From a virus, in the IMG/VR virus record IMGVR_UViG_3300005530_000011, positions 1 to 46,112 of that record: 46,112 nt of DNA; one strand, written 5' to 3'. A program made the translations under genes and the position numbers. Below the pieces are notes generated by a model. It saw nothing but the letters and a program-made list of their open reading frames with translations, did not search any database and was not told where the DNA came from. This document shows positions 1-46,112 of the stretch, piece by piece. Within the stretch, counting starts at the first letter, position 1. Each line of letters starts with the position of its first letter.

Positions 1-110
1 GGATGGCGGCCGAGGGGCTGGCGCGCGCCTCCAAGGGGACGCTGAAGACCGGTCGGATCTTCGGTCACAAGGTCCCCTTCACGCGCGACGCGAGCGGCGC
101 GAACCTGACC
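1..110. repeat. Terminal direct repeat, left copy (circular assembly overlap)
   Basis: The first 110 bases are identical to 46003-46112. The repeat lies inside one long open frame and the frame is kept across the junction. This is what an assembler produces when a circular or circularly permuted molecule is opened at an arbitrary point. A true short terminal repeat lying within a coding region is possible but less likely. Confidence 0.95.
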
Positions 111-3100
111 AAGGGCTACAAGCTCACCGGCAAGTCGAACGCGCAGCTCGCGGAGATCATCGACGCGACCAAGGCCAAGGACCCGCAGAAGGCGCTGCAG
201 GGGCTCTCCTCGCTCAATGCGAAGAAGATGCGCGAGGCGTCCGCGCTGCCGACCCCGGCCGGGAAGAAGATCCTCGACATCGTCTCGCGCCCGATCCACG
301 CCGAGGCGGGCGCGGTGAGCGCGGCCATCGCCCACAAGAACGTCAAGAAGGCCGCCGTCGCCGGTCTGAAGGGCAAGGGTCAGACGACCTTCGGCGACGT
401 GCTCCGGCAGCTCGGCGTCAAGGGCAAGGCCGCCTCGATCGGCGGCTTCATCGCCGACGTCGGACTCGACCCGACGACGTATCTGACGGGGGGCGAGTCG
501 AGCCTCGCTCGCGAGTCGGCCGTGGCGTCCGCGAAGGCCGCCGCCAAGGAGGCTGAGAAGACCGCGCTCAAGTCGGCGCTCGAACGTGGCGAGACGGTCG
601 CCGACGCGAAGAAGCTCGCGAAGGCGCGCGGCCGGAGCGCCGCCGCGTCCAAGCTGCGCGAGGCTGAGCGCAAGGCCGAGCAGGGCCCCGCTCGCGCGAC
701 GACGCCGGGCATCACGGTCAAGGTCGCGGGCAAGCGTCTGCCGGGCGTCACGCGCGCCACGAGCAAGGTCCGCCACGTCACCGGCGAGGCGGCGTCGCGG
801 GCCGCCGACGTGCTCCCGGAGCGCGCTCAGAAGAAGGTCGCCCAGACGCGCGCGGGGACGCGCAACCTGGGCGCCATCGCCAACGCCAACGTCAGACGAG
901 CGGGCGTCACCAAGGCCCAGCAGCGCGAGATCAAGGGGCTCTCGCGCGAGGCGCGAGCGCAGTCTGAGAAGGCGACGCGGCACCTCAACGCGCGCGTCAA
1001 CGCGCTCGTCGGGCGGCTCAAGACCGACGAGCAGAAGACGGTCATCGACGCGATCGAGCGCGGCCGGATCTCAGACCTGAAGGGCAGGGCGCCCGCGCTT
1101 CGGCGCAGCCTGCGGCCGGGCCGCAACGTCGGGCGCCAGGACCCCGACCGGCTGTTCATCGCCGCCAAGCGGATCGCCGACGATCTGAAGTACAGCCGCC
1201 GTCTCGGCGCGCACTCGGGGCTCATCACCGGCCGCGTCGGACGCGGCTCGCGGACGGCGCAGCAGAGCTGGCTACTGGCGCACGGCAACACCCGCTCGAC
1301 CGGCACCCTGAACAAGGTCCAGCAGGAGCTGAACACGGCGGGCAAGGAGCTGGCCGACGCGCGTCGCGAGATGAAGGCGGCGGACAGCGCGAAGGAGCAC
1401 ATCCTCGCCCGCCGCAAGGCGACCGCCGCCAAGCAGCGCTTCGACAACCTGACGGCCAAGCGCGACGCGATCAAGAGCGAGCAGGTCACCGCGCAGGCCG
1501 TCAAGCGCGGGCAGCAGGTCGAGCAGCGCGAGCGCTTCGGCTACCGGCCACGCGAGACCAAGGCGCAGCGCGCGAAGCGGCAGGCATCAGGGGCCAGCCG
1601 ACCGGACGTGCTCGGGACCGAGGCGCGCGGCTACTTCCCCCGCATCACCAAGGCCGAGCAGGAGGGCAAGGCGGGGCGCGGCGTGCTCGCCCGGCTCGCG
1701 CAGCCGCTCTCAGATCAGGTCCGGCCCGCCACCGAGCAGGTCGGCTCCAACAAGCCCGACATCGCGGCGGGCAAGCAGCGCGAGCTGCGCGGCACGCGCG
1801 CGCAGATCCTCACCGACCCCAAGAACGCGCACAGCGTCGAACGGCTCACGTCCGACGTCCGCGCGTCGCTCGGGCACTACGGCGCGAGCGTCGCGAAGGG
1901 CAGCGCTGCGAGCGATCTGAACACGCGCATCGTGCAGCAGCTCGGCACCCCGCTGAAGGGCCGCTACCGCAACCTCTCCAAGCGCGACTTCGACGAGCTG
2001 GCCGATCAGGGCAAGAGCGTCTACCGCGTCCGGCGCGGCCAACTGGAGAAGGTCACCGACTACAACACCGCCCACAAGGCGTCGCTCGGGGAGCGCCGCA
2101 TGGAGCACCCGACGCGCCCCGGCACCTACGTGCCCGCGCCGAAGGCCGCGACGACCAAGGCGGGCAAGGTCGCCGACTCGCGCGCGCTGCCGTCCGGCGG
2201 CCAGTACGCGATCCTGCGTGACGAGGACGTCGCCGCCGTGCGCAACCGGCTGCCCGGCCAGGCGACCGGCATCGGCCATGTCCTCGATGTCCCGACGAAC
2301 GTGTTCAAGCGCGTCGCGCTGGGCACGCCCGCCTACCTCGTGCGCAACCTCGTCGGCGACACCTACAACGCGTGGACCGACGAGCGCTTCTGGCGGCTCG
2401 TGCGCAACCAGATCCGGGGCCAGAAGGCGCTCAGCGCGCTCGGTCATCAGGAGCGTGCGCTCGGCAAGTTCCAGCTCGCCGTGCCGGAGTCCAAGAAGAC
2501 GATCACGCTCACCGACGCGCAGGCCAAGGCGATCGGCGACGCGCTCGGGATGGACCCGACGAAGGTCTCGCGCAAGATGAAGGCCAGCGCCGTCGCGGGG
2601 CTCGCGGAGCAGATGGGCGTCATCCGCCAGGGCCGCTTCCTGGAGCTGATGAACGAGGGCCGCACGCTCACCCGCCCGCGCGGCACGCACGCGTGGGACG
2701 CGGCCGTCAAGCGCGTCGAGGACTCCACGCGGCTGGCGACCTTCCTGGGCGGCCTGCAGCGCGGGCTGAACCCGCGCGAGGCGGCGGCGCGCGCGAGCGA
2801 GGTGCACTTCGACTACGGCGATCTGACGCCCGTCGAGCGCCGCTACCTCAGACGCGTCGCGCCGTTCTACACGTTCTCGGCGCGCAACATCCCGCTGCAG
2901 GTCCGCCGCACGCTGACCAACCCGGGCAAGATCGCGACCGTCGAGAAGGGCCGCGAGGAGGGCCAGAAGGGGACGGGGCTCCCGGCCGACTATCTGAGCA
3001 AGCTCAACCCGTACGAGGCGACGCAGCTCGGCATCCCGCTGAAGATGGGCGGCAAGACCTTCACGGTCTCGATGGGCGCGCCGTTCACCGATCTCAACGA

Positions 3101-3887
3101 CGCGACCGCCGTGCTGACGGGGCCCTTCACCGGCGACACGAAGGGCGCCGCCGTCGCGGGGCTGCTGCGCGTCGCGGGCATGGCGAACCCGTACCTCAAG
3201 CTGCCGTGGGAGGAGCTGGCTAACAAGAGCGCCTTCTACCGCGACGAGATCCAGCCGACCGGCAACCAGTGGACCCGGCCGCCGCAGTGGGCGATCAAGC
3301 TGGCCAAGACGAACGCGCACTTCCGCGATCTGATGGGCATGCGGCCCGACGTCGAGATGAACGACGGCAAGGGCCCGGAGTGGGGCTGGAAGCGCAAGAC
3401 CGACTACTGGGTGCGGCAGATGGGCCCGGGCGCGATCACGCCCCTGCTCGACGTGCTCGGGCAGGGCATCAAGGGCACCAACGCACGCGCTCAGACGAAG
3501 GAGCAGCGGCTGCTCGCAGCGCTCGGCCTGCGCACCTCCAAGTACGACCCGCAGATGGTCGAGCTGGCGAACCTCTACCAGATCGACGACGCGCTGAACT
3601 CGAAGCTCAACGAGCTGCGCGACACGGCCGGGCTCGACCCGTCTGAGCCCAACAGCGCCGACAACGCGACGCCCGCCTATCGCAAGCTGCTCGACGAGGA
3701 GTCCGCGACGCAGAAGAAGATCAAGGCGCTGCAGGCCAAGACGCGCCAGGGCGGGCTCGTCAGCGGCAAGCGCCAGACGTCCACGCCGAGCGGTAGCGGG
3801 CTCGACGTCGGCAGCGATGTGCAGCTCGGGGGCGACGTGACGCTCGGGCCTGACGTGCAGCTCGGGCCCGGCATCGACCTGCGCTGA
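3..3887 (+). CDS. Giant internal virion / DNA-ejection protein, C-terminal 1294 residues
   Basis: This is the main part of a protein that begins at 45681 and crosses the contig ends; the joined product is about 1402 aa. The visible N-terminal half is rich in Lys, Arg and Ala and looks like long charged helices. Near joined residue 1050 there is the segment LRRVAPFYTFSARNIPLQ, a signature I associate with giant polyvalent or internal virion proteins of podoviruses. A C-terminal low-complexity tail carries GxDVxLG-type repeats. It is the third of three consecutive Ala/Gln/Lys-rich genes (43577, 44524, 45681) placed after the tail genes, like the gp14-gp15-gp16 ejectosome order of T7. No lytic transglycosylase motif was recognised in it. 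The role in DNA delivery is inferred from position, size and composition. Confidence 0.7.
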   Translation: MAAEGLARASKGTLKTGRIFGHKVPFTRDASGANLTKGYKLTGKSNAQLAEIIDATKAKDPQKALQGLSSLNAKKMREASALPTPAGKKILDIVSRPIHAEAGAVSAAIAHKNVKKAAVAGLKGKGQTTFGDVLRQLGVKGKAASIGGFIADVGLDPTTYLTGGESSLARESAVASAKAAAKEAEKTALKSALERGETVADAKKLAKARGRSAAASKLREAERKAEQGPARATTPGITVKVAGKRLPGVTRATSKVRHVTGEAASRAADVLPERAQKKVAQTRAGTRNLGAIANANVRRAGVTKAQQREIKGLSREARAQSEKATRHLNARVNALVGRLKTDEQKTVIDAIERGRISDLKGRAPALRRSLRPGRNVGRQDPDRLFIAAKRIADDLKYSRRLGAHSGLITGRVGRGSRTAQQSWLLAHGNTRSTGTLNKVQQELNTAGKELADARREMKAADSAKEHILARRKATAAKQRFDNLTAKRDAIKSEQVTAQAVKRGQQVEQRERFGYRPRETKAQRAKRQASGASRPDVLGTEARGYFPRITKAEQEGKAGRGVLARLAQPLSDQVRPATEQVGSNKPDIAAGKQRELRGTRAQILTDPKNAHSVERLTSDVRASLGHYGASVAKGSAASDLNTRIVQQLGTPLKGRYRNLSKRDFDELADQGKSVYRVRRGQLEKVTDYNTAHKASLGERRMEHPTRPGTYVPAPKAATTKAGKVADSRALPSGGQYAILRDEDVAAVRNRLPGQATGIGHVLDVPTNVFKRVALGTPAYLVRNLVGDTYNAWTDERFWRLVRNQIRGQKALSALGHQERALGKFQLAVPESKKTITLTDAQAKAIGDALGMDPTKVSRKMKASAVAGLAEQMGVIRQGRFLELMNEGRTLTRPRGTHAWDAAVKRVEDSTRLATFLGGLQRGLNPREAAARASEVHFDYGDLTPVERRYLRRVAPFYTFSARNIPLQVRRTLTNPGKIATVEKGREEGQKGTGLPADYLSKLNPYEATQLGIPLKMGGKTFTVSMGAPFTDLNDATAVLTGPFTGDTKGAAVAGLLRVAGMANPYLKLPWEELANKSAFYRDEIQPTGNQWTRPPQWAIKLAKTNAHFRDLMGMRPDVEMNDGKGPEWGWKRKTDYWVRQMGPGAITPLLDVLGQGIKGTNARAQTKEQRLLAALGLRTSKYDPQMVELANLYQIDDALNSKLNELRDTAGLDPSEPNSADNATPAYRKLLDEESATQKKIKALQAKTRQGGLVSGKRQTSTPSGSGLDVGSDVQLGGDVTLGPDVQLGPGIDLR

Positions 3888-3916
3888 TCTGACAACCCCG
3901 GGAGGGGGTGACGCCG

Positions 3917-4984
3917 ATGGCCGAGCGATCGGTGGTCGACGCCTTCAACCGCGCGATCCGCAAGACGGGCGCGTCCAGCAAGGTCGCCAAGTCGCTCTTC
4001 GAGGCGGGCATCGTCGAGTCGGGCCTGCGCAACCTCGACTACGGCGACCGCGACTCGCTCGGGGCGCTGCAGCAACGGCCCTCGCAGGGCTGGGCGAACG
4101 CGACCGACCCGTACAAGGCCGCCCTGGACTACCTCAAGCAGGCGATCCCGCTGGCGGGCAAGTACGGCTCGGCGGGGCAGCTCGCGCAGGCCGTGCAGCG
4201 CAGCGCGTTCCCGGGCCGCTACAGCCAGGTCTCCGGCCAGGCGGTCAAGTATCTGAGCGGCGGCGGTGCTTCCCCCTCCGCTGCCACCGCTGCCGCTCAG
4301 ACCACCTCAGACGCCCCCGACAGCAGCAGCACCTACGTGCCGGGGACGATCACGCAGCAGCTCGCCGCGCAGCTCGCCCCGAAGGCGAAGCCGCAGTCCG
4401 GCCCGCTGCCGACGCTGGGGTTCGCCGCCAAGGCGCCGATGCCTGCCGGATACCAGGGGGTCCAGACCAGCGGCGCGCCGCAGCAGCAACGCTTCGACGC
4501 GCCGCAGGCCCTCTCCGCGCTGCAGGCGGTTGCCGCCGTGCAGGGCGACAAGGCCGCCTCCACGCACAGCGCGAACGAGACGAAGGCCAGCGAGTCCAGC
4601 CACGCCGACCGGCACGACGGGACGCACGGCTCCAAGGTGCTGGAGCTGATCCACAACGACGGCTCCGGGCCCGGCTACGGGATCAAGAACGGGCAGGTCG
4701 TCAACGGCTCGCAGGTCTTCTCAGACGTGTGGGCGGGCCATCAGAACCACGTCCACGTCGCGGCCGGTCCGAAGACCGTCGTGCTGCTCGGCAAGCTCGC
4801 GCAGCGGATGGGCCTGCGGGTGTCTGAGAACCCGCACTTCGGCGGCGTCGACCCGGCCGCGCACGTCCCCGACAGCTACCACGACCGGGGCGAGGCGATC
4901 GACGCGTCCGGCACGCCGAAGCAGATGGACGCCTTCGCCAAGGCGGTCGAGGAATACAACCGCTCGCGGGTGGTGCCGCGATGA
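3917..4984 (+). CDS. Virion-associated peptidoglycan hydrolase (lysozyme-like plus M15-like peptidase)
   Basis: The product is 355 aa. The ATG at 3917 is preferred over the GTG at 3908 because GGAGGGGG at 3901-3908 is 8 nt upstream of it. Residues 25-80 contain EAGIVESGLRNLDYGDRDSL followed by GALQQRP, typical of lysozyme/transglycosylase-like virion lysins with a catalytic Glu. A Ser/Ala/Pro-rich linker follows. The C-terminal 120 residues contain GHQNHVHVA and SYHDRGEAIDASG, resembling the metal-binding HxH and HxxGxAxD motifs of D-Ala-D-Ala carboxypeptidase-type M15 enzymes. It probably opens the cell wall during DNA entry. It follows the ejection protein gene by 29 nt and overlaps the next small membrane gene by ATGA. 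The domain calls are by motif only. Confidence 0.7.
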   Translation: MAERSVVDAFNRAIRKTGASSKVAKSLFEAGIVESGLRNLDYGDRDSLGALQQRPSQGWANATDPYKAALDYLKQAIPLAGKYGSAGQLAQAVQRSAFPGRYSQVSGQAVKYLSGGGASPSAATAAAQTTSDAPDSSSTYVPGTITQQLAAQLAPKAKPQSGPLPTLGFAAKAPMPAGYQGVQTSGAPQQQRFDAPQALSALQAVAAVQGDKAASTHSANETKASESSHADRHDGTHGSKVLELIHNDGSGPGYGIKNGQVVNGSQVFSDVWAGHQNHVHVAAGPKTVVLLGKLAQRMGLRVSENPHFGGVDPAAHVPDSYHDRGEAIDASGTPKQMDAFAKAVEEYNRSRVVPR

Positions 4985-5115
4985 CCGGCCTGCTGATGTC
5001 AGACATCCCGCAGGTGGTCGTCACCTCGCCGCTCTCGTTCGCGCTCGGAGTGATCGTCGGGCTCGCGCTCTCCAGCCGCTGGCTGATCGTGCGTCGCGAG
5101 AAGAAGGACCGATGA
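4981..5115 (+). CDS. Small single-pass membrane protein, lysis cassette
   Basis: This 44-aa product has one hydrophobic segment (SFALGVIVGLALSS) and a basic tail (RREKKDR). The ATG at 4981 overlaps the previous stop as ATGA, and its own stop overlaps the next ATG in the same way. Position between a virion lysin and a two-helix membrane protein followed by an endolysin suggests a holin, antiholin or other lysis accessory. No family was recognised; the function is inferred from context. Confidence 0.7.
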   Translation: MTGLLMSDIPQVVVTSPLSFALGVIVGLALSSRWLIVRREKKDR

Positions 5116-5408
5116 AGACCCGGCCCGGCTGGTGGATTCACGGCGAGTGGGCGGGGCTGATCGCGCTCGTGCTGGCGATCGGCGTGTCCGCCTCGATGGT
5201 CTTCGACATCGTCGCGACGGTCGTCTCCGGCGAGCCGCTGACGCAGGCCAACGCGAACCTGCTCTCGACGCTCTTCGGCGCCTCGATCGGCGTCGTCGGC
5301 ACCTACATCGGCGCGCACGGCCGCCACGGCGCGCGCGTGACAGACGCCACGGCGGGGGTCTCCTACGGCCGCCGCGCAAGCGACCTACTCGAAGAGGAGG
5401 ACGAGTGA
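5112..5408 (+). CDS. Putative holin, two membrane segments
   Basis: This 98-aa product has two predicted transmembrane segments (about residues 13-38, LIALVLAIGVSASMVFDIVA, and 50-68, STLFGASIGVVGTYIGA) and an acidic C-terminus (LLEEEDE). Size, topology and position directly upstream of the endolysin, with a GTGA overlap at 5405-5408, match holins that release endolysin through the inner membrane. There is no sequence-level family assignment, so the call rests on topology and neighbours. The adjacent 44-aa gene could be the holin instead, with this one as its partner. Confidence 0.6.
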   Translation: MKTRPGWWIHGEWAGLIALVLAIGVSASMVFDIVATVVSGEPLTQANANLLSTLFGASIGVVGTYIGAHGRHGARVTDATAGVSYGRRASDLLEEEDE

Positions 5409-6496
5409 GCTACGACGCGCCCTCGAAGTACAAGGGCACCGGGACGTACGGGGTGCTCACCGAGGCCGAGCAGACCACCTACGACGAGTACACGAACCTC
5501 AGACGGATCTCGGACTGGCCGGGCTTCAGCACCGACCAGGACCAGCGCCGCGCCGACTCGCGTACGTGGATCACCGACCGCATGGCCTACCTCGTGCAGC
5601 TCGCCAACGGCCAGGTCTCCGGCCAACCGGCCGGTTGGGACACGAGCAACCGAGGCAAGCGCTACGACTACCTCTCGACGCTCAACACCGGCGCCCCGAA
5701 GCACGAGGTCCGGCTGCCGTGCTCGGGCTCGGCGACCAACAGCGAGAAGAGCTACATCGAAGAGCGCGAGGTCTACCTCGCGTGGACGTCCGCCTACGAC
5801 GAGCAGAAGGCGCGCAAGCAGGCCAACGTCGACTGGCTCGTCAACCAGCGCAAGAAGCTCTGGCACCTGATGCAGGACGACGCGTCCAAGAACGACAGCA
5901 ACGACCGTCAGACGCGCTACGACAACCTCTGCATCGCGACGCACCACGGCAAGGTCTACGACGACTGGGCCGAGACGCACAACAAGTGGGGGCAGCCGTA
6001 CACGCCCTCGTCCGGGGGCTCGAAGACGGGCCGCTCGGCGTGCAAGGACTGGCTCGACGCGCAGCTCGGGATCAGCGAGAACCCGCCGAACTCGAACACC
6101 GGCAACCCCCAACCATCCGGTTGGCAGGAACGCGTCTACGGCGACGACGGCGTGCCGTGGTGCGCGTGCTTCGCCGTCTGCTCGGCGTGGGACAACGGCG
6201 TCACCGGCTCCGGCACGGCGAGCGTCTACCAGAACGTCCAGATGGCCAAGCGCGGCGAGGGGATCTACCGGGGCTGGACGAACGACCCGAGTCAGGTCCA
6301 CGCGGGCGATCACGCCTTCCTGGGCTCAGATCACACGGGCGTCATCTACGACCGCGACACGGGCATCACCGTCGAGGGCAACACGAGCCCCGGATCTGAG
6401 GGCTCCCAGTACAACGGCGGCTGCGTCGCCAAGCGCAACAGGGGCTGGTCGGCGTGGACGGCAGGCTTCGGACTCGTGAGGTTCCCCGATGACTGA
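5405..6496 (+). CDS. Endolysin with C-terminal CHAP-type amidase/peptidase domain
   Basis: The product is 363 aa. The GTG at 5405 overlaps the holin stop as GTGA; the frame is open further upstream but that part is antiparallel-style shadow of the holin gene. Residues 1-215 are hydrophilic and helical with no recognised domain. The last 150 residues have the CHAP pattern: VPWCACFAVC near residue 250 supplies the catalytic Cys, and GSDHTGVI near residue 307 supplies the His. CHAP domains cleave peptidoglycan amide or cross-bridge bonds. The role is host lysis at the end of infection, using the holin just upstream. The long N-terminal region is unusual and may bind the cell wall. Confidence 0.8.
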   Translation: MSYDAPSKYKGTGTYGVLTEAEQTTYDEYTNLRRISDWPGFSTDQDQRRADSRTWITDRMAYLVQLANGQVSGQPAGWDTSNRGKRYDYLSTLNTGAPKHEVRLPCSGSATNSEKSYIEEREVYLAWTSAYDEQKARKQANVDWLVNQRKKLWHLMQDDASKNDSNDRQTRYDNLCIATHHGKVYDDWAETHNKWGQPYTPSSGGSKTGRSACKDWLDAQLGISENPPNSNTGNPQPSGWQERVYGDDGVPWCACFAVCSAWDNGVTGSGTASVYQNVQMAKRGEGIYRGWTNDPSQVHAGDHAFLGSDHTGVIYDRDTGITVEGNTSPGSEGSQYNGGCVAKRNRGWSAWTAGFGLVRFPDD

Positions 6497-6653
6497 GACC
6501 GGCTCAGACGAGCTGCTGAACGCGCTCGCCTCCAACCAGCAGATCCTTGCCGGATTCAACTCCGACATGGCCAAGCTCGCCGCCGAACAGCAGGCGGTCG
6601 ACGCACAGTCGCCCGAGGACGACCCCGGGCGCGACTACGAGGAGTCCGCATGA
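6489..6653 (+). CDS. Small acidic protein in lysis region, function unknown
   Basis: This 54-aa product starts with MTETGSDELLNAL and ends in an acidic stretch (EDDPGRDYEES). The ATG at 6489 overlaps the last 8 nt of the endolysin gene, and its TGA overlaps the next ATG as ATGA. It has no membrane segment and no recognised domain. Translational coupling on both sides supports it being a real gene. Confidence 0.6.
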   Translation: MTETGSDELLNALASNQQILAGFNSDMAKLAAEQQAVDAQSPEDDPGRDYEESA

Positions 6654-6757
6654 CCCAGCCCGCCCGCAGTCCCGACAGCTTCGCGTGGCTGCTCGCCATC
6701 CTGCGCGACATCGCGCTGATCGTGTTCGTCATCGTCTACGTGATCCACACCGTCTGA
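6650..6757 (+). CDS. 35-aa single-pass membrane peptide
   Basis: The product has a short polar N-terminus followed by one hydrophobic helix (IALIVFVIVYVIHTV) that runs to the C-terminus. ATGA overlaps join it to the genes on both sides. It could be a spanin-like, antiholin-like or regulatory membrane peptide of the lysis module. Tail-anchored topology is visible; the function is inferred only from position. Confidence 0.6.
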   Translation: MTQPARSPDSFAWLLAILRDIALIVFVIVYVIHTV

Positions 6758-6954
6758 TGGCCAAGCGCAAGGGCAAGGGCGCCTCGCTCTCGGACAAGAT
6801 CAAGTTCGCCAGCAAGGGCGCGTTCGCTCCTCCCTTCCCAGCGCCGTCCGCCGCGTCGCGGATCGCCGGTGGCGGCCAGAAGGTGACCGAGGACACGCCC
6901 GGCTTCAACCCGCGCACGATGGGCAACCGGCGCTCCGGCCGACGACGGACGTGA
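6757..6954 (+). CDS. Small basic protein, function unknown
   Basis: This 65-aa product is rich in Lys, Arg and Gly at both ends (MAKRKGKGASLSDKIKF and NRRSGRRRT). The ATG at 6757 shares its A with the TGA of the previous gene. No domain was recognised. The charge suggests nucleic-acid contact. It ends with a GTGA overlap into the RusA-like gene. Confidence 0.6.
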   Translation: MAKRKGKGASLSDKIKFASKGAFAPPFPAPSAASRIAGGGQKVTEDTPGFNPRTMGNRRSGRRRT

Positions 6955-7388
6955 TCGAGGTCGAGGTCGAGGGGCGGCCAGCCCCGAAGGGGTCGCGCAT
7001 CCAAGGCGTGACCAAGAGCGGCAAGCAGTACACGCGGCCCGCGTCGCGCTACGAAGCGCCGTGGGTCGCGGCCGTCAAGCGGGCGACTCAGATCGTGGTC
7101 CGGCACGCGGCACCGATCGAGCCGCCGTACGCCGTCGAGCTGGAGATCCGCATCCAAAAGGCCAAGAACCGGCGCAAGGGCGCCGTGGCGTGGCCGACCG
7201 TGGGCGACGTGGACAAGCTGGCACGGTCGACCATCGACGGGCTCGCGAAAGGGGGCGCGCTAGAGGACGACAGGCATGTCACGGCACTGACTGTGAGGAA
7301 GAGGTTCACGCGCCGTGAGGAGACTCCCGGGGTGACCGCCCGGGTGACACAAGACGCTCAGATGCAGGACCTTTCCGCTGCAGCCTGA
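6951..7388 (+). CDS. rusA: RusA-like Holliday junction resolvase
   Basis: The product is 145 aa with a GTG start overlapping the previous stop (GTGA). The core GDVDKLARSTIDGLAKGG followed by LEDDRHVTAL matches the RusA pattern, in which conserved Asp residues (the Asp of GDVDK, the Asp of TIDGL and the DD of LEDD) bind the metal. The N-terminal PAPKGSRIQG also fits the family. RusA cuts Holliday junctions and would resolve branched DNA before packaging. It is the last gene of the + late operon, directly before a strong terminator, so here resolution is expressed with late genes rather than with ERF. Confidence 0.85.
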   Translation: MIEVEVEGRPAPKGSRIQGVTKSGKQYTRPASRYEAPWVAAVKRATQIVVRHAAPIEPPYAVELEIRIQKAKNRRKGAVAWPTVGDVDKLARSTIDGLAKGGALEDDRHVTALTVRKRFTRREETPGVTARVTQDAQMQDLSAAA

Positions 7389-7410
7389 GCCGACATACCG
7401 AGTAGACCCA

Positions 7411-7437
7411 GCGCCCCGGCCTAGACAGCCGGGGCGC
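7411..7437 (+). terminator. Rho-independent terminator after late operon
   Basis: GCGCCCCGGC and GCCGGGGCGC form a perfect 10-bp stem around a 7-nt loop and are followed by a T-rich stretch (TTGGTGTTTCT). It sits 22 nt after the rusA stop and closes the late transcript that passes through the contig ends. Confidence 0.85.
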
Positions 7438-7571
7438 TTGGTGTTTCTAAGGCGTAAGTTCCCAGGATTCGGAGGGCCCGGCCACGAGGGAACACGAGGC
7501 AGGCCGTATGCAGAGGATCGACCGGCTGGAGCTGCTGCTCCGCGCCGCTGAACTACAGCTCGACGCGCTCT

Positions 7572-8027
7572 CTACGCGCGATCCTGCCCAGGCTTCCCGC
7601 CTCGCGTTCGAGGCACGCTTGCATCGCCGCCTCGCCGTCGAGGGGCACCGGACGGTGGTGACGGGCTCATTCCATCGAGGCGTTCGAGTACGACCGTCAG
7701 GCGACGTTCCATCTCCAGTAGTCGCGCTTCGGTGGCCGCATCACGGGTCCCCAGGGCTGTCCGCAGATCCGGCACCGTGAACCACTCATAGCTCACCCCC
7801 AGCGCTACCGCCAGCTCACGCAGGATCGGCGGCGTCAGCACCGACTCGCCGTACTCCAGCTTGCGCAGCGTGCGCTCGCCGAGCTTGCTTGCTGGCGGGA
7901 TCAGATCCGCGAGCTGCTGCATGTTGTCGATCCCCGCGAGGACCCGCGCAGCGCGGAGCCGCCGTCTGAGGTCTTCCTGGGGCGGGAGATCAGATGGTGC
8001 ACTCAAGGGAGATGCCGTCCCTTCCAT
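7572..8027 (-). CDS. XRE-family helix-turn-helix repressor (CI-like)
   Basis: The product is 151 aa from the ATG at 8027. Residues 17-85 form an XRE-type DNA-binding domain (DLRRRLRAARVLAG, then QQLADLIP, then GERTLRKLEYGE, then ILRELAVALGVSYEWF). A short helical segment follows (ARLLEMERRLTVVLERLDGM), probably for dimerisation, then a Pro/Arg/Gly-rich tail. No peptidase-type cleavage domain is visible. It is transcribed away from a Cro-like gene, the classic switch arrangement, so it probably maintains lysogeny. The ATG lacks a good ribosome site and may be leaderless. A TTG at 8016 behind GGAAGGGA is an alternative start. Confidence 0.8.
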   Translation of the reverse strand: MEGTASPLSAPSDLPPQEDLRRRLRAARVLAGIDNMQQLADLIPPASKLGERTLRKLEYGESVLTPPILRELAVALGVSYEWFTVPDLRTALGTRDAATEARLLEMERRLTVVLERLDGMSPSPPSGAPRRRGGDASVPRTRGGKPGQDRA

Positions 8028-8217
8028 TGGTGGTAACGAAATGACCTGATCGGTCACAGCCAGTAAACCGGATACCGGTCTGTTAGCGCAAGGTACGGGC
8101 TGGTACGGATCAGACCATAAGCCCGGATCATGCAGTTGGCGCGTGACCGCAACACGCCCGTCTGAGACCGACCATCTGAGGTTGGCAGAAGTCGGGCATC
8201 TGCGGTACAACTCGGGT
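8028..8217. promoter_or_regulatory. Divergent switch region with operator-like inverted repeats
   Basis: This 190-bp region lies between the repressor and the Cro-like gene. It contains ACCGG-ATA-CCGGT (8067-8079), TGACC-TGATC-GGTCA (8042-8056) and a direct repeat GGTACGG (8092-8098 and 8102-8108). On the minus strand TTGCGC (8091-8086) and TTTACT (8067-8062) are 18 nt apart and would place the first inverted repeat inside the repressor promoter, suggesting autoregulation. Which repeat is bound by which protein cannot be told from sequence. Confidence 0.6.
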
Positions 8218-8220
8218 ATG
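8182..8220 (+). promoter_or_regulatory. Apparent leaderless early promoter with 20-bp-spaced direct repeat
   Basis: TTGGCA (8182-8187) and TACAAC (8206-8211) are 18 nt apart, and the A of the ATG at 8218 lies 7 nt after the -10 box, so transcription should start at or next to the start codon. No Shine-Dalgarno sequence precedes it. TCGGGCATC (8192-8200) and TCGGGTATG (8212-8220) form a direct repeat with a 20-bp period around the -10 box. The same design is found at 29618-29646 on the other strand. Confidence 0.6.
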
Positions 8221-8478
8221 GGGACTGAGCGCATTGAGGTCACGCTCCTGGAGAAGCTGAGGCTCGATCGAGGGCTGTCAGCCGAAGAGGTGTGCGAGGC
8301 CACCGGAGTCGCTGAGAAGACACTCCGGCGCTACGAGAACGCCGAGGATTTCCGTCCGACGTTCGTCGTGTTGAAGAGGCTCGCGGAGTTCTACGAGGTG
8401 CAGCCGTCTGAGCTGCTGGCTGACCTTCGACGCTTCCAGCGCGACCGGGACCGCGCTGATGCCCGCGAAGCGGCATGA
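8218..8478 (+). CDS. Small HTH protein, Cro/excisionase-like position
   Basis: This 86-aa product has a compact XRE-like helix-turn-helix (LLEKLRLDRGLSAEEVCEAT, then AEKTLRRYENAE, then FVVLKRLAEFYEVQPSELL) and a charged Arg/Asp C-terminus. The ATG at 8218 is chosen because it is 7 nt after a -10 box; the open frame upstream of it is not protein-like. It is the first gene of the early + operon and faces away from the repressor, so a Cro-type role is likely. Confidence 0.75.
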   Translation: MGTERIEVTLLEKLRLDRGLSAEEVCEATGVAEKTLRRYENAEDFRPTFVVLKRLAEFYEVQPSELLADLRRFQRDRDRADAREAA

Positions 8479-8674
8479 GCTGACCGCTGTCGGCCAGCTC
8501 CTCGTCAGCTACGAGGCGAGGGAGTTGCCCACCGACACGCTCGAACGCCTCGCCAAAGAGACGCTTGAGGACCCGGAGATCTCGCCCGCGAAGGCGCTGA
8601 TCGTCTGCGGCTGGCTGCTGCGGATCGCCGTACAGAAGCTGCGAGCGCTGGAGGAGGAACCCGCCCATGTCTGA
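8459..8674 (+). CDS. Small early protein, function unknown
   Basis: This 71-aa helical product (MPAKRHELTAVGQLLVSYEA at the N-terminus) has no recognised domain. It starts 20 nt before the end of the Cro-like gene in another frame and its stop overlaps the start of the ERF gene by 8 nt. The tight packing supports translation. The start is not backed by a strong ribosome site. Confidence 0.6.
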   Translation: MPAKRHELTAVGQLLVSYEARELPTDTLERLAKETLEDPEISPAKALIVCGWLLRIAVQKLRALEEEPAHV

Positions 8675-9353
8675 CGCCGAGCTACCCAGTTCGGATACCG
8701 AGTCAACTCAGGTTGTCGCGGAGGCTATCGCCGACCGTCTGATCGCGAAGCTCGCGGAGGTCGCGCTGGAGGTCGAGAGCATCACCAAGGGCGGCTACAA
8801 CCAGGCGCAGAAATACCGCTTCGTCGCCGCTGACGACGTGATCGCCGACCTGCGCGGACCGCTGCTCACGCGCGGCGTGCTCGTGTTCGGCGGCGTCAAG
8901 AGCATCACAGAGCGCCAGCGCACGACGGCCAGCGGCGGGGAGACGACGATCTCCACCGTCGAGGTCGACTTCACCTTCACCGACGTGAGGACCGGCGAGG
9001 AGCTGACGCTGCCGTGGGTCGGGCGCGGCGAGGACCCGATGGACAAGGGCCTGAGCAAGGCGCTGACGCAGGCGATCAAGACCTTCTGCCGTCAGCAGTT
9101 CCTGCTCCCGTGGGGCAACGAGGACCCGGAGGCCGACGAGGGCACGGACGCGCGCGCCGGTGTCGCGACCGACACCGTGAACATGATCGAGAACGCGCGC
9201 GGGCTCTCGAACGCCCAGCTCAACGCGGCGCTGGTGCGGGCCGGGCTGAGCGCGGCCGAGAAGCCCTTCGGCGTCTTCACCCGCGTCCCGTCTGAGGCGG
9301 CGGCGCGGGTGCGCGAGGCGCTGGACCTGGAGCGCTCCGGGGCGCCCGCATGA
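8667..9353 (+). CDS. erf: ERF-family single-strand annealing protein
   Basis: The product is 228 aa. The segment from about residue 40 reads ITKGGYNQAQKYRFVAADDV followed by IADLRGPLLTRGVLV, and later GEDPMDKGLSKALTQAIKTF; both are diagnostic for the ERF superfamily. ERF proteins anneal complementary single strands in phage recombination and in circularising terminally redundant genomes. The C-terminal 80 residues (after EADEG) look like a linker and a small helical domain that may contact partner proteins. No exonuclease partner was recognised nearby. It is followed by a 4-nt overlap with a zinc-site protein. Confidence 0.85.
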   Translation: MSDAELPSSDTESTQVVAEAIADRLIAKLAEVALEVESITKGGYNQAQKYRFVAADDVIADLRGPLLTRGVLVFGGVKSITERQRTTASGGETTISTVEVDFTFTDVRTGEELTLPWVGRGEDPMDKGLSKALTQAIKTFCRQQFLLPWGNEDPEADEGTDARAGVATDTVNMIENARGLSNAQLNAALVRAGLSAAEKPFGVFTRVPSEAAARVREALDLERSGAPA

Positions 9354-9607
9354 GCGACAACGGCCACGTCCACGAGTGGCAGAAGCCCTACGTCTACCGG
9401 GACTTCTGTCACTACAGCGTGGTCGAGAAGACCTGCAAGGAGTGCGGCGACGTGCACGAGGACGTCGTCGAACGCGACTTCGATCTGAACCCGCTTCAGA
9501 TCACCTTCGCCCGCCAGGACTGCGCCGCCTGCCGCGTCGCCGTCAAGGGCAACGAGCCCGCGAGCTGGCAGGCATCAACCCGCGACCACCGGGAGGCCGC
9601 CGCATGA
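9350..9607 (+). CDS. Small putative zinc-binding protein
   Basis: This 85-aa product has paired Cys motifs CKEC and CAAC about 36 residues apart and several His near the N-terminus (GHVHEWQ), consistent with a structural zinc site. It overlaps the genes on both sides by 4 nt. No family name can be given. Position next to the annealing protein suggests a DNA-metabolism accessory role. Confidence 0.65.
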   Translation: MSDNGHVHEWQKPYVYRDFCHYSVVEKTCKECGDVHEDVVERDFDLNPLQITFARQDCAACRVAVKGNEPASWQASTRDHREAAA

Positions 9608-10338
9608 CCGAGATGTCCCTCCGGGACCAACTGCTGGACGACTACGACCGTCACGAGGACGCGATCGAGAAGGCCGCGCTCGTCGAGCTGTGGGAGCTGG
9701 GCGACTGGCTCGCCGACTACGTGCCCCCGAGCAACGGCGGCGCCGGGATGCACCACGACAAGGTGCAGCCCGAGCCGCACCTTACGGTCGGCGATCTCGC
9801 CGGTCGGCGGGGCCGCTCGCGCCAGTGGCTGTCAGACCTGCGCAAGGTCGCGCTGGTGACGCGGCCGGACCGGCTGGCGCTCATCAGCCCGCGCGCCTAC
9901 ACCGAGGCGCTGCGCCACAACGAGTGGGACATCGTGCGCGCGAACGCGAGCCTCGTGACCAAGGGCCACCGGCTGCGCGACCAGACGCCGGGGCCGATGG
10001 AGTCCGTCGACGCCGTCAAGGCGAACCTCGCCAAGCGCACGCCCGAGCAGCGCGCCGACGTAGCGCGCGAGCTGTCCTCAGATCCGACCGTGCGCGAGCT
10101 GCTGGGCGACCAGCCGGTCCCGGATTTCGGGGCCAACTGGGTGGACGTGCCGATCGTGCGCATCGACGAGCAGGCCGAGAAGCTGGCGCGCCTCGTCGAG
10201 CGCGAGGGGCTGGTCTTCTCCCCCGACTCCGAGCTTGCGCCGTTCCTGGAGATGCTGATGCGCGCCGAGCGCAACATCGCCGACGTGCGCGCCGCCGTGC
10301 AGGAGCGCATCCGCGACGCGCGGATCGAGGTGATGTGA
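9604..10338 (+). CDS. Putative DNA-binding protein with internal helix-turn-helix
   Basis: The product is 244 aa. The ATG at 9604 overlaps the previous stop as ATGA. Residues 55-85 (LTVGDLAGRRGRSRQWLSDL followed by RKVALVTRP) look like a helix-turn-helix, and the C-terminal half is helical and charged (RAERNIADVRAAVQERIRDA). With ERF upstream and no recognisable helicase or polymerase, it is a candidate replication initiator or regulator, but no family match is claimed. Confidence 0.6.
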   Translation: MTEMSLRDQLLDDYDRHEDAIEKAALVELWELGDWLADYVPPSNGGAGMHHDKVQPEPHLTVGDLAGRRGRSRQWLSDLRKVALVTRPDRLALISPRAYTEALRHNEWDIVRANASLVTKGHRLRDQTPGPMESVDAVKANLAKRTPEQRADVARELSSDPTVRELLGDQPVPDFGANWVDVPIVRIDEQAEKLARLVEREGLVFSPDSELAPFLEMLMRAERNIADVRAAVQERIRDARIEVM

Positions 10339-10339
10339 G

Positions 10340-10777
10340 GTGGACCGTCAGACCGTGCTGGCCGCCGTGTCGCTGTGCGAGCGCCACGAGCAGGAGATCA
10401 CCGTCGCCAACGTCGCGGCGAACGTCGCGCTCAAGCCGGGCGACTACAACGCGCTCATCACGCGCGGCCTGCATCACGACGTGCGGGCGGCGCTCAAGCG
10501 AGCGGGCTACATCACCGCCGACGTGCAGACCAACGCGAAGGTCTCGGCCGCCGACGCCTCGCTGTCTGAGCTGGAGGAGCTGCTGAAGGTCAAGGAGCGC
10601 AACCTCAAGCGCGTCACGGCGCAGACGAAGGCGCTGCGCGCGCTCGTGGAGTTCCTGCGGGTCAAGCGCGACGAGCTGGGCTACGAGCCCTACGTCTACC
10701 TCTTCGAGGAGGACGCCCGCCGGGTCTACTCGATGCAGGGGCTGGACCTGCCGTCGAACTGGGGCACCCATGTCTGA
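10340..10777 (+). CDS. Early protein with coiled-coil segment, function unknown
   Basis: This 145-aa product starts with GTG at 10340, one base after the previous stop (TGAGGTG). Residues 75-110 (LSELEELLKVKERNLKRVTA and onward) have heptad-like Leu spacing. The N-terminus contains a possible helix-turn-helix-like segment (VANVAANVALKPGDYNALIT). It overlaps the next ATG by 8 nt. No family was recognised. Confidence 0.6.
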   Translation: MDRQTVLAAVSLCERHEQEITVANVAANVALKPGDYNALITRGLHHDVRAALKRAGYITADVQTNAKVSAADASLSELEELLKVKERNLKRVTAQTKALRALVEFLRVKRDELGYEPYVYLFEEDARRVYSMQGLDLPSNWGTHV

Positions 10778-11141
10778 GTCAGACGAGGACGAGGTCAACG
10801 TCAACTACTACGTCCGCTGCCGCGACGGCGACTTCATCCTGGAGGTGCCGTCGAGCTACAAGCTCACCTTCGGCGCCGTCAACCCGGGCTCGCCGCCGCA
10901 CGGCCACGACCTGCACTGCCTGCGCATCTACGACGGCCCGAACGCGAAGACGTCGAACCTGCGCGCCGTGTTCTGCAACGTCTCCGGCTTCCGCGATCTG
11001 AGCCTGCCGCTGGCGCGCAAGACGACCAAGGAGACGGGGTCGGCCGAGTGGTCGCGCGACGACGGCTCCGAGATCGTCACGCGCAAGCGCGAGCTGGCCG
11101 AGGCGTGGCACACCGACGATCCCGCCGACATCCCGTTCTGA
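10770..11141 (+). CDS. Early protein with SSB-like acidic C-terminal tip
   Basis: This 123-aa product is beta-rich in the middle (NYYVRCRDGDFILEVP, LRIYDGPNAKTSNLRAVFCN) and ends in DDPADIPF. That ending resembles the DDDIPF tip by which bacterial SSB recruits repair and replication proteins. The body does not obviously match a standard OB-fold SSB, and a conserved aromatic pattern is not visible. It may be a divergent ssDNA-binding protein or a protein that mimics the SSB tip. Its TGA overlaps the next ATG by one base. Confidence 0.6.
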   Translation: MSESDEDEVNVNYYVRCRDGDFILEVPSSYKLTFGAVNPGSPPHGHDLHCLRIYDGPNAKTSNLRAVFCNVSGFRDLSLPLARKTTKETGSAEWSRDDGSEIVTRKRELAEAWHTDDPADIPF

Positions 11142-11563
11142 TGATCCCCGACACGAAGCTCACCGGGACGATGCAGCTCTGTCTGGACTCGATCGACCAG
11201 GCGCCCGGCACGACGGCGTCTGAGCTGCCAGGCGGCAAGAACACGATCGCGGCGCTGATGCGGCGCGGGCTCGTCGAGATCGACGAGGACGAGCGGGTCT
11301 ACAGGCCCGAGCACGAGCACGTCTTCAAGACGTCGATGCACCTCGACGGCTGCCACAGCTACTCGACGGCAGCCCGCTGCGAGTGCGGCACGATCTACAA
11401 CAGCTACGGCGAACGGTCGGTCAAGTCGGACCCCTACTCGGCGATCTGGATGGACCCGGCCGACAACTGCGAGCGCTGCAAGGCGATTCTCGCGGGCGCG
11501 CCGCGCCGGTTCGAGGTCGTCATCACCCGCACCCGCCAATACGCGGCGCCGGTGGCGGCATGA
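11141..11563 (+). CDS. Putative zinc-binding early protein
   Basis: This 140-aa product has four Cys in two pairs (CEC near residue 79 and CERC near residue 107) plus several His around HEHVFKTSMHLDGCH, suggesting a zinc site. The N-terminal 45 residues (KNTIAALMRRGLVEIDEDER) look like a winged-helix fragment. It begins at the overlapping TGATG and ends in ATGA with the next gene. No family was recognised. Confidence 0.6.
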   Translation: MIPDTKLTGTMQLCLDSIDQAPGTTASELPGGKNTIAALMRRGLVEIDEDERVYRPEHEHVFKTSMHLDGCHSYSTAARCECGTIYNSYGERSVKSDPYSAIWMDPADNCERCKAILAGAPRRFEVVITRTRQYAAPVAA

Positions 11564-11787
11564 AGGCGCGCGTCTACATCCGGATGGCGCCGACGTCGCG
11601 CGGCTTCAAGTTCGCCGCCAACGCCAAGCCGTCACACACGCCGCTGATGAGCGGCGAGGAGATCCTGCCGACGATCGCCTTCGCGCTGGACCTGGAGCTG
11701 CCGCCCGGCGCCTTCAACATCCCCGTGGTCGGCACCGTGCTCGTGCCCGACGCGGCGATCCATCCGTGCGTGGAGGCGACGGCATGA
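11560..11787 (+). CDS. Small early protein, function unknown
   Basis: This 75-aa product (MKARVYIRMAPTSRGFKFAA at the N-terminus) is predicted to be mostly beta strand. The ATG overlaps the previous stop by 4 nt and the stop overlaps the next ATG by 4 nt. No domain was recognised. Confidence 0.6.
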   Translation: MKARVYIRMAPTSRGFKFAANAKPSHTPLMSGEEILPTIAFALDLELPPGAFNIPVVGTVLVPDAAIHPCVEATA

Positions 11788-12227
11788 GCGAAGGGCTCGT
11801 GATCGTCCCCACCACCGGCGAGGTGCTGCGCCTCGACGCATCCGCTGAGGCGCTGGCCCGCGCCTTCCAGACGATGATCGACATGGAGAAGGATCTGAAG
11901 TCGGCCAAGCGCGAGATCGCCGACGAGGTAGCCAGGCGGCTCGACTTCCTGGGCCGCCGCTCCGGCGACTTCGAGAACGTGCACGTCGAGATCACGGCGC
12001 CGACCGAGAAGCAGTGGAACACCGACGAGCTGCGCGGCGTGCTCGCCGAGCTGGTGGCCGAGGAGACGATCAGCCCCGAGAAGGCGCTCGACTGCCTGCG
12101 CTACAAGCCGGAGGTCGTCTGGTCTGAGGTCAAGACGCTGCTCTCAGATCCGCGCTGCGCGGCCCGCATCGCGCACTGCTTCACCGAGGTCCCCGCCACC
12201 CGGTACATGAAGGTGAGGACCAAGTAG
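11784..12227 (+). CDS. Early protein with helical core, function unknown
   Basis: This 147-aa product has a central helix (MIDMEKDLKSAKREIADEVA) followed by a segment VEITAPTEKQWNTDELRGVL and a C-terminal KPEVVWSEVKTLL. The pattern recalls small helical phage proteins found in recombination operons, but no family was recognised. It overlaps the previous gene by 4 nt, and the next ATG follows its TAG directly. Confidence 0.6.
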   Translation: MSEGLVIVPTTGEVLRLDASAEALARAFQTMIDMEKDLKSAKREIADEVARRLDFLGRRSGDFENVHVEITAPTEKQWNTDELRGVLAELVAEETISPEKALDCLRYKPEVVWSEVKTLLSDPRCAARIAHCFTEVPATRYMKVRTK

Positions 12228-12404
12228 ATGCCCCGCCAGACGATCGCCTCGCTGCAGGCCGAGCTGAGCGCGATGACCCGCGAGCGCGACATGCTCTCGC
12301 ACCGCCTCGACGAGCTGTACGCCGACAAGATCAAGCTGGTCTCGGCGCTCACGTTCGTCAGGACGATCGCCACCAACACGCTTGACGCTGACGGCGATGC
12401 CTGA
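12228..12404 (+). CDS. 58-aa coiled-coil protein, function unknown
   Basis: The ATG directly follows the TAG of the previous gene. The product (MPRQTIASLQAELSAMTRER at the N-terminus) is predicted to be one long amphipathic helix with Leu at heptad spacing, followed by KIKLVSALTF. It could be a small oligomerising accessory protein. The short length keeps confidence moderate. Confidence 0.55.
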   Translation: MPRQTIASLQAELSAMTRERDMLSHRLDELYADKIKLVSALTFVRTIATNTLDADGDA

Positions 12405-12678
12405 TGTTCGCCTACCTCAGATGTCGGCGAGGCACGTCGCCTGCAACGTCGTGCTGCAGCTCCACGGCAACCACGACCCGGACTCGGCGCGCGCGCTGGC
12501 GGACCGGATCATCTTCGCCGTGGATCGCGCCGGGATGCGAGGCCACGCCCACCCGGCGGCCACCTCAGACGAGGTGCAGCGGGGCTACGACGCGGCGTGT
12601 CGACGCGGTGTGCCAGCGTCGCACGACGACGTGAGGTACATGCTCGACGCCGCCCTCGTCCGGGGGTGGGGCGAGTGA
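12397..12678 (+). CDS. Small early protein, function unknown
   Basis: This 93-aa product starts at the ATG at 12397, overlapping the previous gene by 8 nt; an ATG at 12421 is an alternative. It contains several His (QLHGNHDPD, RGHAHPAATS) and alternating helical segments, and may bind metal. Its stop overlaps the next start as GTGA. The frame at 12404 that begins at the shared TGATG is much less protein-like and was not chosen. Confidence 0.55.
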   Translation: MPDVRLPQMSARHVACNVVLQLHGNHDPDSARALADRIIFAVDRAGMRGHAHPAATSDEVQRGYDAACRRGVPASHDDVRYMLDAALVRGWGE

Positions 12679-13067
12679 GCATCGTGGTCGACGCCAGCCT
12701 GAGCTTGATCGCCAAGGCGAACGAGCTGGACGCGATCTCCAAGGCGCTGGTCACCGTCGAGAACCGACTGGAGATCCTGGAGCCCCAGTACGAGGACAGC
12801 ATCGAGGCGTACGTCGCCGAGCTGTGGGAGACGTGCCTGCAGGAGGAGCGCAAGTTCCCGCCGCAGGACGTGCGGACCGCGATGGCCAAGAAGGCGGTCC
12901 CGCAGGACTTGAAGGACGAGTACCGGACGCTGATCCGGCGCCGCGCCAAGACGAAGGCGCGTCTATCTGATCTGCGCGAGATCGTCGCCGCGCAACGCTC
13001 GATTGTGTCTGCCGCCAAGACCGAGCTGGAGGCGTCAGAGGGACCACAACCGGCGTGGACGTCGTGA
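12675..13067 (+). CDS. Helical/coiled-coil early protein
   Basis: This 130-aa product starts with GTG overlapping the previous stop. Most of it is predicted helix (IAKANELDAISKALVTVENR, then EYRTLIRRRAKTKARLSDLR). A conserved-looking FPPQDVRTAM lies in the middle. No family was recognised; a structural or chaperone-like accessory is possible. Confidence 0.6.
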   Translation: MSIVVDASLSLIAKANELDAISKALVTVENRLEILEPQYEDSIEAYVAELWETCLQEERKFPPQDVRTAMAKKAVPQDLKDEYRTLIRRRAKTKARLSDLREIVAAQRSIVSAAKTELEASEGPQPAWTS

Positions 13068-13078
13068 GGGAGAAAGCC

Positions 13079-13366
13079 ATGCAGAACGGGAACGGGAACC
13101 AGCCGGTCAACGGGAACGTGCCGGTCGTGCGGGTCGAGCTGAATATGGCCATGATCCTCGACGTCGGCAGCTACCGACACGCGGGCGAGATCATGGACGC
13201 GATCGTGGTGGCGCTGACCGACGTGCTGCGCCACGAGCGGGGCCAGTTCGACTTCACGCACATCAACACACACCCGTGCAAGGCCGCGCGGATGACGCAG
13301 CTCGCGACGCAGTACGACAACGGAGACGACGTCGCCTACGGGCCGACGTTCCCCCCGCTGAGCTAG
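13079..13366 (+). CDS. Early protein with Asn-rich N-terminus, function unknown
   Basis: This 95-aa product starts at the ATG at 13079, 8 nt after AGGGAG; the frame is open 24 nt further up but without a ribosome site. It begins QNGNGNQPVNGN and then folds as alternating strand and helix (VVRVELNMAMILD, GEIMDAIVVALTDVLRHE). No domain was recognised. Confidence 0.6.
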   Translation: MQNGNGNQPVNGNVPVVRVELNMAMILDVGSYRHAGEIMDAIVVALTDVLRHERGQFDFTHINTHPCKAARMTQLATQYDNGDDVAYGPTFPPLS

Positions 13367-13375
13367 GGCGGCGCG

Positions 13376-13942
13376 ATGTCGCCGTCAGATCTATGGGCCG
13401 TGCTGTGGGGGCCCGGGCTTCACGAGGTGCAGTGCCGCTACAGCGAGGGCACCGCGCGCATCTGGATGCCGTCAGACAGACGGCGCCCCTTCACCCGCAT
13501 CCTGCGCCTGAGCGACTGCTACGTCAGCGCCGTGCCCAGGGTGCGGGAAGACCCGCTCGCGTACGGCGACGCGCACGTACTGTGGGCGCGGCTCGATCGT
13601 CCCGAGTGCGCGGAACGTCTCGCCCGCGCCCCGTTCCCGCCCACCCTCGTCATCCGGGAAGGACGGTCGAGCCGCCGCACGGCGCTGTGGGCCCTCTCGC
13701 GCCCGCTCTCGCCCCGATTCGTGGCCCAGGCCAACGCGCGGCTCTCCTACGCCTTCAAGGGCCGCAGATCGGCCGGAATGCCGGAGGCGCTGATCCTCAG
13801 CCCCTTCACCCGCCTGACGAGCGCGGTACGCCCCGTCGCCGTCTGGCAGGAGTACGAGTCCGACAGCTACGGGACCGCGCGTGACATCGTCGGTCGGCTG
13901 AGCGAAGCGCCGGACCCCGACGCGTGGAGGCAGGCGGCATGA
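13376..13942 (+). CDS. PrimPol-like (archaeo-eukaryotic primase fold) protein, probably catalytically degenerate
   Basis: This 188-aa product follows the order of motifs I know from actinobacterial PrimPol-type proteins: AHVLWARLDRPECAERL where active enzymes have WxDxDxP; PFPPTLVIREGRSSRRTALW followed by ALSRPLS where active enzymes have a GGxHxYWxL motif; then a helix with ANARLSYAFKG and EALILSPFTRL where active enzymes have the LRxPGTxN segment. The first Asp of the DxD pair is Arg here and the catalytic His is replaced, so polymerase activity is doubtful. It could be a primase-fold DNA-binding or initiator protein. The similarity is from memory of motif order, not from a search. Confidence 0.5.
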   Translation: MSPSDLWAVLWGPGLHEVQCRYSEGTARIWMPSDRRRPFTRILRLSDCYVSAVPRVREDPLAYGDAHVLWARLDRPECAERLARAPFPPTLVIREGRSSRRTALWALSRPLSPRFVAQANARLSYAFKGRRSAGMPEALILSPFTRLTSAVRPVAVWQEYESDSYGTARDIVGRLSEAPDPDAWRQAA

Positions 13943-14697
13943 GCCGCGAGCCGAAGATCCGCTACGCGCCCAAGAGCGCGGACGGCGAGCGGCGCTGGTG
14001 CAACAAGTGCGGGCGGATGATGCTCGTGCCCGACGAGATCAAGCCGCTCGGGCGCCGCTGCTTCGCCTGCCAGGCCGAGACCAAGGACGAATACTGGAAG
14101 AGCTACTACGCCGAGAACCGGCAGAAGCAGCTCGACTATCAGGCCGCCTATCGCGAGGCGCACCGCGAGGAGATCAACGCCTACCAGCGCGAGTACGCCG
14201 CTCGTCATCGCGAGGAGGCGCGCGAGAAGGCGCGCCAGTGGTACTACGCCAACCGCGAACGCCACAAGGCCCGCACGGCCGCGTACCGGCAGGCGAACCC
14301 CGAGCGCCAAGCCGAGTGGGTGCGGCGCTGGTACGCCAACAAGCTCAGGACCAAGGCGGGGCGTCTGAGCTATCTCGAAGACAGCCGGATGCGCTCGCGT
14401 CTGAACGCCGAGCGCAACGGCCGAGAACTAACGCCGGTTCCGCTCGACGAGTACCGCGAGCGCTACGGCGGCGACAACCACCACGTCCAGGTGCCGCTCG
14501 CGCCGCTGCTGCCGTACGTCAAGGCGGCCTACGAGGAGCTGGGCTCGGTCGAGCTGGCCAGGCTCGCTGGCACCTCAGACAAGCGCGTCATGGAGATGAT
14601 CCGAGGCGACCGCGACGAGATCTCCCTGCCCGTCGCCGACGCGCTGTGCACGCACTTCGAGCTGCCGTTCTCGTGGCTCTACCAGGACGTCGCCTGA
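13939..14697 (+). CDS. Zinc-ribbon plus Arg/Tyr repeat plus C-terminal HTH protein
   Basis: This 252-aa product has three parts. Residues 20-45 form a zinc ribbon (CNKCGRMM and CFACQAET). Residues 50-145 carry a repeated YxxNRxxxxxxxxxYRxA pattern of basic amphipathic helices (KSYYAENRQKQLDYQAAY, QWYYANRERHKARTAAYR). The C-terminus has an XRE-like HTH (ELARLAGTSDKRVMEMIRGD). Such basic Tyr/Asn/Arg repeats occur in phage nuclease-like and DNA-binding proteins, but no nuclease residues were identified. It overlaps the previous stop as ATGA and is the last gene before the integrase promoter. Confidence 0.65.
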   Translation: MSREPKIRYAPKSADGERRWCNKCGRMMLVPDEIKPLGRRCFACQAETKDEYWKSYYAENRQKQLDYQAAYREAHREEINAYQREYAARHREEAREKARQWYYANRERHKARTAAYRQANPERQAEWVRRWYANKLRTKAGRLSYLEDSRMRSRLNAERNGRELTPVPLDEYRERYGGDNHHVQVPLAPLLPYVKAAYEELGSVELARLAGTSDKRVMEMIRGDRDEISLPVADALCTHFELPFSWLYQDVA

Positions 14698-14728
14698 TGC
14701 ACACGACGGGGCGGATATGACCGACTTT

Positions 14729-14790
14729 TGCCAAAGTGTGCGGATCTCGTGCTACCGTGGCACTCCCTGCCGGGGGCAAGCGACCCCGGC
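14729..14790 (+). promoter_or_regulatory. Integrase promoter and leader hairpin
   Basis: TTGCCA (near 14731) and TACCGT (near 14756) with a spacer of about 19 nt form a plausible promoter. It is followed by the hairpin GCCGGGG (14769-14775) / CCCCGGC (14784-14790), which lies 6 nt before the start-associated sequence of the integrase. The same hairpin stem precedes the AAA+ ATPase gene on the minus strand. Confidence 0.45.
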
Positions 14791-14796
14791 GCCAAG

Positions 14797-14810
14797 CGAA
14801 GGGAGAACAC
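14797..14810 (+). promoter_or_regulatory. Start-associated sequence (SAS) of integrase
   Basis: CGAAGGGAGAACAC directly precedes the integrase ATG. This is the only + strand copy. It matches, over more bases than a ribosome site needs, the sequences before the minus-strand genes at 20426, 22260, 23293, 24180 and 25678, with close variants at 19739, 21548, 22699 and 25392. Confidence 0.8.
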
Positions 14811-15986
14811 ATGGCTCGTAAGGCCAAGCTCGACCGCAACATGCGGTACACGCCGAGCGGGGCGATCGCGCTCCAGTTCACGGTTCACGGCCAGCGCACG
14901 ACCGGGCAGAAGATCCTCCCGACCGAGCCCGCCAGCTACGACACGCTGACGGCCGCACGCGCAGGCAAGCGGCGCGTCGAGGCGCACCTGGAGGAGGCGG
15001 TCAACCGGGAGGCGACGGTCGGCGGCTTCTTCGAGCGCTGGACCGATGTCGACGACCCCGACTGGGGTCCGAACGGCAACGAGTGCCCCCAGCGCTCAGA
15101 CCACACGATCTACACCTATGCCAGCCACGTCCGCGCGTTCGTGGCCATGTTCGAGCACCGCACCCTCGCGTCGATCTCAGACGCGGACCTGCGCGCCTAC
15201 CGCGCGTCGGCGAGCTACACCGCCTCGCAGATGAAGCCGATCGGCACGTTCCTGGAGAACGCGAAGACGGCGGGCCTGCGCAGCGGCGTGAACCCGGCCG
15301 CGCCGTACGCGAAGAAGGCCGGGGCGCAGCTCGCCTTCCGGCGCCGCAACAAGAAGGGCAAGGGCGACCGGCCGCCGGTGCCGCCCGCCGAGCTGATCGA
15401 GGCGATGCTCGCGCACGCCCGCCGACCCGGATACCCTCGCGGCTTCTACGGGTGGCTGCTGACCGGCGTCCGCACGGGCCTGCGCTCGGGCGAGATCGAC
15501 GGCATGGAGTTCGAGTTCCTGGACGGCGACGTCTACGACGTCCAGTACCAGCTCCACTACCGGACGCGCACGATGGACATCCCCAAGCACGACAGCCGCC
15601 GCAAGATCCACATCCCGTCAGACGTGCGGCTGGAGATCGACGCGGCCCGCGCGCTGGCGGGCGAGGGCGAGCGGTACATCTGGCTCAACAGCCGCTGCGA
15701 CCCGTGGGGCGAGTCGGCGCGCATCAAGTGGTGGACCAAGCAGGTCGACGGGCGCTCGCTGTGCGAGATCGCGGGCGGCATCACGATGTACGAGGCGACG
15801 CGCCACTACTGGGCGAGCTGGGCCGTCAACGCGGGCGGCCTGTCGCCGTACATCGCGTCGATCCTGATGGGCCACAGCGACGGCGGCGCGACGCTGATGG
15901 AGCACTACGTCAACAAGGACGAGGACAACGCGGTGCGCGCGGCGGCGGACGCCATGCGCAGCGCTCAGCAGCGGAAGGCCGCGTAG
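14811..15986 (+). CDS. int: Tyrosine-family integrase
   Basis: The product is 391 aa, a usual length for phage tyrosine integrases. The ATG at 14811 is fixed by the SAS directly upstream. Residues 1-60 resemble an arm-binding domain, 65-170 a core-binding SAM-like domain, and the catalytic domain follows. Visible catalytic elements are the first Arg in TGLRSGEIDGM (near residue 225), the second Arg in ATRHYWASW (near 331), His in LMGHSDGG (near 355) and the Tyr nucleophile in EHYVN (near 366). The His of the usual HxxR box is replaced, apparently by Glu. It integrates the phage at a host att site; the attP-like region follows directly. Confidence 0.9.
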   Translation: MARKAKLDRNMRYTPSGAIALQFTVHGQRTTGQKILPTEPASYDTLTAARAGKRRVEAHLEEAVNREATVGGFFERWTDVDDPDWGPNGNECPQRSDHTIYTYASHVRAFVAMFEHRTLASISDADLRAYRASASYTASQMKPIGTFLENAKTAGLRSGVNPAAPYAKKAGAQLAFRRRNKKGKGDRPPVPPAELIEAMLAHARRPGYPRGFYGWLLTGVRTGLRSGEIDGMEFEFLDGDVYDVQYQLHYRTRTMDIPKHDSRRKIHIPSDVRLEIDAARALAGEGERYIWLNSRCDPWGESARIKWWTKQVDGRSLCEIAGGITMYEATRHYWASWAVNAGGLSPYIASILMGHSDGGATLMEHYVNKDEDNAVRAAADAMRSAQQRKAA

Positions 15987-16428
15987 TACCGAGCGCACAC
16001 CGGATCGCACACGGACCATGCCAAACCCCCAGCACAGAGCCAAAGGCGCCGGAACCAGAAGGTCCGCTGACCTAGGTCCAGCGCTTACGTCGGGTGCTCA
16101 GACGCGCCCGACGTTTACGGCTCTGTGCCGTCGATCCCGGGCCCTTCGCCCACTCAGAAAGCCGGAGTCTCGCGCCGCTGCGGGGTTCCGGCTTTCGTCG
16201 TTCCGGGGTGCACATCGCACACGCAATCGCACACGGCGGGGTCGTAGCCCTCCCTCGTCTGAGCGACAACCTCGCCGGAGCGAGAAGCCAGGTAGCCGGG
16301 CCGGTCAGGGACCCGGGGCGCTGGGAGAGCCGCTCAGTCGAGGGAGATACCTCCGAGAGTAACCGCCGTGGGGGGTTTGGGGGGCTTCCTTGTCCAGAAC
16401 TTCAACACCGCATCGAGGGAGTGGGTCT
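15987..16428. other. attP-like region with integrase arm-type repeats and a terminator
   Basis: This gene-free stretch follows the integrase. ATCGCACACGG-like 11-mers occur at 16004-16014, 16214-16224 and 16226-16236, with a related GAGCGCACACCGG at 15991-16003. They thus flank about 200 bp, as integrase arm sites flank a core. Between them lies TCGATCCCGGGCCCTTCGCC followed by CAC, which resembles a tRNA 3-prime end running into a terminator. Core and crossover cannot be fixed without the bacterial attB. The rest, 16240-16428, shows G-rich runs but no gene. Confidence 0.55.
16157..16196 (+). terminator. Terminator downstream of integrase
   Basis: GAAAGCCGGA (16157-16166) and TCCGGCTTTC (16187-16196) form a perfect 10-bp stem with a 20-nt loop. 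The A-rich left and T-rich right ends make it bidirectional. It may have been carried in with the att site. Confidence 0.65.
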
Positions 16429-16791
16429 GTGAGTAGTGTCAGCAGCTACGCGCCGGGACAGACCGGCAACGCCTGCATCGTGTGCTGGCGGTCGCCGACC
16501 GATCGAGCCCACGTCATCGACCGGAGCTTGGCTCCCGATCCGCATGGCGACCCGGCGCGCGTCGTGTTCCTGTGCCGCGAGCACCACGACGCCTACGACG
16601 CGCACGAGCTGGACATCCTCGCCGAGCTGGAGCGCTGGCACCGGCATGAGCTGGCGCGCGGCGTCGAGCTGGTCGGCCTGCTGGCCACCCTTCAGCGCGT
16701 GACCGGCAAGACCTGGGTCCCGGTCGAGAGTTCTGAGCCGACCGTCATCGCGGTCGGCGGCGGTTACGGCCGGGGCGCGGCGCATGTCTGA
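16429..16791 (+). CDS. HNH-type nuclease-like protein
   Basis: This 120-aa product starts with GTG at 16429, placed 8 nt after GAGGGAG; the frame is open upstream without a ribosome site. The core has CIVCWRSPTDRAHVIDRSLA and FLCREHHDAYDAHELD, which give the Cys pair, a central His and the closing CxxHH of HNH folds. HNH proteins nick or cut DNA, and in phages many support packaging or act as homing nucleases. Here it lies beside the att region and starts a new gene block, away from the terminase. Confidence 0.65.
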   Translation: MSSVSSYAPGQTGNACIVCWRSPTDRAHVIDRSLAPDPHGDPARVVFLCREHHDAYDAHELDILAELERWHRHELARGVELVGLLATLQRVTGKTWVPVESSEPTVIAVGGGYGRGAAHV

Positions 16792-17299
16792 GCTGCGACA
16801 GATCGTCGTCGGCTACGCGCTGCTCCAGTACGGCACGACGCAGCGCTTCGGGCGCAACATCAAGGGCGCCGAGCCGATGCCGCTCCCGGCGGGCGAGGGC
16901 TTCCCGCCGATGGAGCACTGGATCATGCTGCTCACCCGCTGCCAGACGGTCGAGGAGTGCCACACGATCCTGGAGCTGGCGTCGGCCGAGCTGCAGGCGT
17001 GGCGCAAGCGACCCGAGCCGCCGCCGGAGGGCGAGAGCTTCGACGAGCTGAAGCGCCGCATCCTGCGCGACGGCCAGGGCTGGACGCCGAAGGAGGTGGC
17101 GCTCGCGATGCGCGTGACGCCGACGCTCGTGCGCAACGTGCGCACGGAGGCGGACCGCGACCCCGAGTACGGGCGCCCGGACGGCTCGCTGCGGCACGGC
17201 CTGACGCTGCTGTCTGAGGGTCTGAGCCTGCGGCAGGTCGAGCGGATCACGGGCATCCCGAAGTCGACGCTGCACGACGCTCAGAAAGCGGCGGCATGA
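16784..17299 (+). CDS. Putative transcription regulator with two HTH segments
   Basis: This 171-aa product overlaps the HNH gene by 8 nt. Two consecutive helix-turn-helix-like segments are visible in the C-terminal half: WTPKEVALAMRVTPTLVRNV and LSLRQVERITGIPKSTLHDA. The tandem layout resembles sigma-region-4-like or activator domains. It could be a regulator of middle or late genes. This is inference from the HTH segments and operon position. Confidence 0.55.
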   Translation: MSELRQIVVGYALLQYGTTQRFGRNIKGAEPMPLPAGEGFPPMEHWIMLLTRCQTVEECHTILELASAELQAWRKRPEPPPEGESFDELKRRILRDGQGWTPKEVALAMRVTPTLVRNVRTEADRDPEYGRPDGSLRHGLTLLSEGLSLRQVERITGIPKSTLHDAQKAAA

Positions 17300-17760
17300 G
17301 TAGGACAGCAGACCCGGATCTTGCTAGCCTGTCCGGAGCTGCCCTAGGCCCCTGCCCTGACGCCTCCGATCACCCTCGGACGTCTGACGGGGAGACCGGG
17401 GCGGCGCCTTCTCGCCGCTCCGTGATCTTCCAGTACGAGCGGCTGATCCGGCCCTTCCCGATCCGTCGTCTGACCGACGTCACGCACCCCGTGCGCAACC
17501 ACGCGGGGGTGATCGGGGGCATGATCTTCGACCTTCAGCTCGATCCGCCGCGCCTGCCCGAAGTGTGGTGGGGCGAGCTGCAGCGGATCATCGGCGAGCT
17601 GCTGACGCTGCGCGACGAGATCGACGAGCTGATCCCGAAGCTGATGGAGATGCAGGACGACGCGGACCGTCAGTTCGAGGTGGCCCTGGACGCGCTCGTG
17701 GCCATGATGCGCGGGCTCAGGGAGGGGGACGACGATGATCTGCCCGACGTGTCTGGGTGA
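17296..17760 (+). CDS. Early protein, function unknown
   Basis: This 154-aa product has a disordered Ser/Pro/Asp-rich N-terminus (residues 1-42), a central beta-like part (FQYERLIRPFPIRRLTDVTH) and a C-terminal helical half (LQRIIGELLTLRDEIDELIP, FEVALDALVAMMRGL) ending in an acidic tail. It overlaps the previous gene by ATGA and the next by 26 nt. No family was recognised. Confidence 0.55.
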   Translation: MSRTADPDLASLSGAALGPCPDASDHPRTSDGETGAAPSRRSVIFQYERLIRPFPIRRLTDVTHPVRNHAGVIGGMIFDLQLDPPRLPEVWWGELQRIIGELLTLRDEIDELIPKLMEMQDDADRQFEVALDALVAMMRGLREGDDDDLPDVSG

Positions 17761-17941
17761 GGGCGAGATCCGCTTCAACCGGAGCTGGCCGCTCGATCCC
17801 CAGTGCGACGACACGGCCCGCTGTCACACCTGCCGTGGCGAGGGGGTCATCGATGGGCGGATGGCTGCTGTTCTTCGTCGTCTGCTGGGCGGCGATCGTG
17901 ACGATCGTCATCGTGCTCCTGAGCAACCGCCGCTGAGGTGA
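17735..17941 (+). CDS. DnaJ-like zinc-finger small protein
   Basis: This 68-aa product has two CxxCxGxG motifs (CPTCLGEG and CHTCRGEG), the repeat unit of DnaJ-type zinc fingers. It starts inside the end of the previous gene. Its C-terminal 27 codons overlap a membrane peptide frame at 17853 and, on the other strand, the end of the gene at 17847. The zinc motif part is convincing; the Arg-rich tail may simply be read through. Confidence 0.6.
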   Translation: MICPTCLGEGEIRFNRSWPLDPQCDDTARCHTCRGEGVIDGRMAAVLRRLLGGDRDDRHRAPEQPPLR

Positions 17942-18092
17942 TCGCGTCCAGCACCGTCTGAGCGGCGACCGTGGCCTCGACGACGATCGGCACCGTCCAG
18001 CGCTGATCCTCGCGCCGGTGCCCACAGATGAACGGGAACACGGCGTGTGCGCCGCAGGTCATGCAGACGTCGATGATGTACGTCCGTCTCAC
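17847..18092 (-). CDS. Small Cys/His protein, last gene of minus operon
   Basis: This 81-aa product starts with GTG at 18092 overlapping the previous stop (GTGA). The N-terminal half is protein-like, with CMTCGAH and CGHRRED suggesting a zinc site. The last 30 residues (HDDDRHDRR and onward) are low complexity and lie antisense to the + strand genes at 17735 and 17853. Convergent overlap of about 95 bp without a terminator is unusual. Confidence 0.55.
   Translation of the reverse strand: MRRTYIIDVCMTCGAHAVFPFICGHRREDQRWTVPIVVEATVAAQTVLDAITSAAVAQEHDDDRHDRRPADDEEQQPSAHR
17853..17936 (+). CDS. 27-aa nested membrane peptide
   Basis: The frame starts with ATG 6 nt after GAGGGGG and encodes MGGWLLFFVVCWAAIVTIVI followed by VLLSNRR, a single hydrophobic helix with a positive C-terminal end. 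It lies wholly within the end of the zinc-finger gene in another frame. The good ribosome site and clean membrane topology suggest a real microprotein, but its size means it could be chance. Confidence 0.45.
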   Translation: MGGWLLFFVVCWAAIVTIVIVLLSNRR

Positions 18093-18331
18093 GCCGAGCA
18101 GCCCGGGCAGTGATCGACGAACCCGTTGCGCAGGTCGCCGCTCGTCGTCCAGCCGCTCAGATCGGGCGTACCTGCCCTCAGATCGAGCGTCAGATCGCAG
18201 CCGTCGCACGAGATGCAGGCGAGGAAATCCTCCGGCTTCCAGCCGTTTACGTAGCTCTGGCCGAGCGCTTGGAAGGCGAGGATCGCGACGCGCTGCGCCA
18301 GCACCTGCTCCGTCAGATCGGCCCAGATCAC
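18089..18331 (-). CDS. Small putative zinc protein
   Basis: This 80-aa product has Cys pairs in ISCDGC and HCPGC about 35 residues apart, a likely zinc ribbon. The GTG at 18331 overlaps the previous stop as GTGA and its stop overlaps the next start the same way. The function is unknown. Confidence 0.6.
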   Translation of the reverse strand: MIWADLTEQVLAQRVAILAFQALGQSYVNGWKPEDFLACISCDGCDLTLDLRAGTPDLSGWTTSGDLRNGFVDHCPGCSA

Positions 18332-18651
18332 GTCATCAGTCCCTCAGATCGCATCTGCTCGTCGAGCTTACGCGCCGTCGTCCACGCCTCGTCGTCGACT
18401 TGCCCCGGCGCGGCGGCGTCGATCTCGCGCAGGATCTGCTCGTGCGTCTCGCCGTACATGACGGTGAGCTGGAGCAACTGAGGGGGCATGTCGGCCATCC
18501 GCTCGGCGTCGTGCCTGAACGCCTCCACGAGCATCTGGCCGAGCGGCACAAGCATCGGCTGCCCGGCCTGCAGCTTGCGGACGTTCGCGTCCACGACTCC
18601 GACGCAGATCACCTTGCCGCCATCGGCGAGATCCAACACGCACCGGATCAT
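18328..18651 (-). CDS. Small protein, function unknown
   Basis: This 107-aa product is called from the ATG at 18651, just behind GAGGGAGGG; a longer frame reaches 18690 without a ribosome site. It begins MIRCVLDLADGGKVICVGVV (beta-like) and continues as charged helices (QLLQLTVMYGETHEQILREI). No family was recognised. A GC-rich hairpin with GGCGCC arms lies about 40 nt upstream. Confidence 0.6.
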   Translation of the reverse strand: MIRCVLDLADGGKVICVGVVDANVRKLQAGQPMLVPLGQMLVEAFRHDAERMADMPPQLLQLTVMYGETHEQILREIDAAAPGQVDDEAWTTARKLDEQMRSEGLMT

Positions 18652-18742
18652 CTGCCCTCCCTCACTAGCCAGCCCAAGAGACGGCGCCACCAGGGGCGCC
18701 GGTGGCCGCCCGTCAACGTGTAGTCCAACGGACGGCGCATCG

Positions 18743-19207
18743 CTAGTGCCCGTGCTGCCGCCGCTTGATCCCGTAGCGGTACTCGCGGTCGAGCAGCTTG
18801 CTCGTGCCGTTCATCGACTCCATGCGGGCGGTCAGCGCGCGCGTGGTCATCAGCAGCTCGCCCAGGTTGGCCTTGGCGAGCCGGTCCTGCTGGGCCTTGG
18901 TGAGCTTGCCGACCGCGAGCGAGAGACCAAGCGGGGTGAGCTTCCAGCCGCGCTGCTTGGTCACCATGCCTTCGTTCTCGGCGTCGCGCAGCGTGCGCTC
19001 GCGCATCTCGCCGCGCTCCAGTGCGCCGTAGCGCACGAGCCAGGACAGCCGCGAGGCGACGGCGCGGTGCGGGTGCTCGCCTCCTAGGTCGAGCTGAGTC
19101 GCCACGTCGTCGGCGTAGGCGTAGCCCTCGCCGTCAGACACATCACGGATCACGAGCAGGACTTCCCGGTCTGAGATGTCCAGCAGGGTGAGCGCTTCAA
19201 GACTCAT
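18743..19207 (-). CDS. Winged-helix DNA-binding protein
   Basis: This 154-aa product looks like a winged helix: SDREVLLVIRDVSDGEGYAY, then DDVATQLDLGGEHPHRAVAS, RLSWLVRYGALER and GWKLTPLGLSLA. It starts 11 nt inside the end of the gene at 19197, which is also a winged-helix candidate, so the two may act as a pair. MarR/PadR-like regulators share this layout, but no close family is claimed. Confidence 0.65.
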   Translation of the reverse strand: MSLEALTLLDISDREVLLVIRDVSDGEGYAYADDVATQLDLGGEHPHRAVASRLSWLVRYGALERGEMRERTLRDAENEGMVTKQRGWKLTPLGLSLAVGKLTKAQQDRLAKANLGELLMTTRALTARMESMNGTSKLLDREYRYGIKRRQHGH

Positions 19208-19739
19208 TCGGCATGACCTCGTACGCGTTGGGCCGCTTGCCCTTCACGGGCGAGCCGTCCTCGTAGCTGAGCTGCTTGACGCCGGTCAGACGCACGCGGC
19301 CCTCGTTGCGCAGCGCCGCCACAGCGGAGTGCAGCGACGTGTCGCCGACGTCGGTCAGCTCTTCGGCCATCCGCATCTCGGGCACGGTGGTCGGCTCGGT
19401 CTGACGCTTGAGGTACGCGTAGATCCGCTCGACGGTCTCCTCAGAGACCTTGTCGTACTTCGCGGTCCCCGGCTTGGCGGCGCTCTGCCGTGACGCCTTG
19501 CGGGTGGGCGCGGTGAGGTGCTTCGGGAGCCTGCCGGTCAGCGCCTCGATAGCGGCGTTGATCCGTAGCTCGTCGGCGCTCAGATCAGAAAGCTCGGCTT
19601 CGAGTTGCGCCTTACGCGCCTCGATCGGACCGAGCATGTCTTCGAGCGACTGAGCCTGTGCGGCGAGCCGTTCCTCGACGGTGAGCGCGAGTGCTTCGGC
19701 AGCCTCCGGGGCGTGGCTGCCGTTCAGCGTGGCGGACAA
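19197..19739 (-). CDS. Coiled-coil plus winged-helix regulator, TTG start
   Basis: This 180-aa product starts at TTG 19739 behind a variant of the start-associated sequence (CGAAGGGAGGAC). Residues 20-65 are a coiled coil (VEERLAAQAQSLEDMLGPIE and onward). The C-terminal half (VERIYAYLKRQTEPTTVPEM, then TSLHSAVAALRNEGRVRLTG) is a winged helix. It has its own promoter candidate just upstream and is coupled to the gene at 18743. It is a likely transcription regulator within the operon. Confidence 0.65.
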   Translation of the reverse strand: MSATLNGSHAPEAAEALALTVEERLAAQAQSLEDMLGPIEARKAQLEAELSDLSADELRINAAIEALTGRLPKHLTAPTRKASRQSAAKPGTAKYDKVSEETVERIYAYLKRQTEPTTVPEMRMAEELTDVGDTSLHSAVAALRNEGRVRLTGVKQLSYEDGSPVKGKRPNAYEVMPNES

Positions 19740-19770
19740 GGGGTCCTCCCTTCGAGTGGTACTGCCTGAG

Positions 19771-19808
19771 TGAGCGGGACTATAGACATGGATCGGACGG
19801 AAAGGTCA
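19771..19808 (-). promoter_or_regulatory. Internal promoter of minus operon
   Basis: On the minus strand TGACCT (19808-19803) and TATAGT (19784-19779) are 18 nt apart. The -10 box is the best sigma-70-type match in this operon. The start point would be about 30 nt upstream of the TTG of the gene at 19739. Confidence 0.55.
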
Positions 19809-19828
19809 CTAGCGGCAAGATCCGGACT

Positions 19829-20113
19829 TCACGGCGGGTCGACTTCTTCGATCAGTCCGAGGCGATCCGCGAGCTGCAGAGGAGTCGTCGGGTACCGCTC
19901 GAAGAAGCCGCGACAGACCGCGTGCTCCTCGCCGTCGAGCGTCTTGTGGCAGACGATCGCGCCGTCGTTGCCCTTCGCCTCGTCGACCATGCCGCGCACG
20001 CGGCCGGAGCGCAGCTCCATCAGGTTGCCCGGCCGGAAGATGCACGTCGAGCACATCTCCCGGCAGACGTGGATGCGGCCGTCGCGGTAGATCTGATGCT
20101 TACGCTTGGCCAT
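19829..20113 (-). CDS. Cysteine-rich protein of a type common in actinobacteria and their phages
   Basis: This 94-aa product has four to five Cys in the pattern CREMCSTCIFRPGN, then IVCHKTL, then AVCRGFF. I have seen this arrangement in uncharacterised actinobacterial and actinophage proteins; a metal or iron-sulfur site is likely. It overlaps the previous gene by 14 nt. The function is unknown. Confidence 0.65.
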   Translation of the reverse strand: MAKRKHQIYRDGRIHVCREMCSTCIFRPGNLMELRSGRVRGMVDEAKGNDGAIVCHKTLDGEEHAVCRGFFERYPTTPLQLADRLGLIEEVDPP

Positions 20114-20426
20114 TCAGGATCTCGTAGACGCGGCTGGACTTCAGACCGAACCAGCGGGCGATCGTCGGCCCGCTGATCCCGGTGCCCCTGATGTGGCGCA
20201 CCATGTCGTTCATCTGAGCCCGCGTGACGGCCTGCGCGTCGATCGCGGCGTCACGCGCCGCGCGCACGCGGCGCACCGCCTCCGGCGCGTCGTCGCCGCG
20301 CCGCGCCATCGCGACCAGCTCGCGGTCAGATGGCAGCTCCGGCATCTGGGTCAGCTCAGTGACCAGCTCCAGCGGGAGCGCGTCCACGACGCGCTCCCAC
20401 GTCTCGTCAGACAGGTTGAGGATCAT
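20100..20426 (-). CDS. Small helix-turn-helix protein with SAS
   Basis: This 108-aa product starts at the ATG at 20426, 4 nt after CGAAGGGAGAACA; the frame is open to 20654 but that extension is antisense-like and was rejected. The C-terminus (GISGPTIARWFGLKSSRVYE followed by ILNG) is a helix-turn-helix like those of resolvases and small terminases. The N-terminal half is acidic and helical. It is probably a DNA-binding regulator. Confidence 0.65.
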   Translation of the reverse strand: MILNLSDETWERVVDALPLELVTELTQMPELPSDRELVAMARRGDDAPEAVRRVRAARDAAIDAQAVTRAQMNDMVRHIRGTGISGPTIARWFGLKSSRVYEILNGQA

Positions 20427-20443
20427 GGGGTGTTCTCCCTTCG

Positions 20444-20563
20444 TTAGATCAGATGGATGATCGTCACCACGACGAGCGCGATGACGTACAGGTCGACCAG
20501 CACTTCTCCGAACCACCAGGCGCCGAACAGCACGGCGCCCAGACCGGCACAGATCAGCAGCAT
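20444..20563 (-). CDS. 39-aa membrane protein
   Basis: The ATG at 20563 has GGGAG 7 nt upstream. The peptide (MLLICAGLGAVLFGAWWFGE, then VLVDLYVIALVVVTIIHLI) has two short hydrophobic segments or one long one, with Trp at the interface. Its TAA lies directly before the start-associated sequence of the next gene. It is shorter than usual gene-finder limits. The function is unknown. Confidence 0.55.
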   Translation of the reverse strand: MLLICAGLGAVLFGAWWFGEVLVDLYVIALVVVTIIHLI

Positions 20564-20608
20564 CTACACTCCCTCGGGCATCGGTGGAATGTTCTCCCTT
20601 CGGTGTAC

Positions 20609-20652
20609 GAGGGCCCGGCACCGCCTCGCTAGCGGACTGATGCCGGGCCCTC
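20609..20652 (-). terminator. Large hairpin upstream of SAS copy
   Basis: GAGGGCCCGGCA and TGCCGGGCCCTC form a perfect 12-bp stem around a 20-nt loop that itself can pair CCGC with GCGG. It lies 13 nt after the stop of the gene at 20666, and a start-associated sequence (20602-20590) follows. There is no T-run, so termination is uncertain; a processing or attenuation role is equally possible. Confidence 0.55.
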
Positions 20653-20665
20653 ACTTGTTCTGAGA

Positions 20666-20887
20666 TCAGCCGCCCAGATCAGCGGCGCGGGCGGCTTCCT
20701 GCCCGGCGATCTCGATCCGCGACAGCACGTCGTGGTACTTGGCCGCCGCCTCAGCCAGCGCGGGCGCCATCGCGGAGGTGGCCTCCTTCGCCGCCTCCTC
20801 GCAGTCGCGGGCGACGTTGGCCAGCGCGGTGCGCACCGTCCACTCGTCGTCCTCGGTCAGATGCACAGCCCAGCTCGGGACGCTCAC
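20666..20887 (-). CDS. Small helical protein, function unknown
   Basis: This 73-aa product is called from GTG 20887, which overlaps the previous stop as GTGA; the longer frame to 21148 is a shadow. It is almost fully helical and Ala/Glu-rich (DCEEAAKEATSAMAPALAEA). No family was recognised. Confidence 0.55.
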   Translation of the reverse strand: MSVPSWAVHLTEDDEWTVRTALANVARDCEEAAKEATSAMAPALAEAAAKYHDVLSRIEIAGQEAARAADLGG

Positions 20888-21207
20888 TTCAGCCACCCTG
20901 CGACGTACAGGTAGCCGTGGCTGCCCTGCGCGTTGCCGACGATGCGGCCGGTCTCGTCCTCGTACAGGACGTGCTCGTAGTTCTGCTGCGGGAACATGCG
21001 CCAGCTCTTGGCGAGCGCCGCCGCCTCGGCGAGGGCGGCCCTGACCGCGCCGCCGTTGAGCCACGCGATCAGACGGTCCTTGGCGGGACCGGCGATGTCT
21101 TGCCGGTCGTGCACCATGTCGTTCGGGTAGATCCAGCGCGCGCCCCACGCGGTGTCGACCTCGTCGGGGATCGCGCGGACGGCGCCGAAGCTGAGCGTCA
21201 CGCTCAT
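20884..21207 (-). CDS. Small protein, function unknown
   Basis: This 107-aa product is called from ATG 21207, overlapping the previous stop as ATGA. Its centre contains WGARWIYPNDMVHD and its C-terminus YEDETGRIVGNAQGSHGYLY, beta-rich and aromatic. No domain was recognised. Confidence 0.55.
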   Translation of the reverse strand: MSVTLSFGAVRAIPDEVDTAWGARWIYPNDMVHDRQDIAGPAKDRLIAWLNGGAVRAALAEAAALAKSWRMFPQQNYEHVLYEDETGRIVGNAQGSHGYLYVAGWLK

Positions 21208-21548
21208 CCGCGCATCCAGTCGCGCACGCGGACGGCGCGGTAGGCGCCGTCCGTGGTGTGCAGCTCGTAGTTGAAGCTCTCGCTCAGCGCGAGCGCGTCG
21301 GCCGTGGTGACGAGCACCTTCTTGCCGGTGATCCTGTCTCCGTGCAGCGTCGGCGCCATGATGACCGGCACCAGCGCCGTGCCGTCGTTGCCGATCTGAA
21401 TCGGCGACTGGCGGTCCAGCCAGATCAGACCGTCGTCGGTCCGGTCGGGGTTCTCGCCCGACTCGTCCGCGATGAACACGCGGTCGACGCTCGGCTCGGT
21501 GAACAGACGGTGCCCACCGGGCAGCGTCTCCAACAGCTTCCAGCTCAT
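21204..21548 (-). CDS. Small beta-rich protein with SAS
   Basis: This 114-aa product is fixed by the start-associated sequence (CGAAGGGAGAACGC) directly before ATG 21548; the frame extends upstream without signal. It alternates short strands (HRLFTEPSVDRVFIADESGE, GLIWLDRQSPIQIGNDG). The function is unknown. A conserved hairpin element precedes it at 21573-21623. Confidence 0.6.
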   Translation of the reverse strand: MSWKLLETLPGGHRLFTEPSVDRVFIADESGENPDRTDDGLIWLDRQSPIQIGNDGTALVPVIMAPTLHGDRITGKKVLVTTADALALSESFNYELHTTDGAYRAVRVRDWMRG

Positions 21549-21572
21549 GCGTTCTCCCTTCGCTACGTGGCG

Positions 21573-21623
21573 GGATTGCCACTGGACAGCGGCGCGCAGG
21601 TGCACGCCGCTCTCCGGTAGCCC
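21573..21623 (-). repeat. Conserved hairpin element, copy 1
   Basis: On the minus strand GGGCTACCGGAG and GTCCAGTGGCAATCC enclose an inner stem AGCGGCG/CGCCGCT. The outer parts GCTACCGGA and TCCAGTGGC also pair with one mismatch and one wobble. The outer arms are identical to those at 22282-22333, while the inner stem differs in sequence yet still pairs. It lies between the stop of the gene at 21629 and the SAS of the gene at 21548. Confidence 0.7.
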
Positions 21624-21628
21624 GTCCC

Positions 21629-21895
21629 TCAGTCCTGCGTCGTCAGATGCTCGTAGAAGGCCCGCATCTGAGTCGCGGCGTCCTCCCAGGTCCGGGCCGT
21701 GATCGCGTACTCGTCGCGCAGCGCCTTGACCGTTGGGTGCAGCTTGCCGACGCTCGGCAGGAACATCCCGTGCTTGGCCTTGAACTCTGCGTTCTGCGTG
21801 TGCACGAGCATCCGCAGCAGGTTGAGCGTGCGCACCTTGCCGTCCGGGAACTGCACCCGGACGTCGGCGCTCGGAAGGTTGCCAATCGTCGGCAT
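21629..21895 (-). CDS. Small protein, function unknown
   Basis: This 88-aa product is called from ATG 21895, which shares TAATG with the previous stop and has GGAGGA 9 nt upstream; the GTG at 21901 would be too close to that site. The core reads PSADVRVQFPDGKVRTLNLL then MRAFYEHL. No family was recognised. Confidence 0.55.
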   Translation of the reverse strand: MPTIGNLPSADVRVQFPDGKVRTLNLLRMLVHTQNAEFKAKHGMFLPSVGKLHPTVKALRDEYAITARTWEDAATQMRAFYEHLTTQD

Positions 21896-22260
21896 TACCA
21901 CGTCTCCTCCTTGACGATGTTCCCGGCCTCGTCCATGACGATCAGGCCGCCCATCGGCAGCCCGAACGGCTTGGCGTGCTCGCCGAAGACCAGCTCGCCG
22001 AGCTGATCGCAGTACACCTGCTCCAGCTCGCGACGCTCGCCGCGCTGGAAGATCACGACCGAGTACAGATCCGGACCCGGCAGGTACGTGACGTGCGCGT
22101 CGAGCGAGCGCTCGTCGTTGGGCTCAGACGGCAGCACGCGCACCAGCAGCGTGTCCCCACGCAGCGGCGCCATGCCGACGTCCTTGCCCGGCGTCAGATC
22201 GGCGGGCAGCATCGAATCGAGCTGCGCGCAGATCGTCTGATGAACCTCGTTCGGTTCCAT
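21895..22260 (-). CDS. Small protein with SAS, function unknown
   Basis: This 121-aa product starts at ATG 22260 directly behind GAAGGGAGAACAC. It contains AQLDSMLPADLTPGKDVGMA and a beta-rich centre (LDAHVTYLPGPDLYSVVIFQ). The C-terminus FGLPMGGLIVMDEAGNIVKE resembles immunity-like or adaptor folds only superficially. The function is unknown. Confidence 0.6.
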   Translation of the reverse strand: MEPNEVHQTICAQLDSMLPADLTPGKDVGMAPLRGDTLLVRVLPSEPNDERSLDAHVTYLPGPDLYSVVIFQRGERRELEQVYCDQLGELVFGEHAKPFGLPMGGLIVMDEAGNIVKEETW

Positions 22261-22281
22261 GTGTTCTCCCTTCTAGCGGCA

Positions 22282-22333
22282 GGATTGCCACTGGACGGCG
22301 TCGCCGCAACGCGACGGCGCCCTCCGGTAGCCC
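22282..22333 (-). repeat. Conserved hairpin element, copy 2
   Basis: The outer arms GGGCTACCGGAG and GTCCAGTGGCAATCC are the same as in copy 1 (21573-21623), with a different inner stem that still pairs (GGCGCCGTC with GGCGACGCC). It lies 1-2 nt after the stop of the gene at 22335 and directly before the SAS of the gene at 22260. Confidence 0.7.
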
Positions 22334-22334
22334 A

Positions 22335-22523
22335 TCAAGCCAGGTCGGCGAGCACGGCCGCCAGCGCGATGCTGGCGACCGTCAGACCGAACAGGATCGG
22401 CGTGTAGCCCTTCGCTCGCGCGAAGCCCTCGTCATCGGCGTCGTAGCGGTACCAGCCGAACGAGGCAAGGTGCAGCACGAGCGGCAGCACGGCCGCGACG
22501 AGCACGACCCACGAGGGGGTCAC
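22335..22523 (-). CDS. Two-helix membrane protein
   Basis: This 62-aa product has transmembrane segments at about residues 5-23 (WVVLVAAVLPLVLHLA) and 43-60 (ILFGLTVASIALAAVLA), joined by a charged loop with YRYDADDEGFARAKGY. GTG 22523 overlaps the previous stop as GTGA. It could be a superinfection-exclusion or other moron-type membrane protein, inferred from topology only. Confidence 0.6.
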   Translation of the reverse strand: MTPSWVVLVAAVLPLVLHLASFGWYRYDADDEGFARAKGYTPILFGLTVASIALAAVLADLA

Positions 22524-22699
22524 CAGATCCGCTCCGTCGTGCCGCCGCCGGTGATCTCGAACTCGCCGTCCTCCATGACGACTTTCAGATCGGCGCCGAC
22601 GCCCGGCTTGGAGATCGTCACGGCGCCCTCCTCGTCATCGTCGATGCGGTTCAGCAGCTCGCACAGAGCGCGCGCCTGCTCGTAGCTCATGTTGAGCAT
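22520..22699 (-). CDS. 59-aa acidic protein with SAS
   Basis: ATG 22699 is preceded by CGAAGGGAGACACG, a close variant of the start-associated sequence. The product (MLNMSYEQARALCELLNRID, then a DDEE cluster and beta strands ending GGTTERIW) is coupled by GTGA to the membrane protein that follows. The function is unknown. Confidence 0.6.
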   Translation of the reverse strand: MLNMSYEQARALCELLNRIDDDEEGAVTISKPGVGADLKVVMEDGEFEITGGGTTERIW

Positions 22700-22713
22700 C
22701 GTGTCTCCCTTCG

Positions 22714-22899
22714 TCAGACCAGCCGGAGCTGATCGGGGTTCTTGCTTGGAGCGGGCATCCAGCCCTCGTACATCTCGTACGTCTCGAACAGGCCCGTCTG
22801 CTCGTTGAGCCAGACGTTGCCCTGCGTCTGAGCCTTCGTGAAGGCCCGCGCGGAGGCGGCCAGCGCCGCCTCGCCCTTGCGCTTCAGCTCAGACGTCAC
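22714..22899 (-). CDS. Small protein, function unknown
   Basis: This 61-aa product starts at GTG 22899 overlapping the previous stop. It is helical at first (KRKGEAALAASARAFTKAQT) and ends with YEMYEGWMPAPSKNPDQLRL. No family was recognised. Confidence 0.55.
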   Translation of the reverse strand: MTSELKRKGEAALAASARAFTKAQTQGNVWLNEQTGLFETYEMYEGWMPAPSKNPDQLRLV

Positions 22900-23084
22900 T
22901 GCGGGAAGGTCTCCAGGTGGAAGACCTCGCCGAGCGCGGCCGTCTGCGTGCCGTAGCCGAAGATCTCGACGTCCATCGGCATCACCATGCTCCAGCGGGT
23001 CTCGCCGGTGCGCAGCATCGCCAACGGCGGAAGCGCCATCAGCGCCTCCACGGCGGCGTTCTCGCGCCGCTTGTCATCGCTCAT
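22896..23084 (-). CDS. Small protein, function unknown
   Basis: This 62-aa product starts at ATG 23084 (ATGA overlap); GTG 23090 is an alternative. It contains AAVEALMALPPLAMLRTGET and VEIFGYGTQTAALGEVFHLE. It is coupled to the genes on both sides. The function is unknown. Confidence 0.55.
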   Translation of the reverse strand: MSDDKRRENAAVEALMALPPLAMLRTGETRWSMVMPMDVEIFGYGTQTAALGEVFHLETFPQ

Positions 23085-23293
23085 CCCCACAGCGACGTCG
23101 ACCCCTCAGACGAGATCGCGTAGCGCTGCTGCTCGCCGTCACGAGTGACGATCGAGATCACGAGGAAGCCCTCGGGATAGGGGTTGTCGAGCGAGTCGCG
23201 GCGCGACAACTGGACGGACGTGACGAACCCGGGCGAGTCGATGTTGCGCACGAGCGCTTCGACCTCCTGCTCGTTGAGCGTCAGATAGTCCAT
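23081..23293 (-). CDS. Small protein with SAS, function unknown
   Basis: This 70-aa product starts at ATG 23293 behind GAAGGGAGAACAC. It has an acidic helix (YLTLNEQEVEALVRNIDS) and a beta-rich remainder (GFLVISIVTRDGEQQRYAIS). Two short hairpins precede the SAS. The function is unknown. Confidence 0.6.
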   Translation of the reverse strand: MDYLTLNEQEVEALVRNIDSPGFVTSVQLSRRDSLDNPYPEGFLVISIVTRDGEQQRYAISSEGSTSLWG

Positions 23294-23342
23294 GTGTTCT
23301 CCCTTCAGACGCTGATTTCGGCCCTCCATAGGCCATCGTCAG

Positions 23343-23402
23343 GACCCCGGCTAGGGGTCGATCAGCAGCGGCGCGAGCCGCGCTCTCAGATCGAGAGCGC
23401 GG
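23343..23402 (-). terminator. Hairpin pair at the end of the vWA-like gene
   Basis: CCGCGCTCTC and GAGAGCGCGG (23378-23402) form a perfect 10-bp stem with a 5-nt loop that spans the stop codon of the gene at 23386. A second stem, GACCCC/GGGGTC (23343-23359), follows downstream on the minus strand. No T-run is present, so partial termination or mRNA-end protection is a guess. Confidence 0.5.
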
Positions 23403-24180
23403 CCAGCTTGCCGTCCATCATCTCCCTGGGGAAGTGGCGAGCGTGCGCGTGGCACGCGACCGTCAGGACCCGCGCCTCCTCATCGAAGCGCAGATCCCAG
23501 CCGGGCGCGATCGACGCGCCCATCGAGCGGTGGCATCGCACGCCATGCTCGCGGCAGCACATCATCCGCGCCGTGAAGCCCAGCATCCGGTACCCGGCGG
23601 GGCTGAAGAGCGCCCCCCAGGACTTCAGCGAGGAGCGCTTGCCGAACCGCTTGACGCGGATCTCGGTGGAGACCTTGCGGCCCTCCATCGTGACGTCTGA
23701 GAAGACGTCGATCTGCAGGTCAAAGCTCTGACCCTGCAGACCGGCGATCAGCTCCGCGACCCACTGGCCATAGTCGGCCAGCACGGACGCCGGGACGTCG
23801 GCGAGGAAGTTGAACTGGAGCCGCAGCGTCACACCTGCCTGACGCTTGCGTTTGTCGCGCCTCAGATACGGGCGATCGTCGCCCTGCAGCATCAGCTCGA
23901 CGTCCAGATCGCCGTCGAAATCGTTCCGGCGGATCTTGGCGCGGTCGATGACCGGCCGTCCCGGCTTGACGTCCATGCCGGGAGCGATGAAGCCGTTGTC
24001 CACCCAGCCCGTCATGTCCGCGACGCGCGCCCCGTAGAACTCCGGACGCGTCCGCCAACCGGCGAGCTGAACGTCATACGGCTGCCCGACGAGCTTGCGC
24101 CCGTCGTGGCACAGTGCGCGCCACGTCTGAGCTACTTCGTCGTAGCCCATCGTGTGCGAGATCGCACCCTTGGTAGCCAT
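23386..24180 (-). CDS. Probable vWA-like partner of the AAA+ ATPase
   Basis: This 264-aa product starts at ATG 24180 behind a perfect SAS. The middle (GVTLRLQFNFLADVPASVLA, then YGQWVAELIAGLQG, then SFDLQIDVFSDV) follows the strand-helix-strand rhythm of a von Willebrand A domain, but the DxSxS metal site is not intact. Cys/His clusters follow (MMCCREHGVRCHRS, ACHAHARHF). It is directly downstream of a MoxR/CobS-type ATPase, and MoxR ATPases usually work with a vWA protein, which supports the pairing. The client could be a host enzyme, a virion complex or a defence system; nothing in the sequence decides this. Confidence 0.5.
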   Translation of the reverse strand: MATKGAISHTMGYDEVAQTWRALCHDGRKLVGQPYDVQLAGWRTRPEFYGARVADMTGWVDNGFIAPGMDVKPGRPVIDRAKIRRNDFDGDLDVELMLQGDDRPYLRRDKRKRQAGVTLRLQFNFLADVPASVLADYGQWVAELIAGLQGQSFDLQIDVFSDVTMEGRKVSTEIRVKRFGKRSSLKSWGALFSPAGYRMLGFTARMMCCREHGVRCHRSMGASIAPGWDLRFDEEARVLTVACHAHARHFPREMMDGKLAALSI

Positions 24181-24202
24181 GTGTTCTCCCTTCGTTGTGG
24201 CT

Positions 24203-24257
24203 AGGAGACGGCCGGGAATCGGACCCGGCTGGCGCGCCCCCGTAGGGGCGCGCCTCC
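24203..24257 (-). other. tRNA-like double hairpin between ATPase and vWA-like genes
   Basis: On the minus strand GGAGGCG and CGTCTCC can pair as a 7-bp acceptor-like stem. Between them lie a hairpin CGCCCC-TAC-GGGGGCG and a T-arm-like hairpin GCCGGGTCCGATTCCCGGC. There is no room for D and anticodon arms, and the loop has C where tRNAs have the second U. It may be a tRNA-like structure, a relic, or two adjoining hairpins. Confidence 0.35.
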
Positions 24258-24264
24258 CTGCGCC

Positions 24265-25392
24265 TCAGACGCTCGCGTTGGCGAGCGCTACAGCGTCCTC
24301 CACACGTTCGTCGTAGCGGATGTGCGCACGGCCCATCCGCAGGCGATCGAAGGTGGAGAAGTCGAACGGGTTACGGGCGTTGTACTGCCGATCGGCGCCC
24401 GTGCCGTCCGTGTTGCCCGCGAAGATCAGGATCGTCTCAGACGACTTCATGTAGGTCTCCTGATCGACCGGATTGTCAAGCCGCTCGTTCGCGAGCGGCC
24501 CGTTCATGACCAGCAGCATGTTCGGGTCTGCGGCGTCCGCCTCATCGAAGAGGTACACGCCGCCGTCCCGCCAAATCTTCAGCAGCTTGGTCGGCTTGAA
24601 GCCCTGAGCGTCCACGCGGCCGAGGAGCCACGAGACGGTTGCGCCTTCCGTCATCGGCGTGAAGCCGAAATCCACCCCGCGTAGCTCCGCGAGCTGTTCG
24701 GCCCAGTAGGACTTGCCCATGCCCGCCGGACCGTAGAGGTAGATCGCCACCCGGGCCCGCACGAGGCAGTCCAGATAGGCGTCCATCCCGCCGGGGTGGT
24801 CGGTCATGGGATCGTAGGCGCGGATGCCCGCCTGACGGCGGTCCGCGTCATCCCAGTGCATCGTCATCGCGTGCACGCATCCCTCAACTGAGATGCCCGC
24901 CGCGATCATCCGCATGCCGTCCTTGACGGGACGGTAGGAGATGTGGTCGATGTCACGGTCCGTCGCGAAGGCCCGCAACCGGCGGACCTCCGCGAGAAAG
25001 CGCGTCTGAGCCGCAGAAAGCCCGCCTGACGGCTTGGGAGCCGCCGGGGCAGGCTTCGGCTTGGGTGCCGCCACGGGCGCCGCAGACGGCGTTTCCGTGA
25101 CCGTGCCGCCCAGTGACTCGCAGATGTAGGCGTGAACCTCGTACGCGAAGCGCACGAGCCGCTGATCGGCGATGTCCGGTGCGACGTCGACCCAGACGCC
25201 ATCCCGCTTGGTGCGGAAGACGATCGGTCGCTCACCCATACGCGGACGCAGAGCGTCCGCGACCGCCTCGCACGAGGCGCAATCGCGGCGCGAATGCGGC
25301 GCATGGGTCAGACCCAGCGTCGCGAACATGTCGCGATAGGCGCCCTGCTTGTGCGTGACAGCCCAGGACTGAAAATCACCGCTCAGCGGCAT
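24265..25392 (-). CDS. MoxR/CobS-type AAA+ ATPase
   Basis: This 375-aa product starts at ATG 25392, fixed by the start sequence GGAAGGGAGAACGG and a hairpin just upstream. The N-terminal 120 residues carry a possible zinc pair (CASC with an upstream His) and an Ala/Pro linker. The AAA+ core has Walker A GPAGMGKS (near residue 230), Walker B GGVYLFDEADAAD (near 280), the sensor-1 segment ILIFAGNTDGTG and an arginine-rich FDRLRMGR. This matches the MoxR/CobS branch, which remodels protein complexes together with vWA partners. The next gene is such a candidate partner. Confidence 0.75.
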   Translation of the reverse strand: MPLSGDFQSWAVTHKQGAYRDMFATLGLTHAPHSRRDCASCEAVADALRPRMGERPIVFRTKRDGVWVDVAPDIADQRLVRFAYEVHAYICESLGGTVTETPSAAPVAAPKPKPAPAAPKPSGGLSAAQTRFLAEVRRLRAFATDRDIDHISYRPVKDGMRMIAAGISVEGCVHAMTMHWDDADRRQAGIRAYDPMTDHPGGMDAYLDCLVRARVAIYLYGPAGMGKSYWAEQLAELRGVDFGFTPMTEGATVSWLLGRVDAQGFKPTKLLKIWRDGGVYLFDEADAADPNMLLVMNGPLANERLDNPVDQETYMKSSETILIFAGNTDGTGADRQYNARNPFDFSTFDRLRMGRAHIRYDERVEDAVALANASV

Positions 25393-25410
25393 TTTCCGTT
25401 CTCCCTTCCA

Positions 25411-25429
25411 GCCGGGGAGCAACCCCGGC
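25411..25429 (-). repeat. Leader hairpin of the AAA+ ATPase gene
   Basis: GCCGGGG and CCCCGGC pair around a 5-nt loop, a few bases upstream of the start-associated sequence. The stem is identical to the one before the integrase SAS (14769-14790), with a different loop. Confidence 0.6.
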
Positions 25430-25504
25430 CGTCGTGTGATCCTGCGCGAAACCGAGCAGGCGGCACGGCTCCCTGAGCGGGTAGCCGTCCCGTCCGACCG
25501 AATC

Positions 25505-25678
25505 TCAGATGTACGGATCGAAGCTCACGGCGTCCGACGTCCACCCTTCGGGTGCGTCGCATTCGTCGTCGCGCTTCAGATCGCGAGCGGCAGCCCGCGT
25601 CATCGCCCGATCGAAGGCCGCGAACAGGTCCGCGTGATCGGGGCTGGTCACCGCGTATTCGACGCCGTGAACGTGCAT
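25505..25678 (-). CDS. 57-aa protein with SAS, first gene of minus operon
   Basis: ATG 25678 is preceded by CGAAGGGAGAACACC. The product (MHVHGVEYAVTSPDHADLFA, then AFDRAMTRAAARDLKRDDE) is helical and charged with no recognised domain. It is the most upstream gene of the block that runs to 17847. Hairpins TCGCCGG/CCGGCGA and GCGCC/GGCGC lie upstream of its start sequence. Confidence 0.55.
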   Translation of the reverse strand: MHVHGVEYAVTSPDHADLFAAFDRAMTRAAARDLKRDDECDAPEGWTSDAVSFDPYI

Positions 25679-25694
25679 GGTGTTCTCCCTTCGT

Positions 25695-26286
25695 TGGTCT
25701 CGCCGGAGCTACCGGCGACGCGCCTACGGCGCAGTGGACGGGGGAGCATCGAAACTCGCCCTAGCGAGCCGCCCAGTCCGATCGGGCGCCGAAGCGCAGG
25801 TGATCGGGTGCGGCTCTCGCCCCGGAACTCAGTCGATCGACACGAGAAGCGGGAGAAGTGCCCTCGTGGATCTCGCAACGGTCGGCGTTGGGTCCCGACT
25901 CGCTCACGTAGTGAGGTGACCGTGGAGCTGCCCTCCACAGTGCTGCCATGACTAGGCCCGGTGCGTCACGACGGCTATACCGCCTTTCTGGTGCCACGAC
26001 AGGGGATTCATGCTGCCCTGCCTAGGCGACGCCCTGCATCCGGGGTCACGCTGCGCGGCGTCGATCGCCGCTATGTCAGCTCCGCTTCCCGCACCTTGCA
26101 GAGAGGCGGGGGAGCCGCTTCGGACCGATGTGGCGCTGCTCGTGCTGAGTCTGAGGCGCTGCGGTCCGGCTTGCCCATTCAGTAGAGCACGGGCACCGGG
26201 AACTCACAACCCCTTCCGGAAGAAATGGCGCACAAACACTCGGTCTGAGGTGTCTGAGATCGGCGGTCCCTACGGGAGGGAGGCGG
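25695..26286. other. Gene-free interval between divergent blocks
   Basis: About 590 bp separate the first minus-operon gene and the + gene at 26287. No frame in it reads like a protein. It contains short hairpins (25700-25732; CTCGCCCTAGCGAG near 25755) and a weak minus-strand promoter candidate (TATAGC near 25974). It probably holds the promoters of both blocks; a replication origin or packaging site cannot be excluded. Confidence 0.5.
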
Positions 26287-26715
26287 ATGAGCGAGACGAA
26301 CGGGAGACGACGGGGGGCGCCGCATCCGGACGGTCTGAGGCGTCAGGCACTGCGGCTACGGCTGGAGTCGGGCCTGACGGGGCGAGAGATCGCCGATGTG
26401 CTCAGCGCGGAGCACGGAACGAGGATCGGCGCGAGCACGGTTGCGGGATGGCTGGCGGCCGATGCACGGCGCCACACACCGGACCGCTCAGACCTGGCCG
26501 GAGAGATCGGCACGCAGGCCGCGATGCTCCTAGAGATCACAGGGTCTGAGATCCGGCGCTTGCGGCAACGGAAGGGTGCACAGGATGTCGACCGCATCGA
26601 GCGCCTAGCCCGCTCCCTCAAAGTGCTGGAAGGCTTGAAGGCCGCAGCCGCACCAGGAGACACGAGCAAGGCGAAGAGAGCACGGACCCTAGAGGCGTTG
26701 AGCGCCGAAGGATGA
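26287..26715 (+). CDS. Candidate small terminase subunit (HTH protein)
   Basis: This 142-aa product has a strong ribosome site (GGGAGGGAGG, 4 nt before the ATG). Residues 22-60 form a helix-turn-helix (LRLESGLTGREIADVLSAEH, then IGASTVAGWLAAD), and the C-terminal half is an oligomerising helix (VDRIERLARSLKVLEGLKAA). Size and layout fit small terminases, which recognise the packaging site. It is separated from TerL by the 27-29.6 kb minus operon, which would then be an insertion. It could instead be a regulator. Confidence 0.5.
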   Translation: MSETNGRRRGAPHPDGLRRQALRLRLESGLTGREIADVLSAEHGTRIGASTVAGWLAADARRHTPDRSDLAGEIGTQAAMLLEITGSEIRRLRQRKGAQDVDRIERLARSLKVLEGLKAAAAPGDTSKAKRARTLEALSAEG

Positions 26716-27007
26716 GCGAACGTCTGAGCTGAGGGAAGCGTTCTCACCGCCGAACGTAGTTCGCTGGTTACGTGCGTGGATCGCTCAGATCAACGACTTT
26801 TGGCTCTACAGCGCCGTTCCCCCGCCTTCCGTGTGCGGTCTGACGGCCGTTCGGACCCCGCCCACCCCCTTACGCCGCGCGTGAGGACCCGCCGCCGGAG
26901 CCATATATGGGGTCCCCCTCACGCACCCTCGTGGCGGACATAAAGTCCCTGCAAACCCACGGGCTGGAGGCGGCTGTATCGCTGTATGGCATGCAGCGAT
27001 ACGAGCT
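26716..27007. other. Intergenic region with two large palindromes
   Basis: A stem GCGTGAGG/CCTCACGC with an extension ACCC/GGGT lies at about 26876-26930. A 27-bp near-perfect palindrome lies at 26976-27002, with arms GTATCGCTG and CAGCGATAC and a centre around TATGGCATG. AT-rich patches (CATATATGG near 26902, ACATAAAG near 26939) stand out in this GC-rich genome. It may end the minus operon, or be a regulator or packaging site next to the candidate small terminase. Confidence 0.5.
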
Positions 27008-27211
27008 TCACTGCGGTTCGACTCCCCCTCGCGCACCGAAGCAAGCGGGGCACAGGTGCTCCTGCCAGTGGCGTAGTTGCAGCTCGCGCTCGCCGATCCG
27101 GCGCATCGCCGTTTGGAACTTGCAGGCGCACAGGTCGGCGCTCCACTTGACGATCGCCTCGTGCACCAGGCCGTCCTTTCCGAGGACGTGGATCACGGGC
27201 TCAATCGACAC
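27008..27211 (-). CDS. Small Cys-containing protein, end of second minus operon
   Basis: This 67-aa product starts with GTG 27211, overlapping the previous gene by 11 nt. Cys in LCACKF and LCPACFGARGG plus a His could bind metal. No family was recognised. The palindrome at 26976-27002 follows the stop by 6 nt. Confidence 0.5.
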   Translation of the reverse strand: MSIEPVIHVLGKDGLVHEAIVKWSADLCACKFQTAMRRIGERELQLRHWQEHLCPACFGARGGVEPQ

Positions 27212-27746
27212 GGCGCGCGTCCTCGATCACGGTGGGGATGGTGGAGGCGCGGCGCCCTTCGAGCGTCGGCCGGTGGTGGTTGCGCATCAACGCCTGCGCC
27301 TTCGGGTCTGACAGCAGGATCTCCAGCGCCTCCTTGGTCCACTGCTCCCAGTTGTCGGGGGTCCCGGCGATCTCGAACGCGCGCCGCAGGAACTCCATCC
27401 CCTCAGCGACGCTCAGACGGCGCGACGGGACGCAGCCGTACGGGCACGGCATGTCCTCCGTGAGCCCCCACAGGCGGCAGATCATCGGCCGGATCGCGTA
27501 CACCGAGCAGCGCTGCTCGCGCATCATCGAGCACTCGTGGCAGCTCTCCAGGCCGCTCGCGCGCTGATAGATGTGGCGCTCCACCTTCAGCTCGAACCCG
27601 GCCTCGCGTTCCATCCGCTGGCGCTCGAACGGCGCTGCCGGGATCGGCCCGCACGAGTCGTAGCAGAGCCGCTGGCAGTCGATCTGAGGCAGCTCCGCGT
27701 ACAGCGCGTCCAGGCGCGCCGCGAGCCGTCGCGGGTTGGGGGCCAT
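27201..27746 (-). CDS. YkgJ-like cysteine-cluster protein
   Basis: This 181-aa product has the Cys pattern of the YkgJ zinc/iron-chelating family: CQRLCYDSCGPIP near the N-terminus, CHECSMM and CSVYAIRPMICRLWG in the middle, then PCPYGC. These clusters bind metal in bacterial proteins of unknown or Fe-S-related function. In a phage it is probably a host-derived moron gene. It overlaps the neighbouring gene start by one base. Confidence 0.75.
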   Translation of the reverse strand: MAPNPRRLAARLDALYAELPQIDCQRLCYDSCGPIPAAPFERQRMEREAGFELKVERHIYQRASGLESCHECSMMREQRCSVYAIRPMICRLWGLTEDMPCPYGCVPSRRLSVAEGMEFLRRAFEIAGTPDNWEQWTKEALEILLSDPKAQALMRNHHRPTLEGRRASTIPTVIEDARRVD

Positions 27747-28051
27747 CAGCCGCGCCTGACGGGGATCGCGCGGACGTCGATCCCGAGCTGCGTCGCGGTC
27801 GCCTGCAGGTGCACGAGCTGCGTCTCGAAGGCCGCCATCACGTACTCCTCCTCGGAGGGGTTTCCGGCGAGGTGCATGATCGTCGCGGCGCGCGAGCCGA
27901 CCGAGATCGACAACACCACGTCGTAGTCGTCTGAGCCGACGCCGTGCCCGGCCAGCAGCTCCCGGATCGCGGTCAGCGCCGCGTCACCGGCGAGCTGCAG
28001 CGGGTCCTCCGGGTTGGGCTCGTCGGAGAAGTCGTCGGGGATCAGCGTCAT
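27746..28051 (-). CDS. Small protein, function unknown
   Basis: This 101-aa product starts at ATG 28051 (ATGA overlap with the previous stop). It contains DAALTAIRELLAGHGVGSDD then YDVVLSISVGSRAATIMHLA, an alternating helix-strand fold. No family was recognised. Confidence 0.6.
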   Translation of the reverse strand: MTLIPDDFSDEPNPEDPLQLAGDAALTAIRELLAGHGVGSDDYDVVLSISVGSRAATIMHLAGNPSEEEYVMAAFETQLVHLQATATQLGIDVRAIPVRRG

Positions 28052-28302
28052 CGGTGCTCCCGGTGCTCGTAGACGACGATCGGCCCCGTCGTGCGCCGGG
28101 GGCTGAACGCGTAGGTCACCTGCTCGGGCCATTCGTCGTTGAAGTCGGCGCCGACGAGAAACCACGGCCGCCCGTCCATCTCGATGACCCCCTGCATCGG
28201 CGCGTCGATCGGCGCGAGCCGCAGCACGAGCGGCAGCGTCGGCGCGATCAGATGAAACTCGCCCCCGTCGAGGGCGCCGCCGTCGAGATGCACGAGCGTC
28301 AT
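28048..28302 (-). CDS. Small beta-rich protein, function unknown
   Basis: This 84-aa product (MTLVHLDGGALDGGEFHLIA at the N-terminus, FSPRRTTGPIVVYEHREHR at the end) looks like a small beta barrel. It is coupled to both neighbours by 4-nt overlaps. The function is unknown. Confidence 0.6.
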   Translation of the reverse strand: MTLVHLDGGALDGGEFHLIAPTLPLVLRLAPIDAPMQGVIEMDGRPWFLVGADFNDEWPEQVTYAFSPRRTTGPIVVYEHREHR

Positions 28303-28508
28303 CGCTGCTCCTCGATGAGACCGTTGGCGAACTCGATCCGCACCCAGACGCGCCCGTGCTCGACCGCCAGGCCGGGGATCGTCACGACGGTGTAGGGGTC
28401 GATGCCTTCGATGGTGTGCACCTCCTCGTCGTCTGAGACGCGGAAGAAGCGCATCGTCAGCGGGAAGTGATCGGCGGGCAGGTCGTGGAACGCGAACGGC
28501 TTACTCAT
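28299..28508 (-). CDS. Small beta-rich protein, function unknown
   Basis: This 69-aa product (MSKPFAFHDLPADHFPLTMR, then beta strands VWVRIEFANGLIEEQR) overlaps the previous gene by 8 nt and the next by 4 nt. No domain was recognised. Confidence 0.6.
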   Translation of the reverse strand: MSKPFAFHDLPADHFPLTMRFFRVSDDEEVHTIEGIDPYTVVTIPGLAVEHGRVWVRIEFANGLIEEQR

Positions 28509-28674
28509 CGTCAGCCCAGGCGATCAGGTCGATCCGGACGTGCGTGCCGGGCGGCACCTCGTTCAGACGCACGCGGATGCGCCCCAGCAGCTCGTCGACC
28601 GGCACGTAGCTGACCGTCGTCGCCAGCTCGTCGGTGTCGGGGCCGCGCGCCTCGTAGAACCCCGTGAACTTCAC
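28501..28674 (-). CDS. 57-aa protein, function unknown
   Basis: GTG 28674 overlaps the previous stop as GTGA, and the TAA lies inside the start of the next gene. The product (MKFTGFYEARGPDTDELATT, then RIRVRLNEVPPGTHVRIDLI) is beta-rich. It fills what would otherwise be the only gap in this operon, which supports it. Confidence 0.6.
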   Translation of the reverse strand: MKFTGFYEARGPDTDELATTVSYVPVDELLGRIRVRLNEVPPGTHVRIDLIAWADDE

Positions 28675-29000
28675 TCGTCACCCTCCATCGCCAGGTAGTA
28701 GACGGCCTTCTCGTGCGCGTGCCGCATCTCGCGGAAGGCGGCGCGGCGCCCGTAGATCGTGCGCAGCACGGTGCCGTGCGCGAAGCCGACGAACCAGACG
28801 CCCAGGACGGTCGCGATCAGCAGCAGCGTCCCCGGCCGGTTGAGGATCGAGTACAGGGAGATCCCGAGCGGGATCAGGCCCATCGTCAGCACGACGACGT
28901 CTGAGCGCCGCTGGCCGCGCTCGCAGCGCTCCAGCTCCGGCCAGACCCGCTCGAACTCCAGCATCGCGGCGCGGACCTGCTCAGGCAGCTCGGCGCTCAT
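28671..29000 (-). CDS. Two-helix membrane protein
   Basis: This 109-aa product has a charged N-terminal helix, then transmembrane segments at about residues 35-53 (VVVLTMGLIPLGISLYSIL) and 58-77 (GTLLLIATVLGVWFVGFAHG), then a basic C-terminal helix. Both ends would face the same side. It could be a lysogenic-conversion or exclusion protein, inferred only from topology. Confidence 0.65.
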   Translation of the reverse strand: MSAELPEQVRAAMLEFERVWPELERCERGQRRSDVVVLTMGLIPLGISLYSILNRPGTLLLIATVLGVWFVGFAHGTVLRTIYGRRAAFREMRHAHEKAVYYLAMEGDE

Positions 29001-29160
29001 GGATCTCAGCGATCATCTGGCGGATCAGCGCGTCGTTGAGCGAGCGCGCCGTCTGACCGTCCTTCTTCCAGTTCGGGCACACGCGCTTGCCGACCGGCGC
29101 CACCTCACGCCAGCCCCGTTCCTCCAGTGCTTCCCGGAGCACGTCCACGAGCGGCTTCAT
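28981..29160 (-). CDS. 59-aa protein, function unknown
   Basis: ATG 29160 overlaps the previous stop as ATGA; the stop lies 20 nt inside the next gene. The product (MKPLVDVLREALEERGWREV, then KDGQTARSLNDALIRQMIAE) is helical and may bind nucleic acid. No family was recognised. Confidence 0.55.
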   Translation of the reverse strand: MKPLVDVLREALEERGWREVAPVGKRVCPNWKKDGQTARSLNDALIRQMIAEIHERRAA

Positions 29161-29399
29161 GGTAGGGACGCCCCGACCGCGATCCCCTGCAGCCAGCCGG
29201 TCGCGTAGATCAAGGCCCGGTTGTCCTCCTGCTCGATCCGTTCGATGTACGAGGCGGCGTTGGTGAAGGCGTAGAGCACGAGCGGGTCGGGCTCGAACCC
29301 CACCTCGCGCAGGAATCCCCAGCCGACCGGGTGCGCGGCCTTGGCGTCTTCGACGGTGCGGATCGCCGCATTCATCTGAGCGTCGGTGTAGGTGTCCAT
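29157..29399 (-). CDS. Small protein, function unknown
   Basis: This 80-aa product is called from ATG 29399, which shares TGATG with the previous stop; the longer frame is a shadow. It contains NAAIRTVEDAKAAHPVGWGF and YAFTNAASYIERIEQEDNRA. The function is unknown. Confidence 0.6.
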   Translation of the reverse strand: MDTYTDAQMNAAIRTVEDAKAAHPVGWGFLREVGFEPDPLVLYAFTNAASYIERIEQEDNRALIYATGWLQGIAVGASLP

Positions 29400-29620
29400 C
29401 AGATCTCGAATCCCCTGCGTCGCAGCTCCTCGCGCGTCTCGAAGGCGGTCTGGCGCATCGCGCCGTGCCACTCGGCGTGCAGCTCCATCAGGTCCATGTA
29501 GGTCTCGTCCAGCTCCGGCACGAGCGCCGCGCCGCAGCTCTGGCAGACGAGCGGGCCGACGATCCGGCCCGCCTCGTCGTACTGAATCCCGAACTGGACG
29601 GGGTCCCCTCGCCGTTCCAT
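29399..29620 (-). CDS. Small protein with Cys pair, first gene of second minus operon
   Basis: This 73-aa product is called from ATG 29620 because TACGTT lies 6 nt upstream, placing the transcript start at the ATG. It has one CxxC (VCQSCGAALVPELDETYMDL) and a helical C-terminus (HGAMRQTAFETREELRRRGF). It is probably the leaderless first gene of the operon running to 27008. No family was recognised. Confidence 0.6.
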   Translation of the reverse strand: MERRGDPVQFGIQYDEAGRIVGPLVCQSCGAALVPELDETYMDLMELHAEWHGAMRQTAFETREELRRRGFEI

Positions 29621-29648
29621 GCCCGAAACGTACAGGTGATGCCCGATG
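29618..29648. promoter_or_regulatory. Leaderless divergent promoter element, second copy
   Basis: On the minus strand TCGGGCATC (29646-29638), then GTAC and TACGTT, then TCGGGCATG ending in the start codon at 29620. The repeat period is 20 bp, as at 8192-8220. The + strand gene at 29646 starts at the other edge, so only 25 bp separate two divergent start codons. One bound protein could control both directions. Confidence 0.6.
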
Positions 29649-29906
29649 TCTACCACCCTGACCGGACTGACGCCCGCCGGGAACTACTCGCTGTTTCCGG
29701 GCGCGAAGGTCTCCAACTACGCCAACAACCGTCAGATGCCGCCGGGCACGGCGCCGATCACTGGCGCTGCTGACGCCACCGGCAAGCTGACGGTGACGGT
29801 CCCCACCGGCATCGAGCAGATCTGCTTCGGGCCGGACCCGATCCACACCGGCGAGACGCTGGCCCGCCGGGTCTTGGAGTCGACGACGAAGGGCGGCAAG
29901 CCATGA
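29646..29906 (+). CDS. Small protein at start of structural operon
   Basis: This 86-aa product (MSTTLTGLTPAGNYSLFPGA at the N-terminus, then NYANNRQMPPGTAPITGAAD) looks beta-rich and has no ribosome site; it may be leaderless. It starts the + late block and overlaps the next gene by 4 nt. A small virion decoration protein is possible but unproven. Confidence 0.6.
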   Translation: MSTTLTGLTPAGNYSLFPGAKVSNYANNRQMPPGTAPITGAADATGKLTVTVPTGIEQICFGPDPIHTGETLARRVLESTTKGGKP

Positions 29907-30346
29907 GCACCAACGGCGTCGGGATCTACCCGCCGCGCACGCCGGACCCGACGATCCTCGCGCAGGGCATGACGCCCGAGCAGGCGCAGGCGGTCGCCGA
30001 CCGGACCACGCAGATCGCCGACTCGTGCATGACGATCCGCGCCGAGCTGGCCGACCACGACGTGACCGTCTACGTCGACAACGCGCAGCCCGGCTACGTC
30101 GGCGTCGACTGGGGCGACGGCTTCCAGGACGTCGAGGTCGAGGTCTCAGATCCGTCGCAGTCGCCGACCTTCACGCACACCTACGGCCAGGACGGGATCT
30201 GGACGATCACGGCCGCCAACCGGCCCTACGACACCTCCGACTTCGGCCACGAGGGCCCGGTCACCGAGGTCAACCACATCGAGCTGGCGATCAACTGGCC
30301 GCCGCCGCCCGTCAGCGAGTACACGCCGTTCGAGGAGCCCGCATGA
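29903..30346 (+). CDS. PKD-like domain protein, probable virion surface protein
   Basis: This 147-aa product has a PKD-type Ig fold in its second half: VGVDWGDGFQDVEVEV followed by PTFTHTYGQDGIWTITA, the usual WGDG and TYxxxGxxT signatures. PKD domains are common in phage decoration and fibre proteins. The first half is helical (MTPEQAQAVADRTTQIADSC). It is probably a head-decoration or adhesion protein. Confidence 0.65.
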   Translation: MSTNGVGIYPPRTPDPTILAQGMTPEQAQAVADRTTQIADSCMTIRAELADHDVTVYVDNAQPGYVGVDWGDGFQDVEVEVSDPSQSPTFTHTYGQDGIWTITAANRPYDTSDFGHEGPVTEVNHIELAINWPPPPVSEYTPFEEPA

Positions 30347-30552
30347 CCACCATCCCGCACTACCACTCCCAGCCCGCCGTGCTCGACGAGCGCGTGACGA
30401 TCCCCGACGACGCGCCGCTCGCGCAGGGCCACTCGGTGGAGATGGCCGCCGACGTGCAGGGCGCGCTGGAGGATCACAAGGCGCAGCTCGCGGAGGAGCG
30501 CGAGCCGCCCAAGGAGCCCAAGAAGGCGGCCAAGAAGAAGGACGACGACTAG
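30343..30552 (+). CDS. Small Lys/Glu-rich protein
   Basis: This 69-aa product is called from ATG 30343 (ATGA overlap). Its C-terminus is Lys/Glu/Asp-rich (REPPKEPKKAAKKKDDD), probably disordered. The beta-like start contains HYHSQPAVLDERVTIPDDA. A minor virion or assembly protein is possible. Confidence 0.6.
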   Translation: MTTIPHYHSQPAVLDERVTIPDDAPLAQGHSVEMAADVQGALEDHKAQLAEEREPPKEPKKAAKKKDDD

Positions 30553-30554
30553 CC

Positions 30555-30701
30555 ATGCCGATCGCCTCCTATGACCGCCTCTTCGGCGGCAAGGGCGGCG
30601 CGTCGAAGGCGCTGCGCGCGATGGTCAAGGAGTACGGCTCCAAGAAGGGCACGAGCGTCTTCTACGCGCTCGTCAACAAGCGCAAGAAGAAGGCGTCCTG
30701 A
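30555..30701 (+). CDS. Small basic protein before terminase, conserved type
   Basis: This 48-aa product (MPIASYDRLFGGKGGASKAL, then MVKEYGSKKGTSVFYALVNK) has a Gly/Lys-rich pattern that I recognise from short proteins next to terminase or portal genes in many phages. The function is unknown. Its TGA overlaps the CTG proposed as the terminase start. Confidence 0.6.
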   Translation: MPIASYDRLFGGKGGASKALRAMVKEYGSKKGTSVFYALVNKRKKKAS

Positions 30702-32455
30702 GGGCGCTCGCGCGGCGCTACGTCGAGGACTATCCGTTCTACGCCCGCACGGTCCTGAAGGTCGTCGAGCACGGCAAGCTCGTGCCGTTCGTCTTCCGCC
30801 CGGCGCAGCACGAGCTGTGGTCGCTGCTCAAGAGCCAGCGCGACGCGGGCGAGCCGATGCGGGCGATCATCCTGAAGGCCCGCAAGCTCGGCTTCTCGAC
30901 GTTCGCGCAGGGCCTGCTGCTGCAGCGGGCGACGCTCAACGAGCTGCACTCGGCCGCCGTGATCGCGCACAACGGGCCGACCGCCGCCGTGATCGTGCAG
31001 GTCGCCGAGTCGATGTACGCGCACCTGCCGGACATCTCAGACGACGAGATCACGCTCAAGCCGCCGATCGCCAACCGGCGCCGCCACAAGGAAATCCGCT
31101 GGGGCGAGCGCGACCGCTTCTCCGGCACCGGCGCGGACGGCACGTTCGGCACCGGGCAGTCATCGCTGGTCGTCGACACGGCGAAGGAGTTCGAGGGTGG
31201 ACGCGGCTTCACGTTCCAGTCGATCCACGGATCTGAGGTGGCCTTCTGGACGGATCTGAAACGCAAGCTGACGGCGCTGCGCAACGCGGTCGACTCGACC
31301 GACCCGGACACGCTGATCCTGCTGGAGTCGACGGCGAACGGACACAACGAGTTCAAGGAGCTGTGCGACGCGGCGCAGGCTGGGGAGGGCGACTACGCGC
31401 TGTTCTTCGCGGGCTGGCATCAGGACCCACGCTACCGGCGTCCGCTTACCGCTCGGCAGGCCGACCGTTTCGCTATCGGGGAGCACGCGTACGGCGAGGA
31501 TGAGCCGGAGCTGGTCGAGCAGTACGGGCTCGATCTGGAGCAGCTTCACTGGCGGCGCTGGGCGATCGAGCACCTGTGCATGTCCGACGTCCAGATCTTC
31601 CACCAGGAGTACCCGAGCTTCCCGGAGGAGGCGTTCCTCGCGACCGGCCAGACGGTCTTCTCCGGCGTGCTGATCCAGAAGGCGATCCGCGACGCCAACA
31701 AGGCCGACGAGCCGTCCAAGCTCGGGCTGAAGGCGATCCAGTACACGACGCGCAAGACGCGCCGGGGCACGATCGAGGTCCCCGTCAGCGTCGAAACGCG
31801 TCCGGATGGTCCCTGGGAGGTCTGGGAGCTCCCGACAGACGCCGGCCAGTACGTGATCGCCTGCGACCCCGCATCGGGGGAGGAGTCCGAGGACGCCGCC
31901 TCGTTCGCGATCCAGGTGATCGACCACAAGACGCGGATGCAGTGCGCGCAGTTCGAGGCGATTCTCGAGCCCGACCTGATCGCCGAGCAGTTGATCCTCG
32001 CCTGCCTGCTCTACAGCAAGTACCGGCCGCCGTGGCTGGCGATCGAGCGCACCGGCGGCTACGGGCTGGCGCTGATCGACACGCTGTTTCACGAGTACGG
32101 CTGGCGTCAGATGTACACGCGCCGCCGCCAGGACGCCCCGACCGGCAACTACGCCGACCGGCTCGGCTGGGACACGACACGGCTCACGAAGGGGCTGCTG
32201 CATGACGAAGCGATGGCCTTGCTCCGGGAGGGCACGCACGGCATCAAGAGCACACGTCTCGCCCGTCAGATGGAGACCTACGTGCGGCGCGGCTCGGGTC
32301 GTACGGGCCCGCAGCCGGGCGCGCGCTCGGACCTGCTTCTGAGCTGGATGATCGCTCAGACGATCGCCTCTGAGAAGCGGCCTCGCGCGGACCGCGAGAA
32401 GCGTCCGATGGTCACGACGCACCGGCGGCGCCGCTACGCCGCCACCGGCTACTGA
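30698..32455 (+). CDS. terL: Terminase large subunit
   Basis: The ATPase part has ILKARKLGFST (near residue 60) in the Walker A position and TLILLESTANG (near 205) as the Walker B and coupling segment. The nuclease part starts with VIACDPASGE (near 387) and includes AIERTGGYG and GARSDLLLSW. This is a complete TerL of about 585 aa, which drives DNA into the prohead and cuts it. The first ATG/GTG in frame is GTG 30782, but protein-like sequence (RRYVEDYPFYARTVLKVV) continues upstream to a CTG at 30698 that overlaps the previous stop as CTGA. A CTG start is therefore proposed. Confidence 0.85.
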   Translation: MRALARRYVEDYPFYARTVLKVVEHGKLVPFVFRPAQHELWSLLKSQRDAGEPMRAIILKARKLGFSTFAQGLLLQRATLNELHSAAVIAHNGPTAAVIVQVAESMYAHLPDISDDEITLKPPIANRRRHKEIRWGERDRFSGTGADGTFGTGQSSLVVDTAKEFEGGRGFTFQSIHGSEVAFWTDLKRKLTALRNAVDSTDPDTLILLESTANGHNEFKELCDAAQAGEGDYALFFAGWHQDPRYRRPLTARQADRFAIGEHAYGEDEPELVEQYGLDLEQLHWRRWAIEHLCMSDVQIFHQEYPSFPEEAFLATGQTVFSGVLIQKAIRDANKADEPSKLGLKAIQYTTRKTRRGTIEVPVSVETRPDGPWEVWELPTDAGQYVIACDPASGEESEDAASFAIQVIDHKTRMQCAQFEAILEPDLIAEQLILACLLYSKYRPPWLAIERTGGYGLALIDTLFHEYGWRQMYTRRRQDAPTGNYADRLGWDTTRLTKGLLHDEAMALLREGTHGIKSTRLARQMETYVRRGSGRTGPQPGARSDLLLSWMIAQTIASEKRPRADREKRPMVTTHRRRRYAATGY

Positions 32456-32467
32456 GAGGAGCCGCCC

Positions 32468-32680
32468 ATGCAGTTTCTCTGCCGCGTCTGCGGGCTGGTC
32501 GTCGGCTCCCAGGACGCGCTCGCCAACCACATCCGGGGGTGCGTCGAACGCAACGCCGAGATCGTGGACGCCTACCGGCCGCCGAAGTTCGAGTTCGGCG
32601 ATCCGGAGATGGCGGCCTTCGCCGCCGCTGAGGGCGACGTCTACAACCGGCGGCCCGGGACTCGGAGGCGGCCACGATGA
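32468..32680 (+). CDS. C2H2-like zinc-finger small protein
   Basis: This 70-aa product contains FLCRVCGLVVGSQDALANHI followed by RGC, a CxxC-x12-HxxxC zinc finger of the C2H2 layout. The remainder is acidic, then Arg-rich. It sits between TerL and the collar protein and overlaps the latter by 4 nt. The function is unknown; a DNA-packaging accessory or regulator is possible. Confidence 0.65.
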   Translation: MQFLCRVCGLVVGSQDALANHIRGCVERNAEIVDAYRPPKFEFGDPEMAAFAAAEGDVYNRRPGTRRRPR

Positions 32681-33327
32681 GCGCAACGGCGCGACTCGCG
32701 CTCCCCTACCCGACCGGCCCGGACACCGCCGACGTCCCCCGCGACATCAAGGCGCTCGCGGATCGTGTCGAGGCGCTGACGGCGTGGATCAGGGCGCAGG
32801 ACATGGTCCCCGGCGCGGGCATCCTGCAGCCGGGCGATCTGAAGATCTCGGCCATCGCCGCGTCGCACACCGGCTTTCTGCTGTGCGACGGCGCGAGCTA
32901 CCTGCGGACCGACTGGCCGGACCTGTTCGCCGCGATCGGCGGCGCCGCGTCCCCGTGGGGGCTGCCGGACGGGACGCACTTCAACGTCCCCGACTGCCGG
33001 GGTCAGGTGCCGATCGGCGTCGGCACCGGCACGGGTCTGACGGCCCGCGCGATGGGCACCAAGTACGGCGCCGAGACGCACCAGCTCACCCGCGCGCAGC
33101 TCGCCGATCACTCCCACGACCCGTTCGTCGCGGGCAACAAGTACGTGCTCGGCGTGAACCTCGCGAGCTTCGCGCCCGGGTCGGGCTCGGGCAACGGCAT
33201 CGCGGGGACGACATGGCTCGCCGACGCGACCGGCTCCAACCAGGGCGGCCCCGGCCTCAACCAGCCGGGCCAGGCGCACAACAACGTGCAGCCGTCGCTG
33301 GGCCTGAACTTCTTCATCAAGACCTAG
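32677..33327 (+). CDS. Phage tail-collar domain protein
   Basis: This 216-aa product has a short N-terminal helical part and then the collar domain: GFLLCDGASYLRTDWPDLFA, then FNVPDCRGQVPIGVGTGTG, then HQLTRAQLADHSHD, and an end NNVQPSLGLNFFIKT. This is the classic collar/MdpB-type fold found in short tail fibres. It probably contributes to host binding. Its position between TerL and portal, away from the other tail genes, suggests a later insertion. Confidence 0.8.
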   Translation: MSATARLALPYPTGPDTADVPRDIKALADRVEALTAWIRAQDMVPGAGILQPGDLKISAIAASHTGFLLCDGASYLRTDWPDLFAAIGGAASPWGLPDGTHFNVPDCRGQVPIGVGTGTGLTARAMGTKYGAETHQLTRAQLADHSHDPFVAGNKYVLGVNLASFAPGSGSGNGIAGTTWLADATGSNQGGPGLNQPGQAHNNVQPSLGLNFFIKT

Positions 33328-33336
33328 GGGGCGCCG

Positions 33337-33591
33337 ATGCGACGCGAGTTCACCTTCCTGGGCGAGCAGACCGAGGACGGGCTGATCGTTCACGACCGCG
33401 ACGAGGTCAGGCAGTGCCTGCTCGATCTCGAAGCGGCGACGTTCCGGCTCGGCGGGATGTTCGTCACGTCCGCCGTGCGGTCTCAGATCGGCCCGGACGA
33501 GTACGTCACGACCGGCGTCGTGATCCGCTACGAGAGCTTCAGCCCGGCCGTCTCGCAGGCGCCGCTGGTTGAGGAGCCGATCGAGTCGTGA
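33337..33591 (+). CDS. Small protein, function unknown
   Basis: This 84-aa product (MRREFTFLGEQTEDGLIVHD, then VLRQ-type helix and TGVVIRYESFSPAV) has no recognised domain. Its stop overlaps the portal start (GTGA). A structural accessory is possible. Confidence 0.55.
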   Translation: MRREFTFLGEQTEDGLIVHDRDEVRQCLLDLEAATFRLGGMFVTSAVRSQIGPDEYVTTGVVIRYESFSPAVSQAPLVEEPIES

Positions 33592-35507
33592 GCTACACGG
33601 CCCTCCCGGACGAGGATCGCGCGCTGGCCGAGGTGGTCATCAAGGCCCAGGCACGCGCCGAACCCGAGCACAAGCAGTTCCGGGACAAGGCCGACGAGTT
33701 CTACCGGCTCTACAGGGGCTTCACCGACTTCCGCGATCTCGCGGGACGCGGCCACTTCCGCGACGCCGATCAGGTGATCTCGGAGGCGCAAGCCGAGTGG
33801 GGCGCGGAGCTGTTCATCCCGTTCTGCTTCTCGACGGTCGAGACGATCGTGCCGCGCATGGTCGCCAACGGCCCGCGCATGATCGTCGTCCCCCGCGACG
33901 AGCAGGCGGTCGGCTCGGTCAGGTCGATGAAGCTCGTCATCGACGCCCAGCAGAAGCAGATCAACTACGGGCTGGTCCTGCAGACGATCGGCAAGGACGG
34001 CCTGATCTACGCGCTCGGCGTAGGCAAGACGCGCTGGAAGCACGAGGAGCGCCTGCGCGTGCTCGTCGTCGAGGACCCCGACAACCCCGACCCCGGCAAC
34101 CCGCGCTACGTCGAGGGCAAGCCGCAGAGCTACACGACCTACGACGACGCCATCGCCGAGCGCGTCGACCCCTACGACTTCATGTGGGACCCGCTCGGGG
34201 ACTCGATGGACAACGTCGAGTACGTCATCCACCGGCTCTGGCGCGGGCCCGCGTACGTCGCGCGGATGGTCCGCGAGAAGCTGTGGCGCGCCAAGGAGAA
34301 CGACCCGACGTGCTCGTGGACGCTGGAGGATCTGCTCAGCTCGCGCGCGCAGACGCAGCGCTCGAACGTCTGGGACGACCGTCTGAAGTCCGAGGGCTAC
34401 AACACGCAGGGGCAGCGCCAGGACGGCCTGCACGAGGTGTGGGAGTACCACGACGGCAACCGCGTCATCACGCTGCTCGACGGCTGCTATCCGGTGCAGG
34501 CAGGCCCGAACCCCTCCGGCGTCTACTGCATGCCGTTTCAGATCTACCGGCCGACCGTCGTCGGCGGTCGGTTCGTCGGCATCTCCGAGGTGGAGCCGAT
34601 CCGCCACCTGCAGTACGAGATCAACACGCTCAGATCGCAGCGGCGCGACGCGGCGACGCTCAGCCTGATGCGGACGTTCGCGTTCAACGAGACCGCGATC
34701 GACCCCGACGATCTCGTCTTCGGCCCGAACACCGCGATCCCCGTCAACGGCGACCCGCGCGACTTCCTGTTCCCGATCCCCGTGCCCGAGCTGCCCGGCT
34801 CCTCCTACAAGGAAGAGCAGGCGATCATCAACGACATCGAGCGCACGTCGGGGATCTCAGACCCCGTCACCGGCGCCGACGTCGGAGCGTCTGAGACGGC
34901 GACCGGCGTGCAGCTCGTGCAGGCCGCCGCGAGCGCGCGCATCCAGAACAAGACGGCGATCCTCGAAAGCTCGATCATCGTCCCGCAGGGCTACGAGTTC
35001 ATCGCGCTCAACCAGCGCCGCATCCTCACCGCGCGCAGCTACGCGGTCCCGACCGAGCCCGACCCGGAGAACCCGAACATCCCGGCGTGGGAGATGGTCA
35101 AGGTCACGCCGCCGGAGCTGATGGGCCGGATGGCGATCGAGGTCGAGGGCGGCTCGACGGCGCCGGAGAACATCCCGCAGAACCGCTCAGACGCGCAGAT
35201 GTTCATCTCGCTCAGCCAGGACCCGCGTCTGAACGGCGAGAAGCTGCTCGTCCGCGCGCTGCAGCTCATGGGCGTCGACCAGCCGGAGGGCTACATCAAG
35301 CCGCCGGAGGCGATGGTCCCGGCCTCGCTCGTCGAGGGCTTCCTCGCGAACCTCAACGTGCCCGCGCAGGCGTTCATCCAGTGGCTGAACGTCCAGCAGC
35401 AGGGCCAGGGCCAGAACGGCAACGGCGCGGTCCCCGCCGGTGTCGGCGGCCCGACCGTCAACGGCAACCAGGGCGCTCAGATGGGAGGTGCGCCGGATGG
35501 CAGTTGA
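33588..35507 (+). CDS. Portal protein
   Basis: This 639-aa product starts at GTG 33588. Features typical of portals are [20 protein letters not shown] in the N-terminal part, long helical stem regions ([20 protein letters not shown], then [20 protein letters not shown]) and a Gln/Gly/Asn-rich C-terminus. The length and the FIPFxFSTVET motif suit podovirus-type portals. It forms the ring through which DNA is packaged and released. Its place between TerL and scaffold/capsid agrees. Confidence 0.8.
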
Positions 35508-36450
35508 TCCCCTGCACCCGACGACGACGCTGCAGCTCGTCCCGTGGGCGCCCGGACGCGCGGTCCCGTGCTACCCGCGCAAGTCCGATCTCGTGCTCCC
35601 CGACCAGCCGCCGCCGATGATCCCCGCGACCGCCACGGCGACCGTCGCCTCAGATCAGAGCCTCACCTACGGCCCGGATCTGACGCCGGGCGAATACTGG
35701 GCCATCGCCGAGCTGACGCCCGGCCAGCGCGACTACCGATACGTCGGCTTCCAGATGGTCGCGCCGTTCATCGGTGTCCCGGGGCCTACTGGTCCTCAGG
35801 GTCCCCAGGGCTCTGTAGGCCCGGCGGGGCCGGTCGGACCAAACGGACCCCAGGGGGTTCCCGGCCCCCAAGGTCCCGGCGGTCCGATCGGCACCACGGG
35901 ACCGCAAGGCCCAGCAGGACCCACCGGCCCGCAGGGGCCGCTCGGCCCGACCGGCTACGGCGCGGTCTTCTCCTACGCGATCGGCCGCTCCAACGGCCCG
36001 CTGACGGCCGCGACCCCCGGCGCGTTCGTGCTCGTCCCCTTCCAGAACTCGCCGCTGCTGACGGTCTCGATGTTCGACGGCTACAACCTCGACTGGGTGC
36101 GCAACGCGGACGGCACGCTGACGTGCAAGCGCGCGGGCGAGTACGTGTTCGCGGGCGCCGTCTACTACGGCACCGCCTCCAACCCGTACCTCGCGGACGG
36201 CGACAACGTGCTGTGGCGGCTGTGCATGAGCGCGACCGACGTCACGCCGGACCCGAACACGGGCGAGGTGCTGGCCGCCGCGACGATGGTCGGCTCGGGC
36301 GCCAACCAGGCGCCGACCGCCGCGCTGGCCGCGACCAAGTACCTCAGCGTCGGGAACCGGATCGCGCTGTTCCTCTCCCAGCGCACCGGGCCCGGCGGCG
36401 GCGGCTGTGGCCCGTTCGGGATCTCGCTCGTGGGAGCGCAGACGTCATGA
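35497..36450 (+). CDS. Collagen-like fibre protein with C1q-like head, copy 1
   Basis: This 317-aa product starts at ATG 35497 behind GGGAGG. Residues 1-88 form a small domain, about 89-150 are Gly-X-Y repeats ([10 protein letters not shown] and so on), and the C-terminal 165 residues have a C1q/TNF-like beta fold ([35 protein letters not shown]). It is probably a trimeric fibre on the head or tail. The fibre at 41769 has the same design but a different, longer head. Confidence 0.75.
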
Positions 36451-36650
36451 ACCCCGGCGCCCGCTCCACCGACGATCTGAGCATCGACCAGCGCCCGTCG
36501 CTCAAGCGCACGCGGCGCACGCAGCCCTACCGACGTAAGCGGGGGCGCATGAAGGGCCCGACGCTGTCAGCGATGCTGGCCGGTCGGCCCCAGCACCTCC
36601 CGAACCCGATGGACGCCAAACGGAGGTTCATGAAGCGGCATGGCCGCTGA
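36447..36650 (+). CDS. Small basic protein, function unknown
   Basis: This 67-aa product is Arg/Lys-rich ([18 protein letters not shown]) with no recognised domain. ATGA couples it to the fibre gene, and its end overlaps the next start by 11 nt. DNA contact in the virion is possible. Confidence 0.55.
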
Positions 36651-36966
36651 GCACTCGCCGTATCTCGCGACCCTCAAGGCGCGAGACCGGCGCTCAGACG
36701 CGGACCGTCTCCCTGCCGAAGCCGACGCCGTGCAGCAGATGCTGCAAAGCGAAGGCTGGCGTGTCTTGGCCGAGCTGGTCGAGTACGTCCACGGGGAGGC
36801 GGTCACGCGTCTGCTGTTCGGGCACGCCGGGATGACCGGCGCGACGCTCGAACAAGCCGAGTACGCCCGCCTGTTGGGCTTTCTCTCAGGGCTCCGTCAG
36901 ACCCGTGTGGCGGCGGAAGCCTTCCTCATCCACGCCGAGCGCGTGCAGACCAAGGAGAACCGATGA
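36640..36966 (+). CDS. Helical protein before scaffold
   Basis: This 108-aa helical product (YLATLKARDRRSDADRLPAE, then LVEYVHGEAVTRLLFGHAGM) has no recognised domain. Position between portal block and scaffold suggests a head-assembly accessory. Confidence 0.55.
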   Translation: MAAEHSPYLATLKARDRRSDADRLPAEADAVQQMLQSEGWRVLAELVEYVHGEAVTRLLFGHAGMTGATLEQAEYARLLGFLSGLRQTRVAAEAFLIHAERVQTKENR

Positions 36967-37613
36967 GCGCACAGGGTCAGGACCCTGCAGCTCCGGCAGC
37001 CGAGACGGCCGCCGCACCGCCCGAAGGCGCGCAGCCCGCTGGGCTCGACCGCGTCTACGAGCAGATGGAAGCGATGGCAGCAGGGCAGAAGCAGATGCTC
37101 GACGCCCTCACGCAGATCACGGCTCCCCCCGAAGAGGAGGACGAGCCGGAGTTCGACCCGTCTGAGTTCTACGACGAGACGGGCGAGATGACCGAGGAGG
37201 GCGCCCGCGCCCTGATCTCAGACATGGTGGATCAGCGCGTCGAGAAGGTCATGGCGCCACGCGAGGCAGCGCGCCTCGTGCGCGAGCGTGACGACCTGTT
37301 CGAGGCGCTGAAGGACGAGTACCCGCAGCTTCAGGACGAGAAGATCGCCAACGAGGTGATCCAGAAGGCGCTCGGATGGGCGCACACCCACAACAAGGGG
37401 CTGATCGAGCGCCCCGAGTTCGTGGATGTCATCGAGTGGATCTACCGCTCCGAGCACGGCAGCGCCCCGTCTGAGGACGAGGAGGAGCCGCAGCCCGGCC
37501 GGACCGTCGTGCTGGAAGGCGCGAGCGGTGCCCGACGCGAGTCCAAGCCGCAGCAGGTCGACTGGCAGAAGCGCGTCATCGACGCGGCGCAAAGCGCCTC
37601 GACGCGCATCTGA
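36963..37613 (+). CDS. Putative scaffold protein
   Basis: This 216-aa product has an Ala/Pro-rich start, an acidic cluster (PPEEEDEPEFDPSEFYDE) and coiled-coil helices (REAARLVRERDDLFEALKDE), with a basic C-terminal helix. This composition and its position directly before the capsid gene are typical of scaffold proteins that shape the prohead and leave before maturation. Confidence 0.7.
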   Translation: MSAQGQDPAAPAAETAAAPPEGAQPAGLDRVYEQMEAMAAGQKQMLDALTQITAPPEEEDEPEFDPSEFYDETGEMTEEGARALISDMVDQRVEKVMAPREAARLVRERDDLFEALKDEYPQLQDEKIANEVIQKALGWAHTHNKGLIERPEFVDVIEWIYRSEHGSAPSEDEEEPQPGRTVVLEGASGARRESKPQQVDWQKRVIDAAQSASTRI

Positions 37614-37616
37614 AAC

Positions 37617-37631
37617 GCCCCCGTAGGGGGC
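37617..37631 (+). terminator. Short hairpin between scaffold and capsid genes
   Basis: GCCCCC and GGGGGC form a 6-bp stem with a GTA loop just after the scaffold stop, and the capsid ribosome site (CCAAGGAG) follows. It is not followed by T residues, so it more likely protects or separates mRNA ends than terminates. Confidence 0.45.
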
Positions 37632-37647
37632 CTCCCAAGGAGCACAC

Positions 37648-38790
37648 ATGCCCCCGATCATCGGGACGCGCGGCACTGACACGCTCGCGCCCGAGCAGAA
37701 GTACATCGAGATGTCGGACGCGATCAAGATGCTCGTGCCCGACGCGACGCCGTTCACGACGTTCCTGACCAGCCTCTCGAAGTCGAGCACCGGCTGGCCG
37801 GAGTTCAAGCATCTCGAAGACGACGTCCTGCCGCGCTTTGACGCGGTCGTCGGCGCGGGCGGCGTGGCCGCCACGTTCAACGTCGCGACGGGCTCCAAGT
37901 TCCGTCCGGCCGACATCGTCATCGCGACCCGCACGGGCGAGCAGATGCGCGTCGAGTCGATCGCGACCAACGCGCTGACCGTCACCCGTGGCGCGACGCC
38001 GGTGGCGCTCGTCGACACCGACGAGCTGCTGATCGCAGGTTCGGCCCAGCCGGAGGGCGATCTGTCGCGCGTGCCGGTCTCGGCGAACCCCTCGCCGGTC
38101 CTGAACTACACGCAGATCCTGCGCCGCTCGTGGGAGCTGACGGGCACGGCGTACGCCTCGCAGAACGAGACGACCCCGCACGACTGGGACTACCAGGCGA
38201 CGAAGATCGGCATCGAGCACAAGCGCGACATCGAGCGCACGCTGCTCTACGGCGTCCCGTCGAAGGTGACGGCCTCCAACGGCCAGCCGATGCGCACGAC
38301 GGGCGGGCTGTTCTACTGGATCAAGACCAACGCGATGGACGCCGGTGGCGGCTTCTCGGAGGACGAGTTCAACACGTTCGCCCGGACCGTCTTCCGCTAC
38401 GGCGCCAAGCGCAAGGTGCTGATGGGCTCGCCGCTCGCGACGAGCGTCCTGAACACCTTCCCGATGTCGAAGGTCCGGATCGCGCAGTCCGAGACCAAGT
38501 ACGGCATCAACGTCACGACGTTCGTCAGCCCGTTCGGGCAGATGGGCCTCGTGACCAACTGGGAGCTGGAGGGCTCCAAGTACGGCGGCGTCCTGATCGC
38601 CTACGACCAGGACAACGTGCGGTACCGCTACCTCCAGAACTCCAAGGCCAACCGCGACTCGCACGTCAACACCAACATCCAGGCGCCCGACGCCGACACG
38701 CGCCGGGACGAGTGGATGACCGAGATGGGCCTCGACGTCTCGCTGGAGAAGACGGCGGGCGTCGTGACCGGCATCACCGGCGCGGCCTAG
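37648..38790 (+). CDS. Major capsid protein, SU10/DUF5309 type
   Basis: This 380-aa product has the SU10-like layout: MPPIIGTRGTDTLAPEQKYI at the start, LVPDATPFTTFLTSL, then the central KIGIEHKRDIERTLLYG and TGGLFYWIK, and a C-terminal GLDVSLEKTAGVVTGIT. The family forms HK97-fold shells. The strong ribosome site (AAGGAG) and flanking hairpins on both sides suggest high, separately controlled expression. Confidence 0.8.
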   Translation: MPPIIGTRGTDTLAPEQKYIEMSDAIKMLVPDATPFTTFLTSLSKSSTGWPEFKHLEDDVLPRFDAVVGAGGVAATFNVATGSKFRPADIVIATRTGEQMRVESIATNALTVTRGATPVALVDTDELLIAGSAQPEGDLSRVPVSANPSPVLNYTQILRRSWELTGTAYASQNETTPHDWDYQATKIGIEHKRDIERTLLYGVPSKVTASNGQPMRTTGGLFYWIKTNAMDAGGGFSEDEFNTFARTVFRYGAKRKVLMGSPLATSVLNTFPMSKVRIAQSETKYGINVTTFVSPFGQMGLVTNWELEGSKYGGVLIAYDQDNVRYRYLQNSKANRDSHVNTNIQAPDADTRRDEWMTEMGLDVSLEKTAGVVTGITGAA

Positions 38791-38798
38791 GGAAGCGT

Positions 38799-38834
38799 GT
38801 GCGGCCCACGGGTCGGCATCACCCGGGGCCGCAC
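38799..38834 (+). terminator. Hairpin after capsid gene
   Basis: GTGCGGCCC and GGGCCGCAC form a perfect 9-bp stem with an 18-nt loop, 8 nt after the capsid stop. There is no T-run. Together with the hairpin at 37617 it brackets the capsid gene. Confidence 0.6.
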
Positions 38835-38930
38835 GGTCGAGCACCCTACCCCGATTCCTGCCGGAATTGTCCTCAGACTGGTCTCAGAACCGGCTGACGC
38901 CCGGCGGGAAGTGGACCGAAAGGACCGCAT

Positions 38931-39347
38931 ATGGCTCCGACCCCCACCGCCACGTTCGCGGCGCTTCGCGCTGAGCAGATCGTCGTCGAGAGCCCGGCCG
39001 TGCCGGAGTTCTCCAACGGCCGTCAGATCGGCGTGCGGCCCGGCACGTATCACGCCTTCAAGGACCACCGCTGCACGGTGCGCGGCCAGAAGTCGATCGA
39101 CTTCATGCGGGCCCGCTCGAAGGCCAACGACGGCCCGGAGATCTACGAGCTGGAAGCCGACGACGTGCCGGAGGTGACGGCGCTGCTGGCCGAGCTGGCG
39201 ACGGCCGACACCGACCGCGTACGCGACATCCTCGAAGCCGAACGCAAGACCAGCGCGCGGCGCGTGATCCTCGACACCTGCGAGCGCATCCTGCAGCGGG
39301 CGGGCGTGTCTGAGCGCAAGCCCGGCCAGAAGGTCGTCAGCGCCTGA
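38931..39347 (+). CDS. Small head protein, function unknown
   Basis: This 138-aa product follows the capsid gene after a 140-bp gap with hairpin and has the ribosome site GAAAGGA. The start is beta-like (PAVPEFSNGRQIGVRPGTYH); the end is helical (TDTDRVRDILEAE-type). It may be a head-completion or decoration protein. Confidence 0.55.
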   Translation: MAPTPTATFAALRAEQIVVESPAVPEFSNGRQIGVRPGTYHAFKDHRCTVRGQKSIDFMRARSKANDGPEIYELEADDVPEVTALLAELATADTDRVRDILEAERKTSARRVILDTCERILQRAGVSERKPGQKVVSA

Positions 39348-39952
39348 TGCCCGATGGCGTCGTCACCTGGGCCGATCTGACGGCCGACGTGCGCGCGCAG
39401 GTCGACGTGGACGATCTGACGGCGCTCGGCTGGCTCGTCGACTGCGCGCGGATCATGAACGCCGAGGCGGGTTGGAATCTGAACGTCTCGACGTACACCG
39501 GCGACGGCAACGAGAACGCCTTCACGACCTACCCGTGCGTGCGGATCGAAGCGGTCCTCGTCGACAACCAGCCGTACCGGCGGCGCACGCTCTCTCAGAT
39601 GGACGCCGCCGTCGCGGGAGGCTCGTCCCGTCAGATCTACGCCGAGCTGGCGGGCGCCTTCCCGGCCGTCCTCGTGAACCCGACGCCACGCTCCGGCGGG
39701 GCGATCGAGGTGCGCTGGATCGAGGACGTCGCCTACCCCGACGACCCGACGACGCAGACGCCCGGCTTCCCGTCTGATTTGGTGTCATGCCTCGCTGACG
39801 GCGCTATTGCAACGGGCCTTGCACGGATGGATGAGCGCTTTGACTCGGCGGGCTACTTCCAGGCGCGCTTCACCGACGCGACGACGCGTCTGAAGCACCG
39901 CCGCAACTCGCGCGTCGGGCGCGGCCCGGTCCCGATCCGGCTGGTCACATGA
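39347..39952 (+). CDS. Head-tail adaptor-like protein
   Basis: This 201-aa product begins with VTWADLTADVRAQVDVDDLT, a pattern shared with phage adaptor proteins, and has a beta-rich centre and a helical end (GAIATGLARMDERFDSAGYF). Its place between capsid and nozzle genes agrees with a connector role under the portal. It starts at the shared TGATG and overlaps the next start as ATGA. Confidence 0.65.
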   Translation: MPDGVVTWADLTADVRAQVDVDDLTALGWLVDCARIMNAEAGWNLNVSTYTGDGNENAFTTYPCVRIEAVLVDNQPYRRRTLSQMDAAVAGGSSRQIYAELAGAFPAVLVNPTPRSGGAIEVRWIEDVAYPDDPTTQTPGFPSDLVSCLADGAIATGLARMDERFDSAGYFQARFTDATTRLKHRRNSRVGRGPVPIRLVT

Positions 39953-41772
39953 GCACGGGGCTGCTGATCGTCGGCCAGGACGACTTCGCGGCGGGCGTCG
40001 TGCGCGGCGTCGCCCCGGACGTCGCGCCGGGGCTCGGTCTCGCGAACTCGATCAACGGCCTCTACAACGACGACGGCGACGTCTACCGGCGCGGCGGCAC
40101 GGCCGCCTACGCACCCGCCAAGGACGCCGTCAATCGCGACTACACGTTCCTGTGGTCGGGGTTCCTGGGCGGCAAGGCGGCGATGCTCGTCGCCGACTCG
40201 GCGGGCCTGTACGCGGTCGACGTCGTCAGCCACGCCTACACCCAGGTGAGCGCCACGGGGCTCGCGAACCCGTGCCAGGGCGCCGTCATCCACGACACGC
40301 TGTACCTGCCCAACGGGATCGCGTGGGCGGGCGCTGTGGGCGCGAACTACGCGACCGGCACGCTGGCCTTCACGACGGGCTCGACGGCCGTCGTGGGGAC
40401 CGGGACGGTGTTCACCGGCAACGTCGTGCCGGGGACGATCATCACCGTCGCGGGCCAGCAGCCCTTCATCGTCAAGACGGTCGTGGACGGCACGCATCTG
40501 ACGATCGACCGGCCCGCGCCGTCGACCGTCTCCGGCGTCGCCTACACGGCCTCCGCGAGCGCGGCGTGGGCGCGCCCGACCGAGCTGGACCAGACGGCGC
40601 CGATCCGCCTGTGCGCCATCGCCAACCGGCTGGTCGTGGCGGCCAACAACCGGATCGCGTTCTCGGGCATCAACGCGCCGTGGAGCTTCGACCCGACCGA
40701 CTACCACGACCTGCCCGGCGGCGTGCTCGTGGTGGGCCTGTCCTCGATCCACGACACGCTGATGAGCTTCACCAACTTCGGGCTGTGGACCGTCCAGAAC
40801 ATGGCCTTCGATCTGACGGACGCGCAGGGCAACATCCAGCAGACGCTGAGCCTGCTCACCCCGGAGGTCTCGCTGTGGCGCGAGGCGGGACTGTGCGAGT
40901 GGGCGGGCCGGATCGTCGCGCCGTGCCTCGACCGCGTGTTCATCGTGGACGCGATCTCCGCGCCGGTGCCGATCTCGATCTCGATCTCGCCGGAGTACGT
41001 CGGCTATGTGAACGCCGGATTCCAGCCCGGCCAGGCGAAGGTGTTCCGCAATCACCTGTTCCTCCCGGTGCTCAACGGCACGCGCACCGACACGCTGCAG
41101 GTCTGCCGCCTCGACCGTCCCGTCCGAGCGGGCCAGGTCTACTACCCGTGGTCGACGTTCGAGGGCCAGGCGCTGAAGGCGACGGCGTTCGACGTGACGC
41201 TCACCGGCGCGACGCCGAACTTCATCGCGGCCAGCTCAGACCGGAGCCTGCAGAGCTTCGCGCACGTCTTCGACCCCGACGCGGCGCACGCCGCAGACCA
41301 GGACGGCACGGCCTTCGTGTTCGACGTCGAGAGCCGCGACTTCCCGACCGGCAACGGGCAGCCCAACCACGTCCGCAAGCTGCGCCTGCGCTACACGCTC
41401 AACAGCGCCTCAGACGTCCAGATCCTCGCGGGCTACTCGATCGGCACGTCTGAGCAGACCTACGACGATCTGCGCAACCAGAGCGCGAGCTACGACATCG
41501 TCAAGGCGACCTACGCCGACTACGCGCACGTCCTGATCGGGCCCGGCGCCGCGTCCGGCTTCCCGCCGTCTGAGGACGACCCGACGCGCTTGTGGGTGGC
41601 GCTCGGGCACGTCACGCCGCAGGACACCGGCCTGAGCCCGGTGAGCTGGCCGTTCCCGCAGGCCAAGCGCGTCCGCTACATCCGCTTCCGCTTCCGCACC
41701 GTCGATCCGGTCGCGAAGCTCGTCCTGCACCACCTCGACTTCCACGTCCGCGCGGCGACGCACAACCGATGA
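39949..41772 (+). CDS. Tail nozzle-like beta-propeller protein
   Basis: This 607-aa product contains repeated beta segments ([40 protein letters not shown]) that suggest a propeller fold, as in podovirus nozzles such as T7 gp12. The order adaptor, nozzle, fibre and ejection proteins follows that of T7-like and related short-tailed phages. It probably closes the tail tube below the adaptor. Confidence 0.65.
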
Positions 41773-43367
41773 GCGCTCCCACGATCGAGCAGCATGCGCA
41801 GCTCGGGTCCGTCGTCAGCCGACACGACATCCTGATCCGCCAGCTCCAGTCGATGAGCGGCGGCGTCGGCCCGCCCGGGCCGCCCGGCCCAACGGGACCG
41901 ACCGGACCGCCCGGCGCCACCGGCGCGACCGGCGCAACGGGCCCAGCAGGTGCGACCGGGCCAGCAGGCGCGACCGGCGCGACCGGGCCCGCAGGCGCCA
42001 CGGGACCCCCGGGTGCTGACGCGCCGATCGTGGCGTGCTACATCGCGACGGGTATAGGCACCGCAACGGCGGCGTTCGGCTCGAACGTCTTCGGGCTCGT
42101 CCCGGCTGGGCCCGTTGCGCAGACGGTCGGCTCGGGCATCCAGCGCAACGCGGACGGGACGTTCACCGTGCTGCAGGCGGGCGTCTACACCGTGTCGGCG
42201 TCGGTCGGCGTCGGCGCCGCGCTGGCTGCGTCGTACACCGTCGAGTCGCGCATCTGCTGGGCGCCGAGCGGCATGCCGACTGCGGGCCAGTATCTCGCGA
42301 TCGAGAACAGCGCCGGACAGCAGTACCCAACCAACGGGCTGTCGACGACGTTCTCGTTCCCGGCCGGGGCGACGATCGCCGTGCTGAATTCCTGTAACGG
42401 GCCGAGCACGTCGTATCTGAGTTACAACGTCGTCATCACTCGGGCGGGCGCGGGGCCGACCGGCCCGACCGGTCCGACCGGCCCGCAGGGGCCCGCAGGA
42501 CCGGAGTCCTACGCCAAGGGCACGCGCTCACCGGACCAGTCGATCGCGAACAACACCGACGCGACGATCGTCTTCAACTCGTTGGCCGAGAGTGTGGGTG
42601 CCAACGCGCCGTCGCTGAACGTCACAACGGGCGTCTTCACGATCAACGAGACGGCCGAGTACACGATCACGTTCTTCGGCTACTTCGCCGACTCGGCCGC
42701 GATGTCGACGCGGCGCATCCTGTCGGTCAAGTCCACCGCCAAGGGCCTGATCGCACGGTCCACGCCGGGCGTGCAGGGCTCGAACAATCCGGGCACGACC
42801 GTCAACTGCACGCTGCGCCTTCAGGCGGGCGACACGATCTTCTCGTCCGCCTTCCAGGACAGCGGCGCGGCGATCACGTTCAACTCGGCCTACATGACCG
42901 TGACCAAGGTCGGGCCCGGTCCGCAGGGCCCGCCCGGCAAGGTGCCCGTCAGCCGCTCTCAGCACAGCGGCGTGAGCCTGCCGTTCACCTCGCCGACGTA
43001 CAACGAGGTGACGACGTCGCTGCGGCTCGCTGTGAATCTGACGGCGGGCAACTACGCGCGGCTCACGGTGACGGGCCAGTTCGAGCACACGATCGCGGCC
43101 GGGAACGGCTACCTGGGACTGAGGGTCTATGACCTTGTCGCCAACGGCTACATCTCAGACATTGTCTGGAATTCGCGCGAGTGGGTGGCGGGCAACAACT
43201 ACACGTACACGTTCAGCGCCGTGCTGCCGGTCGTCGCGTCAGGTAGCGGGGCGCTGTTGTCGGGCGCGCGCTCGCTGACGGTGATGGTTGCTACCGGCGC
43301 CGCGACGCTGACCCTCCGCAACGACGTCACTCCGATGATCTTCTCCGTCGAGGAGCTACAGCAATGA
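41769..43367 (+). CDS. Collagen-like tail fibre, copy 2
   Basis: This 532-aa product starts at ATG 41769 (ATGA overlap). After a 32-residue N-terminal part there are about 55 residues of Gly-X-Y ([13 protein letters not shown]), a beta domain, a second short collagen stretch ([17 protein letters not shown]), a second domain, a third short stretch ([10 protein letters not shown]) and a C-terminal jelly-roll-like domain. The triple alternation suggests a jointed trimeric fibre for host attachment. Confidence 0.75.
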
Positions 43368-43546
43368 GCCAACAAGTGGTGTGTAACCAGTGTGGCGAGG
43401 TGATCGACCAGTCGATCTCCTACTACACCGCGCAGGTCTCGACGGTCCAGATGATCGACGGCGTGCTCACAGCGGGCGGCCCGGCGATCCAGATGGACTA
43501 CCACGAAGGTCACCTGCCGACCGGCATGAGCAAGCCGTCTGAGTAG
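43364..43546 (+). CDS. Small zinc-binding-type protein
   Basis: This 60-aa product has one CxxC ([20 protein letters not shown]) and a His near the C-terminus (YHEGHLPTG). It overlaps the fibre gene by 4 nt. The function is unknown; such small Cys proteins recur throughout this genome. Confidence 0.6.
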
Positions 43547-43576
43547 TAGATCCGCAGCCCCGGAAGGGGGTGAGAG

Positions 43577-44524
43577 ATGGCCGCAGCCAAGAAGTACGAC
43601 TGGGGCGACGGGCACGGTGCCGTGCACTCGATCCCGTACGCCACGCACGTACAGAACATGGTGCAGGCGGGCTTCACGCCGCAGGCGCCCCCGGCAGGGT
43701 CCTATGACCCGTCGCTGGAGGCGAACCTCGGTGCGTCGAACCGTGGTCTGAGTGATCTGATCTCAGACACGGACCCGCTCACCGGCACGGCGGGCATGCG
43801 CAACACGCTGGACTGGCAGACCCAGCAGGCGCAGCTCGACCAGCAGGGGACGCGCTCGACCGAGGACTACAACACGGCCGTCTCGGCGCAGGGCACGAGC
43901 TACCAGCGCTCCCTCGACGACCTGCTCAAGGCCCGTACGCAGGGCGGCGAGGACTACCAGACCAACCTCGCGAACCTCAGCCGCCAGTACAAGCAGCTCG
44001 GCGACGTCCAGGCCCAGACCGCCAACAAGGCGGGCGTCGCGGAGACCGGCGGTGCGCTTCTGCAGGCGCAACAGAAGCGCGCCGCCAACCAGGCTGTCGA
44101 CAAGGCGCCGATCGACACCGCGTACCAGCGGTTCCTCGCCGACTCGAACACGTCGCAGTCGCGGCTGGGCCAGGACAACACGACGGCGCTCGCGAACCTG
44201 CTCACCGCCTACACGCGCCAGGGGCAGGACATCGGCGCCGCGAAGGACCAGAACACGCTCACGTATGGCCGCACGCAGGACGACCTGCAGACGGCGATCG
44301 ACCGGGCGCAGCGCGAGAACACGCAGCTCGGGCTTGACACGCGCAACCAGGAGCAGTACCAGGCGGGCACGCCGGTGCAGTTCGCGAGCCCAACGACGAC
44401 GGCGGCGCCCGCGAAGGGCAACCCGCCGGTGTCGACGATCACGGCCGCGCCGGGCGTCGCCGGGACCAAGCGCAAGCGCAAGGGCAACGTCATCACGTAC
44501 ACGGCGGGGGTGACCACGGCCTAA
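43577..44524 (+). CDS. Internal virion / ejection protein 1
   Basis: This 315-aa product has a strong ribosome site (GGAAGGGGGTGAGAG). Most of it is Gln/Asp/Thr-rich helix (AMRNTLDWQTQQAQLDQQGT-like, SLDDLLKARTQGGEDYQTNL) with a basic tail. It stands first of three such genes before the virion lysin, the position of small ejection proteins in podoviruses. The role is inferred. Confidence 0.6.
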   Translation: MAAAKKYDWGDGHGAVHSIPYATHVQNMVQAGFTPQAPPAGSYDPSLEANLGASNRGLSDLISDTDPLTGTAGMRNTLDWQTQQAQLDQQGTRSTEDYNTAVSAQGTSYQRSLDDLLKARTQGGEDYQTNLANLSRQYKQLGDVQAQTANKAGVAETGGALLQAQQKRAANQAVDKAPIDTAYQRFLADSNTSQSRLGQDNTTALANLLTAYTRQGQDIGAAKDQNTLTYGRTQDDLQTAIDRAQRENTQLGLDTRNQEQYQAGTPVQFASPTTTAAPAKGNPPVSTITAAPGVAGTKRKRKGNVITYTAGVTTA

Positions 44525-45681
44525 TGGCTACGGCGACCAAGACCAAGAAGAAGACCAAGAAGACCAGCTCGGATCTCGCCTACGCGACCGCCGTCGCCAA
44601 CGAGAAGTACGGCCCTCAGATCTCGGAGATCAAGGGGCTCTACGACCAGGCCAAGCAGCAGTACGCGAGCGACATCGACGCGGCCAAGAACAACGCCGCG
44701 TCCGGCGTCGCGTTCGCCACGCAGGCGCGCCCTCAGACGATCTCCGACTACGCCAGCGCGCGCTCGACGACCGACCAGCTCAACGCGCTGCAGAACGCGC
44801 AGCTCGCGAAGGCGCCATCGAGCGGCGGCGTCTCAGACGTGCTGCGTACCGCGATCACGGCCGAGCAGACGGGCCAGGGCAAGAAGATCGCCAACGAGCG
44901 CGCGAACTCGCTGCAGGCGCTGACCGACCGCGCGACGGCGGCGGCGTCCGGCCAGCAGTTCGCCGCCAACCAGGCCAAGAGCGCCTACCAGAAGACGGCC
45001 GACACGCTCACCCAGAAGCTCGTCGACATCGCGGGCCAGCAGGGCAACGAGATCGCCGTGCAGCTCGGCAAGCTCCAGCAGACGAAGGCCAAGACCGACG
45101 CGAGCAACGCGAAGACCAAGGCCGCCAACCAGCGCTCGGACTCGACGATCTACACGTCGGGCGCGTTCAACGGCATGACGCACGGCGAGGTCAACGCGCT
45201 CACGCCGCAGCAGCGCCAGGCGAAGGTCGACGCCTACAACAAGTCTTCGAGCAAGGGCAAGGCCAAGGGGCAGTCGCGGGCGACGTCTGAGCAGCGGCAG
45301 AACCTCAACACCGACGTCCAGGGCGCGATCAACGACTGGACGCGGATCGCCGGTGCGACGAAGCTCGACCCGAAGACCAAGAAGCGGGTGCCGGTCGGTC
45401 TGACGCCGGATCAGATCCGCGCGCTGATGCTCAAGGGCCAGACGCCCTCCAAGGACAACGGCATGTCCTCGATCAAGAAGCGCTCGGCGCTCGCGACGCA
45501 GATCGCGGAGGAGATGGCGACCGACAACGCGATCTCGTCTCAGACGGTCAAGAAGCTCCACGATCTCGGCTACAAGACGACCGACATCGACCGGATCGTC
45601 ACGGCCTACCAGCGCTCGCTGGCCAACCGGATCTCACGGCCGGGGACCGCGCCCGCTGAGGGCGGGAACAGGCCGACCTGA
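44524..45681 (+). CDS. Internal virion / ejection protein 2
   Basis: This 385-aa product begins with a Lys-rich tract (KTKKKTKKTSSDLAYATAVA) and is Ala/Gln/Lys-rich and helical throughout. Stop and start overlap by one base with both neighbours (TAATG and TGATG). Composition, order and position make it a likely second ejectosome component. Confidence 0.6.
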   Translation: MATATKTKKKTKKTSSDLAYATAVANEKYGPQISEIKGLYDQAKQQYASDIDAAKNNAASGVAFATQARPQTISDYASARSTTDQLNALQNAQLAKAPSSGGVSDVLRTAITAEQTGQGKKIANERANSLQALTDRATAAASGQQFAANQAKSAYQKTADTLTQKLVDIAGQQGNEIAVQLGKLQQTKAKTDASNAKTKAANQRSDSTIYTSGAFNGMTHGEVNALTPQQRQAKVDAYNKSSSKGKAKGQSRATSEQRQNLNTDVQGAINDWTRIAGATKLDPKTKKRVPVGLTPDQIRALMLKGQTPSKDNGMSSIKKRSALATQIAEEMATDNAISSQTVKKLHDLGYKTTDIDRIVTAYQRSLANRISRPGTAPAEGGNRPT

Positions 45682-46112
45682 TGGGCTTCAACGCTGGTCA
45701 GCCGACGCTGGCCGCCAAGCCCAAGAAGGCCAAGAAGCCGCCCGCGCCGAAGCCGTTCGTCCTCAGGACGCCGACGCCGGACCAGCTCGATCGCACGGCG
45801 CCCGCAGCTCGCCAGGCGCACCGCCAGCGCGTCGCCACGCAGGTGCAGACGCGCGTCGCCAAGCAGGTACGGACGGCCGCGCACAAGCAGCGCGTCGAGG
45901 CACACGAGCACGATCTGAGAGTCGCGCGCCATCAGGCCAAGGCGCAGGTGCAGGCGATCCAGTCGCTGGCGGACTCGATCTCCAAGCAGGCGCAGCTTCA
46001 CCGGATGGCGGCCGAGGGGCTGGCGCGCGCCTCCAAGGGGACGCTGAAGACCGGTCGGATCTTCGGTCACAAGGTCCCCTTCACGCGCGACGCGAGCGGC
46101 GCGAACCTGACC
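45681..46112 (+). CDS. Giant internal virion / DNA-ejection protein, N-terminal part
   Basis: This is the start of the 1402-aa product that continues at base 111 (equivalent to base 3 onward for codon 109). It opens MGFNAGQPTLAAKPKKAKKP and then has basic coiled helices (AHRQRVATQVQTRVAKQVRT). The frame passes through the contig junction without interruption, which also proves that the contig is circular. Confidence 0.7.
   Translation, partial: MGFNAGQPTLAAKPKKAKKPPAPKPFVLRTPTPDQLDRTAPAARQAHRQRVATQVQTRVAKQVRTAAHKQRVEAHEHDLRVARHQAKAQVQAIQSLADSISKQAQLHRMAAEGLARASKGTLKTGRIFGHKVPFTRDASGANLT
46003..46112. repeat. Terminal direct repeat, right copy
   Basis: This is identical to bases 1-110. See the left copy for the interpretation as a circular-assembly overlap. 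Confidence 0.95.

Follow-up and report, generated by a model that had tools for sequence, protein, structure and literature searches.

Start-associated sequences (SAS) are known from some actinobacterial phages; they have been reported in clusters K, M and EF, and their role is still called unknown in the literature. In cluster K the SAS reads GGGATAGGAGCCC (PMC3203893, PMC12699233), and about half of the copies lie downstream of a conserved 17-bp inverted repeat, the ESAS. PMC3203893 argues against hairpin formation by the ESAS in the mRNA, and a later paper interprets the element as a promoter (PMC11373665). The SAS/ESAS of cluster EF Microbacterium phages is GGGAAAGGACCCC (PMC7302621), while cluster M phages, for example Estes and Aziz, carry conserved repeats with upstream stem-loops, CR3/CR4, as outlined in PMC7953290 with reference to Pope et al. 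(2014). T4-type phages possess PeSL promoter/stem-loop cassettes (Arbiol 2010; Comeau 2014; both as cited in PMC4503421). Here we describe a sequence of the SAS kind in a viral genome record of 46,112 nucleotides (the window). It is a repeated motif of ~13 bp that lies, in one orientation, a few nucleotides before the starts of a subset of genes, and it is conserved past the anti-Shine-Dalgarno (anti-SD) pairing as well as across phages before non-homologous genes. The phage carrying it is a soil phage.

The core of the motif is the 11-mer GAAGGGAGAAC, and its 14-mer consensus in the window is CGAAGGGAGAACAC. With at most one mismatch the 11-mer was found 10 times in the window, versus 0.54 expected, and none of 100 shuffles gave 10, which rules out a chance repeat; the 14-mer at three mismatches was less striking (10 versus 4.7), and the significance therefore sits in the 11-mer core. 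The original prediction had placed the sequence before ten start codons and at one additional site, 20602, and a motif search indeed recovered it at every one of them, the ten core matches being nine of these starts plus 20602. A leave-one-out matrix scan of ~80 gene starts gave 8.4–24.9 bits for the SAS starts (n = 10) and 7.1 bits for the best other start, so that equal matches do not precede most late genes and the motif is confined to one gene set, as had been proposed. The accompanying statement that no other plus-strand gene has a copy holds less strictly: although no other start exceeds 7.1 bits, a similar AAGGAGAACCG-ATG occurs at 36954, and the spacer is thus not wholly exclusive. The only additional GAAGGGAG of the window lies at 6837 (minus strand), away from any start, and gene 32 (start 18651, minus strand) has a degenerate GAGGGAGGGCAG.

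On the plus strand an exact copy of CGAAGGGAGAACAC (14797–14810) precedes the ATG (14811) of a tyrosine integrase (14811–15986; PHROG integrase, 1.2e-20). The minus-strand copies belong to a leftward operon of ~20 small genes (18089–25678), where SAS is found at genes that are separated from the upstream gene. Exact copies there precede gene 50 (25693–25680; 57 aa, start 25678, head of the operon), gene 48 (24194–24181; 264 aa, start 24180) and gene 36 (20443–20430; HTH, start 20426). One-base variants precede gene 47 (23307–23294; 70 aa, start 23293), gene 42 (22274–22261; start 22260) and gene 40 (21562–21549; start 21548), and another (20602–20589), after a long stem-loop, has no adjacent start codon. 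Weaker variants are found before gene 49, an AAA_5 ATPase (25409–25396, GAAGGGAGAACGG; start 25392), gene 44 (22713–22700, with GAAGGGAGACACG at 22712, filling a 14-nt gap; start 22699) and gene 34 (19754–19741, GAAGGGAGGACCCC; TTG start 19739). The structure model of the gene 48 product (pLDDT 53) was too poor for a structure search, and what the original prediction called 'lysogeny plus accessory genes' amounts to a single integrase together with an operon whose small genes are for the most part unidentified. By our gene calls, on which this tally is based, SAS is present at 10 of the 12 operon genes with an upstream gap and at none of the 8 overlapping genes (Fisher P 7e-4). We infer that, besides the integrase gene, nearly all independently translated blocks of the operon have SAS at their start.

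Orthologous copies span several phages at roughly 30–65% protein identity. In the relative G008, whose integrase is 46% identical to that of the window, SAS is present at all seven detectable orthologous starts, among them those of the integrase, gene 48, gene 44 (8651), gene 42 (7957), gene 36 (6396) and gene 34 (5983, likewise before a TTG and likewise devoid of a stem-loop), and also at the start-less copy (6438); the G008 homolog of gene 49 is preceded by a degenerate GGGAGAAC. A second relative, L008, has SAS at two orthologous starts, those of genes 50 and 48. At these orthologous sites, positions 0–10 are 96% identical and positions 0–7 99%, versus ~25% (background) in the flanks, so that conservation extends well beyond a GGGAG core. 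The check that had been suggested, whether the motif is conserved when the genes differ, also came out in its favour, since non-homologous genes at equivalent places bear SAS: at the place of gene 47, G008 has SAS followed by a 19-aa membrane-type ORF, and GAAGGGAGA heads leftward, non-homologous genes near the terminase in three relatives. Gene 40 is missing from G008 along with its SAS, and gene 37, which lies between two SAS copies, is missing there as well. The 34-kb relative G001 lacks the SAS region because its contig ends there. Searches of viral contigs gave no relatives by integrase alone or gene 48 alone, and alignments of gene 48 and the terminase to bacterial genomes gave no match.

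Most SAS copies are preceded by one or two GC-rich stem-loops, with stem sequences that differ among copies, without U-tracts and at a distance of 1–17 nt from the SAS. Neither these stem-loops nor the restriction to genes with an upstream gap had figured in the original prediction. Examples are a 9-bp stem-loop directly upstream of the gene 49 copy, a tRNA-like structure at gene 48 and two stem-loops at gene 42; no stem-loop was seen at 19754 and its ortholog, at the G008 integrase site, at G008 6396 or at L008 5536. Upstream 60-mers fold better at SAS starts than at other starts (mean z −2.4 versus −0.3, P 8e-4) and the SAS stretch is predicted to be more open (0.55 versus 0.38, P 0.001), both comparisons being confounded by the location of SAS genes in intergenic gaps. 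The clearest stem-loop is that of the start-less copy, where the whole upstream element (~20650–20603) folds with a z of −6.6 and a compensatory pair change separates 20602 from G008 6438. Rfam returned no match at gathering score and only insignificant ones below it, and inspection for integron-like attC cassettes revealed no R'/R'' core sites.

Taken together, these results are best explained by SAS acting as a modular cis-acting translation-initiation element, an extended Shine-Dalgarno sequence with a fixed 5-nt spacer behind mRNA hairpins, and we put the probability of this reading at about 0.5. It draws on the copy number above chance, the restriction to this gene set, the conservation of the core at orthologous sites, the gap rule, the stem-loop excess, the openness, the non-homologous genes in three relatives and the layout of Estes described below. 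In this module GAAGGGAG in the mRNA would pair with the 3' end of 16S rRNA, the predicted duplex spanning these 8 nt alone with one G-U pair, and a fixed spacer of AAC and usually two bases would keep it 5 nt upstream of the start codon. Each SAS would head a block of one to three overlapping genes, probably translationally coupled, and the stem-loops in the intercistronic gap may separate it from the preceding cistron; the hairpins are most likely mRNA structures that undergo processing, confer stability or cause partial termination. Translation of each block on the long transcript, and of the integrase from its own transcript, would then be independent and at a similar level. Several observations speak against the translation module: (i) some copies lack a stem-loop; (ii) the start-less copy at 20602 and G008 6438 has no adjacent gene whose translation could account for it; (iii) the wobble G at the fourth base is kept in every copy, although pairing with A would be no weaker, which one would not expect from ribosome pairing as the sole constraint.

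The kept wobble G, together with the AAC, which is 87% identical at orthologous sites although it lies outside the predicted 16S duplex (as had been anticipated, the match is longer than the anti-SD core), would be at home in a dedicated regulon, since neither improves 16S pairing. The factor recognising GAAGGGAGAAC, a protein or RNA of phage or host origin, would then switch the integrase and the operon together, through translation or mRNA stability. The conservation of the start-less copy in two phages points in the same direction. So does the fact that the bases next to the core are particular to each genome, with AACAC in the window and CCGAAGGGAGAACC in G008; this is expected from co-evolution of site and factor. 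However, no candidate factor was found, and apart from the SAS copies no other sequence in the genome is complementary to SAS at ≥11/14, which likewise eliminates a separate anti-SAS RNA elsewhere in the genome. Moreover, isolated single copies precede ORFs of unrelated phages, where the sequence probably acts as an ordinary RBS, and we regard a regulon as possible but unlikely. These isolated copies are what would be seen if SAS were a plain strong RBS for independent cistrons, spread by descent and duplication and without further function; the similar AAGGAGAACCG-ATG on the plus strand fits this too, and the stem-loop region at 21562 is a diverged duplicate of the one at 22274 (an upstream duplicate of 27 bp, 89%). 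Yet the remaining copies have no upstream sequence in common, autonomous genes elsewhere in the genome have other SDs, and the core is frozen between phages with 46% identical integrases, whereas RBS normally drift freely, all of which makes this alternative doubtful.

We consider improbable a compound scheme in which the SAS are targets of one trans-acting regulator of translation or mRNA stability that ties the integrase to the accessory operon, and in which the start-less copy (20650–20589; G008 6438) is in addition a regulatory RNA, either a decoy or, if read from the opposite strand, a small anti-SAS RNA that terminates in the long hairpin. It is very unlikely that the units are composite terminator-promoter cassettes in which transcription from upstream stops at the stem-loop and starts anew from a promoter: the gaps do hold long GC-rich stem-loops, the ESAS of Adephagia (cluster K) contains SigA-like promoters (PMC11373665) and PeSLs are named as promoter plus stem-loop in PMC4503421, but the 1–17 nt between stem-loop and SAS are too short for a promoter, U-tracts are lacking, and a scan of 14600–27100, of low power at 69% GC, found no sigma-70-like site. 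Least credible is a recombination boundary at which stem-loop and SAS form a cassette joint for gene gain and loss, for while the presence of gene 40, along with a stem-loop and SAS of its own, in the window but not in G008, the exchange of gene 47 behind the same SAS and the absence of gene 37 from G008 would suit it, 11 bp are short for homologous exchange, neither the strand-specific start position nor the AAC-N2-ATG geometry would be required, and such shuffling is probably a consequence rather than the function.

To our knowledge, no RBS-position repeat accompanies the T4-type PeSLs. As portrayed by the paper that cites them, they share with the window stem-loop units between small accessory genes, tied to gene shuffling, but they contain early promoters. 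Cluster EF shares ten repeated RBS-position motifs and a linked upstream element, but has another sequence and an upstream element centred on a conserved GTAGAG rather than stem-loops. The original prediction had likened the locus to cluster K while noting a difference in sequence. Cluster K indeed has a ~13-bp RBS-position motif at some of its genes, which have large gaps before them, with conservation past the anti-SD, a preference for ATG starts and an additional upstream element; the sequence differs as claimed (CGAAGGGAGAACAC versus GGGATAGGAGCCC), and the upstream element is of a different nature, the ESAS sequence being conserved and the stems of the window not, which excludes membership. 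The likeness itself has to be redirected, as the closest known case is that of the cluster M mycobacteriophages. There, as in Estes, (CACAC)GGAGAAGGGA or a close variant of it immediately precedes starts in 12–14 copies, each behind one or two stem-loops whose sequences differ (mean upstream fold z −4.2 in Estes), and from its position and the description in PMC7953290 we take the Estes motif to be the published CR3/CR4. In both Estes and the window, stem-loop(s) and then the repeat come before the small genes of a leftward block that lies near the integrase, both repeats contain the core GAAGGGA, the rest differing, and inserted genes in cluster M bring their own repeat copy, as here (according to PMC7953290). 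The Estes integrase is a serine integrase that lacks a repeat copy, whereas that of the window is a tyrosine integrase with SAS, and no tRNA (or tmRNA) genes were found in the window, another difference from cluster M. The window is not itself a member of the cluster: no significant match was found between its proteins and the right third of Estes, 14000–26500 had no DNA match in the phage collection, and of (CACAC)GGAGAAGGGA its repeat has only GAAGGGA. This is apparently a new, cross-phage-conserved case of start-associated sequences outside clusters K, M and EF, and it supplies comparative evidence that is mostly missing for those clusters, namely orthologous copies in several phages. The orthologs separate a frozen part (GAAGGGAGAAC and the 5-nt spacing) from a drifting part, the stems change sequence yet keep pairing, one copy is conserved without a start codon, and the case yields specific predictions that are testable in the lab-tractable cluster M analogue.

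All copies of the start-associated sequence (SAS) that the original prediction had listed before the integrase and the genes of the leftward operon are present in the window, where GAAGGGAGAAC at ≤1 mismatch gave 10 matches compared to a shuffle mean of 0.54 and a shuffle maximum of 3. Leave-one-out scoring of all gene starts placed the ten SAS starts as the top ten, every other start scoring lower. The accompanying claim that other plus-strand genes lack the element stood for the full motif; AAGGAGAACCG-ATG occurs at a late gene (start 36963), and the spacer is thus not unique to SAS starts. The 46,112 bp of this IMG/VR virus record (69% GC) probably represent a complete phage genome, as the same 110 bp stand at both ends, with late genes running rightward, a leftward operon of ∼20 small genes (25678-18089) and an integrase gene on the plus strand (14811-15986; PHROG integrase match, 1.2e-20).

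Within the operon (genes are numbered by the gene calls made in this analysis), the SAS resides at 10/12 genes with a gap to the upstream gene, counting the start-less copy at 20602 (−) upstream of gene 37, versus 0/8 overlapping genes (Fisher P 7e-4; gaps and overlaps are those of the gene calls). In two cases (20443, 22713) a stop-to-start interval of 14-17 nt is mostly or wholly occupied by the SAS. This placement splits the operon into about ten blocks, each with an SAS start, and the genes inside each block are presumably coupled, judging from their overlap. Behind the start-less copy, a possible 5-codon leader ORF (ATG CCC GAG GGA GTG TAG; 20563-20602, −) ends directly at the gene 37 start codon. 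At the other end, an apparently non-coding gap of ∼600 bp (25694-26286) separates the operon from a divergent gene (26287-26715, +) for an HTH protein, DNA-binding or terminase-small-subunit-like, and probably contains the operon promoter. A probably non-coding stretch also holds GCGGTTCGACTCCCCCTCGCGCACC (27008-27040, +), which resembles a tRNA 3' end and may be an attachment-site-like sequence or what is left of a tRNA.

Searching viral contigs for the pattern CGAAGGGAGAACACATG gave matches in four. One of these, L008, encodes proteins homologous to those of window genes 48 and 49 (58% and 52%). The motif stands there at two places, upstream of the gene 48 homolog and, at the gene 50 position, upstream of the small gene that comes before the gene 49 homolog. 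In both L008 (1-7705) and the window, the SAS operon begins close to the terminase gene, and the short genes in between differ. A second related contig, G008 (18.6 kb), was found by terminase alignment; it is syntenic with the window and encodes an integrase that is 46% identical. Its motif sites are at the integrase, genes 34, 36, 42, 44 and 48, the gene 47 position and the start-less place, which accounts for the orphan copy and for all seven SAS starts whose counterpart could be detected. G008 has a further copy at the gene 32 position, whose window counterpart is degenerate, and GGGAGAAC, a degenerate form, precedes the gene 49 homolog. Genes that have no SAS in the window do not carry the complete motif in G008 either; gene 66 has just GAAGGGAGGCC there. 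Conservation where the genes themselves differ was seen before a 19-aa membrane-type ORF replacing gene 47 in G008 and, in further relatives (L029/L030, L031 and L033), before three leftward genes that lie near the terminase and are not homologous. Scans with two motif variants also matched 3 and 16 contigs outside the clade, with one copy per matched locus, so that isolated copies look like ordinary ribosome-binding sites and multi-copy use is a feature of this phage group.

Across ten orthologous pairs, most of them orthologous starts recognised by protein similarity, identity was 26% at positions −30 to −11, 30% at −10 to −4, 99% at 0 to 7 (GAAGGGAG), 87% at 8 to 10 (AAC) and 30% at 11 to 12; the core values are inflated, as some pairs were located via the motif itself. 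GAAGGGAG is pairable with the usual actinobacterial 16S tail, assumed here to stand for that of the host, and AAC is not; the match thus reaches beyond the anti-SD core, as had been supposed. Every copy has G as its fourth base, although pairing with A would be no weaker, and AAGGAG does occur at some genes of this genome that lack the SAS. A trans-acting regulator that recognises the SAS is possible in view of the start-less copy, the AAC and the retained wobble G, but no candidate was found.

Most SAS copies come directly after one or two GC-rich stem-loops, which the original prediction had missed. Upstream 60-mers of window sites folded with a mean z of −2.4 against shuffles, compared to −0.3 for other gene starts (P 8e-4); pooling the window, L008 and G008 (22 sites) gave a mean of −2.0, where 60-mers drawn at random from the operon gave −0.8 (P 0.003). 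A clear stem-loop is absent at gene 34 (window and G008), the G008 integrase, G008 gene 36 and L008 5536. The stem sequences vary from copy to copy. Between window and G008, the outer 11-bp stem at the start-less site shows one fully compensated pair change, G-C becoming C-G, and the upper stem-loop has been rebuilt; the regions upstream of 21562 and 22274 are diverged duplicates whose first stem differs yet still pairs. A promoter or terminator role of the stem-loop/SAS unit is less likely, as the two parts are only 1-17 nt apart, U-tracts were not found, and a scan of 14600-27100, of low power at 69% GC, gave no sigma-70-like site. Most probably the SAS is a modular translation-initiation element located after structured mRNA between cistrons, so that each block of the long transcript, as well as the integrase, would be initiated independently and at a similar rate.

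The gene 48 leader (window 24196-24245, −; L008 6850-6885, +; G008 9970-10020, −) resembles a tRNA acceptor stem plus T-arm hairpin in the three phages, with a T-loop-like sequence (UUCGACU/UCCGAUU) and stems that differ while pairing is kept. D and anticodon arms are absent, and the leader is not recognisable as a tRNA (ARAGORN and Rfam negative). Gene 48 itself (264 aa; 23386-24180, −) has no Pfam or PHROG match and a structure predicted with low confidence only (pLDDT 53), and adjoins an AAA gene in all three phages. The latter, gene 49, encodes an AAA_5 (CobS/MoxR-like) ATPase (window 24265-25392, −; G008 10047-10763, −); the domains look permuted in G008, whose AAA part precedes the domain found at the N-terminus of the window protein.

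Akin to the window SAS, the SAS/ESAS of cluster K phages are repeats at the ribosome-binding position with conservation past the anti-SD and large upstream gaps, but their upstream element is an inverted repeat of conserved sequence for which mRNA pairing is not supported (PMC3203893), and putative promoters were later located within it (PMC11373665). A comparable two-element arrangement occurs in cluster EF Microbacterium phages (PMC7302621). The closest known system is that of cluster M, whose CR3/CR4 repeats have stem-loops upstream and are brought along by inserted genes (PMC7953290). Leftward genes of the cluster M phage Estes start with (CACAC)GGAGAAGGGA behind tandem stem-loops (folding mean z −4.2), and a protein comparison with the right third of Estes gave no significant match to the window. 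As the layout is the same and the GAAGGGA core is common to both, but the sequences and phages differ, we call the window SAS a previously undescribed variant that would work as the cluster M CR3/CR4 repeats do but stands outside that group.

Follow-up and report, generated by a model that had tools for sequence, protein, structure and literature searches.

Between two early genes of an uncultured virus lies a small tRNA-like RNA element, hereafter a mini-tRNA, in which an acceptor stem adjoins a T-arm with no anticodon arm. Its structure and covariation, its intergenic place, its recurrence in unrelated phages and the tRNA-like positions conserved among the copies from cultured phages are all shown here. 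As the best explanation, to which we give a probability of roughly 0.55, we propose from this anatomy that the mini-tRNA is a natural minimal substrate of RNase P that would process polycistronic early mRNA; we infer both the cleavage and its effect on expression. In phages of several bacterial groups the element closely follows a stop codon, probably to have the message trimmed there by a host enzyme that cuts tRNAs.

The window, meaning the whole stretch of DNA that was analysed, is a 46,112-base uncultured virus record in which tail genes and genes for an integrase, terminase, portal and major head protein were identified. Its early block runs from about 26 to 18.7 kb on the minus strand and comprises small genes, mostly of unknown function, and one AAA ATPase gene; a promoter scan of the window found no promoter. 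Repeated here is the 11-base motif GAAGGGAGAAC (SAS), with nine exact copies in the window (eight on the minus strand and one on the plus strand upstream of the integrase gene) against a chance expectation of about 0.02 for an 11-mer in 46 kb on both strands. Each copy, as located by motif search, stands shortly 5′ of a start codon or of a short leader:
14798–14808, plus strand: SAS, exact
20432–20442, minus strand: SAS, exact
20591–20601, minus strand: SAS, exact
21551–21561, minus strand: SAS, exact
22263–22273, minus strand: SAS, exact
23296–23306, minus strand: SAS, exact
24183–24193, minus strand: SAS, exact, downstream of the tRNA-like element
25398–25408, minus strand: SAS, exact
25682–25692, minus strand: SAS, exact
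By base pairing, the motif would match eight bases of the usual 16S rRNA 3′ end, so the best reading of it is as an SAS-type extended ribosome-binding site. An earlier sequence-only reading of this DNA had described a repeated unit of stop, hairpin, SAS and start, and this order holds at most SAS sites but fails at 22702 and 20432, where SAS directly follows the upstream stop. The SAS at 20591 is followed by a very short frame (MPEGV) and then by a 35-residue membrane-like protein (window 20458–20601, minus strand).

Two related contigs served for comparison, and both contain SAS. One is L129 (IMGVR_UViG_3300025912_000223), an 18.6-kb contig found by terminase searches and carrying a syntenic block; the other is L008 (IMGVR_UViG_3300036857_000345), which was found by the SAS pattern and holds the ATPase gene, the next gene and two SAS copies. 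The SAS pattern matched 22 contigs, among which L008 alone is related by protein; L008 was also the sole match in a search with the 264-residue protein of the block. No DNA-level relatives of the block were found in the phage collection, and protein searches of the genome contigs returned nothing. Set aside were the matches from ATPase protein searches, which were mostly unrelated AAA ATPases, and a 34-kb candidate (G001) without the early block of the window. L129 has the hairpin and SAS that go with window 20458–20601, though it lacks the 35-residue small gene.

The tRNA-like element lies at the junction of the ATPase gene and the gene for the 264-residue protein, with the following features:
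24265–25392, minus strand: AAA ATPase gene (phrog_249 match), upstream of the element
24204–24257, minus strand: tRNA-like element, with acceptor GGAGGCG/CGUCUCC and a long inner hairpin at the place of the D-arm
24211–24229, minus strand: its T-arm, GCCGGG-UCCGAUU-CCCGGC, found by descriptor search
23386–24180, minus strand: gene for a 264-residue protein of unknown function, downstream of the element, with orthologues in L008 and L129
L008, 6822–6864: orthologous gap at the same junction
L129, 9977–10020, minus strand: orthologous gap at the same junction
The gap hairpin at 24204–24257 was absent from the hairpins listed in the sequence-only reading. At this one junction, the window, L008 and L129 all show an acceptor stem adjoining a T-arm and no anticodon arm, with the T-loops TCCGATT, TCCGATT and TTCGACT, respectively. 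All 13 pairs of the window copy stand, and among the three phages eight pair positions change on both sides (two in the T-stem and six in the acceptor), all pairs being standard; the flanking proteins are 29–60% alike, and the gaps are otherwise unalignable. The T-arm descriptor gave a single match each in the window and L129 and two in L008, where 0.2 matches are expected per 46-kb strand, and this expectation falls to 0.017 when an acceptor of at least 6 bp is added. ARAGORN and Rfam reported no tRNA for the element, and a cloverleaf with an anticodon arm is absent from it. The window copy has the acceptor stem abutting a T-stem with its T-loop, though the acceptor is thermodynamically weak, with pair probabilities of at most 0.12 and a cost of 5 kcal/mol for forcing it in a model without tertiary contacts. 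This copy is atypical as well in its C at T-loop position 55 and in a 10-bp inner hairpin in competition with the acceptor. R73-C74 after the acceptor is absent in the window, L008 and L129 copies, one of which is present per phage, and the L008 gap folds no better than its shuffles (z −0.2). Trained on Streptomyces phage copies, a covariance model (R1) matched L129 with an E of 0.001 in its own contig, and left the window and L008 unmatched (linker too long, T-loop variant). We provisionally assign the L008 copy to the mini-tRNA class by position only, and the window copy by position and through L129.

Two side observations belong to this junction and its relatives. The 3′ strand of the window acceptor (GUCUCCU) can also pair with SAS (AGGGAGA; window 24183–24210, minus strand), and SAS might be released when the tRNA-like element folds. 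In the block leader of L008 (5205–5256, plus strand), a second T-arm-like hairpin (GATCGGGTGCGAACCCCGATC) follows an anticodon-arm-like hairpin, and no tRNA was called there.

A search with the L129 element matched unannotated gaps of cultured phages, and the same mini-tRNA was recognised in gaps of Streptomyces phages Joe and Sujidade, Gordonia phage VanLee, and mycobacterial and pneumococcal phages. It is unannotated in these genomes, and Rfam contains no such family. Its anatomy consists of an acceptor of 5–7 bp, a linker of 8–20 nt with GG, a T-stem of usually 6 bp and a T-loop; in several VanLee copies, the linker itself is a small D-arm with the GG in its loop. In Joe, all eight gaps of at least 79 nt within the first 5 kb of the early block carry a mini-tRNA, seven of them 6–15 nt after the stop, and in VanLee the element occupies the coding strand of 15 of the 17 gaps of at least 40 nt, with none on the other strand. 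Covariation in the acceptor and T stems is strong: thirteen equal-length Streptomyces copies are 100% paired, with a covariation score of 0.58 versus 0.16 when shuffled. For 30 distinct copies (L129 and the mycobacterial, Gordonia and pneumococcal phages included), the score is 0.60 versus 0.14, to be read with the caveat that this alignment was fitted to the structure. A further fitted alignment (A7, E ≤ 5) was left out since it included spurious matches, as were three MAFFT alignments (A4, A6 and A8) from the pair counts, some of their acceptors being out of register. Among 41 copies from cultured phages, bases beyond those demanded by the descriptor are conserved as well, namely the linker GG and T55 (each 41/41), R73-C74 (40/41), G1 (38/41) and A-1 (32/41).

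In pneumococcal phages, the mini-tRNA occupies one locus, and a T-stem pair there has gone from G-C to A-T. In Streptococcus phage V22 (900–938), it overlaps the stop of an early gene and is followed by a small stem-loop; this copy is conserved in pneumococcal phages, and 37 Streptococcus records matched, including EJ-1. The contig L020, unrelated by protein, has a mini-tRNA at 3271–3315 (minus strand); a stop lies 10 nt upstream of it, and a U-tract terminator follows immediately. Neither phiC31 nor TM4 matched R1, the tRNA cluster of phage GodonK gave no match to the mini-tRNA model, and Bongo gave only weak ones; descriptor matches in three further records (L012, L067 and L051) are doubtful. 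In the papers readable without subscription, our literature search found no report of such elements. As far as this literature and Rfam show, the mini-tRNA is apparently an as yet unnamed class of small tRNA-like RNA.

The remaining hairpins of the block vary more in form:
20609–20652, minus strand: 12-bp hairpin after the gene end at 20666, with an L129 counterpart at 6449–6494 (minus strand)
25411–25429, minus strand: GCCGGGG/CCCCGGC hairpin before the SAS of the ATPase gene, from folding
14769–14790, plus strand: GCCGGGG/CCCCGGC hairpin before the SAS of the integrase gene, from folding
21573–21623, minus strand: first of two elements with shared arms, inner 10-bp stem, from comparison and folding
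21567–21582, minus strand: possible second arm of this element, from folding
21617–21621 with 21562–21566, minus strand: its possible outer pair, GCUAC with GUAGC, from folding
22282–22333, minus strand: second element, same arms and a different inner stem, from comparison and folding
22275–22292, minus strand: possible second arm of this element, from folding
That hairpins stand between the genes of this phage, as first observed by the sequence-only reading, is confirmed, and its interpretation is partly supported. The 12-bp stem at 20609–20652 is borne out (fold z −5.3), and its L129 counterpart, which stands after the orthologue of the same gene, has C-G in place of G-C as its third outer pair and another inner hairpin. 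The stems at 14769–14790 and 25411–25429 are indeed the same 7 bp, with different loops; in L129, the SAS of the integrase gene is present, and no hairpin of the GCCGGGG/CCCCGGC type appears there in the fold.

The elements at 21573–21623 and 22282–22333 had been described as sharing outer arms while their inner stems differ and still pair. Indeed, the arms GGGCTACCGGAG and GTCCAGTGGCAATCC are exactly identical in both, and the inner stems, as read from the folds, differ yet pair in each copy (fold z-scores versus shuffles of −5.1 and −3.3, respectively). Between the copies, three inner pairs are changed on both sides, and a pair formed in the first copy gives way to a C.A mismatch in the second; the compensation, though real, is thus modest. 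The claim that compensatory change reflects a selected RNA structure is nevertheless supported, mainly through the hairpin at 20609–20652 and the element at 24204–24257, in both of which the covariation proposed as a check was found in related phages. With no third copy having both arms in the window, the pair amounts to two copies in one genome; the element is absent from L129 and L008, and a gapped-pattern search of viral contigs found no homologue. A weak arm pair in L129 (11284), with 3 and 4 mismatches, was not convincing as a homologue. In layout, a hairpin plus a second arm with an outer stem closing one copy, both elements resemble the mini-tRNA, but we do not file them in that class because they have no T-loop. 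We infer that the other hairpins of the block, this pair included, are likewise RNA 3′-end or processing structures. Each gene block had also been proposed to be an attenuated or processed cassette. Attenuation finds no support, as a scan for U-tract terminators gave two hairpins versus 1.8 expected, neither of them an element of the block, and no window element shows the hairpin and following U-tract of an intrinsic terminator. Processing fares better, given the tRNA-like anatomy, which points to RNase P. The cassette idea finds partial support: the element, SAS and gene at 21204–21548 have no L129 counterpart, and the flanks of this segment are abutting genes there, though the gene below 22282–22333 does occur in L129 without the element. 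The stretch at 21204–21626 (minus strand) looks like a gain or loss of a whole unit relative to L129.

For the pair at 21573–21623 and 22282–22333, a two-state RNA switch was considered, the 5′ arm and a downstream strand adjoining SAS being alternative partners of the 3′ arm. With its natural downstream sequence, each copy does have two mutually exclusive folds of similar energy (−44.8 versus −41.7 kcal/mol for the first and −37.7 versus −37.8 kcal/mol for the second). However, alternative folds are common in GC-rich RNA, SAS is clearly hidden by neither of them, and the viral contigs, L129 and L008 offer no homologues, which makes such a switch improbable. A broader alternative takes the elements for transcription terminators or 3′-end stabilisers, stable hairpins after the stop that terminate the transcript or hold off 3′ exonucleases and resemble tRNA by coincidence. 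It agrees with their start a few nucleotides after stop codons, with the great stability of the GC-rich window hairpins, and with the further stem-loop that follows some elements (in L020, a U-tract terminator). Neither a terminator nor an exonuclease block, though, would need the conserved T-loop, linker GG, G1 and R73-C74, and the window elements are without U-tracts; we regard this account as possible, if rather unlikely.

The tRNA likeness itself could also be read in two other ways. The part of a tRNA that the CCA-adding enzyme, EF-Tu and modification enzymes recognise is its top half, and the mini-tRNA might itself be the product, a small RNA engaging such factors as a decoy or signal, with the cutting of mRNA secondary. 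The conserved R73-C74 would suit this role, whereas the strict intergenic placement just after stops, the many different copies per genome and the lack of a general G3.U70 for alanine charging (G-U at pair 3 in 2 of 30 copies) speak against it, and we think it quite unlikely. Least expected, and very improbable in our judgement, is that the elements are left over from old tRNA genes or from attachment sites and persist by chance. Phages do carry tRNA genes, among them one complete tRNA-Arg in VanLee, but decay would break the stems, and what is seen instead is compensatory change among as many as 15 copies in a genome, each on the coding strand and each lacking the same arm.

Under the preferred reading, in which RNase P processes the early mRNA, the gaps of the block carry RNA elements a few nucleotides after the stop codon and before SAS, a site that fits message cutting between genes. 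In the clearest of these, an acceptor stem would stack on a T-arm, a short D-loop-like linker or hairpin replacing the D and anticodon arms, and the mini-tRNA would act like the acceptor/T-arm model substrates of RNase P. Host RNase P would cut the polycistronic early transcript just 5′ of the acceptor stem and free the upstream message with a trimmed 3′ end, separated from the downstream gene, whose SAS would then drive its own translation; the excised mini-tRNA may undergo further trimming. More widely, we see an even chance that a large, unnamed class of anticodon-less mini-tRNAs punctuates the early operons of many Actinobacteria and Streptococcus phages, with single copies in window-related uncultured phages and a Bacteroides phage, making host RNase P a processor of polycistronic mRNA as mitochondrial tRNA punctuation does. 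Such punctuation of polycistronic messages by tRNAs is familiar from mitochondria, and phages seem to have reduced the tRNA to its RNase P-visible part and to have placed it serially after stop codons. If true, this would explain the regularly spaced 80–100 nt gaps in many annotated actinophage genomes, would provide dozens of natural minimal RNase P substrates, and would open the old question of how neighbouring genes on a shared transcript are kept apart by phages to testing in cultured phages such as Joe and VanLee.

Among known systems, the SAS/ESAS of Cluster K mycobacteriophages (PMC3203893) and Microbacterium cluster EF (PMC7302621) resemble the window in being a conserved ribosome-binding-site motif of many small genes, and the window SAS likewise stands directly before many starts. 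About half of the Cluster K and EF SAS are preceded by an inverted repeat (PMC3203893, PMC7302621). The Cluster K consensus GGGATAGGAGCCC, however, differs from the window motif GAAGGGAGAAC, and its 17-bp imperfect inverted repeat is conserved in sequence, whereas in the window only two copies share arms and the other hairpins differ. ESAS inverted repeats, moreover, keep their sequence around spacers that vary, and mRNA hairpins were considered improbable for them, in contrast to the window, where pairing is kept by compensatory change. The CR3/CR4 repeats of Cluster M (PMC7953290) show a comparable order of stem-loop, conserved repeat and gene, and insertions there bring a gene plus repeat; our sequence comparison with Cluster M covered Bongo only, with its weak model matches. 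RNase P cuts hairpins of acceptor, T-stem and T-loop at the tRNA site and contacts RCC(A) (PMC11143913); these model substrates have the same anatomy, though they are synthetic and the phage elements are natural, repeated and intergenic. Similarly, mascRNA/menRNA (RF01684) and the plant mitochondrial t-elements are tRNA-like RNAs at an RNA end or within a transcript, and RNase P acts on mascRNA and the t-elements inside longer transcripts by cutting them (PMC4919922), but they are eukaryotic. RF01684 is the nearest Rfam model, with 26.2 and 21.3 bits in Joe and Sujidade, respectively, below its gathering cut-off of 42.5. The tRNA-like domain of tmRNA has a tRNA top half, a D-loop-like stretch and no normal anticodon arm; the mini-tRNA, in contrast, is without a tag reading frame and a general G3.U70, and ARAGORN found no tmRNA. 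Also comparable, by description, are the phi80 M3 RNA, the P1/P7 C4 RNA and the T4 gene 32 mRNA, single cases of phage-borne RNAs cut by host RNase P (PMC11143913).
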